This document shows, piece by piece, positions 1-64,000 of a stretch of DNA of 64,000 bases. The number at the start of each line of letters is the position of its first letter. Positions within the stretch are counted from its first letter, which is position 1. The position numbers and the translations under genes were made by a program. Below the pieces are notes generated by a model. It was given only the letters and a program-made list of their open reading frames with translations, was not told where the DNA came from and did not search any database. The DNA is from Daphnia pulex (Eukaryota; Arthropoda; Branchiopoda; Diplostraca; Daphniidae), in the NCBI RefSeq assembly GCF_021134715.1, contig NC_060024.1, forward strand, positions 14,000,974 to 14,064,973. The letters run 5' to 3'.

Positions 1-239
1 CATCCCGTAACATCGACTCCGAAATTGGCTATCAGATATGCGACGACATTAAAACACTCGTGACGGATCGCGGTCATCATGGGGGAAATTCCCTGTTCGT
101 CGACTGACGTAGCTAGTACTTTTGCCATTTCAGGTCCTTGAATGGCAAGTATTTCGTTCATTTCAGTTATCGATTCCGATATCACTGCTGCAAGAAAGAT
201 GGATTGCAAAACTCTCCAATCATCATCTGAGGTGTCCAT
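1..239 (-). CDS. Ankyrin-repeat protein, N-terminal part (fem-1-like?), cut by window edge
   Basis: The start codon is at 237-239 on the minus strand and the frame stays open to base 1, giving 79 codons and a partial one. The N-terminus is acidic (MDTSDDDW). A helical stretch follows, then an ankyrin-like unit: GISPMMTAIRHE, then NVVAYLIANFGVDV. This matches the usual G-TPL--A---G---VV--L---GADV pattern. Ankyrin repeats bind partner proteins; fem-1-type proteins carry substrates to cullin-2 ubiquitin ligases. The fem-1 link is only a resemblance of this one repeat. A TATA box and initiator lie at the right distance upstream on the same strand. It is divergent from the mannosidase gene. Confidence 0.6.
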   Translation of the reverse strand, partial: MDTSDDDWRVLQSIFLAAVISESITEMNEILAIQGPEMAKVLATSVDEQGISPMMTAIRHECFNVVAYLIANFGVDVTG

Positions 240-748
240 TTTGATTTTCAAGTAGGTTTCGAACTAGTTGATAAAAGTTCTGATAAATGTTCATCCCATT
301 CCTCAGTCTTATATAGACTTGCGAGGATTTTTTTGGTGAGCAACTCAGTTCTGTCAAAGAATTTCATTTTTATCTTTCGACGGTTTTACGATTCATTAGA
401 ATTTATTTTTGCATCGAATTTAATTGAATTAAGCGCAGATTGTTCAGTTGTCTCCATTGCAATAATTTTGTGTTATGAATTTCGTATTTAGGTTTCTTTT
501 CTTTGCCTTATGGCTCTTTTCGAAAATGGGCGCCGTGTTCGTTGCGGTTCCTTTAGCTGTTCCTAGGTGGCCATTGTTGTTTTACAGCAGACGCATACGG
601 CCGAACGTCATACCTCTGTCTTCAGTGCAATGCCCGTGACGTATCGGAGCGGGACTCTTTATCGGTCTCAATGACACGCATTAATAGAATTATTTGTCAT
701 TTTTACTAATGAATTTAAATGAAAAAAGTCTAATAGAATTGCAATAAT
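240..748. other. Divergent intergenic region
   Basis: This is the space between the minus-strand ankyrin gene and the plus-strand mannosidase gene. Apart from the ankyrin TATA/initiator pair I see no gene. The mannosidase promoter must lie here, but I cannot point to a clear core element. Confidence 0.5.
275..315 (-). promoter_or_regulatory. TATA box and initiator of the ankyrin gene
   Basis: On the minus strand TATATAA lies at 309-315. A TCAG initiator lies at 280-283, about 33 bases downstream of the TATA start, which is the usual arthropod spacing. The inferred 5' UTR to the ATG is about 40 bases. Confidence 0.6.
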
Positions 749-3700
749 ATGCGGATCAGGAAAACTAGTCTACTTTTTGGTCTGAGTTGCTTGATTGTTT
801 TTGGGTGCATTGTGTTATTGTTGGGCAAAAACAAGAATTTGGCCGGTGACGATCAGGTAAACACCATCACAAGATCATACCACGGTTTTACTCCAACTTA
901 AATTTTTTATGCAGAATGATGTTGACGATTTGGAGAAGAAGGTGAAGAAACTGGAACAGGACTTGAAGAGAAATTATGAGATTGTACAAAAGATTGGTAA
1001 ATCTGTCTCTGATCTCCTCAAAGATTCACCCACCCAAGATGAAGATCCTCTTAAAGACAAAATTATCCAACCAGTTTTGAAAAATTTGGTTGGCAGTTCA
1101 GCAGCGAATGATTGCTCGTTTGTTGAGAAACCCCCCCTGCAACCCAACGTGCAGATGCTCGACGTGTACAGCAAGTTGAAATTCGACAATCCAGATGGTG
1201 GTGTTTGGAAGCAGGGCTGGGACATCCAGTACGATGAAAGCCAATTCTCTGCGCAGAACAAACTTAAAGTATTTGTGGTTCCACATTCTCACAATGACCC
1301 AGGGTATATATGAGTCCATTCATCAATTTGTTAGAAAACTGCCTCCAATTTGTTTATTTTATTGCAGGTGGATCAAGACATTTCAGAAGTATTATGAAGA
1401 TCAGACCAGACACATTTTGAATAACATGGTCCGGAAGGTGAGCGAAAAAGACAATCGCAAATTCATCTGGGCAGAAATTTCGTACTTGGATTTTTGGTGG
1501 AAAGAATCTGATCAAGAAAGTAGGGATAAATTAAAACAGTTGGTGGACAACGGACAGATCGAGATCGTTACGGGTGGCTGGGTGATGAACGACGAGGCCA
1601 ATACGCACTACTACGCCATGATCGAGCAACTGACGACCGGTCACGAGTGGCTCAAACAGAAACTGGGCTTCTCACCCACCAACGGATGGGCAATTGACCC
1701 TTTTGGTATGTCCAGCAGTATGGCCTATCTGCTTAAAAGAAGCGGTCTCGAAAATATGGTCATTCAACGTGTTCACTATGCCATCAAGAAAGCCATGTCA
1801 GCCAAAAAGAACTTGGAATTCCGCTGGCGGCAAAATTGGGGTAAGCTAAACTATAACAACATGTTATGGAATTTTATTTTAAAATTCAATTTCCATTGTG
1901 TTTTCTGCAGATCGCGATGGACAGACTGATATGCTCTGTCACATGATGCCGTTTTACAGCTACGACGTGCCACACACTTGCGGTCCTGACCCGAAAATTT
2001 GTTGCCAATTTGATTTCCGTCGATTGAGGTTTGCCATTCACTCGGTCGTTTTTATTCTCCACCGTAATTCATTGACTTGATGTGTTTTAATGTGCAGTTC
2101 ATCAGGACAGAGTCCGATCCATTGCCCGTGGAAAGTTCCTCCTCAGCCCATCACCAATGTGAACGTTGAAAAAAGAGCCTCGTTGTTGTTGGATCAGTAC
2201 CGCAAGAAATCCACTTTGTACAAGACGAACGTCCTGCTGGTCCAGTTGGGTGACGATTTCCGATACGACACGGCGGCTGAATTCGATCAGCAGTTTATTA
2301 ACGTAATTTAAGCCATTGCATTTAAAGAATAATCCTCGTTATTAATGCGAATTATTTTAGTATCAAAAGCTGTTTGACTACATGAACAGCCGCAGTGACT
2401 GGTTCGTGGAGGCCCAGTTTGGTACGTTGAAAGATTATTTCGACTCGCTCCGGGCCAACGTTGCCCAGTCTGTGGAGAGTTTTCCGTCGCTATCCGGCGA
2501 TTTCTTCACTTATGCCGACATTGACGACCATTACTGGAGTGGCTACTACACGTCCCGGCCCTTCTACAAGCAATTGGACAGAGTGTTGGAATCGTATCTG
2601 CGATCAGCCGAAATTATTTATTCCATGACGTGGTCGCACCTTCATCGGCAGTCGACTGTGCCCGAACGATTCCGTAGCTGGATGAGCCGCATGATGGCGC
2701 TACTGTCGGAGGCTCGACGTCATTTGAGCCTCTTCCAGCATCACGACGGCATCACTGGAACGGAGAAGGATCACGTCGTTCAAGACTATGCCAAAATGAT
2801 GCAGACAGCCATTCAAGGCAGCCAAACTATTATCCAACAATGCGCTCACTTTCTACTCCATCCGGCTCAGGTCCTTCCTTTATTCTTCTTATACAAATGC
2901 ACTCAATAATAATCATTTGAAAAATGTTAAACAACAGGCCGATTTGGAGCCTCAGTTGAATACTCGACACTTTTTAGTGGACGACGAATACTCAAAACCC
3001 AATGAATTGCCACGCAAAAGTCTCATCCGCTTACAAGATGCCAAGAGGGTCGTTTTCTACAATTCGCTGGCCTCTGAACGCGTCCAAGTCGTCACTCTTC
3101 GCATCTCCGAATACAACGTCGAGGTTGTAAAAATTGGTCTTGCAATTCATTTAAACAAAATAACAACCATTGAAATTGATTTAAAAGGTGATGAACGAGA
3201 AGTCGGAACCGATCAAAGTCCAAGTCAGCCCAGTATTTATCACGTCGCATCAACTTTCACCAGAGGAATTCGACATCTCTTTCGTCATCTCCGTTTCACC
3301 CTTGGGCATGTCAACCTACACGATCCGCAAATTTGTTGGAACCACACAAGAAAACACGTACGTCAATCGATAGCGCCTTTCTTTCTTTTTGTGTAAAAGG
3401 ATCCAGCCTGATTTAGTCTCACGTAACTTTGATGTTTTGATCCAGGAATTTGAACGTGGCGCGAGTTGTGGTGAGAGATTTCCGATCCATCGACTCGGTT
3501 GCGCCTTTCACGGTTGATGTCAAGGATCGACTCGATGCGTTCACGCTCGAAAACTCTAATTTGAAGGCGTCGTTCGATTCCAACGGACTGTTGAGCGCCA
3601 TCAGCCACGGCGGACGTGAAACTGCCTCGGTTTCCATCCAATTTGTTCATTACGGGACACGTCGAGGCAACGAGCCGAAGAGCGGAGCATATCTTTTCCT

Positions 3701-4987
3701 TCCGGACGGCCCTGGCCGAGTAGTTGAATCCAGTGCGGAAGAGAATGGTGTGAGAATCGTCGAGGGTTCGATCCGTTCTCAAGTGGTCGTCACATTGCCG
3801 CTGGTCGTTCATCAAGTCACGTTGCATCGATCGCCCGGAATCGATGGAGTTCACCTGGATATCGACAATCTAGTCAATTTGTCTGGACAGACCAACTTGG
3901 AAGTGGCCATGCGTCTTGTTACCAACCTCGACAGTGGCACCGCTTTCTACAGTGACCTCAACGGGCTTCAGGTGAAATGATTTGATTGACGTCACCTCGA
4001 CGATTTGTTTTTGGTCTAAATTTTTCAAAAAACATTTTTGTGTCAATTAGATGACACGACGCGAGAAATGGGAGCAACTTCCATTGCAAGCCCAGTTTTA
4101 TCCGATGCCTGCCATGGCGTACATCGAAGACTCTGCGACCAGAATAACTTTGGCAACCAAACAACCGCTGGGTGTGGCCAGCCTTTCATCCGGCCAACTG
4201 GAGGTATGCAATTTGCGACGAACATTATCAATTCAAATTCATTTTGTGTTTGGATGACAATTCGTTTCAGGTGATGCTCGATCGTCGGTTGAATCAAGAC
4301 GACAATCGCGGCGTGGGTCAAGGCGTTTTGGATAACGTCATTCCGACTTTGAACTCCTTCCGGCTCTTGGTAGAACCGCGCATCGCATCGTGCAAGGTCA
4401 GTTTTTTTCACGATTCTCCATTTCTTTGTTGTCTCGTTTAATATTTTTGTCTGAATTGCGTTTTCTGTTTCATTTCAATGGAATTGATCCGATTACAGGG
4501 AAGCCATGGAGGCCGTCGACCCGATGGATATCCTTCGCTTACGGCTCATCGCTCGCTACACGGATTGCTGTACCCCGTGCACCAATTAGTGGCCGACAAC
4601 CAAGACGACTCTCCCGAAAAGTTGCACGACAACTTTAAACCGGCCCTTTCGCCCAGTGGATCTGATATTCACGTGGTCAACCTGCGGACTGGAACGCAAT
4701 TGCCCGACGATCAAGCCGTCGAGCCGTCGTCGTCGTCCGTCTCTCTCGTCTTGCACCGACTCGGCTTCGATTGTTGTTTCCCGCCCTCTGGTCTCGTCGT
4801 CAGCAACAACTTGGCCGATAACAACGAGGGCGAGTTTAGCCTGGACCGATTTTTCCCCGATTACTTTGGCAATCGAGTTCGATCCATGTCACTCACTTCT
4901 CTCCAGCACCAAGGACCCGACATTGAAAAATCTTTTACCATCGCCTTACGACCCATGGAAATTTACACATTTGAACTGCAGCCCTAG
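749..4987 (+). CDS. MAN2A: Golgi alpha-mannosidase II (glycoside hydrolase family 38)
   Basis: Exons: 749-856, 915-1303, 1368-1840, 1911-2028, 2098-2302, 2361-2870, 2938-3123, 3188-3357, 3446-3971, 4051-4203, 4271-4396, 4499-4987. All phases fit and give 1150 residues, the normal family length. It is a type II Golgi membrane protein that trims mannoses from N-glycans, opening the way to complex or paucimannose forms. Residues 8-28 form the signal anchor, followed by a coiled-coil stem (~40-65). The zinc-site motif PHSHNDPGW (~158) spans an exon junction. The nucleophile Asp lies in WAIDPFG (~275), and [17 protein letters not shown] and [14 protein letters not shown] (~558) are also family hallmarks. 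The C-terminal lobe has [10 protein letters not shown] and [17 protein letters not shown] saw no lesion. Golgi mannosidase II is preferred over lysosomal mannosidase because of the anchor, stem and length. Confidence 0.96.
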
Positions 4988-5716
4988 ACAAAAGATAAAA
5001 ACATTCCTTAAAAAAAAACAAAAAAAAAAAATGATTATTATTATTTCCTTCTTTAAAATTTCTCGACCTTTTTTTTCTCTCCCATTTCTCTTAAAAAATA
5101 ATTGGCAGTGTGTGGTGAATTGTTTCCTCCATTTGTTTTTTTCTCCTTAAGACATTTGTTTTTTGTTTGCCTGGCCACTTCTTCTTCTTCTTCTCCCAAC
5201 TCGCAGCGAAATGTTGACGACGGACATGCAAGAGCATGCGTCGTTGGGAGCATGCACCGAGCACGAGTTTGTGATTGTATACTGCCGTTGTGATATAATA
5301 CATCACGACATGGTCGTCGCCGCCCACACAACAACCCACCCCGATCCTCTCCTGCTAAAAAACCTGGGCAGCTCTGCCCCGTAGTGTCGACCACCTTTTT
5401 CCAGCAGTGGGGTGAGGGGCCTCATTTTGACTGCAACTGCTCAAAACAGCTGATGTGCTTGTCTTAATTGAATTAAAAGAGAGAGAGTCGTAGTAGGAGG
5501 AGGAGGTGGCTCCTTTCTTTTTATGTTTTTCCTTTTGGACGGTGGGGGATTTTCTTCTTGTTTGTTTTTTTGTCCAGTTTGGCCCAGGGAGAAAGAAAAC
5601 GAGAGGGGCTTCTGCTGTGTGACTGCCGCAGCTGCAAGACACACACAGAAATAGTCGGCAGCTCGGCGACGTTGGAACTTTAGTGCTCGAGCTGTCGCAT
5701 TCATGTTGGATTCGCG
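4988..5716. other. Intergenic region with A-rich tract and GA/GGA repeats
   Basis: It begins with an A-rich stretch just after the mannosidase stop, where no perfect AATAAA is visible. A CTT/TCT-rich part follows, then a short GAGAGA and GGA-repeat stretch near 5480-5510. Open frames on both strands here are low-complexity and show no family features. The promoter of the next gene is presumably in the last few hundred bases. Confidence 0.5.
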
Positions 5717-6708
5717 ATGCCGACCAAATCATTGGCCGACCTCATCATTTCCAGGTAAACAAATCAATTGCAGACCACATTTTCTCTCTTGACTAATTGT
5801 CATTTAAAACCAAAAACACATTTAGGCTTCATGTGGAGAAGATGGAAGGCGGAGTGGTAGTGGCTGGCCGATCCTTCCGCACGGCCAGCCAGTGCCCCAC
5901 ATTGATCCTGCTCTTTTCCGGTTGCTTCACCGTTGCCGGTGTGGTGTTGACGGTGTTGGTCTATCGTCCGCTCACCTACACCAACACGCATTACCTACAG
6001 CACCTGACGGGATCGCAAATTGGTGGGCCCATTCTGGTCGTCGTCGGTCTTCTCTTCTTGGCTGTCGGATTGGCCCTTCACATCGTCTCTCAACGCCTTA
6101 AATTCCCGTCCGATCAAGGCGAGTATTGACGTCATCACCTTTTCTCTCTTTTGATTTGTTGGGTTTTGTTTGTCGATTTATTTTCTTTTGCGTTGGTTTT
6201 GTTGATTTGTCGATGATTTTTTTATTTAAAAAATAGTCGCTTTGATATAATTAAGTGTAGCCCAGCTAGAGACGGACGCCGCCCCCGCCACATCTACCAC
6301 CACCATATCCACCACGTCCACAACCAAGTCGCCACTGGGTAGATTGAAAGAGTATCGATGCTGCTGGAAGATTCCCTGGAAGTGGGTGAGAAAGTCGACG
6401 AAAACAATCAGCGTCAGGAAGAAAAAGGTGGTCACCGATTTGCTGGCCAGCACCGAATACGTTTGCATGTACGTATGTCGACGCAGTTGGGTGTATTGAT
6501 TTCGAGTTGATCTCATTTTGTTTTTCTTATTCTGATCCAAAACAAAACAAAAAGGATCGAGCGGAGTTATAGTTCCAACAGCTATTACGAGAGCTACGAC
6601 GTGGCCAGTTTTCCTGGCACTTATTGTTACAGCATCGATCGGAGCCTTCGATCCGGCGGCAGCAGCAGTAGCATCAATAGTCCTGTACAGTTGAAGACAA
6701 GGTTGTAA
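5717..6708 (+). CDS. Two-transmembrane protein of unknown function, with a GC-AG intron
   Basis: Exons: 5717-5754, 5826-6118, 6270-6468, 6555-6708; 684 bases, 227 residues, all phases consistent. Intron 2 begins with GC (CAAG|GCGAGT) and ends in CTAG. If it were not spliced the frame would end at 6129, but splicing joins a coherent C-terminal half. Two hydrophobic segments (roughly residues 37-60 and 82-105) flank a short loop with TYTNTHYLQHL. The second half is Thr/Ser-rich, then basic (Lys/Arg, WKIPWKW), then Tyr/Ser-rich. An AATAAA lies at 6934-6939. I do not recognise the family. An in-frame exon set ending in a plausible stop argues that the gene is real. An upstream ATG at 5703 is in another frame and does not fit exon 2. 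Confidence 0.65.
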
Positions 6709-7736
6709 TCCATCCTTAAGCCCACCCTCCTCTTCCATTCTTCTGACTCCCGAATTACCACCACCCTGTACACTCTCTCTTCTTCTTGATTCCCATCACT
6801 TTCGACTATATTCCGGTGTCTGTAATTAATTTCAGAACTTTTACCCCTCCGTTTTTTACGGTTTTGAACAAGAAAACGAGACGAAAAAAGAAAATGCCAA
6901 AAACAAACAAAATAATAATTTGATGATTGAGAGAATAAACTGGAAAGAAACTGCATGGTGACTTGATTGACTGTAGACAAGTTGTTCATCAACTTTTGAT
7001 ATGGTCACGTCCGCCCGGCCGAAATGAGCAGCGGGAGCGGGCGAACGCAATCTGCCTGAATTATAATCATGTCTTGTCAATATTGTCTCATTTGTTTCTC
7101 TCTGCTCTCTCTCCTCTAGGGCTTGAATTTGATTAGTGCGAGTGTGCGGCGGAATCCAAGTGTCATCTTGTTTAAATGATTTGCTGGTTGAATCTCGTAG
7201 CTGCAGCAGCTCCGGGGCCGAATACATGCGCAGCCGGCATCAGACCTTAGGCGCTGGATGTGTATGAGCTGGTTTTTGCTGATAATTCAGATTTGAGCCA
7301 ATTGAGTTGACTGGACCAATGGGTGGAAAGAGAGAAAAGAAGAAAAGGGCTTCCATGACGTCAACGCTCACCGCCAGTCAGTCAGCGAGCGCAGGCCAAA
7401 GTATTGATTTTTTGTTTCCCCTCCTCCCGGTGGATGCGCGTCGTGAGCGCCTCCAGGCGGAGCACCAATGAAGACAAGGTGAGGACTCTTGGATTTTGGT
7501 TTCATCCAGTCGAGTCGCAAGTCGAGGAGAAGGTGAAAGCGTTTTTCTTTTGGTGGTCATCTTTTCCTTCCCCCTTGTTAATAACGAGACACACACACAA
7601 TTATTGCCCAAACAGTTGCAGCGAGGAATGATGGATCGGTGAAATCCACGTCCATAGTCCTGGCATCTTTTGCATTCTCCCAAAACAGTTTTGAATTTGA
7701 TCCTCACACTCACAGTTAATTAGCTTCGTCGTCGTC
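6709..7736. other. 3' UTR of the two-TM gene and 5' region of MFSD6
   Basis: The poly(A) signal AATAAA at 6934-6939 probably ends the upstream transcript. The rest is non-coding; minus-strand open frames here are not supported. The MFSD6 promoter and a non-coding first exon lie at about 7356-7477. Confidence 0.55.
7356..7477 (+). promoter_or_regulatory. CRE, initiator and probable non-coding first exon of MFSD6
   Basis: A perfect cAMP-response element TGACGTCA at 7356-7363 lies about 20 bases before a doubled initiator, TCAGTCAG, at 7378-7385. A strong donor (GACAAG|GTGAGG) follows at 7478. The coding exon starts at 7737 after acceptor-like CACAG, so this is inferred to be a 5' UTR exon. A second TGACGTCA is at about 8395 in the first coding intron. 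Confidence 0.45.
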
Positions 7737-10700
7737 ATGGCCTCCAATCCATTTGGGAGTTACTACCCGTCCGACTCGACGGACCAACAACAACAACAGT
7801 CGTCGGCCTATCCGGACTCGAGCAGCTACGCGTACGATGGATCGAGCGCTGGACTGATGAGCGGGGCTGGTGGTGATGGCGGGACATTTCCATCGTCAGG
7901 TAACAATTTCCAGCAGCACCAGCCGATGGGCACGGGAATGGCCGAAGTGGATTTGGCCAAATACCCGGAGCCGAAGGAGAGCACCAAAAAGATCCGCGGG
8001 CGTGCGGATCTCATCGAATACTTTTTCGGCGGCCCAGTCAACCGGGAGCTGCTGATCGCCAAAGCGTTTTACTTTTGCTTCTTCTCGGCTTTTGGCTCCC
8101 TCCTACCTCTGATGGCCATCTACTTCAAAAACATGGGCATGACCCCGACCCAGGCCGGAATTCTCATCGGCATCCGGCCGTTTGTCGGCTACCTCAGCGC
8201 TCCCTTCTGGGCAGACTTGGCCGATCGGTAAGTTTCCATTTTCTATCTTTCCTTTTCTAAATGGCGAATGAATCGAGTCGAGTGTGACAGAGCCACAAAA
8301 GTTTGTGAAATGCTGGGAGACGAGATAGACGACAGCAGCAGCAGCAGTAGGAGGCGATCAATATTTTGGCTAGAGCCGTGCACGACGTCGACTCTGACGT
8401 CAACCGACGCCTTTTCTTTCATGTTGGTGGTCCTCGGTTCGCTCTTCCGGTTGGCGCGAAGGGAATCCGCCAAAGGATTATTCATCATTTTGGCACTCCC
8501 ACAGAGTGTGTCTCTCTTTCTGTAAAAGATATATGCTACAGTAAACTGCTGCTGCTGCTAGCTGGCTGGATGGCCATTAACAATAGATTAAAAGCTCTTT
8601 CTTTTATTTGGGTTTGTGCGGTCGATGGAGACCACTGCTGACAGATACAGATCGATACATTGATTCATCGTTGTTTTCCTTATTTTTTTATTTGTTTTTT
8701 TATTCCGCCGGAATGGCGGATGCTGCAAGTGATGAAAGGAATCAATCAATTTCCTTGTCTTATTTTGTCTTTTTTGGGGGATTTGGTTACTGTTTATTGA
8801 AATAGATTCAAGAAGGGGAGGATCATGCTACTTGGCTCCTTGGCCGCCTGGATCATTTTCAATGTCCCGATTGGCTTCATCCGGCCTCCGGCAACGTCGT
8901 GTCTCGTCTACAACGCGACGGGATTCTACATCGAAACTCCCAAGGGCCTCGTCAACCGCATCGACAAGCGAAGCATCTCGCCGTCGGATTATTTGGACGA
9001 TTTCGAGACGGAGAACTTCATGGCCGGATGGACGCCCCGCCCACCTCAGTGGGTCGAGGACCAGTTGGCCCATCAGTCGGGCGACGGAGCGGCCAGGAAA
9101 GTGCCGTGGGACCAGCTGCTGGCCATGGAAGAAGAGGAAACGCTCGACATTCCGCTGATGGCCGATTACGACGACGGGCAGGTGGTGGATCAAATGGTGC
9201 GCGTCCGTCGCCACATTGACGTGCCGATGAAGCCAACCCACGAAGTGGGCATCTCGCCGTACACGGTGGACTTTGCCAAAAATTACGAGGCGCTGGGCAG
9301 CAACAGCCAACTGGTCTCGCCCACCTTCTCGTTCACCATCTTCAACCGCAACGACATCCGCAAAGTGTTTTTCCTCTTCCTGCTGCTCATCATCATTGGC
9401 GAATTCTTCTGCTGTCCCAGCATGACCCTGGCCGACTCGGCCGTTCTCAACCTGCTGGGCAAAGAGAACGCCGATCAATACGGCCGCCAACGAATGTTTG
9501 CATCCATCGGATGGGGATTGACCATGTTCTTTGTTTGTCTCACTCTCGACCACTCGCAACCCACACAAGGACCCACTCATCCCTGCGAGGTAAATGAGAC
9601 TGCTGGCCTCATCCGCTTGACCATCAGTCCGGACGGACTGAATATTTGTTTCCCATTCATTGTTTTTTTTCCAGGTGCATCACAGGGAGAGGGTGTACAC
9701 GGTCTGCTACATTTCGTTCACCACGTTCATGATTGGCACGATGATTGTGGCCACCCGGTTGCCCTTCACCTACGACTCGGAACCCCAGGAGAATACGCAA
9801 AACGCCGCCACCGTTTCATCGCCTATTGAGGTGAGTGTGCCTGTTATTGCCTAGCTTATTTCATCACTTTATTCAATCAAATTGACGACGTAACTTTGTA
9901 AAACAGGAAGGTCCGTATGTTCCTCCGGCTCCCGGTTCCTGGTATCATCCGAAACCGGCCCCTCCGCCGCCTGGATCCCAACACCATCACTCGACTAAAG
10001 AAGTGATGAACGACGCCCTGAAAAACCTCCTGGGAAAGGTAACACTTGTCTCTCCTTATTATTTATGTGGAGCTGATGGCGTTGTCGTCGCTATCGATTT
10101 CCCTCCCCCAGCGGCTAATCGAATTAAATGGTTGATTCCCGCCTTTAGAGCAAAGTGTTTGCCCAGACGACCAGCAAGATCCCCGAATGGATGCCCGTCT
10201 TGCGTCACTTTGCCAACATTCGATGCGCTTCGTTCATGTTCGTCGCCTGGTTCATGGGTTTTGGCATCGGACTCATCTTCACTTTCCTCTTCTGGCACTT
10301 GCAGGTGATGATGCCCCAGTTTATTCCCACTTAAAACGACCCGAATTGTCATTTTTTTTAATTGGTTTATTCAACTAAAGGATTACGGAGGCACTTCGAC
10401 CGTCTTTGGCATGGCGTCGGTCGTCAACCACATTTCGGAAATGTTGGCTTACTTTCTCAGTTACCCGCTCATCCGCAAAATCGGCCACATCAAGGTATAC
10501 CAACTCATCAAATCAGCCATATCCAATACAGCCAATTTCTTCCGTCCATCAGGTGTTGTGTTTGGGTTTGCTGTGCAGCGTCTTGCGCTTCCTCTACATT
10601 TCATACATCCAAGAACCCTGGGGCGTCATCCCCTTTGAGTTGATCCAAGGTGTGACTCACTCGGCCGTCTGGGCCGCCGCTTGCTCCTACATCGCCCACA

Positions 10701-11458
10701 ACACTCCGCCGGAATTGCGCGTCTCCGCTCAAGGAGTTTTGTCATTCATTCATAACGGAGCCGGACGCGCTTGCGGAACCATTTTCGGCGGACTCTTTTC
10801 CACTTATTACGGTGATTTCCACCTTTTTTAATTCATTTCTTCATTGAAATAATAAAAATTCCTTTTAATTAAATGATTTAGGTACGACGGCCGTGTTGCG
10901 TGGCTACGGATTCGCCTGCATCTTTGTGCTCGTCGGATTCTGCCTCGTCTGTTTCTATCACCGAGGCAAAGGATTAACCGCCGATTTGACTCCAGCTGAA
11001 GATCCTCACCAAGTTGCAGCGGAAATGGCCCATCTGGCTCCTCACGGTGTCCCCGGCAATCCGACCATCGTCCGCACCGCTTCCACTGCCAATTTGGATC
11101 ATTCCAATAGCAAAGCCACGCTAAATTACAATACCAGTCACGGTAACTTGGACATCCCCACCCTCGGCGGTAAATTGAAATTCATGGCTTTATTTTAATT
11201 TTTGTAAATTAACTTTCGAAATTGATGGATGGGAATTGAAACCGGATAGGTATGGCCCAGCCGACGAATCCCTTCCTGCCAGCAGGGGGCAGCAACCAGC
11301 ACCACCACCACGCGCCGAGTTCATTTGGTTACGTCGCCGAGGCCGAGGAATACAGCGGAATCTCAATGAACCCGACACAAAGCGGCGGATCAGTCAACTT
11401 CTCATCCGGTTCAGGGTATGGCAACAACACCACTCAATACAACAATAGTCAATACTAA
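7737..11458 (+). CDS. MFSD6: Major facilitator superfamily domain-containing protein 6
   Basis: Exons: 7737-8227, 8806-9589, 9675-9830, 9907-10038, 10149-10304, 10381-10494, 10553-10811, 10882-11169, 11250-11458; 862 residues, phases all consistent. MFSD6 is a 12-span membrane protein of the MFS; its substrate is not established. The N-terminal ~110 residues are a disordered cytoplasmic tail (Gln/Ser/Gly-rich). The first spans contain FFSAFGSLLPLMAIYFKNMG and GIRPFVGYLSAPFWADLADR, the typical MFSD6 opening. A large loop (residues ~200-370) separates early spans. Later signatures are TLADSAVLNLLG, PFELIQGVTHSAVWAAACSY and LSFIHNGAGRACG. The C-terminal tail is Gly/Ser/His/Asn-rich. Intron 1 (578 bp) is unusually long for this window. 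Two shorter minus-strand MFSD6-like genes occur at 42.8 and 50.4 kb. Confidence 0.93.
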
Positions 11459-12576
11459 AAACGAAAAAAGTAGCGCGGAGCGACCGTAGAACAAAAACAA
11501 GAAGAAAGAATGTTGTGTGTAGATGGAACAAACAAAATTGTTTTGTAATTGAAAAATGTTCAGTTTTTATTCTATTATATAAGTGACTTTTGAAACAACT
11601 TCAGTGTATTATCTCTCCAATCACCTTCAGACCCAGTTTATATGAATTCTGCACCGTTACACGTATATATTCATGGTGTTATTAATCAGGTTAACTTAAT
11701 TAACGTTTGAATTGCATTTTATTCACTCCCCTCCCCCTTTTTTTGTAATGTAATAATTTCCCTTCGGATTAACTGATAACTGAACTGAAACCAAACAACC
11801 GGTGTCATTATTATTAGCAATACTTTGTCGCGCTCCATTTTCGCATTCTCTCATTTGGTTTCAAGTTTATTTTGATTTCAATTACGCCGTTGCTTGGACG
11901 TTCGTACAGCCTCTAATAACCAAATACTCGATTGATATAAGTTTTCATTTGGCAAGTGAAGCAAAAATAAGAATCGATTACTCTCGTCCGTTTGTTTTGT
12001 CACTGTTCTCCTCACGCCATCTCGAGATTAATTCACTCCACCGGTCATAAGTTGTTGGGGATAGAATTGATGGTCTTGTTATTTTACATTTAGCCTGGGA
12101 GAGATGCTGCACTCTATAATATTGTGTTGTTGTGGCTTTCCTTAATTCATTCCTTGTTTGTCGATTGATTATTCCCACCGCCCTTGCCCTCCAATGGATG
12201 TTAAATTATTGGCGCTGTGTTCGAGCATCGAGTTGATTGTTGGTTCTGATTTTAGATGTCAAACATCCGCCGTCGTCATCATATCCGTTTCGGTTGAAAA
12301 ACTAAAAAATGCATCCGTTTACAAAATATTTCATTTGACTTTTTATTCGTTGACTGATTACATTTGAACATAAAAGAAATCACTAACTAGATGGATGGCA
12401 GAAAAAAAAGAACGTGTTGTTGATTTCCTTCGTTCATTTGATTATTATTGGAGCCGCTTTAGCTTCATTGAACCATCGCAGTGTGAATAGAGCTCTGTAG
12501 ATGTACGCTATGAGGTGCTCAGTTTTCATTGTTGTGATCATCAGACGTCATCAACGTTCATGCGAATGATTTTTGT
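11459..12576. other. Intergenic, AT-rich
   Basis: This is the 3' flank of MFSD6 followed by AT-rich DNA. No AATAAA is obvious after the stop. Short open frames on both strands lack any recognisable feature. Confidence 0.45.
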
Positions 12577-12745
12577 TGGAGTTCTATTGTCGGACATTTG
12601 AGATATTTAAAATTCAATGGAGTTCTATTGTCCGTAGTGGAATTCTACTGTCGGGCACTGGAGTTCTATTGTCTGGTAATTTTTTAATAATATTTAAAAA
12701 AGGAGTTCTTATGTCTGGACGTTTGGAGTTCTACTGTCGCATACA
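12577..12745. repeat. Degenerate repeat of a GGAGTTCTATTGTC unit
   Basis: Six imperfect copies of a ~16-base unit, (G)GAGTTCTAYTGTCNGG, occur irregularly spaced at about 12577, 12618, 12641, 12660, 12703 and 12725. The copies are separated by AT-rich spacers of variable length. All copies point the same way. No coding function is visible. Confidence 0.55.
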
Positions 12746-12781
12746 AGGAAATTTTTAAAAATTATTAAAAAAATTTGGGTC

Positions 12782-13150
12782 CTATATTGTAGGTGGAGTA
12801 TGGCACGCCGAAAGGGTCACAAACAAAATGTTTAAATTTTTAAAAAAAGTTTCGGCAGAACGCCATCTAGCGGTCAAATATAGAACTGCATGCAAAATTC
12901 GCTTATTATTGGTCAGAACGTGAGAAGTTGTAACATCTGATGAGTCAACAACCATCGTTAACAAGCTAGCTTCGAAAATTACCAATGATTCATAGGTAAA
13001 CTCGAGTGGTTTCGTCTGTAATAACTTGTCGGTGATGTGTTCTATTCCGTGTATATGTTGGATAAAAACCTTAATGTTTTTCATCAACTCACAGTCAGAG
13101 TAAACGTGAAAGTCATGCAACCTACCGTCAACTATTTTGTTCAAACTCAT
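12782..13150 (-). CDS. Hypothetical open frame of 122 codons
   Basis: This is a single uninterrupted minus-strand frame from an ATG at 13150 to a stop at 12782. It has no recognisable domain, signal peptide or repeat. Composition is ordinary rather than low-complexity, which is why it is listed. It could be a real small exon or a chance frame in a gene-poor stretch. Its C-terminal part overlaps a CTCF-like motif (12861-12873). Confidence 0.18.
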   Translation of the reverse strand: MSLNKIVDGRLHDFHVYSDCELMKNIKVFIQHIHGIEHITDKLLQTKPLEFTYESLVIFEASLLTMVVDSSDVTTSHVLTNNKRILHAVLYLTARWRSAETFFKNLNILFVTLSACHTPPTI

Positions 13151-13449
13151 TGTATTCTACTGTGTCATCGAAATGATACAGGTAAAAACCAACACTAGCT
13201 TTATTTCATGCTAAAACATATATTCTTCTCATGTTTTGTTAGGATTAATCTTAATTATCGGCTGTTTCTATTGGACTTGCTAGATCACCGACCCCCAGCA
13301 TGGAACAATCTCTCATTTTATCTTATAGAGAGTCTTGGATAACTGATTGGTGATTTCATGTGTATAAAAGTTCACTTGTCATGTTACTGAACTTTATTAA
13401 TTGCAGTCTAATATGAATTTTTGTTTTCTTTACAGGTTTCTTAATTGGC

Positions 13450-13737
13450 ATGACTGACTTTATGAGAAGTTATGTCCTTCCAAGAAAAAGGACTTACAGT
13501 CAACAAGATTCTTTGTTTGCTAACACGTTGGCTGCTACCCTTGAATCTCCCTATATTTGTCAACGACAAAAAAAGAGGTTAAATATTGTGATCATGCCTA
13601 TCATCATTGTAAGTTGTGTTTACATTGAATTTTGAGAAGTTGTCATACTAATAGAAATTTCAACGATTGTTTGGTTTCTTATTTAGATGTTGCCTAGAAG
13701 ACCAAATGTGGGGCATCTGGTTATCCCTCCAAAATAA
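13450..13737 (+). CDS. Possible small two-exon gene with an LFANTLAATLESPY motif
   Basis: Exons 13450-13608 and 13687-13737 are joined in phase by a 78-base GT-AG intron and encode 69 residues. The upstream side has a good acceptor (TTTACAG at 13435), so there may be an earlier 5' exon. The peptide is Arg/Lys-rich with SLFANTLAATLESPY in the middle and ends in LVIPPK. A diverged copy of the same motif lies 750 bases downstream (14193-14404), which suggests a duplicated coding exon rather than chance. No family is recognised. Confidence 0.35.
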
Positions 13738-14192
13738 GGTAATGACCACACGTTCAACGCGGATCATTCGCTTTGTCATCGAACTTGACTCATTCCATCT
13801 TCTGGATTGCTTAGGAAAGCTGATTGGTGTTACCTGTGTAACTTCATTGTCATGTCACTGAATTTAAATTTTGTTTACATTTTATTCTTGATTTAGCCAT
13901 TTAGGTAATGACCGAGAAGATGCGGCCTACATGAACATCATAGGCGGCCAGCATCATTCGACTACCTAACTGGCTTCTACTACCCTGCTCTCAACACAGC
14001 ACAGAGTTTTACCCTAAGATTTTTGGCTGTTCGCGATGTGTGATGGCGTTTCCTTGGACGAGATGATGATTTTGGCGAGAAAAATATTGCGTGAGTAATA
14101 TACTTAAAACTGTTTAATTATTCTTTTACTTATTTTTAAAATGTTTTTTTTTTCTTTTTCATTTAAAGGTTCTAACCTTCAGGTTCCTAAAT

Positions 14193-14404
14193 ATGAAAAG
14201 TAATGTTCTTTCAAGAAAGTCAACGAGGTCCCTTACTCCCTTGTTTGCTAACCCAATGGCTGCTACCCTTGAATCTCCCTATTTAGCTCCTTACACAGTC
14301 CCTCTTGATTTGAGGTATTGCTTTTTGTCGCTACAATCTTATTGAAAATTATTGTCATCCAAATAAATGTTCATTCTGCTTACAGGGTAATCCTTCGCTA
14401 CTGA
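14193..14404 (+). CDS. Diverged second copy of the LFAN-AATLESPY exon
   Basis: Exon 14193-14314 followed by 14386-14404 gives 46 residues. The core PLFANPMAATLESPY matches the upstream copy at 13450. The second exon ends almost at once with a stop in the spliced phase. A longer open frame (GNPSLLIMDSIGET) exists just there in another phase, so the copy may be decaying or my splice choice may be wrong. An independent open stretch (GNDREDAAYMNIIGG) lies at 13912-13974 between the two copies. Confidence 0.28.
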
Positions 14405-14596
14405 TCATGGACTCCATTGGTGAAACTGAAAATCGACGAGAGAATGCTGTAATCCAAGACTGATAAATTGCATAGTTAGATTAAATTACAAGTGCATTTC
14501 TGGGCTCCCTTCTTTTCTGTGGCCCCGTTTCCCTATCTAACCACTAACCAACGCCCGCCGGTGGTCACTCACCCGCTGTGAAACCAGGAGGAGGGG

Positions 14597-14661
14597 AGGG
14601 CTCTGGTCGAACGGGGACTTGGAAGTCTTATGATCTGAGGGTCATGAGTCTAACCCGGAAG
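14597..14661 (+). other. tRNA-like (possible SINE head) with A-box and weak B-box
   Basis: TGGTCGAACGGG at 14605-14616 fits the RNA polymerase III A-box. GGTCATGAGTC at 14641-14651 is a weak B-box, at the right spacing for a tRNA. I could not fold a convincing anticodon stem, so this is not called as a tRNA. It lies about 100 bases before the foldback element. Confidence 0.25.
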
Positions 14662-14758
14662 CCTAGTATGACTAATCGCTCCCCAGTAAAACTTGCCTCG
14701 CACTCTTCTCTCCTCTTCCATTTCCAGGTAATCTCCCTGGATCTACGCCGACACTGCA

Positions 14759-15279
14759 TGTGCGAGTTTTAGCGAGCAATCCGCCACCCAATTTGACAAA
14801 AAGTGATAGTTTGTTTTCACGGAAATTTCGTCAGACGGTTACAAAATTTCTAATTCAACAAACTCATGTAGAAATTTGCATCTAGTCTACTGGTGCAAAT
14901 TGTGATTCTTTAAGCTTGATTAATTTAGGTGATGTGTTAAAAGCAATTGTGGGTAGCTAAACAATTGAACTAATCCACTTTTTCTGAATATTTTGGTTTT
15001 AGATCACTTTGTTGTTTTTAGATTTTCTTGTGATCTATCTTCAAAATATTCTGAAAAAGCGAATGAGTTCAATTTATTGGCTACTCACAATTTTTTTAAC
15101 ACATCTCCTAAATAATCAAGCTTAAAGAATCGCAATTTGCACCTGCAGACTAGATGCAAATTCCTACATGAGATTATTGAACTAGAAATTTTTTAACCGT
15201 CTGACGCAATTTCCGGGAAAACAAACTATCACTTTTTGTCAAATTGGGTGGCGGATTGCTCGCTAAAAAGCCTCGCACA
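14759..15279. repeat. Large foldback (hairpin) element, arms about 250 bp
   Basis: The left arm (14759-15007) and right arm (15030-15279) are imperfect reverse complements around a 22-base loop. Outer ends pair TGCGAG/CTCGCA, then AGCGAGCAATCCGCCACCCA with its complement. Inner ends pair GATCAC (15002-15007) with GTGATC (15030-15035). There are scattered mismatches and small indels. No transposase is present. This is the form of a foldback MITE or a hairpin-RNA source; no clear target-site duplication was seen. Confidence 0.8.
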
Positions 15280-15685
15280 AAAAAAATTGTCTCGAACCGG
15301 ACGCTCTGTTTAATGAATTTTTTATTTTGTAAGTGTTCCGAAATAAAATTGAGTTTTACATATTATATAGATAGTTTATTTATTCAACAATAATTTTACA
15401 TATTACAGATATTTGATATCTGTGGGGAAATGGGGATTTAAGGAATGGATGTTGGTGGAAGTTACGGGGTGTTAGGAATAGATGTGGTTATATAGGTAGG
15501 TATATGGATGTGATAGACAAGGATTTTATTTTTACCTTATTAAAACAAACCACGACTTCTTCTGGTTAACGAAAATCAATTGACCCCCCCCCCCCCAATC
15601 TCCTCCTCGCTGGTTTCCCAATCGCAAAGGCATGTTTATTATTTGTTCAACGTAAAAATTCCCCGTATTACTATTTTTTTTCATT

Positions 15686-15893
15686 CCAACATATAAACGG
15701 TTAACTTCATAGACGCAAATAGCAATTAAACCAAATACTGGATGTAACTTATGAAGCACAACACCAGCGATTCAAAACCAAGGAAATTTTCCGTTCCTTT
15801 TCAACCTATAAACGGTTAACTGCATAGACACAAATAACAATTAAAACTGGATGTAACTTTTGTGCACAACACCAGCAGTCCGGCACCAAGGAA
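15686..15893. repeat. Tandem duplication of about 115 bp
   Basis: The stretch starting ATAAACGGTTAACTTCATAG (about 15691) is repeated as ATAAACGGTTAACTGCATAG (about 15807). Both copies continue through CTGGATGTAACTT and GCACAACACCAGC to CCAAGGAA, with small indels. A run of 14 C lies just before it near 15585. Confidence 0.6.
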
Positions 15894-16225
15894 CAGCAAC
15901 AGCATAATTCGACGCAAAAAATCTTTCACCAGTATAGCGACTACGGGAACATAAACCTGTAACCAAAAGGAAATGAAATTAATAATAATGCAACCAATCG
16001 TTAACATTGCAATAAAGATGAGAAATTCTCTAAATTCTATGTAAAAACAACTTACTTTTATAATAGCATGATAAATATTGAAGAACAACTGGAACTTCTT
16101 CTTTGTTGTTGATACTGTGCAGAAATTAACTACAGAAACAAATTATTTTCATTATGTTTAGAGCAAGAACAAAATAACAACATACTTTTAACTGTACCTG
16201 TCATTGGAGGATTGTTGTATGCTTC
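15816..16225 (-). CDS. Possible 3' part of a small membrane-protein gene
   Basis: Minus-strand exons 16225-16198, 16129-16056 and 15956-15816 join in phase through GT-AG introns, giving 81 residues and a TAA. The peptide starts EAYNNPPMT and has Lys-rich TTKKKFQLFFNIYH. One hydrophobic segment, IMLLLFLGAGLLVLC, looks membrane-spanning. No start codon is identified for this set, and the 5' exons may lie further upstream near 16.3-17.4 kb. The stop lies in the ~115 bp tandem repeat. The family is not recognised; coherent phasing is the only support. Confidence 0.3.
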
Positions 16226-16302
16226 CTATTGAGAGGCGGAAACTGCAGGGATTGGCAGCCAAAGATTTTCAATAAAACTTTATCACTACTTCAGATACAT
16301 AA

Positions 16303-16796
16303 TTAAAAGGAGAACTGGCCGGCAGGGTGGGTGACAAATATCATGCTAGTGATGTCATCGCCAGTGTAACAGACTGTCGACTTGAGGACTGGAACCTGGA
16401 TAAAGTTGGAATTGGAAAATTGGATTGAGAAGTGGTTTTGCAAGAATTTTTGAAGAGGTCAGTAGATCAATTCAAAACCAATTACCTTTGACCTACACTT
16501 CATTTATGTAATGGAAATTAAATATGGGTAGAAACTGGTTACTATTCCATGTCCTTCAGACCACCTCATGGTAAATACCCAAGTTCGTTGAAACTTGTTT
16601 ATGGGTGATAGTGGTGCAACATTATGGCTGCTTGCTTCGCCTTTCTCAACCTTGGGAATAAAAGTTCAGAAGTTAGATTTCGTAAATAGTGTCAAACGTT
16701 TTGAAATGATTTGGATTGGCAAGGAGCAAGAATAAAGTACAAAAATATTTATTGAGTTACCAATTGTAAAGCAGCAGCGACTGGAATACCTTCCAT
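16303..16796 (-). CDS. Possible small three-exon gene, 78 residues
   Basis: Minus-strand exons 16796-16761, 16650-16543 and 16395-16303 are all phase 0 and have GT-AG borders. They start MEGIPVAAALQL and end with a TAA after VTHPAGQFSF. The middle exon contains NKFQRTWVFTMRW. It may be the 5' half of the same transcription unit as the 15816-16225 exons, with alternative splicing past this stop. No family is recognised. The donor of exon 2 (ATA|GTAACC) is weak. Confidence 0.28.
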
Positions 16797-18065
16797 AGTG
16801 GTGATATGGTGGCAGTTCCTCATTACCTTTCTCCTTTCACTCTTTCAGCATAGATAAAGAAGACTGGTTTCGCATGTGCTATCCTTTTAGCCCTATCCCT
16901 ACTGACCCCGAGTTCTTGGAGTGCTTGTAGTGCCTCTAGCGGACAAAGTACTGTACTGCACCGAGGCTACGAAGGGTTTTGCAGACGAAGATTGTTTTCC
17001 TTCTGTCTTGGTAAAATTCTTTTCTGGCGTTTAATAGTTTTAGGTAATTTTGCCTTACAAATTTTTATTAAGAAGTCAAATTGTATTTAATTTTGACATT
17101 TGCTAATTACAAAAGCAGAGAAATCAATTGAATCATTGCAATTGAATAGAAGTAAGCAGAGTGTAGAGATGAAAACGTACACTAGAGGGCAGGACAAGTA
17201 GTCCAAGATTGGAGAAATCGGAGGAAGGGTAGCAAGAATGTTGGCGACAGTTGGCCATGTTAATTTTCTTATGAAGAGCATAAACCAGTGGTCTTTGTCT
17301 ATGCTTTCAGCATAGCAAAAACATAAAAATCGAAAATACATTCTACCAACCGGCAAAAGGCGAGAAACCACAATCCGGGCGTGCTGTCACTTCTCATGAT
17401 GAATGCCGGCAGCCATCTTGAAAGGAACGATCGCAACATTGCCATTTGTAGTTATGAAATTAATTAGAAACGTCGGCAACTCTGCAAAGCGGTAAGTTCA
17501 AAGCGGCTGAAGTCTGACTGCACAAAATGTCAAAATGTTTAGTTTAACGACTCATTTTTAAATAATTTTAAAATAATTGTGTTGTCAGCTGATGGATGAC
17601 TGTGCTCCTGTATCTTTGTCTTTATATGTAGATAGACAGCAGTCTCTCTGCCGTTTACAATTAGGATAAAGAATCACAACCAAGAGACAGGATCTGGTTA
17701 ACATAAACTTACGTTGTTGTTAGTTGGTATCGATGAATAATGAAGATAAAATAAAAGCTGTTTAAAATTTTGACCAATTAATCCTCTCACTTACTGACAC
17801 GCAGCGCTGTGTCAAAGAAGTGACACCTGTGCGCCGTAAAACGTTTGGACTTTGAAATTCTTATCTTGGATGAGCTGAAAAGTAAACATCTCTCTACCTT
17901 CAAGATAACAAATGATAGGACGGACTAGCGACACACAACAATGCGTAAATCAACAAAGATTACTCTAGTCATATCCCATTTTTTAATATAAATTGCGACG
18001 TATCTTCAAGTGGGAAACGGGCGAGGGGGGATCACATTCGATATTTATTAAGAGAATTGAAAAGA
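16797..18065. other. Gene-poor AT-rich stretch
   Basis: No supported gene. An ACTAGAGGGCAG CTCF-like core is at 17181-17192. An ATG in a good context starting MAAGIHHEK lies on the minus strand near 17413 but stops at once. Several GATA motifs at 17740-17920 precede the C1q gene promoter. Confidence 0.4.
17984..18030 (+). promoter_or_regulatory. Core promoter of the first C1q gene
   Basis: An AT-rich TATA element (TAATATAAAT, 17984-17993) stands about 75 bases before the ATG at 18066. The expected start of transcription is near 18015. No strong initiator is seen. Confidence 0.4.
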
Positions 18066-20008
18066 ATGTCTCCTGTGTCAGTTTGCACATTGATCCGTTC
18101 AAGTGTTTTGGTGGTTCTACTTTGGTCGACGTGTTCGTATTGTGCAGTTCCTACATCGGAGGAAAAATATGTAAGAACAAAATCTTGATCTATTTTAGCC
18201 AATATGATTTCATATATCTTGTTGACTCTCACCTATCTGTTAATTTTGTGATAAAGGCTCACTTGGAATCAAAAATAGCTCAACTTGAGGCTAGACTTGA
18301 TCACTTCGAGAATGTGATTAAAGTTAAAGATCACCAACATGTAAGTATTCCTGAATGTTGTGTTTCTGAGCGAGTGTTTCTGATTTAAAAAATTCTACAA
18401 ATCAAAAGGACATTTTGGCGGAAAACGTTTCTCAACTTCAACTTGCCCTACAACACGAACGTCAAACTACCTCCAAATTAGTTACGTCAATCAACGTTAA
18501 TGATAGAAGCAATCAACTGGCAGTGGAGAGAACCGTAGCGCGGACATGTCAAGAGGCCATTTTAGCGGATTCGTCGCTCAATTCCGGCATGTACTGGATT
18601 GATCCTGATGGACAGGGATATGGAGATGCCCCGATCTACGTTTATTGCGACATGAGCAAAGGTAAAAGATTTGTATTTTCCTCGACTTTATAAACCGAAA
18701 AAACAGCTTTAGTTTTTCTAAAACAGGAACGACATCCATTTCTCACGACACCGAATCGGCCATGGACGTTGGAAACTGCGCTGCTGAAGGATGTTATTCA
18801 AGGGCGGTAAACTACAACGCAACTAGTAGGCAAATGTCAGCACTGGCCGATTTGTCCGTTGAATGCCATCAGTCAATTAAAGTGAGTTTATAAAGCAATC
18901 AATAATTGAAAGGTTCACGAGACAATTATTTTGGTACTTTAACCAAATAGTACGAATGCAGTCAGGCCCCGTTCGAGTTAAACGGCATAACATATTCCTG
19001 GTGGAACGACAAAAACGGCAACGAGAAATATTTTTGGGCCGGAATGAACACAGACGGTCACACCTGCCAGTGCGGAATCGACGTAAATTGTGTGGAAGCG
19101 TCCACCAAGTGCAACTGCGATTCCGCTGCAGCAGCGCTACAAGTCGACGATGGTAGGATCATTTTATTTGAAAGCTGAATCTCCGATCAAGTTAATGACT
19201 TTGCCAAACAATGAGCAGGAGTCGTGTCCGATAAATTTGTTTTGCCCGTCACTCGGCTGAATTTCGGTGGGACTCAAAATGCAGCAGCTGTTCATACACT
19301 GGGTCGGTTTGAATGTTCAGGAAAGGAGACTGTCAGTGGAATGCCGAGATCATGCCTTGACCTGTGGCGGATTGGACACATTCTGAGTGGACTGCATTCC
19401 GTCATGGGCACCAACATGGTCGAAAGTGTTTACTGCGACTTTACAAAAATTCCTAGCGATGCCGGTACAGTTTCGACTATAACACACTACAAATGATTTG
19501 CTCATTTTAAACTTAACTGTGATTGATAGGTTTTCAGGAGTGGATTGGCTACGTCGATGTCAAATCATCGCCCACGTACTTTTACGTTCAGAAAACCTCG
19601 AATTTCGACGCAACAAATACTCCGATTCCATTCGAGATTTCAAAATTGAACGTCGGAAACGCAATGAATTTGGCGTCTGGTAAATTCACGGCACCGCGAG
19701 CTGGCACTTATTACTTCTCCTTCAGTGGATTGGTAAGTTTTCCAGTGACAGGCTCAAGCGAAGTCTATTTGGGAGTGGAACTGCTTTTAAACGGCGCAGC
19801 GGTTGGGCTGGGGACTACTGACGAAGCCAATACGATTAATAGTCAACTGACTCCAATTTCCTTGCATTCTACACTTCGCTTAAATTCGGGAGATCAAATT
19901 TGGTTACAGATTAATGAAATATCACCACAAGCGTATCTGTATGACAAAGCAAATTGGCAAAGCACTCATTTTACGGGATGGATTCTAGAGGAAGAACTTG
20001 TGAATTAA
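18066..20008 (+). CDS. Secreted protein: coiled coil, Caspr-type fibrinogen-like region, C1q domain (copy A)
   Basis: Exons: 18066-18170, 18257-18340, 18409-18661, 18727-18881, 18951-19152, 19219-19464, 19530-20008; 507 residues, phases fit. Residues 1-~27 are a signal peptide, and ~36-95 is a coiled coil. From ~109 comes a fibrinogen-like region: TCQEA, GMYWIDPDGQG, VYCDM, YSWWNDKNG, a Cys-rich CQCGIDVNC then CNCD, and VLPVTRLNFGGT. This order is familiar from contactin-associated/neurexin-IV proteins. The last ~115 residues are a C1q domain (SGKFTAPRAGTYYFSF ... GDQIWL ... FTGWIL). C1q-domain proteins are secreted trimers that bind ligands; an innate recognition role is inference. AATAAA lies at 20052-20057. 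A tandem paralog follows at 20.7 kb. Confidence 0.88.
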
Positions 20009-20656
20009 CCGTAAATGGAGTTAATAACTGCAATACATGTTCTGAATTCGGAATAAAACTTGTTCTCATGGAAATTGTCTGTGGGAGCCAAACAAAAATT
20101 ACGCTGAGCCTGAGCAATAATAAATAATGAACAAAGAAAAATGTCAAGAAGCCTAGTCCAACACAATTATCCTTCGCCATATTCGACAGTATAGTGCGTA
20201 TGGACTATTTATTTATTACAATATAGTTACTATCCTCGCTAAATCAGATGCCCACCATTCGTTAATAAATAATAATACACGGAAACACGATCAAGTGCAA
20301 ATGGTAGTTAACGAAAAAGAAATAATAATGCTGTTTGATACACTGGTAGCAGTACTTGTGTAACTAATTCTGTTCGACATCGAATAACCGACAGATGAGC
20401 GGATTTCCCAATAGATAAATATGTACACAATGGCCTTTATTTGACCTACGTATCTTGAGGAAAATATACGTGTGTAGAAATAAAACTTCCCCTTCTTGCA
20501 AGATAAGAAATGAGGGCAGATGAGATTGACAGGTCAGTAGTCAACAAGAGAAAGATAATTTGTTCATTTCGCTTGATTTTATTGGCGATACAAAAAGGAT
20601 AAATCTTCAGTTGAGAAAGCGGATTCAGTCGAGTTTGTTTCAGGGAGAAAATAAAA
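20009..20656. other. Intergenic between the C1q paralogs
   Basis: It holds the poly(A) signal of copy A (20052-20057) and AT-rich DNA. Before copy B there is a weak TATA-like TACAAAAAGG (near 20589) and a TCAGT initiator (20607-20611). Confidence 0.45.
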
Positions 20657-22668
20657 ATGTCGCTGAAGTTGTCAATCACCACACTCATCCATTTAAGTGT
20701 TCTGGTGGCATTGATAAGGCCGACCTGTTCGAGCGGTGCAGCCCTTTCTTTAGAAGAAAAGTTCAGCGATTGGCAGAACAACATGTAAGCAAACCATATG
20801 ATTGAACTCATCAGAATTCCTAACAAAATTTAAATTGAAACGGTAGTCAAACTTTTAACTATTTCGTACCATTTCAATAAAGGCCAACTTGGAAGCAAAA
20901 ATGGCCAAACTTGAGGCCAAAGACAGTCAATTGGAGGCTCTGATTCAGCTCAAAGATCAACGGCACGTAAGTCTATTCGTCTATATAATCTTGGCTTCAA
21001 CTGAATTGCATTGCGATTAATAACGTGATGACAATAGGACATGTTGGAAGAAAAAATATCGCGTCTAGAGTTGGCACTAAAGGTTCAACGCGAAACAAAC
21101 TCCGAATCAGCTCTATTGAAAACAGAGAAAGAAATCGGCCGTCAAGTAGCTGGTAAAAGTGCCATGCCGCGGACGTGTCAAGATGCCCGTTCAGCGGATC
21201 CATCGCTCAGTTCCGGCATGTACTGGATTGATCCCGACGGGCAAGGAGTTGGAGATGCCCCAATTCAAGTCTATTGTGACATGGCATCAGGTAAAAAAAA
21301 GAGAGCGACTACTCAATTTGACAGAAATAGAAATTTTTTTATTCGGTTGGTTTTGAAAAAAGGTTCGACTTCCGTTTTACACGACAGCGAATCGCCTATG
21401 GACGTGGGTCACTGTACTGATCCTGGATGTTATTCAAGAGCAGTGAACTACAGCGCAACTAGTAGGCAAATGTCAGCACTGGTCGAGTTGTCAAACGAAT
21501 GTCACCAATCAATTAAAGTGAGTTCAAAAAAATAAAATACCAAATGTTTTAATGTAAAATTCTAGTTTTACAAATTCCGTGTTGCCTTTGAAATAGTACG
21601 ACTGTTATTTCGCAATATTTGAGTTCGACAACATCGCCTATTCCTGGTGGAACGATAAAAACGGCAACGAGAAATATTTTTGGGCCGGAATGAACACAGA
21701 CGTCCACACCTGCCAGTGCGGAATCGACGGAAATTGTGTCGAAGCTTCTACCAAGTGCAACTGCGATTCCTCTGCACCTGTGCAACTAGTCGACGATGGT
21801 AAAATCACCTTACATAAAGCTAACATTCTCTCATTTTAATGGCATGTGAACACATTTAATATGCAGGTGTTATCGCTGACAAGAGTGTTTTGCCCATCAC
21901 TCGCTTAAACTTTGGCCGGACTCAACTTGCAAGTTCTTCCGGCGTTCACACACTGGGTCGGTTTGAATGTACAGGGCAAGTGACGGTCAGTGGAATGGCG
22001 ACATCATGTCTAGATCTGTGGCGCATCGGACACACCCTGAGTGGATTGTATTCCGTTGTGGGCACCAACATGGTCGAAAGTGTTTACTGCGACTTTACAA
22101 AAATTCCTAGCGATGTCGGTAAAGTTTCGACTATAACACACAACAAATGATTTGCTCATTTAAAACTTATCGGTGACTGATAGGTTTTCAGAAATGGATT
22201 GGCTACGTCGATGTCAAATCATCGCCCACGTATTTTTACGTTCAGAAAAACTCGAATTTCAACACAACAAATACTCCGATTCCATTCGAAATTTCAAAAT
22301 TGAACGTCGGAAACGCGATGAATTTGGCGTCCGGTAAATTCACGGCACCGCGAGCTGGCACTTATTACTTCTCCTTCACCGGATTGGTAAGTTTTCCAGT
22401 GATAGCCTCAGGCGAAGTCTATTTGGGAGTGGAACTGCTTTTAAACGACGCAGCGGTTGGGCTGGGGACTACTGACGAAGCCAACACGATAAACAGTCAA
22501 TTAACTCCATTTACCTTCCATTCTACACTTCACTTAAATTTGGGAGATCAAATTTGGTTACGGATTAAGCACATGACACCAGGAGCGTATCTGCATGACA
22601 CACCAAATTGGCAAGGCACTCATTTTACGGGATGGATTTTAGAAGAAGACATTGTAAATTCACTGTAA
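20657..22668 (+). CDS. Secreted coiled-coil/fibrinogen-like/C1q protein (copy B), with a phase break after exon 1
   Basis: Exons: 20657-20784, 20883-20966, 21038-21290, 21363-21517, 21597-21798, 21867-22118, 22184-22668. Exons 2-7 match copy A exon by exon and stay in phase for 476 residues. They have the same motifs: GMYWIDPDGQG, YSWWNDKNG, CQCGIDGNC, LPITRLNFG and a C1q domain ending in FTGWILEEDIVN. Exon 1 encodes a signal peptide (MSLKLSITTLIHLSVLVALI). However, it ends after 42 codons plus two bases at the only good donor, while exon 2 needs phase 0. The signal peptide is therefore out of frame with the rest in this sequence. This could be a sequencing or assembly error, a real frameshift or an unusual splice. 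AATAAA is at 22788-22793. Confidence 0.8.
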
Positions 22669-22845
22669 ATGATGTCAATATGTAACACACATATACTGCG
22701 GATATCCCATAGAGTAAACAGTCGAGGCATAATGTTTTGGTGACAAGATGTGTAAAATCAAATTTTCATTCCGCAATGACCAAGTACAATAAATTTTTAA
22801 ACAGGGATCTTCTATTGCTGTTGCTCACAGACAGTCTTAATCATT

Positions 22846-22902
22846 GCACTCACTTTACGGGTTGCTTATTAGAAGACATTTGGAAATCGCTGTGAATGAT
22901 GT
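22846..22902 (+). pseudogene. Fragment of a C1q-gene 3' end
   Basis: CACTCACTTTACGGGTTG, then TTAGAAGACATT and GTGAATGATGT, repeats in diverged form the last coding bases and first 3' UTR bases of copy B (22615-22676). Only the tail survives, about 180 bases after copy B. It is a relic of a further tandem copy or of a small local duplication. Confidence 0.55.
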
Positions 22903-23856
22903 ACCGGTAGTCAAATAGTGACGAGAAAATAAAGGTGTAAGAACACTTTCCGTCTAAGAAAACGGGCAACTTTTAACTTGCATATTGTTTCAACATGAAA
23001 ACAGCATATGTGAAAAAAAACTCTATTAGTAATTATTAATCATTAAGTCTGAAATGAATTAAATAATCTACTGCATGGAAACAAGAAAAAGTCTAATACT
23101 CCACACCAAGATTATCAACAGATGCAATCTGCACATTTTCGTTTTGCATTTATTTAAAAAATACCACTGTGCTGTCAGTCCAGCAAAGGTGTGAAGATAA
23201 AAAAAAAAACGCTTTTCGATAACATGTACATGGCCGAAAGTGAACATGACCGTGAAACCACCAGCATTTTAGGGCGTGGCTTTTCTACGACACAATCGAA
23301 CAAGCAACTCAATCTAAAGGGGAAATGTACCTATGAATCGTCAAACGTGCACATAACCTTCATACTTCTAAGGGAGCAAAAGTATATGCAGCAAATTTAC
23401 AAAAAATCAAAATCTATTCAGCAAAACATCTCGATCGTTGGATGGCGATTGCAACGGCGGAGCGATGTTACAAAACAAGGAAACCAAAAATTATCAGAGA
23501 CAACCATCACCTAACCATACAATAGAAAAGGTGTTGGCACTCTCTATGTAACGTCCTCAAAGACCTCAAAACTTCACAATCGAACCGAGATCAATTTTGG
23601 GCCAATTAAGGAAATCCCACGTAGACGAACCGGTTGCGACTCATTACCCACAGATGAGGCCCCCCTCCAATAAAAAGGACCCCCCTAGAACATTCGGGAT
23701 TCAGAAGAGCGTCCGAGTTGTCCACTGCAGCAAGGAGAAAAGCCAATTTGTATCAGGTACTTCATTCAATTCATTCATTGTCGCCGAAACTGAAATGATT
23801 TCCTGTTCCGTCTTGATGTCCTAACCGCCTAATTACGTAATTGAGCAGATTTGAAA
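22903..23856. other. Intergenic, no supported gene
   Basis: AT-rich DNA. A 107-codon frame at 23191-23514 has no family features and a biased lysine-rich start, and is not called. The promoter of the next gene is not evident. Confidence 0.45.
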
Positions 23857-25373
23857 ATGACGGCCCCATCTTTCTTTGCGGTTGCCTTTCTGTTGACGTT
23901 TACCTTTCCGGCCGACGGTCTCGTCTACCAAACGAACGATGCAATCATCATCGAAGGTGAGAATCTCTTTTCTATTAAGGAACTTTCCCCCTTACGATGA
24001 AATGACTTGAAATGCAGATGCTAACCTGCCCAGCAGCCCATTCATGGCCAAGAGTATCGGCGATTTCTACGGGGCAGCAGCGCCAGTCTACAACCCTTAC
24101 TCCGCCTGCCTACTTTTCGGCTCTCCCGTCCGCTTCTATCCGTGGGCACGTCCTACCAACATTCCAGCCCATCTCAGAAATCGTCATCCGGAGTCAAAGA
24201 ATACCTGCGGCGCTGGACCGACTAAAACGCTAAGCTTTGACGAGCAGCGAGTCGTTGGAGGAGTCGAGGCTGAAAAGAATGCCTGGCCCGGCATCGTAAG
24301 TTATTAATTAATACCTCTTAAAAATTTCAATCATAAAAGATGACTGGAAATAATTTGATGTCTAAAAGGTGGCGCTGCGATTGAACGGCAATTTCTTCTG
24401 CGGCGGATCTCTGATTGCACCTGATCAAATTCTGACGGCCGCTCACTGCGTCGACTGGTAAATTCCTCAACCCAAAATATCTCATTTCGATTCTTTTGAT
24501 TCATTAATTCGTCGACAGGATAACTGAGAGCAACATCAAGTACTTGACGATCGAGCTGGGCATGCACACCTTGAACCCCAGCGACGCTCAAGAGGTGAGA
24601 ACGGTCCGTCGCCTAACAATCCACGGAGGATGGAATCCAAACACAAACGTAAGTTGTCAAAGTGCTCAAATCCTACAAGCTCCTAAATCTTGAATGTCTC
24701 TTTTGCTCATAGGCCAACGACATCGCCATCCTCACCCTCTCGTCGCCCGTGACTTACACGTCAACCATATCGCCCGTCTGTTTGCCATCGTCACGTCAAT
24801 ACGTCGAGTACGTCGATCAAGATGCGGCCATCATCGGATGGGGATTAACGTCGGACGGTATATTGGCCCAAAATCTGAATTTCTTTTTGAGTTTTAAACA
24901 ACGTCATGACGGCCGTTTGATTTTAGAAGGATCCGTGGCTAATGTGTTGCAGCAGGCTACCGTCCAGACGGTGACCAACTCGCAATGCAGAAGAAGCTAC
25001 CCGCAACTTATCAGCAGCATGCTGTGCGCCGCTGCACCCGGAAAAGACACCTGTCAGGTATAAGTCAACTGGCTGATGGAAATTGATTGGAAAAAAAGTC
25101 GAATGACGTGACTTGTGTTATTTTTCCCCTGTAGGGAGATAGCGGCGGTCCAATTTTTATCCGATCCTCATCAGGATCCCCTTGGACACAAGTTGGAATC
25201 GTCAGCTACGGTGCCGGTATGTTTAATTGTTTAATCAACTCGAAATGATATTAAACCCCTTGTCTAATCTCATTTGAATTGCAATGACAGGGTGTGCTGA
25301 TCCCAATTTCCCTGGCGTCTACACTAGGGTGACGTCATTCAGGACTTGGATCACGGCATACACCAATGTCTGA
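23857..25373 (+). CDS. Trypsin-like serine protease 1 (no clip domain)
   Basis: Exons: 23857-23956, 24018-24295, 24369-24457, 24519-24648, 24713-24857, 24927-25057, 25135-25216, 25291-25373; 345 residues. It has a signal peptide, then [13 protein letters not shown], a motif shared by its neighbours. A Pro-rich linker (PWARPTNIP) and a conserved Cys (NTCGAGP), which usually bonds to the catalytic chain, come next. The protease domain opens with the activation site R|VVGG (~residue 98). The triad is His in TAAHC, Asp in NDIAIL and Ser in GDSGGP. Asp six residues before Ser (DTCQGDS) predicts cleavage after Arg/Lys. Compared with the proteases at 26.3 and 55.1 kb, the exon encoding the clip domain is missing. 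Confidence 0.93.
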
Positions 25374-26284
25374 GAAAATCGCATCAAACATTTCTTAAGT
25401 TAAGGACTTGGACTCAACAAGGAAACGCAACAACAACAAAAAAAAAAAAAGCGAGAGATAGTGGGGGGGGGGATTACGTAAGGTACCTAAACATTCTTTT
25501 ACTTGACTAAACTAACTCTGATGTTTTCAAACCCGGAAAACCGATTTGTGAACTCATTTTTTCATCTAAACTAGAAAATAATCCGAACGGTACCTTAAAT
25601 ACACGTAGACTAACCCGCAATGCAATTTCGTTGGTTTTCAATTAAAAACTTGCTGAAAAAAAAAGAGTTAACGGAGTTTAATAGAAAAAAAGTGCCTTGA
25701 CCGTCAAAATACTGTAAAAACGATGGCAACTTGTCAGAGCTGATTGTGACAAGCCGAAAAAAACTGCAAGTTTCGGTGCCCGCATATATTGAACCGACAA
25801 ATGTCTTGTAGCACTTATTCAAAACTTGCACAGTTATCGTACCTGGTACTATAGGCCAATCTGTGAGAAGCGGATCCGGGAAGTGCTGGTATTTCCAAGT
25901 CATCGACCACACACACAAGATTTGCCATCAAAGTTTTTTGTTTGTTGATGGCAGACGAACCGGTTAGTCGCTTATGAGCGGCAAAGTCAAGTCGGACCGA
26001 TAAAAAGGAGTTGCGACAATGCAAATTCACTCAGAAGAGTCTTGCGGTTGTTGGCTGAAACTTCACGACAACTCGTCCATTCTCGAGTTGAGCGTCTCTC
26101 AACTCTCGCAACCGAATCTGCCTGAATATTTACCAGTCGAGGATCTTCGCTTCAACCGTTTCAGGTATTTTTCAAAAAAATATTTAGTAAAAATGAAATG
26201 TGCGATCGGTACGTCAAATATTAATGGAAAGTAATTAATGTTTTCCTGATTCAGTTTGAACCCATTGAAACAATTATCCAAGTT
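25374..26284. other. Intergenic plus promoter and 5' UTR of protease 2
   Basis: Contains poly(A) and poly(G) runs at 25440-25475 and AT-rich DNA. A TATA-like ATAAAAAG lies at 26000-26007 with CTCAGA about 28 bases on. The inferred non-coding exon runs to a donor at about 26166. An acceptor (GATTCAG) near 26254 leads into the ATG at 26285. Joining the upstream 71-codon frame to the coding exon gives a stop, so it is 5' UTR. Confidence 0.5.
26000..26034 (+). promoter_or_regulatory. TATA/initiator of protease 2
   Basis: ATAAAAAG (26000-26007) is followed by CTCAGA at about 26028, close to the standard TATA-to-start spacing. Confidence 0.45.
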
Positions 26285-28294
<2,010 letters not shown>

Positions 28295-29420
28295 TCGCCT
28301 GCCGAATGCGACATCTCTAGTGGATTTTGAACGACTTTTTAAGCAACAAGATAAACGACGATAAAAGATAAAGCGAAAACAATAGAGTGCACTATCTTGT
28401 TTATATTCAACAAAACAACAAAATAATTTTGTTGGATAATTCCCAGTTTTTGATTTGCCAAGAAAAGCCTTTTGCAAAGATGAGAATAAACATACGGAAA
28501 TTTCAATGCAATTGCGTTGTCGAATACGAGATAGAAAAAGATAACGCATTACAATATGATGTCAAAAGATTATCTGAATTCTGCTGAAAGAATAATAACC
28601 CTCGGTTTTATGGACGCGTTTTTCCTGATTTTTGATAGCAAATAACCAAGTGCGACGTGGTACTACTACGGCGAATGGAAGAATAAGAATCAGTTTGATA
28701 ATTGGACTCACCGATAGATGTGGTTGAAAGTGACACAAGTTGCAGTCTGACGGCTGTGGGGAAACTTGAAGCCACGGGGTGGTGAGAAGGAGGGTGTCGA
28801 TTTGCCAGTTGGTTGTACCCATTTGTACCAAGGAAGACGGTCTCGAATGGCCGAAAACTACAAAAATAATTACAATGAGTTGGAATAAAAATTCAATCTG
28901 GGCAAGCTAGCGTACAGAGATGGAAGGGTTCAACCTTCAATATTTCACCATCCAGACAGCGGCCCATCGCTTACGGATTCCTTATCAAATCCACAGCTAA
29001 AAGAGACTTCCCGGATGATGTCGTCAGACTGGCCAATACTTGGTTTGTGCATAGTGCTGGTCGTGGCGGGAGAGGAAGGAAATTCAAGCGGAATCGATGC
29101 GATGACAAGAAAGCGACGGCTGTTGAATCCTCGACTGCCATCTGAAAAAACAAAGAAACAAAAGGTTGAAGATGATTCCAAACATCACAAGAACGACTTT
29201 GTATAGTAGCCAAATTTTCATTCCTATCATATAACATGTTCCCAATGTTGTTCTCATTTCGACAGTTTAGCGGAATGTTTAAACACGAGAGAAGCTGACT
29301 AATGTGGTGTCGTTTATCCGATAAACAACAACGGGCCACTCGACCCGTCTCTGTTGATAGGAAATCAACCAGAAGCAGAAACAGACCACAGCAGTGGCGG
29401 AGTGAGACATCGGTCGGAAT
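28295..29420. other. Intergenic with unassigned exon-like open segments
   Basis: On the minus strand 28857-28710 is open between an acceptor-like TTTGTAG and a donor GTGAGT and encodes FSAIRDRLPWYKWVQ and more. On the plus strand 28905-29205 has overlapping open frames, one ending in a Lys-rich tail (KKQKVEDD). None could be linked into a gene or assigned to a family. From about 29290 the sequence matches the promoter region at 36.3 kb (shared CGACCCGT and GTTGAT). Confidence 0.35.
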
Positions 29421-29429
29421 GCAGCCGCA

Positions 29430-29865
29430 GCAGCAGCGCTCAACATCAGTTCCCAACCGATTTCAATTGAATTTCCCGGGCGTTTATTTAGTGTCGTCTC
29501 AGTATAGAAATCTCAATTCAAACGGGACGGAAGGGAGCAGCGTGTTTTTCTCTCTTTCTCTCTGTTAGGCAACGGCACGAGTTTCAAGGTCTCTGCAGCG
29601 TTATTCCTCTGGAGGGTGAGTGTGTTGTTTACATTCGACTCGGCGCCATCTCGGCAATAAAACAGCAGCAGCAGCGTCTAGACTATTTCCATTCCCAAAA
29701 GGAATTCTATGGTTGAACAGCGGTCCTACAGCATATATGTACGGTTTCACGACCCACTTTCGTTGCCAGTCACGTTCAGCGTCACGCCAAGCTCAATCCA
29801 GCCATCTGTCTCTTCAGCAGCAGGGAGATTTGCATTACTTTTCAAAGGATTGACTTTCACTACAA
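29430..29865 (+). promoter_or_regulatory. Promoter and non-coding first exon of the 30.1 kb GIY-YIG-like gene
   Basis: CTCAACATCAGTT near 29440-29451 is conserved at 36559-36571 and contains a TCAGT-type initiator. The following ~400 bases match 36570-36818 in blocks, for example CACTTTCGTTGCC versus CGACTTTCGTTGCC. Both end at a GTAAGTTT donor (here at 29866). An acceptor at 30032 leads to the coding exon. Confidence 0.6.
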
Positions 29866-30059
29866 GTAAGTTTGACCAAAAATTAACAAGACCAAAATTT
29901 AAAAAAATATGAAGAGTAGGAAATGATTCTCCAGTTTACTATTTTGGGAATCCCATTATTAGATAAGTCAACTCGATTTTCTTTCCTATAGTTTCTGTAT
30001 GACTTACATTTGAATCTTTTCTATTGTCGCAGGAATATTTTAATCCAATCCATTTGAAA

Positions 30060-31508
30060 ATGGCCGATTCTGATGTTTCCAAATCTGGCGGAAAGGAAGA
30101 CAACGCAGAAGAAAACCAGTCTGAGCATTCGTCCATCAAAACCATCATAGTGTCACACGCTCTGGCCGCAGTGGCTAAAGTCGTTGGCGAAGATGAACTG
30201 GCCAAACAGTGCTTATTGGAGGGTGGCAGCAACACGGAACAACCGGAAGAGGCACCAACCGATGATGAAGTCATAGACAAACACGACACTCAAGTCGTCG
30301 AGAAAGAAGAAGAAGAAGAAATCAAATCAGATGTTCGATCGACGGTCGTTCACGCCGCCGGGGCTGTTGGGGGACTTTTGGGCGGGTCAATCGGAGCGGC
30401 TGCAGCGGGTGCCATTGTCGGAGTCGTTTGTGATCTGGGCACGGCCATCGTCACAGGCGGAGAAGAAATGACTGGCATTTGTGAAATCATCAAAGATCCC
30501 ACCCATTTGGAATCCTGGGTCGACGGAGTGTCGAGTGTCGTCAGCGACGGACTGGCAGGAGTCGCTGGGGGCCATCAGACGGAAACTCCGGCGCCAACTG
30601 AATCCGCAACTGATGAGCCAACAGAAAAACCCAAAGTGGAAGAAGAAGAAGAAGCAAAAGTCAAGTCAGCACCAGAACCGAAAAAGAGTTTCAAAAAGAA
30701 AAGCAGTAAAAAGTCAATGGACAATGATTCAACCCCGGCAGACCAAGACCTTGTGCGCATCTACGACATTTCCCCGCAGACAATGAGGAAGATTCTGAAA
30801 GAGGCCGGAATAGCTTTACCGGATTATCAAGGCGGTCGATCAGCGTCTGACCTCGTTGAAGAATTACAGCGACTGATAGAAACGACTAAAAACGGGTCGT
30901 TCACTTTGCCTTCCTATTTCCAATTGTTCGATGGTTTGCACGAACTGGTGACTGTCCATAAGGCGACGATCGGAAACACGAGTCCGTCGTCCATCACGCT
31001 CACCGTCGCTTCGGCATCTGTGTGCTTTGATGAAACTCTGAAACGCTTCATAACAAATCTCCTCCTGCCCATTCACGCCACCAACAAAGTCCCGCTGGAA
31101 GAAGTGGCCAATGACAAGAAATTCCACTGCATCTACCGATTCCGCTGCACCGTTTGCGCCCGCCAGGGGAAGGAATTCAATAGCGTCGGTCGATCCAAGA
31201 ATTTCAAGCCTCGGTTCGAAAGCCACACGGGAAAAACGTTGCGGGATTGGATGGATCGCGAGGAGAGGATGTCGGCCCTACAGAAAGGAAATCTACTCAA
31301 AGGATTCGCACGCAAGACGTCGTCTGCTCTGTACGACCATCCAGCGCACAGTCACCCGGACGTGGCAAAGTTTAGCGACGTGCTCGAAGTGGACATCATC
31401 CACCGTTTCTCCGATAGCGACAAGGACAAAACGATTCGGAGCAGCTGGGAATTGTTCAACCAATGGCTCTTTAAATCAATTGAAAACGAAACTGACGTCG
31501 GCCCTTAA
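30060..31508 (+). CDS. Glycine-zipper / GIY-YIG-like protein, short paralog, Tyr-to-Ser in YIG position
   Basis: A single coding exon of 482 residues begins at the ATG 28 bases after the acceptor at 30032. The N-terminus is acidic. Residues ~94-137 are a hydrophobic glycine-zipper segment (GAVGGLLGGSIGAAAAGAIV), then a single WVDGVSSVVSDG unit. A Glu/Lys-rich linker and a conserved helical region (QDLVRIYDISPQTMRKILKE) follow. The C-terminal domain has CIYRF (357-361), then N-S-V-G at 374-377 where paralogs have V-Y-V-G, Arg385, His389 and Glu464. The order and spacing of Tyr, Arg and His fit GIY-YIG nucleases, except that the second Tyr is Ser. The nuclease call is inference from motif spacing. 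Glycine zippers often mark membrane-inserting helices. AATAAA is at 31629-31634. Confidence 0.85.
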   Translation: MADSDVSKSGGKEDNAEENQSEHSSIKTIIVSHALAAVAKVVGEDELAKQCLLEGGSNTEQPEEAPTDDEVIDKHDTQVVEKEEEEEIKSDVRSTVVHAAGAVGGLLGGSIGAAAAGAIVGVVCDLGTAIVTGGEEMTGICEIIKDPTHLESWVDGVSSVVSDGLAGVAGGHQTETPAPTESATDEPTEKPKVEEEEEAKVKSAPEPKKSFKKKSSKKSMDNDSTPADQDLVRIYDISPQTMRKILKEAGIALPDYQGGRSASDLVEELQRLIETTKNGSFTLPSYFQLFDGLHELVTVHKATIGNTSPSSITLTVASASVCFDETLKRFITNLLLPIHATNKVPLEEVANDKKFHCIYRFRCTVCARQGKEFNSVGRSKNFKPRFESHTGKTLRDWMDREERMSALQKGNLLKGFARKTSSALYDHPAHSHPDVAKFSDVLEVDIIHRFSDSDKDKTIRSSWELFNQWLFKSIENETDVGP

Positions 31509-32558
31509 GTGCTGATTCCCAAATAACGTTGACGTTCTCAAATGACTTTTTGTGCGACATTATTAGCTTTTCTGTTTTTATGTGGCCAATTTTTGTTTTC
31601 GTTTCTCGCTTTTTTAATTTCTCGCTTCAATAAACCCAGACACTTTCCACCCTTAACCTACACTGATTGCTTTTAGTTGACTGAAACATGTTTCGAATCT
31701 TTTGGCTGTCGACTCGCTGTTGAGAAAGGGAAAGAAACTGCGCACTGAACGAAACGAAACGAACGCGGCGTGAAGGTCGTTTCCATTCTACCCAGGGCTG
31801 ACGTTATCTTTTATGTTGCAGCGAGATGTCGTTGGCCATAAAAGTGGAGATGGGCCTATTTCAAAACAAGCTCGTCACTTGTTGTGGCACAGCAGTGCCA
31901 AATAAACTCTGCCGTAACCTTGGATGAATGTTGACAACTTTGACTATAGTCTATAGTCAAGACTTTCACTTAAGAGAGAGAAAAATAAGAGGACTCGACA
32001 TTTTCAAAATGCGATAACTTGGCCAATTTCGACGGAAAAGATCAGCGCTAGTATGAAATCCCTCGCTACTTCATATCGTTCGTTCATTTCACTTTTGGGA
32101 ATAGAGTCCTACCTTTCGACAAGGACGGCTGGCGACGGCTAGTGACGGGTGTGTTGGTTCACGAGGGATGTAGTAAGGGTCTTCTGTCACAGCGGATCCG
32201 AACGAAAGAAGAAGAAGCAGACAGAGGTACACATGTAGAATTGTCGATGACTGGTGAAACTGTCGTGATGGCGCAATGGGGAGGTCCTTCTTCCGGTATT
32301 CTTCATTTTATGATTTTCTGCAATTGGAATAATTGAACAACATGAAATTGGGTCAACAGCGAATGCAACTAAAACAATTTACAAAGGTCGAAACGATTTT
32401 AAATTTCAATTGCTAAAAAATATCGCTCTTCGCTTTTCATTTGTTTTCGTTCGACATCAACCCATTCGTTTTGGGTCGTATCGCGTTTCTGGGGAGTTCA
32501 ATATCCTAAACCAAAAGGAATTCAATAAAAAAAAGAAGAAAAAGATAATAGTAAAAAG
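31509..32558. other. 3' flank shared with the 41.3-42.1 kb region
   Basis: After the poly(A) signal (31629-31634) the sequence is a diverged copy of 41400-42090 (TTTTGGGAATAG, CTGCAATTGGAA, GGAGTTCAATATCCTAA). This marks the old block duplication. A perfect 10-base-arm palindrome (TTGACTATAG/CTATAGTCAA) is at 31939-31959. No gene is supported. Confidence 0.5.
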
Positions 32559-32726
32559 ATGCAAAGGGCTGGCGGTGAATCCGAAAAAGTGGTAGAACAA
32601 GATTTGGAAGTTCAAGGTACTCGTTAGCTTCTCCCTTAATTATTTTGTCAATTTGCCCAAGGGGCGTCCATCGTCTACTGTGGCGAACTCAAAGTACAAA
32701 TCCAAGAAGTTATTCAGAAGCGGTTG
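32559..32726 (+). CDS. Orphan two-exon coding fragment
   Basis: ATG at 32559; exon 32559-32616 joins exon 32662-32726 in phase across a 45-base GT-AG gap, which is very short for an intron. The encoded 40 residues (MQRAGGESEKVVEQ, then YCGELKVQIQEVIQKRL) end at a GTGAGT donor with no convincing next exon before protease 3. It may be a truncated gene fragment or chance. No family is recognised. Confidence 0.22.
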
Positions 32727-32812
32727 GTGAGTGAAACGATCAAAAGGCCAAAAGGGATCTGCAACTGCTGAAGTGCATAGGGACTAGGATATTTGATTTC
32801 CTTTTTCAAAAA

Positions 32813-34567
32813 ATGGACAAATCCCAATTCTGTCATTTAACGGCATCAACTGCTTTCTTCTTAGTGTCCGTTCTCCTAATACTGTCCTCCCTTCCGGTTA
32901 GCAAAGGATTCTACGATGCAGTCATCATCGAAGGTGAGAATCTGATTCCGTCCTCTAGTAATTCGGCACATGCAAACAAATGCATGACCAATAATTGTGC
33001 AAAATAAGATTTCCTCTAAAATAGGAAAAGAAATAAAGAATAACGCGAATTAAAAATTAATTTACTCAAATATAATGCGATTGTCCCTTTCCGTGTACGT
33101 CAACTGGATATTCCAGTTCCACGTTATTAAAGTAATTAAAATTTAAAGAAGAAGAAAAAGGCACCCAGAAAGTTGAAATCACGACGTTGTTGGAATGTTC
33201 TCTAAACTTGTCTAACTTGCTATTGAATTCTCAACTGTATACAACACTGTTTCGTCGATTACAGCCGGAAATATTGGCGGTCCATTCGATCCTTACGCGG
33301 AATTTTATTACGGGACAAGGAACTTTCATTGGTGGCTAAATAATCCGTACAGGATGGCCGGCATACCCACCGGCGTGTCCCACGACTACAGGCAAACCAT
33401 CGCTTGCGGCGCTGGCCCATTGAAAACTTACAGTTTCGATACTCACCGAATCGTCGGAGGAGTCGATGCTGCTAGGAACGCTTGGCCTGGCATCGTGAGT
33501 TTATATTCGCAACACAATTCGTTTACGGCCACTATTCTAACGACTGACGAGTTCTCTCCAGGTGGGGCTCCGATTAAACGGTGGATTTTTCTGTGGGGGG
33601 TCTCTGATTGCTCCGACTAAGATCCTGACAGCCGCTCACTGCCTCACCGGGTAAATTTGTTGAAATGAATAATAATAATAAAAAAAGCTTTCTTCCCTGA
33701 TTGATGGATTGTAGGATTAAGAGAGCAGACATTCCCAATTTGACCGTGGATTTGGGAATGCACGTTCGGAGCCCAAGCGACGCCCAGGTGACCAAAAATG
33801 TCCGTAAAATAGCGATTCATTGGGCATTTAACTCAATAACTTATGTAAGCATTAACACATTTTCGATTGGGTTAAATCGGGTAAAAAAACTGTAGCGCTA
33901 TGCATTTCTTGTGCTAGGCCAACGACATCGCCATCATTACCCTTTCGTCACCCGTGACTTACACGTCAACCATTTCGCCCGTCTGTTTGGCAAATTCCAA
34001 CGACCAATTCGCAGACCAAGAGGCAGCCATCATCGGATGGGGAACAACGTCAGAAGGTGACACGCCATCAATGAACATCATTAAAGAAAAACAAAGACAT
34101 ATTTCTGGCTTAATTAATTGTAGGTGGGTCTTTGTCGTCTGTGCTGCAGCAAGCTACCGTTAAAGTCACAACCAATGCACAATGCAAAACCAGTTACTCA
34201 ACCCTAGCCACAAGCATGCTCTGTGCCGCTGCACCTGGAAAAGACACCTGTCAGGTAACCGAAACTTGACAAGAAACTCAGTCGCAAAAAAATCAATTAA
34301 ATGGTGTGTTCTGTAGGGAGACAGCGGCGGTCCACTTCTCGTCCGATCCGCACCAGGATCACCGTGGACTCAGGCTGGAATCGTCAGCTTTGGTAACGGT
34401 ACGTAATCAAAATAATTATTCTATTCAGTTTTAATTCATTGGCCTCGCTTCTATTATTTGACAAAACGTTTCATCCAATTACAGGATGCGCCAGACCTGG
34501 ATTCCCAGGTGTTTACACCAGAGTGTCATCATACGGAATGTGGATTTGGAAACACTCGCTATTCTAA
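32813..34567 (+). CDS. Trypsin-like serine protease 3 (no clip domain)
   Basis: Exons: 32813-32933, 33265-33494, 33562-33650, 33715-33844, 33918-34056, 34124-34254, 34317-34398, 34485-34567; 334 residues. The N-terminal hydrophobic stretch is a signal peptide, followed by [10 protein letters not shown], a shortened form of the family motif. The linker has [10 protein letters not shown], and the Cys of ACGAGP precedes R|IVGG. The triad is TAAHC, NDIAII and GDSGGP, with DTCQGDS for Arg/Lys specificity. Intron 1 (331 bp) still resembles intron 1 of clip protease 4, but no clip exon is recognisable. The gene lies between the 30.1 kb GIY-YIG-like gene and its decayed transporter neighbour, a position where the younger block has no protease. 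Confidence 0.93.
33102..33118. promoter_or_regulatory. kB-like palindrome in intron 1 of protease 3
   Basis: AACTGGATATTCCAGTT is a palindrome with perfect 7-base arms and a 3-base centre. Its core resembles a kB half-site pair and aligns with elements in introns 1 of proteases 2 and 4. Confidence 0.4.
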
Positions 34568-34839
34568 ACGCTGTCGCGAAGAAAAACAAAAAACGATCAA
34601 TTTGACCTTTTGGATATCCTTATTCAACTAGAATTCCTATCTTTATTTAACTCAAGAAACAATTAAATGGTCGTTAAGTTAATTCAGTCCTAAAATCCTT
34701 AATGATATGTCGCAGGATTTCTTTTTGCGGCAATAATCAGTAGGCCTACGGTGTCAAAAAATAATAATTTGGTTATGAAACTTACCCGAATGAAGAATGA
34801 AATCGCCGAGGAGCTGATTCGTTGGTTCTCATCTGCGGT

Positions 34840-35590
34840 CAGCAGACACAGCAAATATCACATCGCGGATGATCCATCACTGAAAGTTGTCGATGAAAAA
34901 ATGAATGAACAGAATAAAATCTTTCATCACCAACGACAACTGTCCTTGAATAGAAGCTACGATAGTCGTCGTTCCGAGTTGATTTGGATACATTATGATG
35001 GACGTTCCTGCAAAACATAAAAAAATGGCTTTCATTGATTCATAGATAAATTACACAATTCTGGGGTAATCAATGCCATCATGCCACCATCACGAGAGGA
35101 TACTTTAATTCAAACATATAATAATATTTAAAAATTGGTGTATACCTGTTAGTCAGGTGACATGAATTGCATGCTTTCAATCATAATTTTCTTCTTCTGA
35201 TGTTTGGAGCTTCTACTTGAAGTTTCAATTGCCTAAGTTATGCAAAATAGATGATTAAGGACAAATCCTTTGATAAACTTGTGGTGTGAACACTTCTACT
35301 CACACTGGGTAATCTATTGGTGACATGGTTTAAAAAAATTACACATAATTGTTTTCCTATAATTGTCACATTAACAAGCCACAAAAGTGAATACTGAAAA
35401 CATCTGTGGAGTCACACAGGTAGTATGTGTTATTAAGAGTGACAGAAAACTAAATAGAATAGAAAAAACTATATTACCTGTTCATGAAAGTTTCCTTCTG
35501 TAACGCATTTGGATCTCGGATAATACAACTCATTTTGAACGTTCTGATGAAGGCATGACGTCTAGCAAGTCTCAGATTGAAAACCAAAAA
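34840..35590 (-). pseudogene. Decayed MFSD6-like transporter relic
   Basis: 34941-35004 is a clear diverged copy of 43105-43170 in exon 6 of the minus-strand transporter (CCTTGAATAGAAGC, AGTCGTCGT, CATTATGA). 35021-35115 matches the exon border and intron that follow (AATGGCTTYCATTG, ATCACGAG). 34845-34915 matches 42385-42475 outside the gene. At 35548-35585 a stretch resembles the 5' end of that gene (GCAAGTCTCAGATTG versus GCAAATCTGCAATTG). Most exons are gone and frames are broken. It is the partner that would have accompanied the 30.1 kb gene. Confidence 0.6.
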
Positions 35591-36554
35591 ACCAAAAAAC
35601 ACTTCGGTTAGAAATTCCTGCAGAAAGAAACGGTGAAATTTAGAGTAAGACCCTATAACAATAATTTCATAATGGTTAAAATTCCTACATACCGGTATTC
35701 CAATTTCCAGCATTTTTATTTGCAAGATCTCGTCCAGTCGTCCGTCGGTACCGTCACTTGGAGAATGCGGACTGTGGACTTGGAGAATAATGAATTGATT
35801 TGCACTCTAGCGGGAAAAGGATTATTTTTATTAGAAGTAGAAAACTGGACAACTTGAACCTGGCTACTGGTAAACACATTTTCATTTCGACAGGTGTTTC
35901 AGATGTTGAACTACAAAACCACATTGCTGCTTTGAGGGGTAACTCATGCTGCTGTAAGGGATTGCAATCGGCTGCCTTTTTGTTGTGAGTAAATCACGAG
36001 ATGGGACTAAAAACCCTTAGCGCAGATTTCCACAAAATAAATTTAAACAAAAAAAAATAAACTTTTGGTCTGCTTAAATAACGACTACTTGTCAATCATT
36101 GTATAAGCTCCCAATGACATTTTCAAATTTTCCTTTTATGTAAGACCTTCTTATGTCCCTAGATGCCAGCCATTTATCATTCAAGATTGGACGACTTTTT
36201 TTGTTTTGTCTCTTATCATTATTTAATACTTCTGAGTTTCAACAAACAAAAGAGGCGCCTTGGCATAATTTGAAACTGTGACCGATCACTGAAAAGGACC
36301 AATTTGACGACCAAAAAGGGACACGAGAGCCCAACTGACTGATATGCTATTGGAAATCCCATAAACAAAAGACCAATCGACCCGTGTGTTGATAACAAAG
36401 CAAGAGACCAGCAGGATCACAAACAAACCTTGGCGATTACGACTTTGACGTAAAGCAAAGTTAAACAGATAAACAGCAGCTTTCAATCTAATTTTCAAGT
36501 TGGTATCGTACAAATCTTAATAAAACAGGGGGGAAAAGGCAACAGCTATTCCAT
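35591..36554. other. Intergenic, AT-rich
   Basis: No supported gene. The part from about 36290 to 36540 shows blocks shared with 29290-29400 (AAACAAAAGACC, CGACCCGT, GTTGATAAC), which suggests conserved promoter sequence of the two GIY-YIG-like genes. Confidence 0.4.
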
Positions 36555-36818
36555 ATCTACTCAACATCAGTTGTTTCTAGATCTCTAAAGCGTTTTGAGA
36601 AGGATCTTGTTTTTACATTTGACCAGACGCCACCTCAGCAATTTGTCAGACTACTTCCATTCGGGAAGGAACTTAATCGTCAAACAGGACTCATCAAACA
36701 GCATCTGCACGATTTCCCGACCGACTTTCGTTGCCTTTCACGTTCCACGTCACGTCAAGCGCAATACTGGCATCAGTCTTTCCAGCAGCGACTTCGGAGA
36801 AATAGACTTGCTCAACAA
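36555..36818 (+). promoter_or_regulatory. Initiator and non-coding first exon of the 37.2 kb GIY-YIG-like gene
   Basis: TCAACATCAGTT (36561-36572) is shared with the paralog at 29.4 kb. The exon ends at 36818 before GTAAGTTT. The acceptor GTGGCAG at 37038 matches GTCGCAG at 30032 in the paralog. The exon has no long frame. Conservation in blocks fits a transcribed 5' UTR. Confidence 0.6.
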
Positions 36819-37224
36819 GTAAGTTTTACCAATGATAACAACCAAAATAGTAATATGTTAGTTAATTTAAGAATTAAGACTAAGAACTATTTCTCCAAAA
36901 TCCATTTAAAACTAATACAAGTTAGAACAGTAAACTCGATTCTTTCTCTATCCTCTTATCTATTTGATAATTGATAAACGATGATAAGCATGAAGCGATT
37001 TAGATCGTAAATCAAAAGAAAATTTTGTTTTGTGGCAGGAATCTTCATTCGTATAAAAATCGCGGATGTTTCTGAAATCAAACTTGTCGAGAAAGAGTCG
37101 CTAGGCAATCAAACGGAAACTACACAGCGCCAACTGAATCCGCAACTGAGCCCACAGGAATTAATCCAAAAGTCACGTGACCATAATTTCGCATAATATA
37201 AAAAAAAAAAAAAAAACTTAAAAA

Positions 37225-40200
37225 ATGAGCTTGAAAATTAGTCTGAAAAAGAAGAAAAAGCCGGATTTGGATTCAAATCCCCAAGACGCTAGCAACGATG
37301 ATGAATTGCCCAAAGAGTGCTCAGAGAGTGACGCCACAGAGGGAAAGCCGGATGAAGCAGCAGATAAAGTCATTGATGAAGTCGAAGATGAAGTCAAAGA
37401 AGAAGTCGAAGATGGAGTCAAAGAAAAAGGTAAATTGAAAGAAAAAGTCAAAAGTAAAGATAAAGACAAAGTCAAAGAGAAAGTCAAGAAAGCAGAGGGC
37501 AAATCGAAGGGCGCTGGAGCCTTTGGAAGCCTCTTTGGCAAGAAAGTCGCAGCGGCTGCAGAGGAAGCGGTTGGTGATCCGGACAAGGCCAATGCAACAA
37601 TTGAAGAAGACTTGTCTGGCATTGATGAAATAATCAAAGATCCAAATAACGTGGATTCCTGGATCGACGGAGTATCACAAGTCGTTGATGGATCGATCGA
37701 CCAAAAGGAAACTGAATCCGCGACTGAGTCAGAAGAAGAAGCAAAGGGTACGTTACCAGATACGAAAAAGAGCAAGAAAATGAGCCGAGGAATGAGCCTG
37801 AAAAGGAAGAAAAAGCCAGATTTGGATTCGAATCCACAGGACGATGGGAAAGAAGACCAATTGCCCAGCAAAGATTGTCTGGAGAGTGAAACCACAGAGG
37901 AAAAACCGGATGAAGCAGCGGATGAAGTCACTGATGAAGTCGAAGATAAAGTCAAAGAAAAAGGTAAAGTCAAACATAAAGATAAAGACAATATCAAGGA
38001 GAAAGTCAAGAAAGCAGAGGGCAAATCAGAAGTTCGATCGAAGGGCGCCTTTGGAAGTCTTTTTGGCAAGAAAGTCGCAGCAGCTGCAGAGGAAGTGGTT
38101 GGTGATCTGGACAAGACCGTTTCAACAATTGGGGAAGACTTGTCTGGCATTGGTGAAATGAGCAAAGATCCAACTAACGTGGATACCTGGATAGACGGAG
38201 TATCAAGTGTCATAAACGACGGATCAGCAGAAGTAACCGATGGAGTAGCAGAAGTCGTAAACGAAAAATTGGCAGAAGAGCAATCAAAAGTCACGTCACC
38301 AGATACGAAAAAGAGCAAGAAAATGAGCCGAGGAATGAGCCTGAAAAAGAAGAAAAAGCCAGATTTGGATTCGAATCCACAAGACGCTGGCAAAGAAGAT
38401 GAATTGCCCAGCAAAGAGTGCTTGGAGAGTGAAACCACAGAGGAAAAATCGGATGAAGCAACGGATGAAGCAGCGGATGAAGTCATTGATGAAGTCGAAG
38501 ATGAAGTCAACGAAAAAGGTAAAGTCAAACATAAAGTCAAAAGTAAAGAAAAAGTCAAAAGTAAAGACAAAGTGAAAGATGAAGTTCAAGGTGTTGAAGA
38601 CGCCAAACCTATCAAGAAAGCAGATGGCAAATCAGAGAATCGATCGACGTTCACTGGAGCCATTGGAAGCCTTTTGGGTAAGAAAGTCGCAGCAGCTGCA
38701 GAGAAAGCGATTGGTGATCTGGACAAGGCCATTGCAACAATTGGAGAGGAGCTGCCTGGCATTGATGAAATAATCAAAGATCCAAATAACGTGAATACCT
38801 GGATCGACGGAGTATCACAAGTCGTTGATGGATCGATTGACCAAAAGGAAACTGAATCCGTGACTGAGTCAGAAGAAGACGAAGAAGCAAAAGTCACGTC
38901 ACCGGAACCGAAAAAGAGCCTGAAAATGAGTCTGAAAAAGAGCAAGAAAAAACCGGATTTTGATTCAGAATCACAAGACGCTGGCAAAGATGATGACATC
39001 CTAGAGGAGAAATCGGATGAAACTGATGATAAAGTCACTGAGGTAATTGAAGGTAAAGTGAATGTTACAGTCAAAAGTAAAGATAAAGTTAAAATAAAAG
39101 TCAAGGATGTCGAAGACACCAAAGTTGTCAAGAAAGTGGATGGCAAATCGACGTTTGCTGGAGCCATTGGAGGCCTTTTTGGCAAGAAAGTCGCAGCGGC
39201 TGAAGAGGGAGTGGCCACAGGCGGAGAAGACCTCGTAAGCGACAGACTAGCAGGAGTCGCTGATGGTAATCAAACGGAAACCGATTCCTCGACTGAGTTA
39301 GAAGAAGAAGAAGCAAAAGTCAAGTTACCAGAACCGAAAATGAGCCGGAAAATGAGCCGGAAAATGAGCAAGAAAGTTCTAGGTACAGATGATGAATTGG
39401 CCAAAAAGTGCTTGGAGGATGGCAGTAACACGGTACAACCGGAAGAGGCCGATGGAGAGGCCGATGGAGTCACCGATGGAGTCACCGATGAAGACCTGGG
39501 AGACACAGATGTAGTCAAAGATGTAATCAAAAGCAAAGCCAAAAGTAAAGCCCAAAACAAAGTCAAAGTTGCCAAAAACGTAAAAGGTGACAAAGATGAA
39601 GATGAAGAACGTAAAACGAAAAGTAAAGGCAAAAGCAAAGTTAAACTTGACAAGAAAGTAAAGGGAGATGAAGTTGAAGACCAAGTTGAAGATGAAGCCG
39701 TAGATGAAGTCAAACGTAAAGCCAAAAACAAATCTAAAGTTGGCAAGAAAGTAGAAGCTGATGAAGACGAAGATTTAGAAGTAGAAGTAGAAGAAGAAGA
39801 CTCGGACTTGGACGAAGATGAAGTCAATCATAAAACCAAAAGCAAAGTTGGCAAGAAAAGACAGAACAAAAAAGTTCGAACGGCGGTCGTTTCCGTGAGT
39901 AAAGCTGTCGGAGGTATTATTGGCGGGCAAATCGGATCGGCTGCAGTTGGTGCCATTGTCGGAGCCGTTTACGACGTGGGCACGGCCATTGCCACACGCG
40001 GAGATGAGATGAATGGCATTTGTGGAATAATCAAGAATCCAACGAACGCCGATTCCTGGATCGAAGGAGCATCAAGTTTGACTAAAGACACACAAGATCA
40101 AAACATTTTTGGCAGTGAATCGGAAAGTGAACCATCGCCCGAGTCAGAAGAAGAGAGGACGCCAAAACGGAAAAAGAGTCTGAAATCAAGTAAGAGCATG

Positions 40201-41271
40201 CAGAAGTCAATGGAAGTCGATTCAGACCCAGTAGACCAAGACCTTGTGCGCATCTACGACATTACCTCGCAGACAATGAGAAAGATCCTGAAAGAGTCCG
40301 GGAACACTCTACCGGAATATCAAGGCGGCCGATCAGTGTCTGCCCTCGTTAAGCAATTGCAACGACTGACAGAAATGGCCAAAAACGAGTCGTTCACTTT
40401 GCATTCCTATTACAAACTTTACGACAGTCTGCACGAACTGGTGACCGTCCATAGAGCAGAGTTCCTAATGACAAGCCCATCGACCATCACGCTCGCCGTC
40501 GATTCGGAATCCGTTTGCTTCGACGACAACCTGAAGCGCTTCATAGCCAAACTTCTCCTGCCCGTTCACGCCGCCCACAAAGTCCCGTTGAAAGACGTTG
40601 CCAACGACAAGAAATTCCACTGCATCTACCGATTCCGCTGCATCATTTGCGCTCGCCACGGAAATGAATTCGTCTACGTCGGCCAATCGAAGAATTTCAA
40701 GCCCCGATTCGAAAGCCACACGGGACAGATGTTGCGCGATTGGGTAAAAAGTGAGGAAAGGTCCACACTGTCGATAGGAATTCCCCTCGCAAAATCCACA
40801 CCCCGAAAGTCGTCGTCTACTGTATTCGACCATCCAGGGCACTGCCACCCTGACGTGGTAGTAAAGTTTAGCGAGATCCTCGAAGTGGACATAGTCCATC
40901 GTTTTATCGAAATCAACAAAGACAAAACAATTCGAAAAAACTGGGAAACATTCAGTCAGTGGCTCTTCAAATCAATTGAATACGATGACGACGATGACGA
41001 CGACGACGACGAAACTGAAAATGTTACTGAAAATGAAAATTTAACTGAAAATGCAAAAGAAACTGCAAAAGAAAATGCAACTGAAAACGAAACTGAAAAT
41101 GCAACCGAAAATGGCACCGAAAATGGCACCCAAAACGCAACTGAAAAAGGAACTGAAAATTTACCTGAAAACTTAACTGAAAATGGAACCAACAACCGAA
41201 CCGAAAGCGCAACTGAAAATTTAACTGAAAACGCAATTGAAAAAGAAACTGACGACGGCCCTGAGTTCTGA
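37225..41271 (+). CDS. Glycine-zipper / GIY-YIG-like protein, long paralog (1348 residues)
   Basis: A single open exon with its acceptor at 37038. The ATG at 37225 follows an A17 run; an earlier ATG at 37066 gives only 12 codons. The N-terminal ~890 residues are Lys/Glu/Asp-rich low-complexity with repeated units, each holding KKKKPDLDSNPQDA, a GAFGSLFGKKVAAAA segment and WIDGVS. Unit landmarks recur near residues 140, 317 and 520. Residues ~891-925 form a hydrophobic glycine zipper (VGGIIGGQIGSAAVGAIVG). The C-terminal domain has C1133-I-Y1135, V-Y1151-V-G, Arg1161, His1165 and Glu1241 (NWETF). This matches the order of GIY-YIG catalytic residues, with Arg +10 and His +14 from the second Tyr as in I-TevI. 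A run of 10 acidic residues and a Thr-Glu-Asn repeat tail end the protein. AATAAA is at 41375-41380. Cellular role unknown; nuclease activity is inferred. Confidence 0.88.
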   Translation: MSLKISLKKKKKPDLDSNPQDASNDDELPKECSESDATEGKPDEAADKVIDEVEDEVKEEVEDGVKEKGKLKEKVKSKDKDKVKEKVKKAEGKSKGAGAFGSLFGKKVAAAAEEAVGDPDKANATIEEDLSGIDEIIKDPNNVDSWIDGVSQVVDGSIDQKETESATESEEEAKGTLPDTKKSKKMSRGMSLKRKKKPDLDSNPQDDGKEDQLPSKDCLESETTEEKPDEAADEVTDEVEDKVKEKGKVKHKDKDNIKEKVKKAEGKSEVRSKGAFGSLFGKKVAAAAEEVVGDLDKTVSTIGEDLSGIGEMSKDPTNVDTWIDGVSSVINDGSAEVTDGVAEVVNEKLAEEQSKVTSPDTKKSKKMSRGMSLKKKKKPDLDSNPQDAGKEDELPSKECLESETTEEKSDEATDEAADEVIDEVEDEVNEKGKVKHKVKSKEKVKSKDKVKDEVQGVEDAKPIKKADGKSENRSTFTGAIGSLLGKKVAAAAEKAIGDLDKAIATIGEELPGIDEIIKDPNNVNTWIDGVSQVVDGSIDQKETESVTESEEDEEAKVTSPEPKKSLKMSLKKSKKKPDFDSESQDAGKDDDILEEKSDETDDKVTEVIEGKVNVTVKSKDKVKIKVKDVEDTKVVKKVDGKSTFAGAIGGLFGKKVAAAEEGVATGGEDLVSDRLAGVADGNQTETDSSTELEEEEAKVKLPEPKMSRKMSRKMSKKVLGTDDELAKKCLEDGSNTVQPEEADGEADGVTDGVTDEDLGDTDVVKDVIKSKAKSKAQNKVKVAKNVKGDKDEDEERKTKSKGKSKVKLDKKVKGDEVEDQVEDEAVDEVKRKAKNKSKVGKKVEADEDEDLEVEVEEEDSDLDEDEVNHKTKSKVGKKRQNKKVRTAVVSVSKAVGGIIGGQIGSAAVGAIVGAVYDVGTAIATRGDEMNGICGIIKNPTNADSWIEGASSLTKDTQDQNIFGSESESEPSPESEEERTPKRKKSLKSSKSMQKSMEVDSDPVDQDLVRIYDITSQTMRKILKESGNTLPEYQGGRSVSALVKQLQRLTEMAKNESFTLHSYYKLYDSLHELVTVHRAEFLMTSPSTITLAVDSESVCFDDNLKRFIAKLLLPVHAAHKVPLKDVANDKKFHCIYRFRCIICARHGNEFVYVGQSKNFKPRFESHTGQMLRDWVKSEERSTLSIGIPLAKSTPRKSSSTVFDHPGHCHPDVVVKFSEILEVDIVHRFIEINKDKTIRKNWETFSQWLFKSIEYDDDDDDDDDETENVTENENLTENAKETAKENATENETENATENGTENGTQNATEKGTENLPENLTENGTNNRTESATENLTENAIEKETDDGPEF

Positions 41272-42784
41272 TTCTTAAATATTTCGCATGTTAAAGTTAA
41301 TGACCAACAAGACTTTTAACACATTGATTTTCTTTTTTAGATGGCCATTTTGAGTTTTCTTCATTTTTTGTTTCAATAAACCGACCAAGAAAAGTATACT
41401 TGTGTTGTTATGTTGTATGTGTTGTTATTCCTTTGTGTAGATTCGAATCCTGACTGGCTGTTGCTGCAGTAAAAAGAATCTGCGCATGTAAAGAAACGAA
41501 CCCAAAAGTAGTGTGAAGGCCATTTCCGTTCTTATGTGAGAAGCTCAAAATTTATCAGAAATTTGATGCAATGAGCAATTTTCTACTAGCCAGCAATCAC
41601 ACCACTTGACCGCAAAAGATAAAAATGCGCTAAAATAAAATCCTTCGCTACTTCAAATCGTTAATTTCACCCGCATTTCACTTTTGGGAATAGATCCTAC
41701 CTTTCAACAAGGGTGGTGGGGACGACTGGTGACGGCGTGTTAGTTACGGCTGCTGCAATTCCCTTTTTGTGTTGCTGTGACTCTGAAGGACAGAAGAAGC
41801 AGCAGACAGAGGACCACAATTGAGATGGACTGGTAGTACCGTCGTGCCGATGACTCAACGGAAGGAAGGTGCCCAGCTCTTCTGGCATTCTTTATCTCTT
41901 CCTTTTCTGCAATTGGAAAATTGGACAACATGGAATGTGGTCAACAACGAATGTAGTAAAAGAATTTTAAAATTTCAAAAGATGAAAAAATATTTCCACT
42001 CTCTTTTCGACTCGATTTGCTTTCGTTCGAAATCTCACTCGTTTTGGGACGCCAGGAAAAGGAGTTCAATATCCTAAGCCAAGAGGAATTCCATGCAACT
42101 GGCTGGTGATGAATTAGGAAAGCGGTAAATTGCGGAAACCGTATAGTCAAAAATAGTGAAAATTAGGAACGAAAATAGGAGAAGAGATTAAGCATAAAAT
42201 GAATAATACCGCTGTATAACAATTCAGTCCGCTTTGGTCGTCAAATGATGCGTCTGCCAAATTTCTTTTTCACCCCTTCTTTCTACGGTGGCAGTCGGTA
42301 GCCGCCCGGCGGAAAATAAAAATCATTTGGTTCTTTGATGGCACTTACCCCAATCAGGAATTAAGTTGCCGATTCTCCGGTCAGCAGGACACAGCACATA
42401 GACGCATCGCGGATATTCCATGCCTGAAAGTTGTCGATGCAAAAAAAAAAATGCTGAATGAATGTTGAATGAAATCTTTCACGAACATCCACATCGCCGG
42501 AATCAGACTGAATTGAACTCGACATGCTACAGCACTTAACCAGTCGGAACAGTCAAACGAAGAATACCTATTGGTATGCAAGGAAGCTTATTAAACTCAA
42601 AATCACTTGCGCGTTCTATTTCATCTTGTTTCAGCCAATCTTACGTAAAAATCACAAATACTTTGATCACATTTTTAGACAACTTCAGCAATTGAAGCAA
42701 GACGCTGGATTAGTAGTCAAAGAGACATACGAATTAAATAAGGGTGGATTTTCATCTGGAATTTTTTTAAAAAAAGGAGGGGGG
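41272..42784. other. Region between converging genes, unit 1
   Basis: Poly(A) signal of the GIY-YIG-like gene at 41375-41380, then sequence also found at 31.7-32.5 kb (older copy) and 48.9-50.4 kb (recent copy). No gene is supported. A G-rich run lies right after the transporter stop (42776-42784). Confidence 0.5.
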
Positions 42785-45257
42785 TTACTGGGAAGTCTCG
42801 ATCTTCCCGTTCAAACCTAAGCGGGCATTGCTCTCGGTTATTTGCTGGTTTTTCTTTGGACGCAAGTACAAAAAATTAAAGAGCAAGTAGATGAACCCAG
42901 CGATGAACGACATGACACCCAACACGCGGAAAGTCACTCGCTGTCCGTACGCGTCAATAAGTAGGCTTCCGCCATAGCTGCTTACTCCCCAGCCTGGAAT
43001 GCGAAAAACAATCAGTAAATGAACGCACCGCGTATTCTATAAAAAAAAGAGTAAATAAGAATGTCTTCATTAAATAACCTAGTCCGAAAGTGATTCCTGA
43101 TAACAGTCCTTGAATAGAAGCCACGTTAGTCGTCGTCCCTAGCTCATTTGCATACGTTATGAGCGCCGTGCGTATAAGAGTACTGGAAATGGCTTCCATT
43201 GGCTCAAACAGAAGACACAAGTTCGGGTCGGACAAAAACGAGTATCCTTCATCATGCGACAATCACGAGGGGATAATTCAATTTAAAAATAAAAAAGCAA
43301 CAATGCAGTGAACGATGTATACCTATGAATCGGATCATGCCTGCTCCAAAGCAGATAGTTATTACATTTGGGTGGCTCAGCTTTCGAAAGATGCGGTCAG
43401 AAAAGATGAGCAACGGGATAGAAGCTAACGACTGGAGCGTGTTGGATAGCCCCATCAAAGATTTGGTACCCCCAATCTCTTCCAAAAAGGGAAAAGTCCA
43501 GAAAATCCCGTAACCATGGGCGATTCCTGATATGACATAAAGAGCAATAAACGATAAATCAGGCTATATAGTGCGTTCTTTTAACATGCTCTAGTCACTA
43601 TTGATTTACCTGAAATGAAGCCGGCGAACAACAAAAGGTCCAATTCGACGTTTTTCAACAAAGATGTCACATCTTTGAATGGAGATTTCGCTGGAAGTTT
43701 AAAATCAAGATTGATCTTCAACATGACGATGGCTGCAATTGTAAATAAACCAGCAAATAGGTAGAAAGCCGGCCTGAAGAATTATGGATTACAACGATTA
43801 CATTCTTTTCTCCTTTTTTTTAAATAAATAAAATGAAATAAATTAAAATATCGATTACCGTATATTCCCTTGAATGTTGGAATCCGAGCTGAAATAGTCA
43901 ATCAAGGCTCCAGAAATTGGAGAGAAAATGGCGACCCCAATAAATCCAAACATTCTCTGGAAACCGTAATCGCCGCCTACTTGGTTAACCAGTGCTACGG
44001 ATGCTGCAACAAAGAGATCCAGCACTCCGCAAGACGTGTCAAACAACAAGCGAACAACCATGTATAGTCCGAACGTGAGCTTAGGATCGATGTTTTCGTA
44101 TTCAGCCATATTAGAGCACAAATCGGAGCGATTGACACGAACAAAGCATTCTGGCTTGCAAATTTGGTAGACGGTGTTGTTGCTGTGGTCCGTTTGATTG
44201 ATGTCTTGGTAATGGATATTCTGCCGGAACTTGTGATTTCTATTGTTGGATGTACAGTAGACATTTTTCATCTGCTGTTCGCCTTCGCTATCCACAGCGA
44301 TCAATGGTAAGGAGAACATGCTGGTTGATTTGGCAGATGGAACTAGACCAAAGGTGAAATTCAATGATACTTTTGTGGAGTAATCACTTGAGAAGGAGCA
44401 AGTATCTACTTCGCCCAAGAAGCAAACCAAACCCAGAGTCCAGTTTTGGGAAAAGAAAACAGAATCACGGAAATGGGTCGCGGGAAGTTCCTCGACATCG
44501 AACATTTCTTGCGTTGGCATGGGATTGGCGTCTAAATCGAAGTGATCCTGCGATCGATTTTGGTTGTAGCAGACGTAACCGCATTCTTCGAGTACGGCCG
44601 GGAAATGAGTTGCACTTTGGTTGCCTTTGGGTGATTTCAAGTGGCACGTAGTCGAGTCGAGGTCCATCACATCAGGAATTGGTAAACGATAGTCGCTCGT
44701 TTCGTTTCCACATCCAACTGCCAACGTCATGCTATCCGGGAACTTGTGCGGGATTCTTCCGACTGGGATGACGACGAAGAGAAGTGATACAGCAACCACA
44801 ATCGTGGTCAGTACGCACATCATCACCTGAATCAAAGTATTGAAATCAATCAAACAAAGATACTCATCTAATGAGTGGAATATGTTACCTTGAAATTTCC
44901 AACTTTATCGGCGATCAAGCCAAGGAAGAAAGGCGCAAAAACGGCTGCAACTGAAGAAACACTGTTGATTATGCCCGTCTCTTCGACGGTCATTCCCAAC
45001 GATTTCATGTGGATGGTGATGAAAGAGAATAGCGATCCTATACCTATACGATGGACAAAAGAAAAGAGTTTTTACTTTATTCGCTAAACAAAAACGGAAC
45101 AACACTGCCTACCTGCAAAAAGGATAAAGGTCAGAACTTTCACCGGAATCAACTCGCGATGCTTCAAGTCGTAAATGAGCAAAGCCAATCCTTTCCTCTT
45201 CACATCAGTTGCAGCAGGTTCTCTTCTCGAGTTGTCGTTGAAATCATTTTCGTCCAT
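42785..45257 (-). CDS. MFSD6-like MFS transporter, copy 1
   Basis: Minus-strand exons: 45257-45113, 45043-44889, 44826-43859, 43773-43610, 43526-43323, 43246-43079, 42993-42785; 670 residues, phases fit. It begins MDENDFNDNSRREP, then LTFILFAGIGSLFSFITIHMKS and SVSSVAAVFAPFFLGLIADK, the MFSD6/MFS_1-like opening. A large Cys- and N-glycosylation-rich extracellular loop follows (~residues 115-310). Later signatures are LFDTSCGVLDLFVAASVAL, GDYGFQRMFGFIGVAIFSPI, GIAHGYGIFWTFPFLEEIG, LLFEPMEAIS and GLLSGITFGLG. The tail is ITESNARLGLNGK. It is shorter than MFSD6 at 7.7 kb and has different introns. Substrate unknown. A 5' UTR exon is inferred at 45723-~45990. The first copy's native upstream region is cut off by the duplication junction at 46031. 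Confidence 0.9.
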
Positions 45258-45722
45258 GAGGCTGTGTCGTCTGGCAAATCTGCAATTGAGAGAAGGCAAT
45301 CAAATCAGAGTCAAAAAGTGTAGGAGCGATTCAATACAAACGAATGTCGCAAATGTTGGATTGCAAATAACAACAGAAATATATAAAATACTCGGACAGT
45401 TACGGATTGAAGGGTGAAAGCGAACCCGTTGTCGGCCGCCACAGGCTAAATGGCGAACAGAGGGCGAGCGGGGATTACCATAGATATTTTGGCACAAGCA
45501 AACTGTTAAAATAAATATATTGGTTTTTCTGTCAACGCAATGTGGAAAGACCGGTATTTTGGAACACAACATTGCCACGCTGGGAAAAATAAACAGGGCA
45601 TGGCTTATTCGCCAGTTGCGGTACTCGACAACCTTCAAGTCAAGTGAATGACAAAAATAGACTTGGAACAGAGGTTACAATCAAGAACTCGATTAGTTAC
45701 ATCATCATCATTTTTAACTTAC

Positions 45723-46013
45723 CAGTTGATCTGTTGGAAGCGAGATTTATTCCAGCATGTAACACAACAAGTCTGGTAGAAGTAAAAACTTCCAATAAAC
45801 AGCGAAGAATTCCAGCAGATAAGCGGAGTAATTTCGAGCGTGGGGATTGCCTCTATTGCCGTTCGTGTCGCAAGAATAACTGCAGTTTTGAGCAATGTAG
45901 AGTTGGCGAGCCATTTTCTGCAACAGGAGAGAGAAAATACGGTACTTTGAACTTTGGATTTTTAGTCATCTCGAACACCTGCGCGATTATTCAATGTGTG
46001 TGGCTATATTTAA
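45723..46013 (-). promoter_or_regulatory. Non-coding first exon and TATA-like element of transporter copy 1
   Basis: On the minus strand a donor (ATCAACTG|GTAAGT) at 45722-45718 and an acceptor (AATTGCAG) at 45281-45280 imply a 5' UTR exon upstream of the ATG exon. TTAAATATAG (46001-46010) is TATA-like; copy 2 has TTAAATGTAG there. The duplication junction is only about 20 bases further upstream. Confidence 0.4.
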
Positions 46014-46040
46014 GGAAAATGCCTTCAAGCAGAAGATGAA

Positions 46041-48941
46041 TTGCCCAGCAAAGAGTGCTTGGAGAGTGAAACCACAGAGGAAAAATCGGATGAAGCAACG
46101 GATGAAGCAGCGGATGAAGTCATTGATGAAGTCGAAGATGAAGTCAACGAAAAAGGTAAAGTCAAACATAAAGTCAAAAGTAAAGAAAAAGTCAAAAGTA
46201 AAGACAAAGTGAAAGATGAAGTTCAAGGTGTTGAAGACGCCAAACCTATCAAGAAAGCAGATGGCAAATCAGAGAATCGATCGACGTTCACTGGAGCCAT
46301 TGGAAGCCTTTTGGGTAAGAAAGTCGCAGCAGCTGCAGAGAAAGCGATTGGTGATCTGGACAAGGCCATTGCAACAATTGGAGAGGAGCTGCCTGGCATT
46401 GATGAAATAATCAAAGATCCAAATAACGTGAATACCTGGATCGACGGAGTATCACAAGTCGTTGATGGATCGATTGACCAAAAGGAAACTGAATCCGTGA
46501 CTGAGTCAGAAGAAGACGAAGAAGCAAAAGTCACGTCACCGGAACCGAAAAAGAGCCTGAAAATGAGTCTGAAAAAGAGCAAGAAAAAACCGGATTTTGA
46601 TTCAGAATCACAAGACGCTGGCAAAGATGATGACATCCTAGAGGAGAAATCGGATGAAACTGATGATAAAGTCACTGAGGTAATTGAAGGTAAAGTGAAT
46701 GTTACAGTCAAAAGTAAAGATAAAGTTAAAATAAAAGTCAAGGATGTCGAAGACACCAAAGTTGTCAAGAAAGTGGATGGCAAATCGACGTTTGCTGGAG
46801 CCATTGGAGGCCTTTTTGGCAAGAAAGTCGCAGCGGCTGAAGAGGGAGTGGCCACAGGCGGAGAAGACCTCGTAAGCGACAGACTAGCAGGAGTCGCTGA
46901 TGGTAATCAAACGGAAACCGATTCCTCGACTGAGTTAGAAGAAGAAGAAGCAAAAGTCAAGTTACCAGAACCGAAAATGAGCCGGAAAATGAGCCGGAAA
47001 ATGAGCAAGAAAGTTCTAGGTACAGATGATGAATTGGCCAAAAAGTGCTTGGAGGATGGCAGTAACACGGTACAACCGGAAGAGGCCGATGGAGAGGCCG
47101 ATGGAGTCACCGATGGAGTCACCGATGAAGACCTGGGAGACACAGATGTAGTCAAAGATGTAATCAAAAGCAAAGCCAAAAGTAAAGCCCAAAACAAAGT
47201 CAAAGTTGCCAAAAACGTAAAAGGTGACAAAGATGAAGATGAAGAACGTAAAACGAAAAGTAAAGGCAAAAGCAAAGTTAAACTTGACAAGAAAGTAAAG
47301 GGAGATGAAGTTGAAGACCAAGTTGAAGATGAAGCCGTAGATGAAGTCAAACGTAAAGCCAAAAACAAATCTAAAGTTGGCAAGAAAGTAGAAGCTGATG
47401 AAGACGAAGATTTAGAAGTAGAAGTAGAAGAAGAAGACTCGGACTTGGACGAAGATGAAGTCAATCATAAAACCAAAAGCAAAGTTGGCAAGAAAAGACA
47501 GAACAAAAAAGTTCGAACGGCGGTCGTTTCCGTGAGTAAAGCTGTCGGAGGTATTATTGGCGGGCAAATCGGATCGGCTGCAGTTGGTGCCATTGTCGGA
47601 GCCGTTTACGACGTGGGCACGGCCATTGCCACACGCGGAGATGAGATGAACGGCATTTGTGGAATAATCAAGAATCCTACGAACGCCGATTCCTGGATCG
47701 AAGGAGCATCAAGTTTGACTAAAGACACACAAGATCAAAACATTTTTGGCAGTGAATCGGAAAGTGAACCATCGCCCGAGTCAGAAGAAGAAGAAGAAGA
47801 GAGGACGCCAAAACGGAAAAAGAGTCTGAAATCAAGTAAGAGCATGCAGAAGTCAATGGAAGTCGATTCAGACCCAGTAGACCAAGACCTTGTGCGCATC
47901 TACGACATTACCTCGCAGACAATGAGAAAGATCCTGAAAGAGGCCGGAATCGCTTTACCGGAATATCAAGGCGGTCGATCAGTGTCTGCCCTCGTTAAGC
48001 AATTGCAACGACTGACAGAAATGGCCAAAAACGAGTCGTTCACTTTGCATTCCTATTTCAAACTGTACGACAGTCTGCACGAACTGGTGACCGTCCATAG
48101 AGCAGAGTTCAAAATGACAAGCCCATCGACCATCACGCTCGCCGTCGATTCGGAATCCGTTTGCTTCGATGACAACCTGAAGCGCTTCATAGCTAAACTT
48201 CTTCTGCCCGTTCACGCGGCCCACAAAGTCCCGTTGAAAGACGTTGCCAACGACAAGAAATTCCACTGCATCTACCGATTCCGCTGCATCATTTGCGCTC
48301 GCCACGGAAATGAATTCGTCTACGTCGGCCAATCGAAGAATTTCAAGCCTCGGTTCGAAACCCACACGGGGCAGATGTTGCGCGATTGGGTAAAAAGTGA
48401 GGAAAGGTCCACACTGTCGATAGGAAATCCACTCGCAAAATCCACACCCCGAAAGTCTTCGTCTACTGTATTCGATCATCCAGGGCACTGCCACCCTGAC
48501 GTGGTTGTAAAGTTTAGCGAGATCCTCGAAGTGGACATAGTCCATCGTTTTATCGAAATCAACAAAGACAAAACAATTCGAAGAAACTGGGAAACATTCA
48601 GTCAGTGGCTCTTCAAATCAATTGAATACGATGACGACGATGACGATGACGACGACGAAACTGAAAATGTTACTGAAAATGTTACTGAAAATGAAAATTT
48701 AACTGAAAATCTATCTGGAAATGCAAAAGAAACTGCAAAAGAAAATGCAACTGAAAATGCAACCGAAATTGGAACCGAAAATGAAACCGAAAATGGCACC
48801 CAAAACGCAACTGAAAAAGAAACAGAAAATTTACCTGAAAACTTAACTGAAAATGGAACCAACAACGGAACCGAAAGCGCAACTGAAAATTTAACTGAAA
48901 ACGCAATTGAAAAAGAAACTGACGACGGCCCTGAGTTCTGA
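46041..48941 (+). CDS. N-terminally truncated copy of the GIY-YIG-like protein
   Basis: Starting at the duplication junction the frame is open from 46014 to the TGA at 48939-48941, equal to about 966 residues of the long paralog's C-terminal part. No in-frame ATG lies near the junction; the first is at 46563 (KMSLKKSKK), which would give 792 residues. A TTG at 46041 marks where homology becomes readable. It keeps the glycine zipper, the helical region, CIYRF, V-Y-V-G, Arg and His spacing, the WE motif and the Thr-Glu-Asn tail (longer here by some units). Compared with copy 1 it has two extra Glu in EEEEEER and an AGIALPEYQ version of one helix. Whether it is expressed depends on an acquired promoter or splicing from upstream. 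It may be a young pseudogene with an intact frame. AATAAA is at 49046-49051. Confidence 0.75.
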   Translation: MPSKECLESETTEEKSDEATDEAADEVIDEVEDEVNEKGKVKHKVKSKEKVKSKDKVKDEVQGVEDAKPIKKADGKSENRSTFTGAIGSLLGKKVAAAAEKAIGDLDKAIATIGEELPGIDEIIKDPNNVNTWIDGVSQVVDGSIDQKETESVTESEEDEEAKVTSPEPKKSLKMSLKKSKKKPDFDSESQDAGKDDDILEEKSDETDDKVTEVIEGKVNVTVKSKDKVKIKVKDVEDTKVVKKVDGKSTFAGAIGGLFGKKVAAAEEGVATGGEDLVSDRLAGVADGNQTETDSSTELEEEEAKVKLPEPKMSRKMSRKMSKKVLGTDDELAKKCLEDGSNTVQPEEADGEADGVTDGVTDEDLGDTDVVKDVIKSKAKSKAQNKVKVAKNVKGDKDEDEERKTKSKGKSKVKLDKKVKGDEVEDQVEDEAVDEVKRKAKNKSKVGKKVEADEDEDLEVEVEEEDSDLDEDEVNHKTKSKVGKKRQNKKVRTAVVSVSKAVGGIIGGQIGSAAVGAIVGAVYDVGTAIATRGDEMNGICGIIKNPTNADSWIEGASSLTKDTQDQNIFGSESESEPSPESEEEEEERTPKRKKSLKSSKSMQKSMEVDSDPVDQDLVRIYDITSQTMRKILKEAGIALPEYQGGRSVSALVKQLQRLTEMAKNESFTLHSYFKLYDSLHELVTVHRAEFKMTSPSTITLAVDSESVCFDDNLKRFIAKLLLPVHAAHKVPLKDVANDKKFHCIYRFRCIICARHGNEFVYVGQSKNFKPRFETHTGQMLRDWVKSEERSTLSIGNPLAKSTPRKSSSTVFDHPGHCHPDVVVKFSEILEVDIVHRFIEINKDKTIRRNWETFSQWLFKSIEYDDDDDDDDDETENVTENVTENENLTENLSGNAKETAKENATENATEIGTENETENGTQNATEKETENLPENLTENGTNNGTESATENLTENAIEKETDDGPEF

Positions 48942-50370
48942 TTCTTAAATATTTCGCATGTTAAAGTTAATGACCAACAAGACTTTTTAACACATTGATT
49001 TTCTTTTTTAGATGGCCATTTTAAGTTTTCTTCATTTTTTGTTTCAATAAACCGACTAATAAAAGTATACTTCTATATTTTTATGTGTTGTTATTCCTTT
49101 GTGTAGATTCGAATCCTGACTGGCTGTCGCTGAAGTAAAAAGAATCTGCATAAAGAAACGAACCCAAAAGTGGCGTGCAAGGCCATTTCCGTTCTTATGT
49201 GAGAAGCTCAAAATTTATCAGAAATTTGATGCAATTAGCAATTCTCTACTAACCAGCAATCCAACAACTTGATCACAAAAGATTAAAATCTTGCGCTAAT
49301 ATAAATTCCTTCGCTACTTCAAATCGTTAATTTCACCCGCATTTCACTTTTGGGAATAGATCCTACCTTTCAACAAGGGTGGTGGGGACGACTGGTGACG
49401 GCGTATTAGTTACGGCTGCTGCAATTCCATTTTTGTGTTGCTGTGGATCTGAAGGACAGAAGAAGCAGCAGACAGAGGACCACAATTGAGATGGACTGGT
49501 AGTACCGTCGTGCCGATGGCTCAACGGAAGGAAAGTGCCCAGCTCTTCCGGCATTCTTTATCTCTTCCTTTTCTGCAATTGGAAAATTGGACAACATGGA
49601 ATGTGGTCAACAACGAATGTAGTAAAAGAATTTTAAAATTTCAAAAGATGAAAAAATATTTCCACTCACTTTTCGACCCATTTGCTTTCGTTCGACATCT
49701 CACTCGTTTTGGGACGTCAGGAAAAGGAGTTAAATATCCTAAGCCAAGTGGAATTCCATGCAACTGGCTGGTGATGAATTAGGAATGCGGTTAATTGCGG
49801 GAACCGTATAGTCAAAAATTGTGAAAATTAGGAACGAAAATAGGAGGAGAGATCAAGCATAAAATGATAATACCTGTATAGCAATTCAGTCAGCTTTGGT
49901 CGTCAAATGATGCGTCTGCCAAATTTCTTTTTCACCCATTCTTTCTAAGGTGGCAGTCGGTGTAGCCACCCGGCTATACCTCTCGCATCGCGGATGATCT
50001 AAGCCTGAAAGTTTGTCGATGCAAAAAAATGCTGAATGAATGTTGAATGAAATATTTTATGAACATTCACAGCGCCGGAATCAGACTGGATTAAACTCGA
50101 CATGCTACAGCATTTTACCAGTCGGAACAGTCAAACGAAGAATACCTATTGGTATACAAGGAAGCTTATTAAACTCAAAATGACTTGCGCGTTCTATTTT
50201 GTTTCATCTTGTTTCAGCCAATCTTACGTAAAAATCACAAATACTTTGATCACATGTTTGGACAACTTCAGCAATTGTAGCAAAACGCTGGATTAGGTAT
50301 AGTCAAAGAGACATACGAATTACATAAGAGTGGATTTTCATCCGGAATTTAAAAAAAAGGGGGGGGGGGG
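48942..50370. other. Region between converging genes, unit 2
   Basis: Near-copy of 41272-42784 with small indels. Poly(A) signal at 49046-49051; a run of 12 G (about 50359-50370) touches the transporter stop. No gene is supported. Confidence 0.5.
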
Positions 50371-52846
50371 TTACTGGGAAGTCTCGATCTTCCCGTTCAA
50401 ACCTAAGCGGGCATTGCTCTCGGTTATTTGCTGGTTCTTCTTTGGACGCAAGTACAAAAAATTAAAGAGCAAGTAGATGAACCCAGCGATGAACGACATG
50501 ACACCCAACACGCGGAAAGTCACTCGCTGGCCATACCCATCAATAAGTAGGCTTCCGCCATAGCTGCTTACTCCCCAGCCTGGAATGCGAAAAACAATCA
50601 GTAAAAAATGAACGCACCCCATATTCTATAAAAAAAAAGTAAATAAGAATGTCTTCATTAAATAACCTAGTCCGAAAGTGATTCCTGATAACAGTCCTTG
50701 AATAGAAGCCACGTTAGTCGTCGTCCCTAGCTCATTTGCATACGTTATGAGCGCCGTGCGTATGAGAGTACTGGAAATGGCTTCCATTGGCTCAAACAGA
50801 AGACACAAGTTCGGGTCGGACAAAAACGAGTATCCTTCATCATGCGACAATCACGAGGGGATAATTCAATTTAATAAACAATTAAAAATGCAGTGAACTA
50901 TGTATACCTATGAATCGGATCATGCCTGCTCCAAAGCAGATAGTTATTACATTTGGGTGGCTCAGCTTTCGAAAGATGCGGTCAGAAAAGATGAGCAACG
51001 GGATAGAAGCTAACGACTGGAGCGTGTTGGATAGCCCCATCAAAGATTTGTTACCCCCAATCTCTTCCAAAAAGGGAAAAGTCCAGAAAATCCCGTAACC
51101 ATGGGCGATTCCTGATATGACATAAAGAGCAATAAACGAAAATCAGGCTATATTATGCGTTCTTTTAACATGCTCCAGTCACTAAATTGATTTACCTGAA
51201 ATGAAGCCGGCGAACAACAACAGGTCCAATTCAACGTTTTTCAACAAAGATGTCACATCTTTGAATGGAGATTTCGCTGGAAGTTTAAAATCAAGATTGA
51301 TCTTCAACATGACGATGGCTGCAATTGTAAATAAACCAGCAAATAGGTAGAAAGCAGGCCTGAAGAATTATGGATTACAACGATTACATTCTTTTCTCCT
51401 TTTTTTTAAATAAATAAAATGAAATTAATTAAAATATCGATTACCGAATATTGCCTTGAGTGTTGGTATCAGAGCTGAAATAGTCAATCAAGGCTCCAGA
51501 AATTGGCGAGAAAATGGCGACCCCAATAAATCCAAACATCCTCTGGAAACCGTAATCGCCGCCTACTTGGTTGACCAGTGCCACGGATGCTGCCACAAAG
51601 AGATCCAGCACTCCGCAAGACGTGTCAAACAACAAGCGAACAACCATGTAAAGCCCGAACGTGAGCTTAGGATCGATGTTTTCGTATTCAGCCATATTAG
51701 AGCACAAATCGGAGCGATTGACACGAACAATGCATTCTGGCTTGCAAATTTGGTAGACGGTGTTGTTGCTGTGGTCCGTTTGATTGATGTCTTGGTAATG
51801 GTGATTCTGCCGGAACTTGTGATTTCTGCCGTTGGAAGATGATCCACAGTAGACAATTTTCATCTTCTGTTCGCCTTCGCTATCCGCAGCGATCCGTGAT
51901 AAGGAGAACATGCTGGTTGATTTGGCAGATGGAACTAGACCAAGGGTTAAATTTCCTAATCCTGCTTTGAAGTCACTATAGATGTAGCAATCTTCTTCTT
52001 CGCCCAAGAAGCAAGCCAAACCCAGAGTCCAGTTTTGGGAAAAGAAAATAGAATCACGAAAACTAGCCGCGGGAAGTTCCTCGACATTGAGCATTTCTTG
52101 CGTTGGCAAGGGATTGGCCTCTACATGGAAGGGATCCTGCGATCGATTTTGGTTGTAGCAGACGTAACCGCATTCTTCGAGTACGGCCGGGACATTGGTT
52201 GTGCTTTGGTTGCCTTTGGGTGATTTTAAGTGGCACGTAGTCGAGTCGAGGTCCATCACATCAGGAATTGGTAAACGATAGTCGCTCGTTTCGTTTCCAC
52301 ATCCAACTGCCAACGTCATGCTATCCGGGAACTTGTGCGGAATTCTTCCGACTGGGATGACGACGAAGAGAAGTGATACAGCAACCACAATCGTGTTCAG
52401 TACGCACATCATCACCTGAATCAAAGTATTGAAATTAATCAAACAACGACACTGATCTAATGAGTGGAATGTTACCCTGAAATTTCCAACTTTATCGGCG
52501 ATCAAGCCAAGGAAGAAAGGCGCAAAAACGGCTGCAACTGAAGAAACACTGTTGATTATGCCCGTCTCTTCGACGGTCAGTCCCAACGATTTCATGTGGA
52601 TGGTGATGAACGAGAATAGCGATCCTATGCCTATACGATGGACAAAGAAAAGAGTTGTTTATACTTTATCCGCTAAACAAAAACGGAACAACACTGCCTA
52701 CCTGCAAAAAGGATAAAAGTCAGAACTTTCACCGGAATCAACTCGCGATGCTTCAAGTCGTAAATGAGCAAAGCCAATCCTTTCCTCTTCACCTCAGTTG
52801 CAGCAGGTTCTCTTCTCGAGTTGTCGTTGAAATCATTTTCGTCCAT
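50371..52846 (-). CDS. MFSD6-like MFS transporter, copy 2
   Basis: Minus-strand exons: 52846-52702, 52630-52476, 52415-51445, 51359-51196, 51111-50908, 50834-50667, 50579-50371; 671 residues, phases fit. Membrane spans and short loops are almost identical to copy 1. The large extracellular loop differs at many positions (for example EEEDCYIYSDFKAGLGN in place of EVDTCSFSSDYSTKVSLN), and one codon is gained. This copy keeps the native upstream flank beyond 53.6 kb, so it is likely the one with the ancestral promoter. Substrate and role are unknown, as for copy 1. Confidence 0.9.
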
Positions 52847-55111
52847 GTGGCTGTGTCGTCTGGCAAATCTGCAATTTAAGAGAAGGCAATCAAATGGGAG
52901 TAAAAATAGTGTAGGAGCGATTCAATACAAACGAATGTCGCAAATGTTGGATTGCAAATAACAACAGAAATATATAAAATACTTGGACAGTTACGGATTG
53001 AAGGGAGAAAGCGAACCCGTTGTCGGCCGCCACAGGCTAAATGGCGAACAGAGGGCGAGCGGGGATTACCATAGATATTTTGGCACAAGCAAACTGTTAA
53101 AATAAATATATTGGTTTTTTCTGTCAACGCAATGTGGAAAGACCGGTATTTTGGAACACAACATTGCCACGCTGGGAAAAATAAACAGGGCATGGCTTAT
53201 TCGCCAGTTGCGGTACTCGACAACCTTCAAGTCAAGTGAATGACAAAAATAGACTTGGAACAGAGGTTACAATCAAGAAATCGATTAGTTACATCATCAT
53301 CATTTTTAACTTACCAGTTGATCTGTAGCGAGATTTATTCCAGCATGTAACACAACAAGTCTGGTAGAAGTAAAAACTTCCAATAAACAGCGAAGAATTC
53401 CAGCAGATAAGCGGAGTAATTTCGAGCGTGGGGATTGCCTCTATTGCCGTTCGTGTCTCAAGAATAACTGCAGTTTTGCGCAATGTAGAGTTGGCGAGCC
53501 ATTTTCTGCAACAGGAGAGAGAAAATACGGTACTTTGAACTTTGGATTTTTAGTCATCTCGAACACCTGCGCGATTATTCAATGTGTGTGGCTACATTTA
53601 AGGAAAATGCCTCCAAGCGTCTTTATTGCAAGACGTGAAACATGTTAAAATGTCAGGGACAGGTATAAACCATGAGTGACAGAGGGAGTCAAATGACCAC
53701 AACATTTATGCTCTTTTGAGTAATCACTTTCAATTACTTCAAACCTGAAATAATCTGCAGCAAAGAGAAAACAGATACACAGGACAGATACGCATACATC
53801 GCTTAGTTGTAAAAAAGAACTAAACTGATCCAGACTTTGTTATATTAAATTACACTAAGTATCTTTTTTCCATTAATCAGCTGATAGAAAATTACCACGA
53901 AGTAACAACAGGATCATATGTCAACACTAACCTGAAGTATTTTTAAGATGCAGCAGGTGTTTGTTATTCAGCAACATTCTAAGTAATCAGCACCTTGCAG
54001 TTGAGAAGTGAAAGATCCTGTAATTAAAGAATAAAATTTTCTATTAGTTTCGTCAACAGATTCTGAAACTAGTAAACTAAAAAATTATTTTAAAAAATGG
54101 AACAGTCCAATTTGAAAGACAATAACAACAGCCACATGTGTCAATGTGATATCAAACAGGTTTCAGTGTACCATTCAAAGCCGGTACCTGTAGGGTAGAT
54201 CAGGCTAGTCTTAAGAGAATCAATGGTAAGGGTTTCTAATGGTGTTTATACCCTTGTTGTAATCTCAGGAGACATTAAAGACAAATTAAGTATTTAGTGA
54301 CAGAAAGAAACCGACTGTAACGCCAATATCGAAAACTACTACATAAAGAAAACAAGACAGGGTTGCCTGTATTCTTTCTGATCGATTTCAAATGAACTCG
54401 CAATTCGTAATCGTTACTTAACGATGGAAAAATTTCCGAGAAATTAAGAACACGAAGGAAAAGATTTGAAACAAAAAAACAAGAAAATTGGATTGCCTAT
54501 TATGGGATCCGTGGTTCAATGCACAATTTACCGTTAGAATAGTTTACTTATGAATGCTACGCATGGAATAAAAATAATACGTTCCACAAAGTAACAAAAA
54601 GGCGGACAACAAAAAACTCGGTGGACGAGGTTGAATGACAGCCACTATCGAGATGAATGTTCAAACTCGTTCTTGAGAGGGGCTCTCGTTATTATTGCAA
54701 CACGCTGATGGCTTGGGGCTTCTTCTTATTATTCCAAACACGAAACAAAAACATTTTATAGCGAGGGGGGATTAAAGAGAGGAACTAGTTGCTGGAGAAA
54801 CTCGAAAGGTGATGGAACAACAACATCACATTCAAGTTCTGCTGCTCGATTCAATTTTCAAACCACAAAGTCGGCAGAATTAATACAGCGCAGGACGAAC
54901 AAACTTTTTTCAAGTGTTTTCAACCACCAGCTCGGATACAAGCGACTGCGCTATTTATAACATAAAAGGCGTTCCAGTGGGAAAAGTGATTTAGAAGCCA
55001 GTTGGGAGTCGTTCAAGAGGAAATTGCTGGTTCAGCAACTAACAAGACGTGACTTGTTAGAGTGTCACCATTCCCGATTGTTTCCCTGATTGATCCCACA
55101 TCAAGTTAGCA
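52847..55111. other. 5' region of transporter copy 2, then intergenic
   Basis: It contains the inferred 5' UTR exon of the transporter (minus, about 53310-53590). From about 53621 on, it is single-copy AT-rich DNA with no supported gene. The protease 4 promoter lies at 54951-54985. Confidence 0.45.
54951..54990 (+). promoter_or_regulatory. Core promoter of protease 4
   Basis: TATTTATAACATAAAAGG at about 54952-54969 is a strong TATA-type element. CCAGTT about 30 bases on could serve as initiator, and the ATG is at 55112. Confidence 0.45.
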
Positions 55112-57499
55112 ATGAGCCAACTTGGTAACTTGTCGGCGTCTTCCGCACTCTTTGTTGTGGCGATTTTGTTGTTCTCTACGGCCAACGGCAGAGTCTATCA
55201 AACGACCGATACCGTCGTAATCGAAGGTACTTAATCCGATTATTTACTTTCCTAGTTTTCCCTAGTCTTCACTTAATTACAAAACAAATTCAAGTTGAAA
55301 AAAGAAACATAAGGGGGAGCGTTAGCCGAGAAACGAACTAACAATGCGAACCGGAATACCACAAATTATTTTGCAATTTTTCTCTTTTTTCCTAGTTGTT
55401 GAGGTTTTTCCGATATGACAAAGACATTTGGGGCGATGCGAACATAGCTATCTACATTTCAAATCGTGATCAAGATTAAGGCCAACAGTCCGTATCTACT
55501 GATGTATAAAACACTAAGAGATGATGGGAGTCCGTGGGCCATGATCTTGACATAACTTCGTGAGTCCCATCAACTGGATTTTCCGGTTTATAAGTTATCT
55601 ACTACTGGAGGGGGAATAATAATAACCAGAAACTCGAAATTAAAACGCCGTTGGAATATTTCCTCACAAAAAAGCAAATGCCGTTCCAACAAAAAGTCTT
55701 GTCCATCTCTTGTTTAACTCGAGGGAATTTACTAATTAGAATGAACATGTTTCTGACTCATCAAAATAAACCGTGTCAACTCTTTCGTGGGTGTCGATTC
55801 AAGCCGGAGATAACGCAGATGGAGACGAGTTGTTCCAGTCGACCCATTTACTGAGCAATGCGTTTATGAAGGTTAAGGAGAGGACATGCCTTACGAGGGA
55901 GGGCAATATCGGTTACTGCACATCCATTCGATCCTGCTACCCCAGATTGAATAAGTTTCATCATTTCAACAACTTTGAATCGAGGACCTTGGCCATTCGC
56001 GGCGCTTGCATCTACCACAGAGAAGACGACAGACAGGTGATTGTTGATTAAGAGTTGAATAACCTTTAATCTCGAGTGGAAGATTAAATAGCACCTTCTA
56101 GGTTTACGGGATTTGTTGTCCGACAATCAGCAGCTACGATTTTGAAAACGATGACCAACACCAATTCTACAGCCCATTCCCTTCGATGCCAGTCAATCCT
56201 TACACCGGATTACCTTACGACGCATCCCACGTTCATTCGTGGTTACATAATCCGCATACGAGGCCCTTGGATACCAAAACAACGGCATTAACCGATGATG
56301 ATTACGGTGACGATGAATCGAAAGAAGAATTCATTGACCCCGAAAGACAACAGGCCATCTGTGGTGCTGGACCTGGTAGAAAGTATGACGACGACGGCCA
56401 ACGCATCGTCGGAGGAAGTGATGCCACCCCAAACTCTTGGCCTTTTATGGTAATGTGTATATCTCGATCAAACATTCCGTCACATTTTTTCTAATGAATG
56501 TTTGAAATTCCTATAAGGCGGCGCTAAAATTCAGCGGCAAATTCCTATGCGGAGGATCTTTAATTGCCCCGAATAAAGTCCTAACAGCTGCTCACTGTGT
56601 GTCTGCATTGTTTGGTCTTCGCAATCGATTGACCGTCGATCTGGGCATGCACAACCTGCACACTGACGACGCTCAGGTGACCATAAAAGTTCGCCGAATC
56701 AAAGTGTTTTGGGGATTCAACTTTAGGACTAAAGTGAGTTACGCAACGACCTAACTAATGACTGAAAAAGCAATTTAAAATAACTTGATTTAAAAACTAG
56801 TTTAACAACGATATCGCCATCCTGACTCTGACGGAACGAGTGAATTACACTTCAACCATTTCGCCTGTTTGTTTGCCTCCGCTTACCGGAACGAGAGACC
56901 TCTACGAGAACGAAGATGCGACCGTCATAGGATGGGGCTCACTCAATTACGGTACAAATCAATTTGTATCCATCAAATTCAAGATAAATGGAATGAATTG
57001 GATCTCTTTGCGCAGGTGGATCTACTGTACCGACTGTTCTGCAAGAAGTCAACGTCAGAGTGACGGCCAATTCGCACTGCAAAGACAATTACAAATCGGC
57101 TGGCTTCCAAATAATGGACAACAGCATGATATGCGCTGCTGCTCCTGGTAAAGACGCATGCCGGGTACATATTGCACGCAAGATGAAATGAACGTTTCAC
57201 AAAAATTCCAAAAAGGGAACAGACATCCAATAAAATGAAATGATATTTCTTTGTTTTCGGCTTTCAGGGAGATAGCGGAGGTCCGCTGATTTATCGATCA
57301 AAAACTGGCAGTTGGACTCAAATAGGAATCGTCAGCTTTGGAATCGGTACGAGTTGAACAAGATTGTGTTTTACTTAATTTTAACGCTCAAACAATGGGT
57401 TGACTTGTTTTAAAAGATTGTGCCCACGAAAAATATCCCGGCGTCTTCACCAGGGTGGCCTCCTTCAGGCAATGGATCAGACGAATGGCTAATGTGTAA
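55112..57499 (+). CDS. Clip-domain serine protease 4
   Basis: Exons: 55112-55226, 55804-56036, 56102-56449, 56518-56733, 56801-56951, 57016-57164, 57268-57346, 57417-57499; 457 residues. Signal peptide, then RVYQTTDTVVIEG. Clip domain cysteines appear in order: RTCL, GYC, RSCYP, GACIY, YGICC. A long acidic linker (DDDYGDDESKEE) precedes ICGAGP and R|IVGG. The triad is TAAHC, NNDIAIL and GDSGGP; DACRGDS keeps Asp for Arg/Lys specificity. The intron that splits the region after the catalytic His in proteases 1-3 is absent here (one 216-base exon). Intron 1 is 577 bp with a kB-like element. Confidence 0.94.
55572..55588. promoter_or_regulatory. kB-like element in intron 1 of protease 4
   Basis: AACTGGATTTTCCGGTT is nearly palindromic; its core GGATTTTCC differs by one base from the kB consensus GGGATTTTCC. 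It aligns with elements at 26.5 and 33.1 kb. Confidence 0.4.
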
Positions 57500-60026
57500 T
57501 CAACGTAATGTCACCACACCCAATGAGAAGAACAAGTTTTAACCCGGTAATATTAAAAACAACTCCACGAAAAAATGAACTGGATCAAAACAAAAATAAT
57601 TACTACCTATTCTTTCAAATCACTTTCACCGTTTAACAGTTTGCCTGGGTACGCAGTACGATTATATGACTAACAGTCTAACATAATGGTTCGAAATCAC
57701 TCAATTGTTCCCTGATTTGAATAAAAATTATGTTTGTCCTTCACTGACGAAAACATCGTTTGCTCGATTTAGTCTGATAACTGGGAATGATGGGGGCGGG
57801 CCTCAATAATGATTTGTGGGTTGTTCAGACTACAAGCTCGTCAATATTTTTTCATTCAGCAAGATGGATCAACCAATAAACAATTGCAGCAGAGACTGAC
57901 AGTTATTTGTTGTGTCGTCTGCCCAAAAACTATGAATTTTAAATCCGACAACGTTGGGAGCGGTAATTTCAAAAATTATTTCTTTCAAATTATGTTGGGA
58001 GTTGTTCAAGCCATTTCTCAAACCAATGCGAAACCAGAACAATTATTTTAAGTTAACCTTATGAATCTTGCCCATTTCAAAACAAAAATTTTGCATGTGA
58101 ATCGATTTGGTTTGGATAATTTGGAAATAAGGAAAACCTCTGCAACGCAAATAGGTCAACCGAGAAAAGATGCGGAAACGAAATGTAGTTGCTATGAGAC
58201 CTGAACTGGTGACCAGACTACGTGGCTAACAGCATAACAATAGAATAATTTGCAACACTGACCGTAATAATGTGGAGTCAGCTGAAGTTTATCACTGCTT
58301 GAAGTTTAAGCGACGAAACTGCAATACCTTTTAGCAAATATTATGAAAAATTATTGGCGGTCATTGTCAAATATTCTTTTCATACTTGTCTTATCCGAAG
58401 GTGACTGTTCATTGTGGAGTTTTCTTCAGTAAATTAAAGATTCAAACATGGAACATTGAACGGCCATTGGCAGTTGACGGGGAGTTACAGGACATCCGTA
58501 AGCAGTCTGTAAAGAAAATGTTTTAACTATGTTTTAAATGCTTAATTACACCTAAATTTACATTTTATTAATTCTTTTAAGCACAAGTGAACCATAACGC
58601 GCAAGGTCTACTATCAACTGTATCTCAGCTGCATAATAATGTCGAGAAAAGCTGCTTCAAACCAAAATGAGCTTTAAGTGCTTCTTTAGACAACAATTTT
58701 GCATTATTTTGATATTGAAAAAACTTTTCACCCATTATAAAAATACACAAAGTGTAGTTGTGCAGTTACACATTTGTGTCCAATCAAGAATGATATCTCT
58801 AACACTGCCCACTTTACTCGTTTCTTTGTGTTTCAAACAAATTCCAGCAGAGTAACGAGAGAAATGGCAAAATCCCAGAGAACACAAAATTTATGGAAAT
58901 GTTCAAATGTGTACAATATTGATGAGTGACAAGGAGTAAAGTTGTTAACCTTGAACTTGCCTTCACTAGTTAATCTGTCTGAAATACGTACCTGTCTTTG
59001 TTTTCAAATGGATTATCATGGAGTTCGCAGAACATGGGCTTCATATTTTGCAATTCACGCAAACCTGTGTGTGAAAGAAAATCTTAATTGGGTAACACCA
59101 AAAAGTAATTATGATTTACACACAAGCATTCAGTAATGAATTAATATTGAAGAGTTCATGTTTGGAATGACAAAGGTGTCAATTTCAGAACCATTTTTAT
59201 ACAAATCACAATCACAATGCATTCATTTTCAATAGTCTTTCAGACATGCTTCAAAATTATCGTTTGAATTTTAAATCAAGCAATTCTAGTTGTTACTGAA
59301 TGAAAGAAATTAACACTTTGGCTTTTAATACACTCATTCACAGCAATAAAATGTTGATATTAACTAGAGAAGATCAAGAATAAGATAAATATTTACTAAG
59401 AACTAATGCCAACTCCCGCCAATTGCAACGTGCTCCATGCGTGCGCTACCATAAATATTAAATAGGCACTTGCACTTCTGAAGGTCGGATGAACTATGAA
59501 TAATTATGAAAAAAAAAGAAAAATTGAAAACGAAATTTTTCAAGGTACAGCGTTGCCTGTTTTATGAAAAGGGAAGATTTTTAGTTCTTGAAATTTGAAA
59601 TGATAAATAAAATGTCTAATTTTGGTTCGTATTTTTGCAAAAACTCTAAAACTGAAATCAAAATATTTTTCCAAGTCAAAAATAATAAAATACGCAATTA
59701 CGCACGAAATCACGAATTCACGATCGACTTGCTGTGCAAGCTAGTACACTGAGCCGGGTAGCGGGACTTTTTACACAAGAAACTTTCTTTTGCTCTGTTT
59801 TTACTTCTTGGACGTTCTAATTCTCTGCTCTCCTTACAACCACCTGTTACAACACAGAAACAAACTGTTCCACCATATTCCCTCAAGCAGATGAATATTA
59901 TCAGAAATAAATCTTTCTTTAAATCTTTTGATTAATTATCAAGAAGCAGTCGTTTATTTTAAGGGTCCCATTGATAACGTCATTTGAAAAAAGCTGTAAT
60001 TCACTTTGGTTGCAAAACAAAATTAC
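57500..60026. other. Intergenic, AT-rich
   Basis: Possible AATAAA of protease 4 at about 57720. The open frames here (60-80 codons) lack any recognisable feature. Nothing else is supported. Confidence 0.45.
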
Positions 60027-60136
60027 TCCGTCGGGCCGGAATTGAACCAGCGACCTATGGATAACTTGTTTCCACCTGAATTCAGCGTGAATCACGAATC
60101 TACAGTCCACCGCTCTGCCAACTGAGCTACCGACGG
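60027..60136 (-). tRNA. tRNA-Tyr (GTA) with a 37-base intron
   Basis: Minus strand, 110 bases, 73 after intron removal. Acceptor stem CCGTCGG pairs with CCGACGG, followed by discriminator A. The D arm has TAGCTCAGTTGGCAGAGCGG. The anticodon loop is CTGTAGA with anticodon GTA. The 37-base intron sits between positions 37 and 38, as in other eukaryotic tRNA-Tyr genes. The T arm is GCTGGTTCAATTCCGGC. TTTT follows 4 bases after the 3' end as a Pol III terminator. CCA is not encoded. Confidence 0.95.
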
Positions 60137-60445
60137 GATATGCACACGTGAAACAAATTCGATATGATTACAATCACTTTACAAACACTGACTAACAAGC
60201 AAACAAACAGATAACATGACATCAGAAATATCTTGTGTTTACTTTCCTGTATTAAGACTATAATGAACCGGATCATTGATCTTGCGAGATAATAACGTAC
60301 GATGACGTAGGTAACTATGAAGAAATCTACGCAGCACGTACTATATAATCAATATGACCGAGCGTGCAAGTGTTTATCAAGCGTTATCAAGGGCTTCATG
60401 TATAGTAGTCAGTTTTTCACCTGTTTTCAGGTAAGTTGAGACAAA
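60137..60445. other. Upstream region of the LRR gene
   Basis: TATATAA at 60342-60348 stands about 100 bases before the LRR start codon. A TCAGTT initiator-like site is at about 60410. No gene is seen. Confidence 0.4.
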
Positions 60446-61795
60446 ATGAACGTCTACCATACCTGTGTAAGTTACATAAATAAACGGTAGCTATTTTTGA
60501 TTTGTTATCAATTAATAGAAACCTTAAAAATTCAATACAGATCGCGACAGTTTTCATCGTTCTGGTAGCCGGAATTTTACCCAACATTCAAGCGGAATGC
60601 GAAGACTACAGTCCGTGCGCTTGTGGCCAAGATGCTGATGGCAATTTGTACGTCAATTGTATCGATGTTATGCCCTTAGATATTCAAGCTGCTTTCAGTA
60701 GAACGACTGCACTCGACATCTACAGCTTAGTTATTATTCTTCCAGCTGCAGGAGGAACTATTCCGGCTGACCTATTGGCTGGTAAACGTGCCTTAATCAT
60801 GGATTTGCTTGGCACGAGTAGAGATTCTTTTCAGCTGATCATGGATCCTGCTGCGATTCGATCATCCAGTAGTTACACCAAACAGTTGGTCATCTCTAAA
60901 TGCGATTTAAGTCTCCTCAATTTTGATTTCCTGAGGGGATTTACGAGGTTAGAAGAACTCCGTTTAGACACTACTTCGAACGTCAAACCCATTGAAAATC
61001 TTCCTCCTTTAACAAGTCTGGTGGGACTAGCGATCGATAATAGCCAAGGGTTTGACGATTTGATTAATTTCCCAGCGAGAGCATTTTCCAGTCTTGATCA
61101 TCTCTACTTTTACAACGACGGGTTAAGTGACCAGGCTGTTGACATTGTTTTGAACGCGTTTGTTTCCAGTACATCTGCCAGTACTTTAACCACGTTGACA
61201 TTATCAAAAAATCAAATCACTAGAGTCCCCTCGCAGATCGTTTCACTACCAAATGTCATCAATTTCGCCTTGACTAACAACAACATTTCAATGGTCAACA
61301 CTGGCGCACTTTCTCTCACTGCCCCCCAAAAAATTTACCTAAATAATGTATCACTGGATACCATTGAACCCAACGCATTTCAAGGTTAGTAGATTATTCT
61401 GAAATTTAAAAAGAGCATGCAAAGGTATTCCATGAGTTTATCAAATTCTACAGGCGATTACAGTTATGCAGAAATCGATTTGAGCAACAACAACCTGGTA
61501 TCATTTGATTACTCAGTTTTCCAGCCAGTTTTGACACAGATGGCTGGCATTGCTAATTCCACTGGATCAGTCTTCCTGGCAAACAGTGAATAATTAAAAA
61601 CTTATTTAATTGTTACTACTAAAAGAAAAATAATAATAATACTTTGAACCACCACCAGATCCATTCTCCTGTGACTGTGGGCTTGCATGGCTTATTCGTG
61701 ATAATCCAAACCTCCTGAAAGCTACAACTGGAGGTACTTGTGCTAATTCAACCAGTTTTGAAGACTTGAATCCTGGTGGATACATCAATTGTTAA
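60446..61795 (+). CDS. Secreted leucine-rich-repeat protein
   Basis: Exons: 60446-60466, 60541-61384, 61454-61585, 61659-61795; 377 residues, phases fit. The tiny first exon (MNVYHTC) joins IATVFIVLVAGILPNIQA to make a clean signal peptide. An in-frame ATG at 60502 lies in the intron and would give a weaker start. An N-terminal Cys cluster (CEDYSPCACGQ ... NCIDV) is followed by irregular LRRs, for example LTTLTLSKNQITRVPSQIV and AEIDLSNNNLVSFDYSVF. The end is a C-terminal LRR cap with CDCGLAWLI and later GTC and NC. There is no membrane segment after the signal, so it is secreted. LRR proteins bind other proteins; the ligand is unknown. Confidence 0.88.
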
Positions 61796-62997
61796 ATATG
61801 TTTTGAATTCCATAATTAATTCAATCTTATAATTAGTGAAATATTGAATACATACTGAATTAGGAGACTCTCTGGCTTTTGTTCTTGTTTTCAGTTAACA
61901 AAGCAATTAAGCCGCAATGGAATTTTGACAGCTTTGATATCTATTGGTATTTTTAGAATCAGATGCTTTGACGATAAAGTTGGTCATGATTCAGTCTTAA
62001 AAAAAGTCAGGATTTCCTGCTAGTCAAAAGTACAGTTTCAATTCTTTGAGCCCCAATTGCTTATCTATGCAAGAACTTTGCATCCTGTAGAGGATGTAAA
62101 TTTTAATGTTATGCACCCAGACATATCGACTGCCCCCAATTTCCAGATATTTTAACTTTAAAAAAATTACAAATTGAAGAAATTTTGCCGAAAGTGAATA
62201 GCAAAAAGTAAATTCTCGAATCTCGAATGAAACCTGTCCTGTCGGCTGTCTGCTCTTCCTCACAATAACAATGCCAATGTGAGAAATTTGGGGGAAGCGC
62301 CAACTGGCATTTTTAGGCAACATTAGACGCACAAAAAATTGATTTCTTTTACAAAATTGATTAAACAATTCGTTGATTCCTGATTTTAAAAGTGACGATT
62401 AAAATTTTTTAAATTAAATTTTTAATTAAAGCGCTTGGCTGCGGCGTTGCCTATAAACTGGATGTCAGATCTCGACCCGCTAAAATTCAAATGTATACTT
62501 GAGTTCCTACTTCCTAGTTCTTGATTATCTACTGATTAAAAAGTTTAGTTGACAATTTACACACAATTTACGAGTTAAGATTGATACAAACAAAATTAGT
62601 TTCTGATTTTTGCCGTAAGAGAAGATTTCTGTTTTTTCTTATTCCTTATAAATTTGCCGCCATACAGAACACAGAGCATTGTTTCCAAAGATCAATAAAG
62701 AAGATGGATGACGATTAAAGCTTCATTCAGGGTCGGATTCACCGTTAAAAATTATGAACGATTTTCTTTCTACAGAAGAATGGAAACGATCAATATGGAC
62801 ATTTTTTCTTTATAAATATGAAAAGATTTTTTCTGAGATTCCATTGCCCTTGTCCATGAAAAGAAGTGGGTCATTCGAGGTCACGTTGCCATGCCAACAC
62901 TAAGGTCAGAGTCTTCTCGTCTGCAGAAAATAGAAGAACTCATTTAATCGTTCCCACACCAAATGACAATTAACGCAGTGGTTTTATTTGATTAAAA
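61796..62997. other. Intergenic, AT-rich
   Basis: I see no gene. Minus-strand frames at 62024-62368 are unsupported. The promoter of protease 5 presumably lies in the last few hundred bases. Confidence 0.45.
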
Positions 62998-64000
62998 ATG
63001 GCTTTGATTGTTTTATCTGAATTGATACCCCTTGTTTGTTTAATTTTAACTTCAATACATTCAACAGTAGCAAAACCAGGTATTTATTACATTTTAAACT
63101 CTTTTTCTCATCTGTAATGTGAAATTTTTTTCCATTTTGTTCAGACGGGTGTGGAATTAGGGCAAATACTCAAACGAGAATCGTTGGTGGTGAAATATCG
63201 TACCCAGGAAAGTGGCCCTGGATGGCTGGTAATAAATGTCTAAATCAAGCCTATAAACTGTGAACAAAAAGTGCAGCCCAGATAATATTGCATTTTTGTC
63301 ATGCAGCTTTTTATCGCTCCAATGCAAATCAATACTGTGCTGGAGCCCTGATCTCTGACCGCCATGTCTTGACTGCTGCACACTGTGTCAGTGGGTAAGG
63401 TACCTCATTTCACAGCTTCCACGATTGACTATGACATTTGCCAACATTCTACAGGGTTCACCCGAGCAAGTTACAAATCCGACTGGGAGAATTTGACTTG
63501 GCAGGAAGGTTGCCTGCGACTCAGATCCCAGACAACAGTAACAACAACTCTGCCCGAGCATTATTGGAGGAGAACAGCACAGTCAACAACATATTCAACG
63601 TGGAGAAGATAACTGTGCACCAGCAGTACGAGCCACGATCTCACCTGCACGACATCGCCATCGTTCGATTGAATCGACCGGTTGAATTCTCCCCCGTCAT
63701 CCAGCGGATCTGCCTGCCCCCTCCGTCCCTGCCGTCACTGGAAGATCGAACAGCTTTCGTCGCAGGTCTGCTTTAATAAATGAAGAAAAACCTTTAAAAC
63801 TGAATTGAATTGAACCAATCGATATTTAATTATTTTACTCTCTTGTGTGCGTCCATTGAAGGCTGGGGCACGACTGCATTTCTAGGCAGTTCTAGTCCGT
63901 CTCTCCGCGAAGTGGAAGTGCCCATATGGAACAATCAGGCGTGTCTGGAAGCCATCGGGAAGAATGTCTTTGATACGACGCTGTGCGCTGGTGGACGAAT
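62998..64000 (+). CDS. Trypsin-like serine protease 5, cut by the window end
   Basis: Exons: 62998-63079, 63145-63228, 63307-63394, 63455-63765 and 63862 to the window end. A signal peptide is followed by a short pro-region with a Cys (DGCGIRANTQ) and R|IVGG. His is in TAAHC and Asp in HDIAIV; the Ser motif lies beyond the window. The insert GRLPATQIPDNSNNNSA makes the region between His and Asp longer than in the other four proteases, and the exon pattern differs. It is therefore from a different protease lineage, nearer to proclotting-enzyme-like proteases. Confidence 0.9.

Follow-up and report, generated by a model that had tools for sequence, protein, structure and literature searches.

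Genes and features at the locus

The 64-kb stretch of Daphnia pulex DNA analyzed here (the window) lies on contig C8 and carries three related frames, at 30060 (gene A), 37225 (gene B) and 46041 (copy C), which are located where a sequence-only reading of the same DNA had placed them. Two further members of the family lie outside the window: locus D on contig C12, and locus E on the minus strand of C8, about 90 kb past the window. All features given below for A, B and C are on the forward strand. The earlier reading had assigned a single architecture to the three window genes (Lys/Glu-rich low complexity, a hydrophobic glycine zipper, a helical region and a C-terminal GIY-YIG-like domain). The frames stand, but the full set of catalytic residues is incomplete in A, and C is a truncated copy of B. 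Elsewhere in the window are a glycosyl hydrolase family 38 frame (1195-1929, +) and a leucine-rich-repeat frame (60502-61389, +).

Gene A (30060-31508; 482 aa) consists of one full zipper module (30336-30599, delimited by module comparison and hydropathy), a conserved helical domain (30747-31109, from alignments) and a GIY-YIG-like domain (31110-31505) with Y359, S375, R385, H389 and E464. The serine, in the sequence NSVG, replaces the tyrosine of the YIG motif. Introns in the 5'-UTR are predicted, by site scan and sequence alone, at 29866-30032 in A (GTAAGT donor, CAG acceptor, with several acceptors possible in the scan) and at 36819-37038 in B. Donors matching that of A are present at 36819 in B and, by eye, upstream of D. 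The first-exon region of B (36648-36789) matches that of A (29680-29821) at 74%. An AATAAA follows A at 31629, and an AATAAA or ATTAAA follows B at 41375.

Gene B (37225-41271) encodes 1348 aa from an ATG start and runs from charged repeats through a full zipper, a helical domain (40240-40602, by alignment) and a GIY-YIG-like domain (residues 1127-1253; 40603-40983; assigned from Pfam PF01541 and residue spacing) to an acidic tail. This tail, an Asp run followed by T-E-N repeats in 12-base units (40984-41268; tandem repeats at 41011-41252), ends both B and C and is absent from A. Its length differs between the two copies (40984-41268 in B, 48630-48938 in C). Long minus-strand frames at 37218-38570, 38586-39218 and 46223-46855 run antisense to the Lys/Glu-rich repeats in B and C, and look like composition artefacts rather than genes.

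Family membership and conserved core

The genome scan covered 133.19 Mb in 13 contigs and scored the best candidates only, so that the family numbers at least five loci. With the C-terminal 260 residues of B as the query, five family places are found in the genome at E<=10: besides B itself, these are C (97% identical), A (66%), D (37%; E 3.7e-38) and E, the last at only E 0.40. Locus E is accepted as a member because searches with E itself and with D link it to the family: E as the query finds D at 1.2e-9 and A at 3.3e-4 (B and C only at 0.33 and above), and D as the query recovers E at 4.3e-9. Two other candidate places, L012 (E 0.26) and L022 (E 4.15), were judged on inspection to be unrelated or due to chance.

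The core common to the family is the helical domain (about 120 residues) together with the GIY-YIG-like domain. The combination of zipper and domain is not the family's defining trait, because D has no zipper and that of E matches neither A's nor B's. Locus D is a 276-residue frame with a plausible 5'-UTR donor that resembles those of A and B by eye; no upstream coding exon is found among the listed frames. The distant relatives D and E share their final six residues, Gly-Gly-Gly-Ser-Arg-Arg (minus strand, L005 1474-1491 and L006 1486-1503), which are absent from A and B.

Searches of viral contigs (queries: the alignment, D and E) confirmed no relatives, and phage records searched with D only yielded none. 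A match in a planctomycete bin (L037), the one confirmed out of 57 stretches that matched the pattern, is attributed to chance: it is short and intergenic, in a frame bounded by stops at either end.

Zipper modules in the N-terminal half

A contains a single zipper module and B a set of five related ones, four of them degenerate (with charged residues within the zipper) and one full. The degenerate modules of B lie at 37501-37752 (module 1, with Lys-Lys within the zipper; z 21.8 against A's module), 38029-38280 (module 2; z 21.9), 38635-38892 (module 3, also found in copy C; z 23.2) and 39133-39324 (module 4; z 11.5). The full module 5 lies at 39877-40119 (z 30.9, hydropathy 1.64). Similarity between modules is well above that of shuffles (z 7.5 to 43), with the exception of modules 4 and 5 of B (z 2.6). 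The charged repeats of B are degenerate copies of the zipper module. Lys/Glu-rich low complexity had been described for all three genes; ahead of the domain, K, R, D and E make up 43% and 42% of residues in B and C, and A is less charged (30%).

The membrane-type character proposed for the zipper depends on the locus. Mean hydropathy of the GxxxG stretch is 1.99 in A (Kyte-Doolittle, a hydrophobic 19-mer at residues 106-124) and 2.11 in E, values at which a membrane zipper is plausible; B, at 1.64, is borderline, and D is without any zipper. The zipper could pack helices inside a membrane or between subunits, and hydropathy permits either for A and E. Homology of the E zipper to the others is undetectable (z 1.5 against A's, at most 2.6 against any module of A or B). 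D may have lost its zipper, and E may have acquired one independently.

Tandem duplication, copy C and selection

An older duplication shows in blocks around the two genes A and B, which match at 69-78%. A later tandem duplication has a first unit (38394-46030) that begins inside gene B and a second unit (46031-53618) whose first 1620 bases are identical to it, followed by 239 mismatches. Past the identical bases, divergence is about 1-7% per 500-base block; the alignment of the units contains 221 gap columns, about 42 of which overhang past 53618. Each unit carries one MFS_1_like transporter frame (43855-44853 and 51441-52595, both on the minus strand), and a third such frame lies at 8825-9829 (+); all three are over the Pfam cut-off.

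In copy C (46041-48941), the upstream region and start of B and its zipper modules 1 and 2 are missing because the copied unit begins inside B, with a breakpoint at about residue 394; modules 3 to 5 are kept, as is the GIY-YIG-like domain (48249-48629) with its full residue set. The frame is listed from a TTG 10 bases into the second unit. From stop to stop it comprises 975 residues, opening a few codons ahead of the junction, and no in-frame Met occurs before residue 175. This truncated copy is a by-product of the later tandem duplication or of assembly.

The helical and GIY-like region is under purifying selection. Between A and B, dN is 0.184 and dS 0.520 (dN/dS about 0.35), and between B and C, dN is 0.016 and dS 0.093 (dN/dS 0.17). 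Replacement changes are fewer than silent ones in both comparisons (p 1.7e-8 for A/B and 3e-5 for B/C; Fisher test on rounded counts). Silent sites are saturated, or nearly so, in comparisons with D and E. Because dN/dS between B and C is low, both would have been working copies for most of their divergence.

The abrupt drop in identity between the two units points to gene conversion in the recent past, to crossing-over of divergent haplotypes or to misassembly. There is a real possibility, if something short of an even chance, that copy C and the tandem duplication are artefacts of assembly in which a second haplotype was placed head to tail. An exactly identical stretch of 1620 bases that gives way to divergent sequence is what such a misplacement would produce, and the mostly silent difference between the B and C domains resembles that of two working alleles, not that of a dead copy. 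However, a real duplication with recent gene conversion, or one between divergent haplotypes, looks alike.

Catalytic residues and motif spacing

The first Tyr, the Arg, a His four residues beyond the Arg, and the Glu are present in all five loci, the Glu within an [SN]WE motif in each case. The YIG tyrosine is kept in B, C, D and E, so that four of the five loci retain the full set and A is a family member without it, a lack that the earlier reading had listed as counting against its proposal. The residues named earlier for the long protein (Y1135, Y1151, R1161, H1165 and E1241 in B) are all at the positions claimed. The distance from the YIG position to the Arg is +10 in A through D and +11 in E. 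Two cysteines lie between the GIY and YIG motifs at every locus, as CxxC (in B, for example) or, in D, as Cx4C. No Asn after the Glu is conserved in the family, and by eye D and E are without any there. The I-TevI reference (phage T4 locus L029, identified through PDB 1mk0/1ln0), when measured in the identical way, has the same Tyr-to-Arg (+10) and Arg-to-His (+4) spacing as B, as had been proposed.

A loose motif ([IV]Y, then Y/S/F-[VI]-G, R and H), defined post hoc after the sequences had been seen, has three matches in the 127,996 six-frame residues of the window, and these are A, B and C. Shuffling produces it in 7 of 200,000 trials for the C-terminal region of B and in 16 of 200,000 for that of D. 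A stricter motif, which demands the Tyr, an Arg at +10 and a final WE, is matched by B, C and D, whereas A and E fail it.

Profile searches and fold models

The Pfam GIY-YIG model PF01541 has a curated cut-off of 22.6 bits. D exceeds it (24.5 bits), B (18.5-22.0) and C (18.9-21.9) fall just under it, and A and E have no match at E<=10. When the model is run genome-wide in six frames, the matches at E<=10 are an SLX1-like exon (38.5 bits), D (23.4 bits, E 0.008), B (22.0, E 0.022), C (21.9, E 0.023) and L026 (21.0, E 0.042). L026, only 0.9 bits below C, has no recognizable gene in its frames and is treated as chance; B and C therefore lie near the noise genome-wide. Of the model's 78 positions, the Pfam matches cover only the initial 31-33. 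The NCBIfam group-I-intron endonuclease model matches B (E 0.008) and D (E 0.016) weakly, far below its cut-off, and PHROG endonuclease models also point weakly to GIY-YIG. PADLOC returned one match, to B (E 0.031).

Profile-profile comparison with a reference of I-TevI, one T4 domain and the SLX1-like exon gives a score of 31.3 over 27 columns (the GIY-to-His part), where the best of 100 column shuffles reaches 17.4; the composition of this reference was the analysts' choice, and the score is weaker than its number suggests. I-TevI alone gives 22.4, a value that stands without a shuffle control. Comparison with all eight T4 GIY domains gives nothing (10.1, with a best shuffle of 16.6).

The proposed affinity to GIY-YIG draws support from sequence, and a three-stranded GIY-YIG fold is a putative one. 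AlphaFold models made from the three window sequences are of low confidence: mean pLDDT is 44.7 in the 248-residue core and 43.3 in the model of the isolated domain. Foldseek with the core model finds no match at E<=0.001. The helical domain of B has a mean confidence of 54-86 per block of ten over residues 11-100 of the 248-residue model.

Several other matches were set aside. The best PDB profile match, OxsA (E 0.0043), is borderline and extends from the helical domain into the one that follows. Weaker still are a designed helical protein (E 0.024) and dehaloperoxidases (E of at least 1.1), and a reverse-transcriptase fusion (E 9.8) matches the acidic tail only. The D domain alone has no match among PDB sequences. 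Matches to DUF6030 and C19orf12 in A, Zona_pellucida in D, FlgN in E, and phage tail proteins in A and E look compositional and are below curated cut-offs where one exists (Pfam, NCBIfam, PHROG).

Interpretation and alternatives

The preferred reading, with a probability of roughly 0.6, is that these loci form a host GIY-YIG-derived family of nuclease-like proteins under purifying selection, some members of which would carry an oligomerizing or membrane-associating segment. By sequence, the family seems to be a separate branch of an established group of nucleases. In GIY-YIG chemistry, as described for ANKLE1, Tyr and His activate water and Glu holds the metal ion (PMC10287932). In human ANKLE1, every active-site mutation lowered cleavage 60-fold or more (PMC10287932), and in a Penelope-type enzyme the substitution Y17A (I-TevI numbering), which removes the YIG tyrosine, eliminates cutting of DNA (PMC11167929). 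Both Tyr, the Arg, the His and the metal-binding Glu that GIY-YIG nucleases use for cutting DNA are present in B and D. Judged by these residues, B and D could cleave, most likely through a metal-dependent phosphodiesterase activity that they have now or lost only recently; A, with Ser at the YIG position, probably has impaired catalysis or none.

The glycine-zipper module ahead of the core in A and B most likely drives helix packing, which could mean self-association, membrane association or both, and would leave the C-terminal domain tethered or clustered. In B, the four extra modules would have decayed into charged and probably flexible repeats. Any cellular role, whether in DNA processing or in defence against foreign DNA, can only be guessed at, and the lean toward defence is slight and leaves that role unlikely. 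The effector or self/non-self role put forward in the earlier reading is speculative. A fuller scheme, in which a zipper-clustered or membrane-tethered GIY-YIG effector acts on foreign DNA and A dampens it by co-assembly, is very improbable.

An origin by capture is somewhat unlikely, though the best placed of the other accounts of the domain: it would have come from a mobile element, such as one with a Penelope-like GIY-YIG endonuclease, and then been domesticated. Penelope-like GIY-YIG domains typically have two cysteines between their motifs, a feature seen here at all five loci. Giant rotifer retroelements also carry stand-alone GIY-YIG genes (PMC6431247). Against capture, no reverse transcriptase family is matched in A-E (Pfam, E<=10, with filters that drop most weak matches), no clear Penelope-type match is present among the five candidates scored genome-wide with PF01541, and the copies are few.

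A domain of GIY-YIG descent that is a nuclease no longer, and that binds nucleic acid or protein while its residues drift, is a doubtful proposition, a little more so than capture. It would accommodate the loss of the YIG tyrosine in A alongside an A/B dN/dS of about 0.35, the one-residue shift that E requires and the Pfam model misses, and the lack of a conserved C-terminal Asn. Yet D and B, only 36% identical, both have the whole set with the Tyr-Arg-His spacing of I-TevI. Convergence on the Tyr/Gly/Arg/His pattern in an unrelated fold, a view to which the two poor AlphaFold models, the match to less than half of the Pfam model, the post hoc pattern and the near-equal score of the chance-like L026 would lend themselves, is improbable given that D is over a curated Pfam cut-off, that only the SLX1-like exon outranks D, B and C genome-wide, and that the NCBIfam and PHROG endonuclease models weakly agree with GIY-YIG.

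On the reading of a host nuclease-like family, its members seem to be a third kind of GIY-YIG-like protein in this genome, besides the SLX1-like and LEM-3/ANKLE1-type proteins. Their N-terminal half changes fast by internal growth of repeats, next to a conserved C-terminal half. Should B or D cut DNA, the family would provide a new animal nuclease, with a close paralogue that is without one catalytic residue for comparison.

Comparison with known GIY-YIG proteins

In the literature searched, no paper joins GIY-YIG with a glycine zipper. Among the matches listed for GIY-YIG and Daphnia, titles and the opening parts of abstracts describe no such genes, and the table rows shown of a survey of the GIY-YIG superfamily contain no such architecture (PMC1564403).

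LEM-3/ANKLE1, a GIY-YIG protein of animals, resembles the family in the long extension at its N-terminus. Most animals have one LEM-3 gene. This genome has three separate LEM-3-type loci, on contigs C4 and C7 (matches L038-L043, several with internal stops in an intron-blind view). None of the eight genome-wide PF22945 matches lies at a family locus, and neither PF22945 nor ankyrin or LEM domains are matched in A-E (Pfam, E<=10).

SLX1 belongs to the GIY-YIG superfamily and, like the family, is without the C-terminal Asn, which marks the UvrC/I-TevI lineage (PMC1564403). Unlike in SLX1, no zinc-finger domain is seen downstream of the nuclease-like domain in this family. The SLX1-like gene of this genome is a separate locus (L001, contig C1), and its label is a putative one based on its sequence and an adjoining Cys/His-rich frame.

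Penelope-like elements may resemble the family in the cysteine pair of their endonuclease; they have a reverse transcriptase in the same frame, for which A-E show no Pfam match at E<=10. Unlike I-TevI, the family has no conserved Asn after the Glu and no DNA-binding extension that was recognized. I-TevI has the same Tyr-to-Arg and Arg-to-His steps as A through D (A with Ser at the YIG position), followed by a Glu further on, whereas its other intervals are shorter: GIY to YIG is 11 in I-TevI and 13-17 in the family, with the two Cys between, and His to Glu is 44 and 72-80, respectively.
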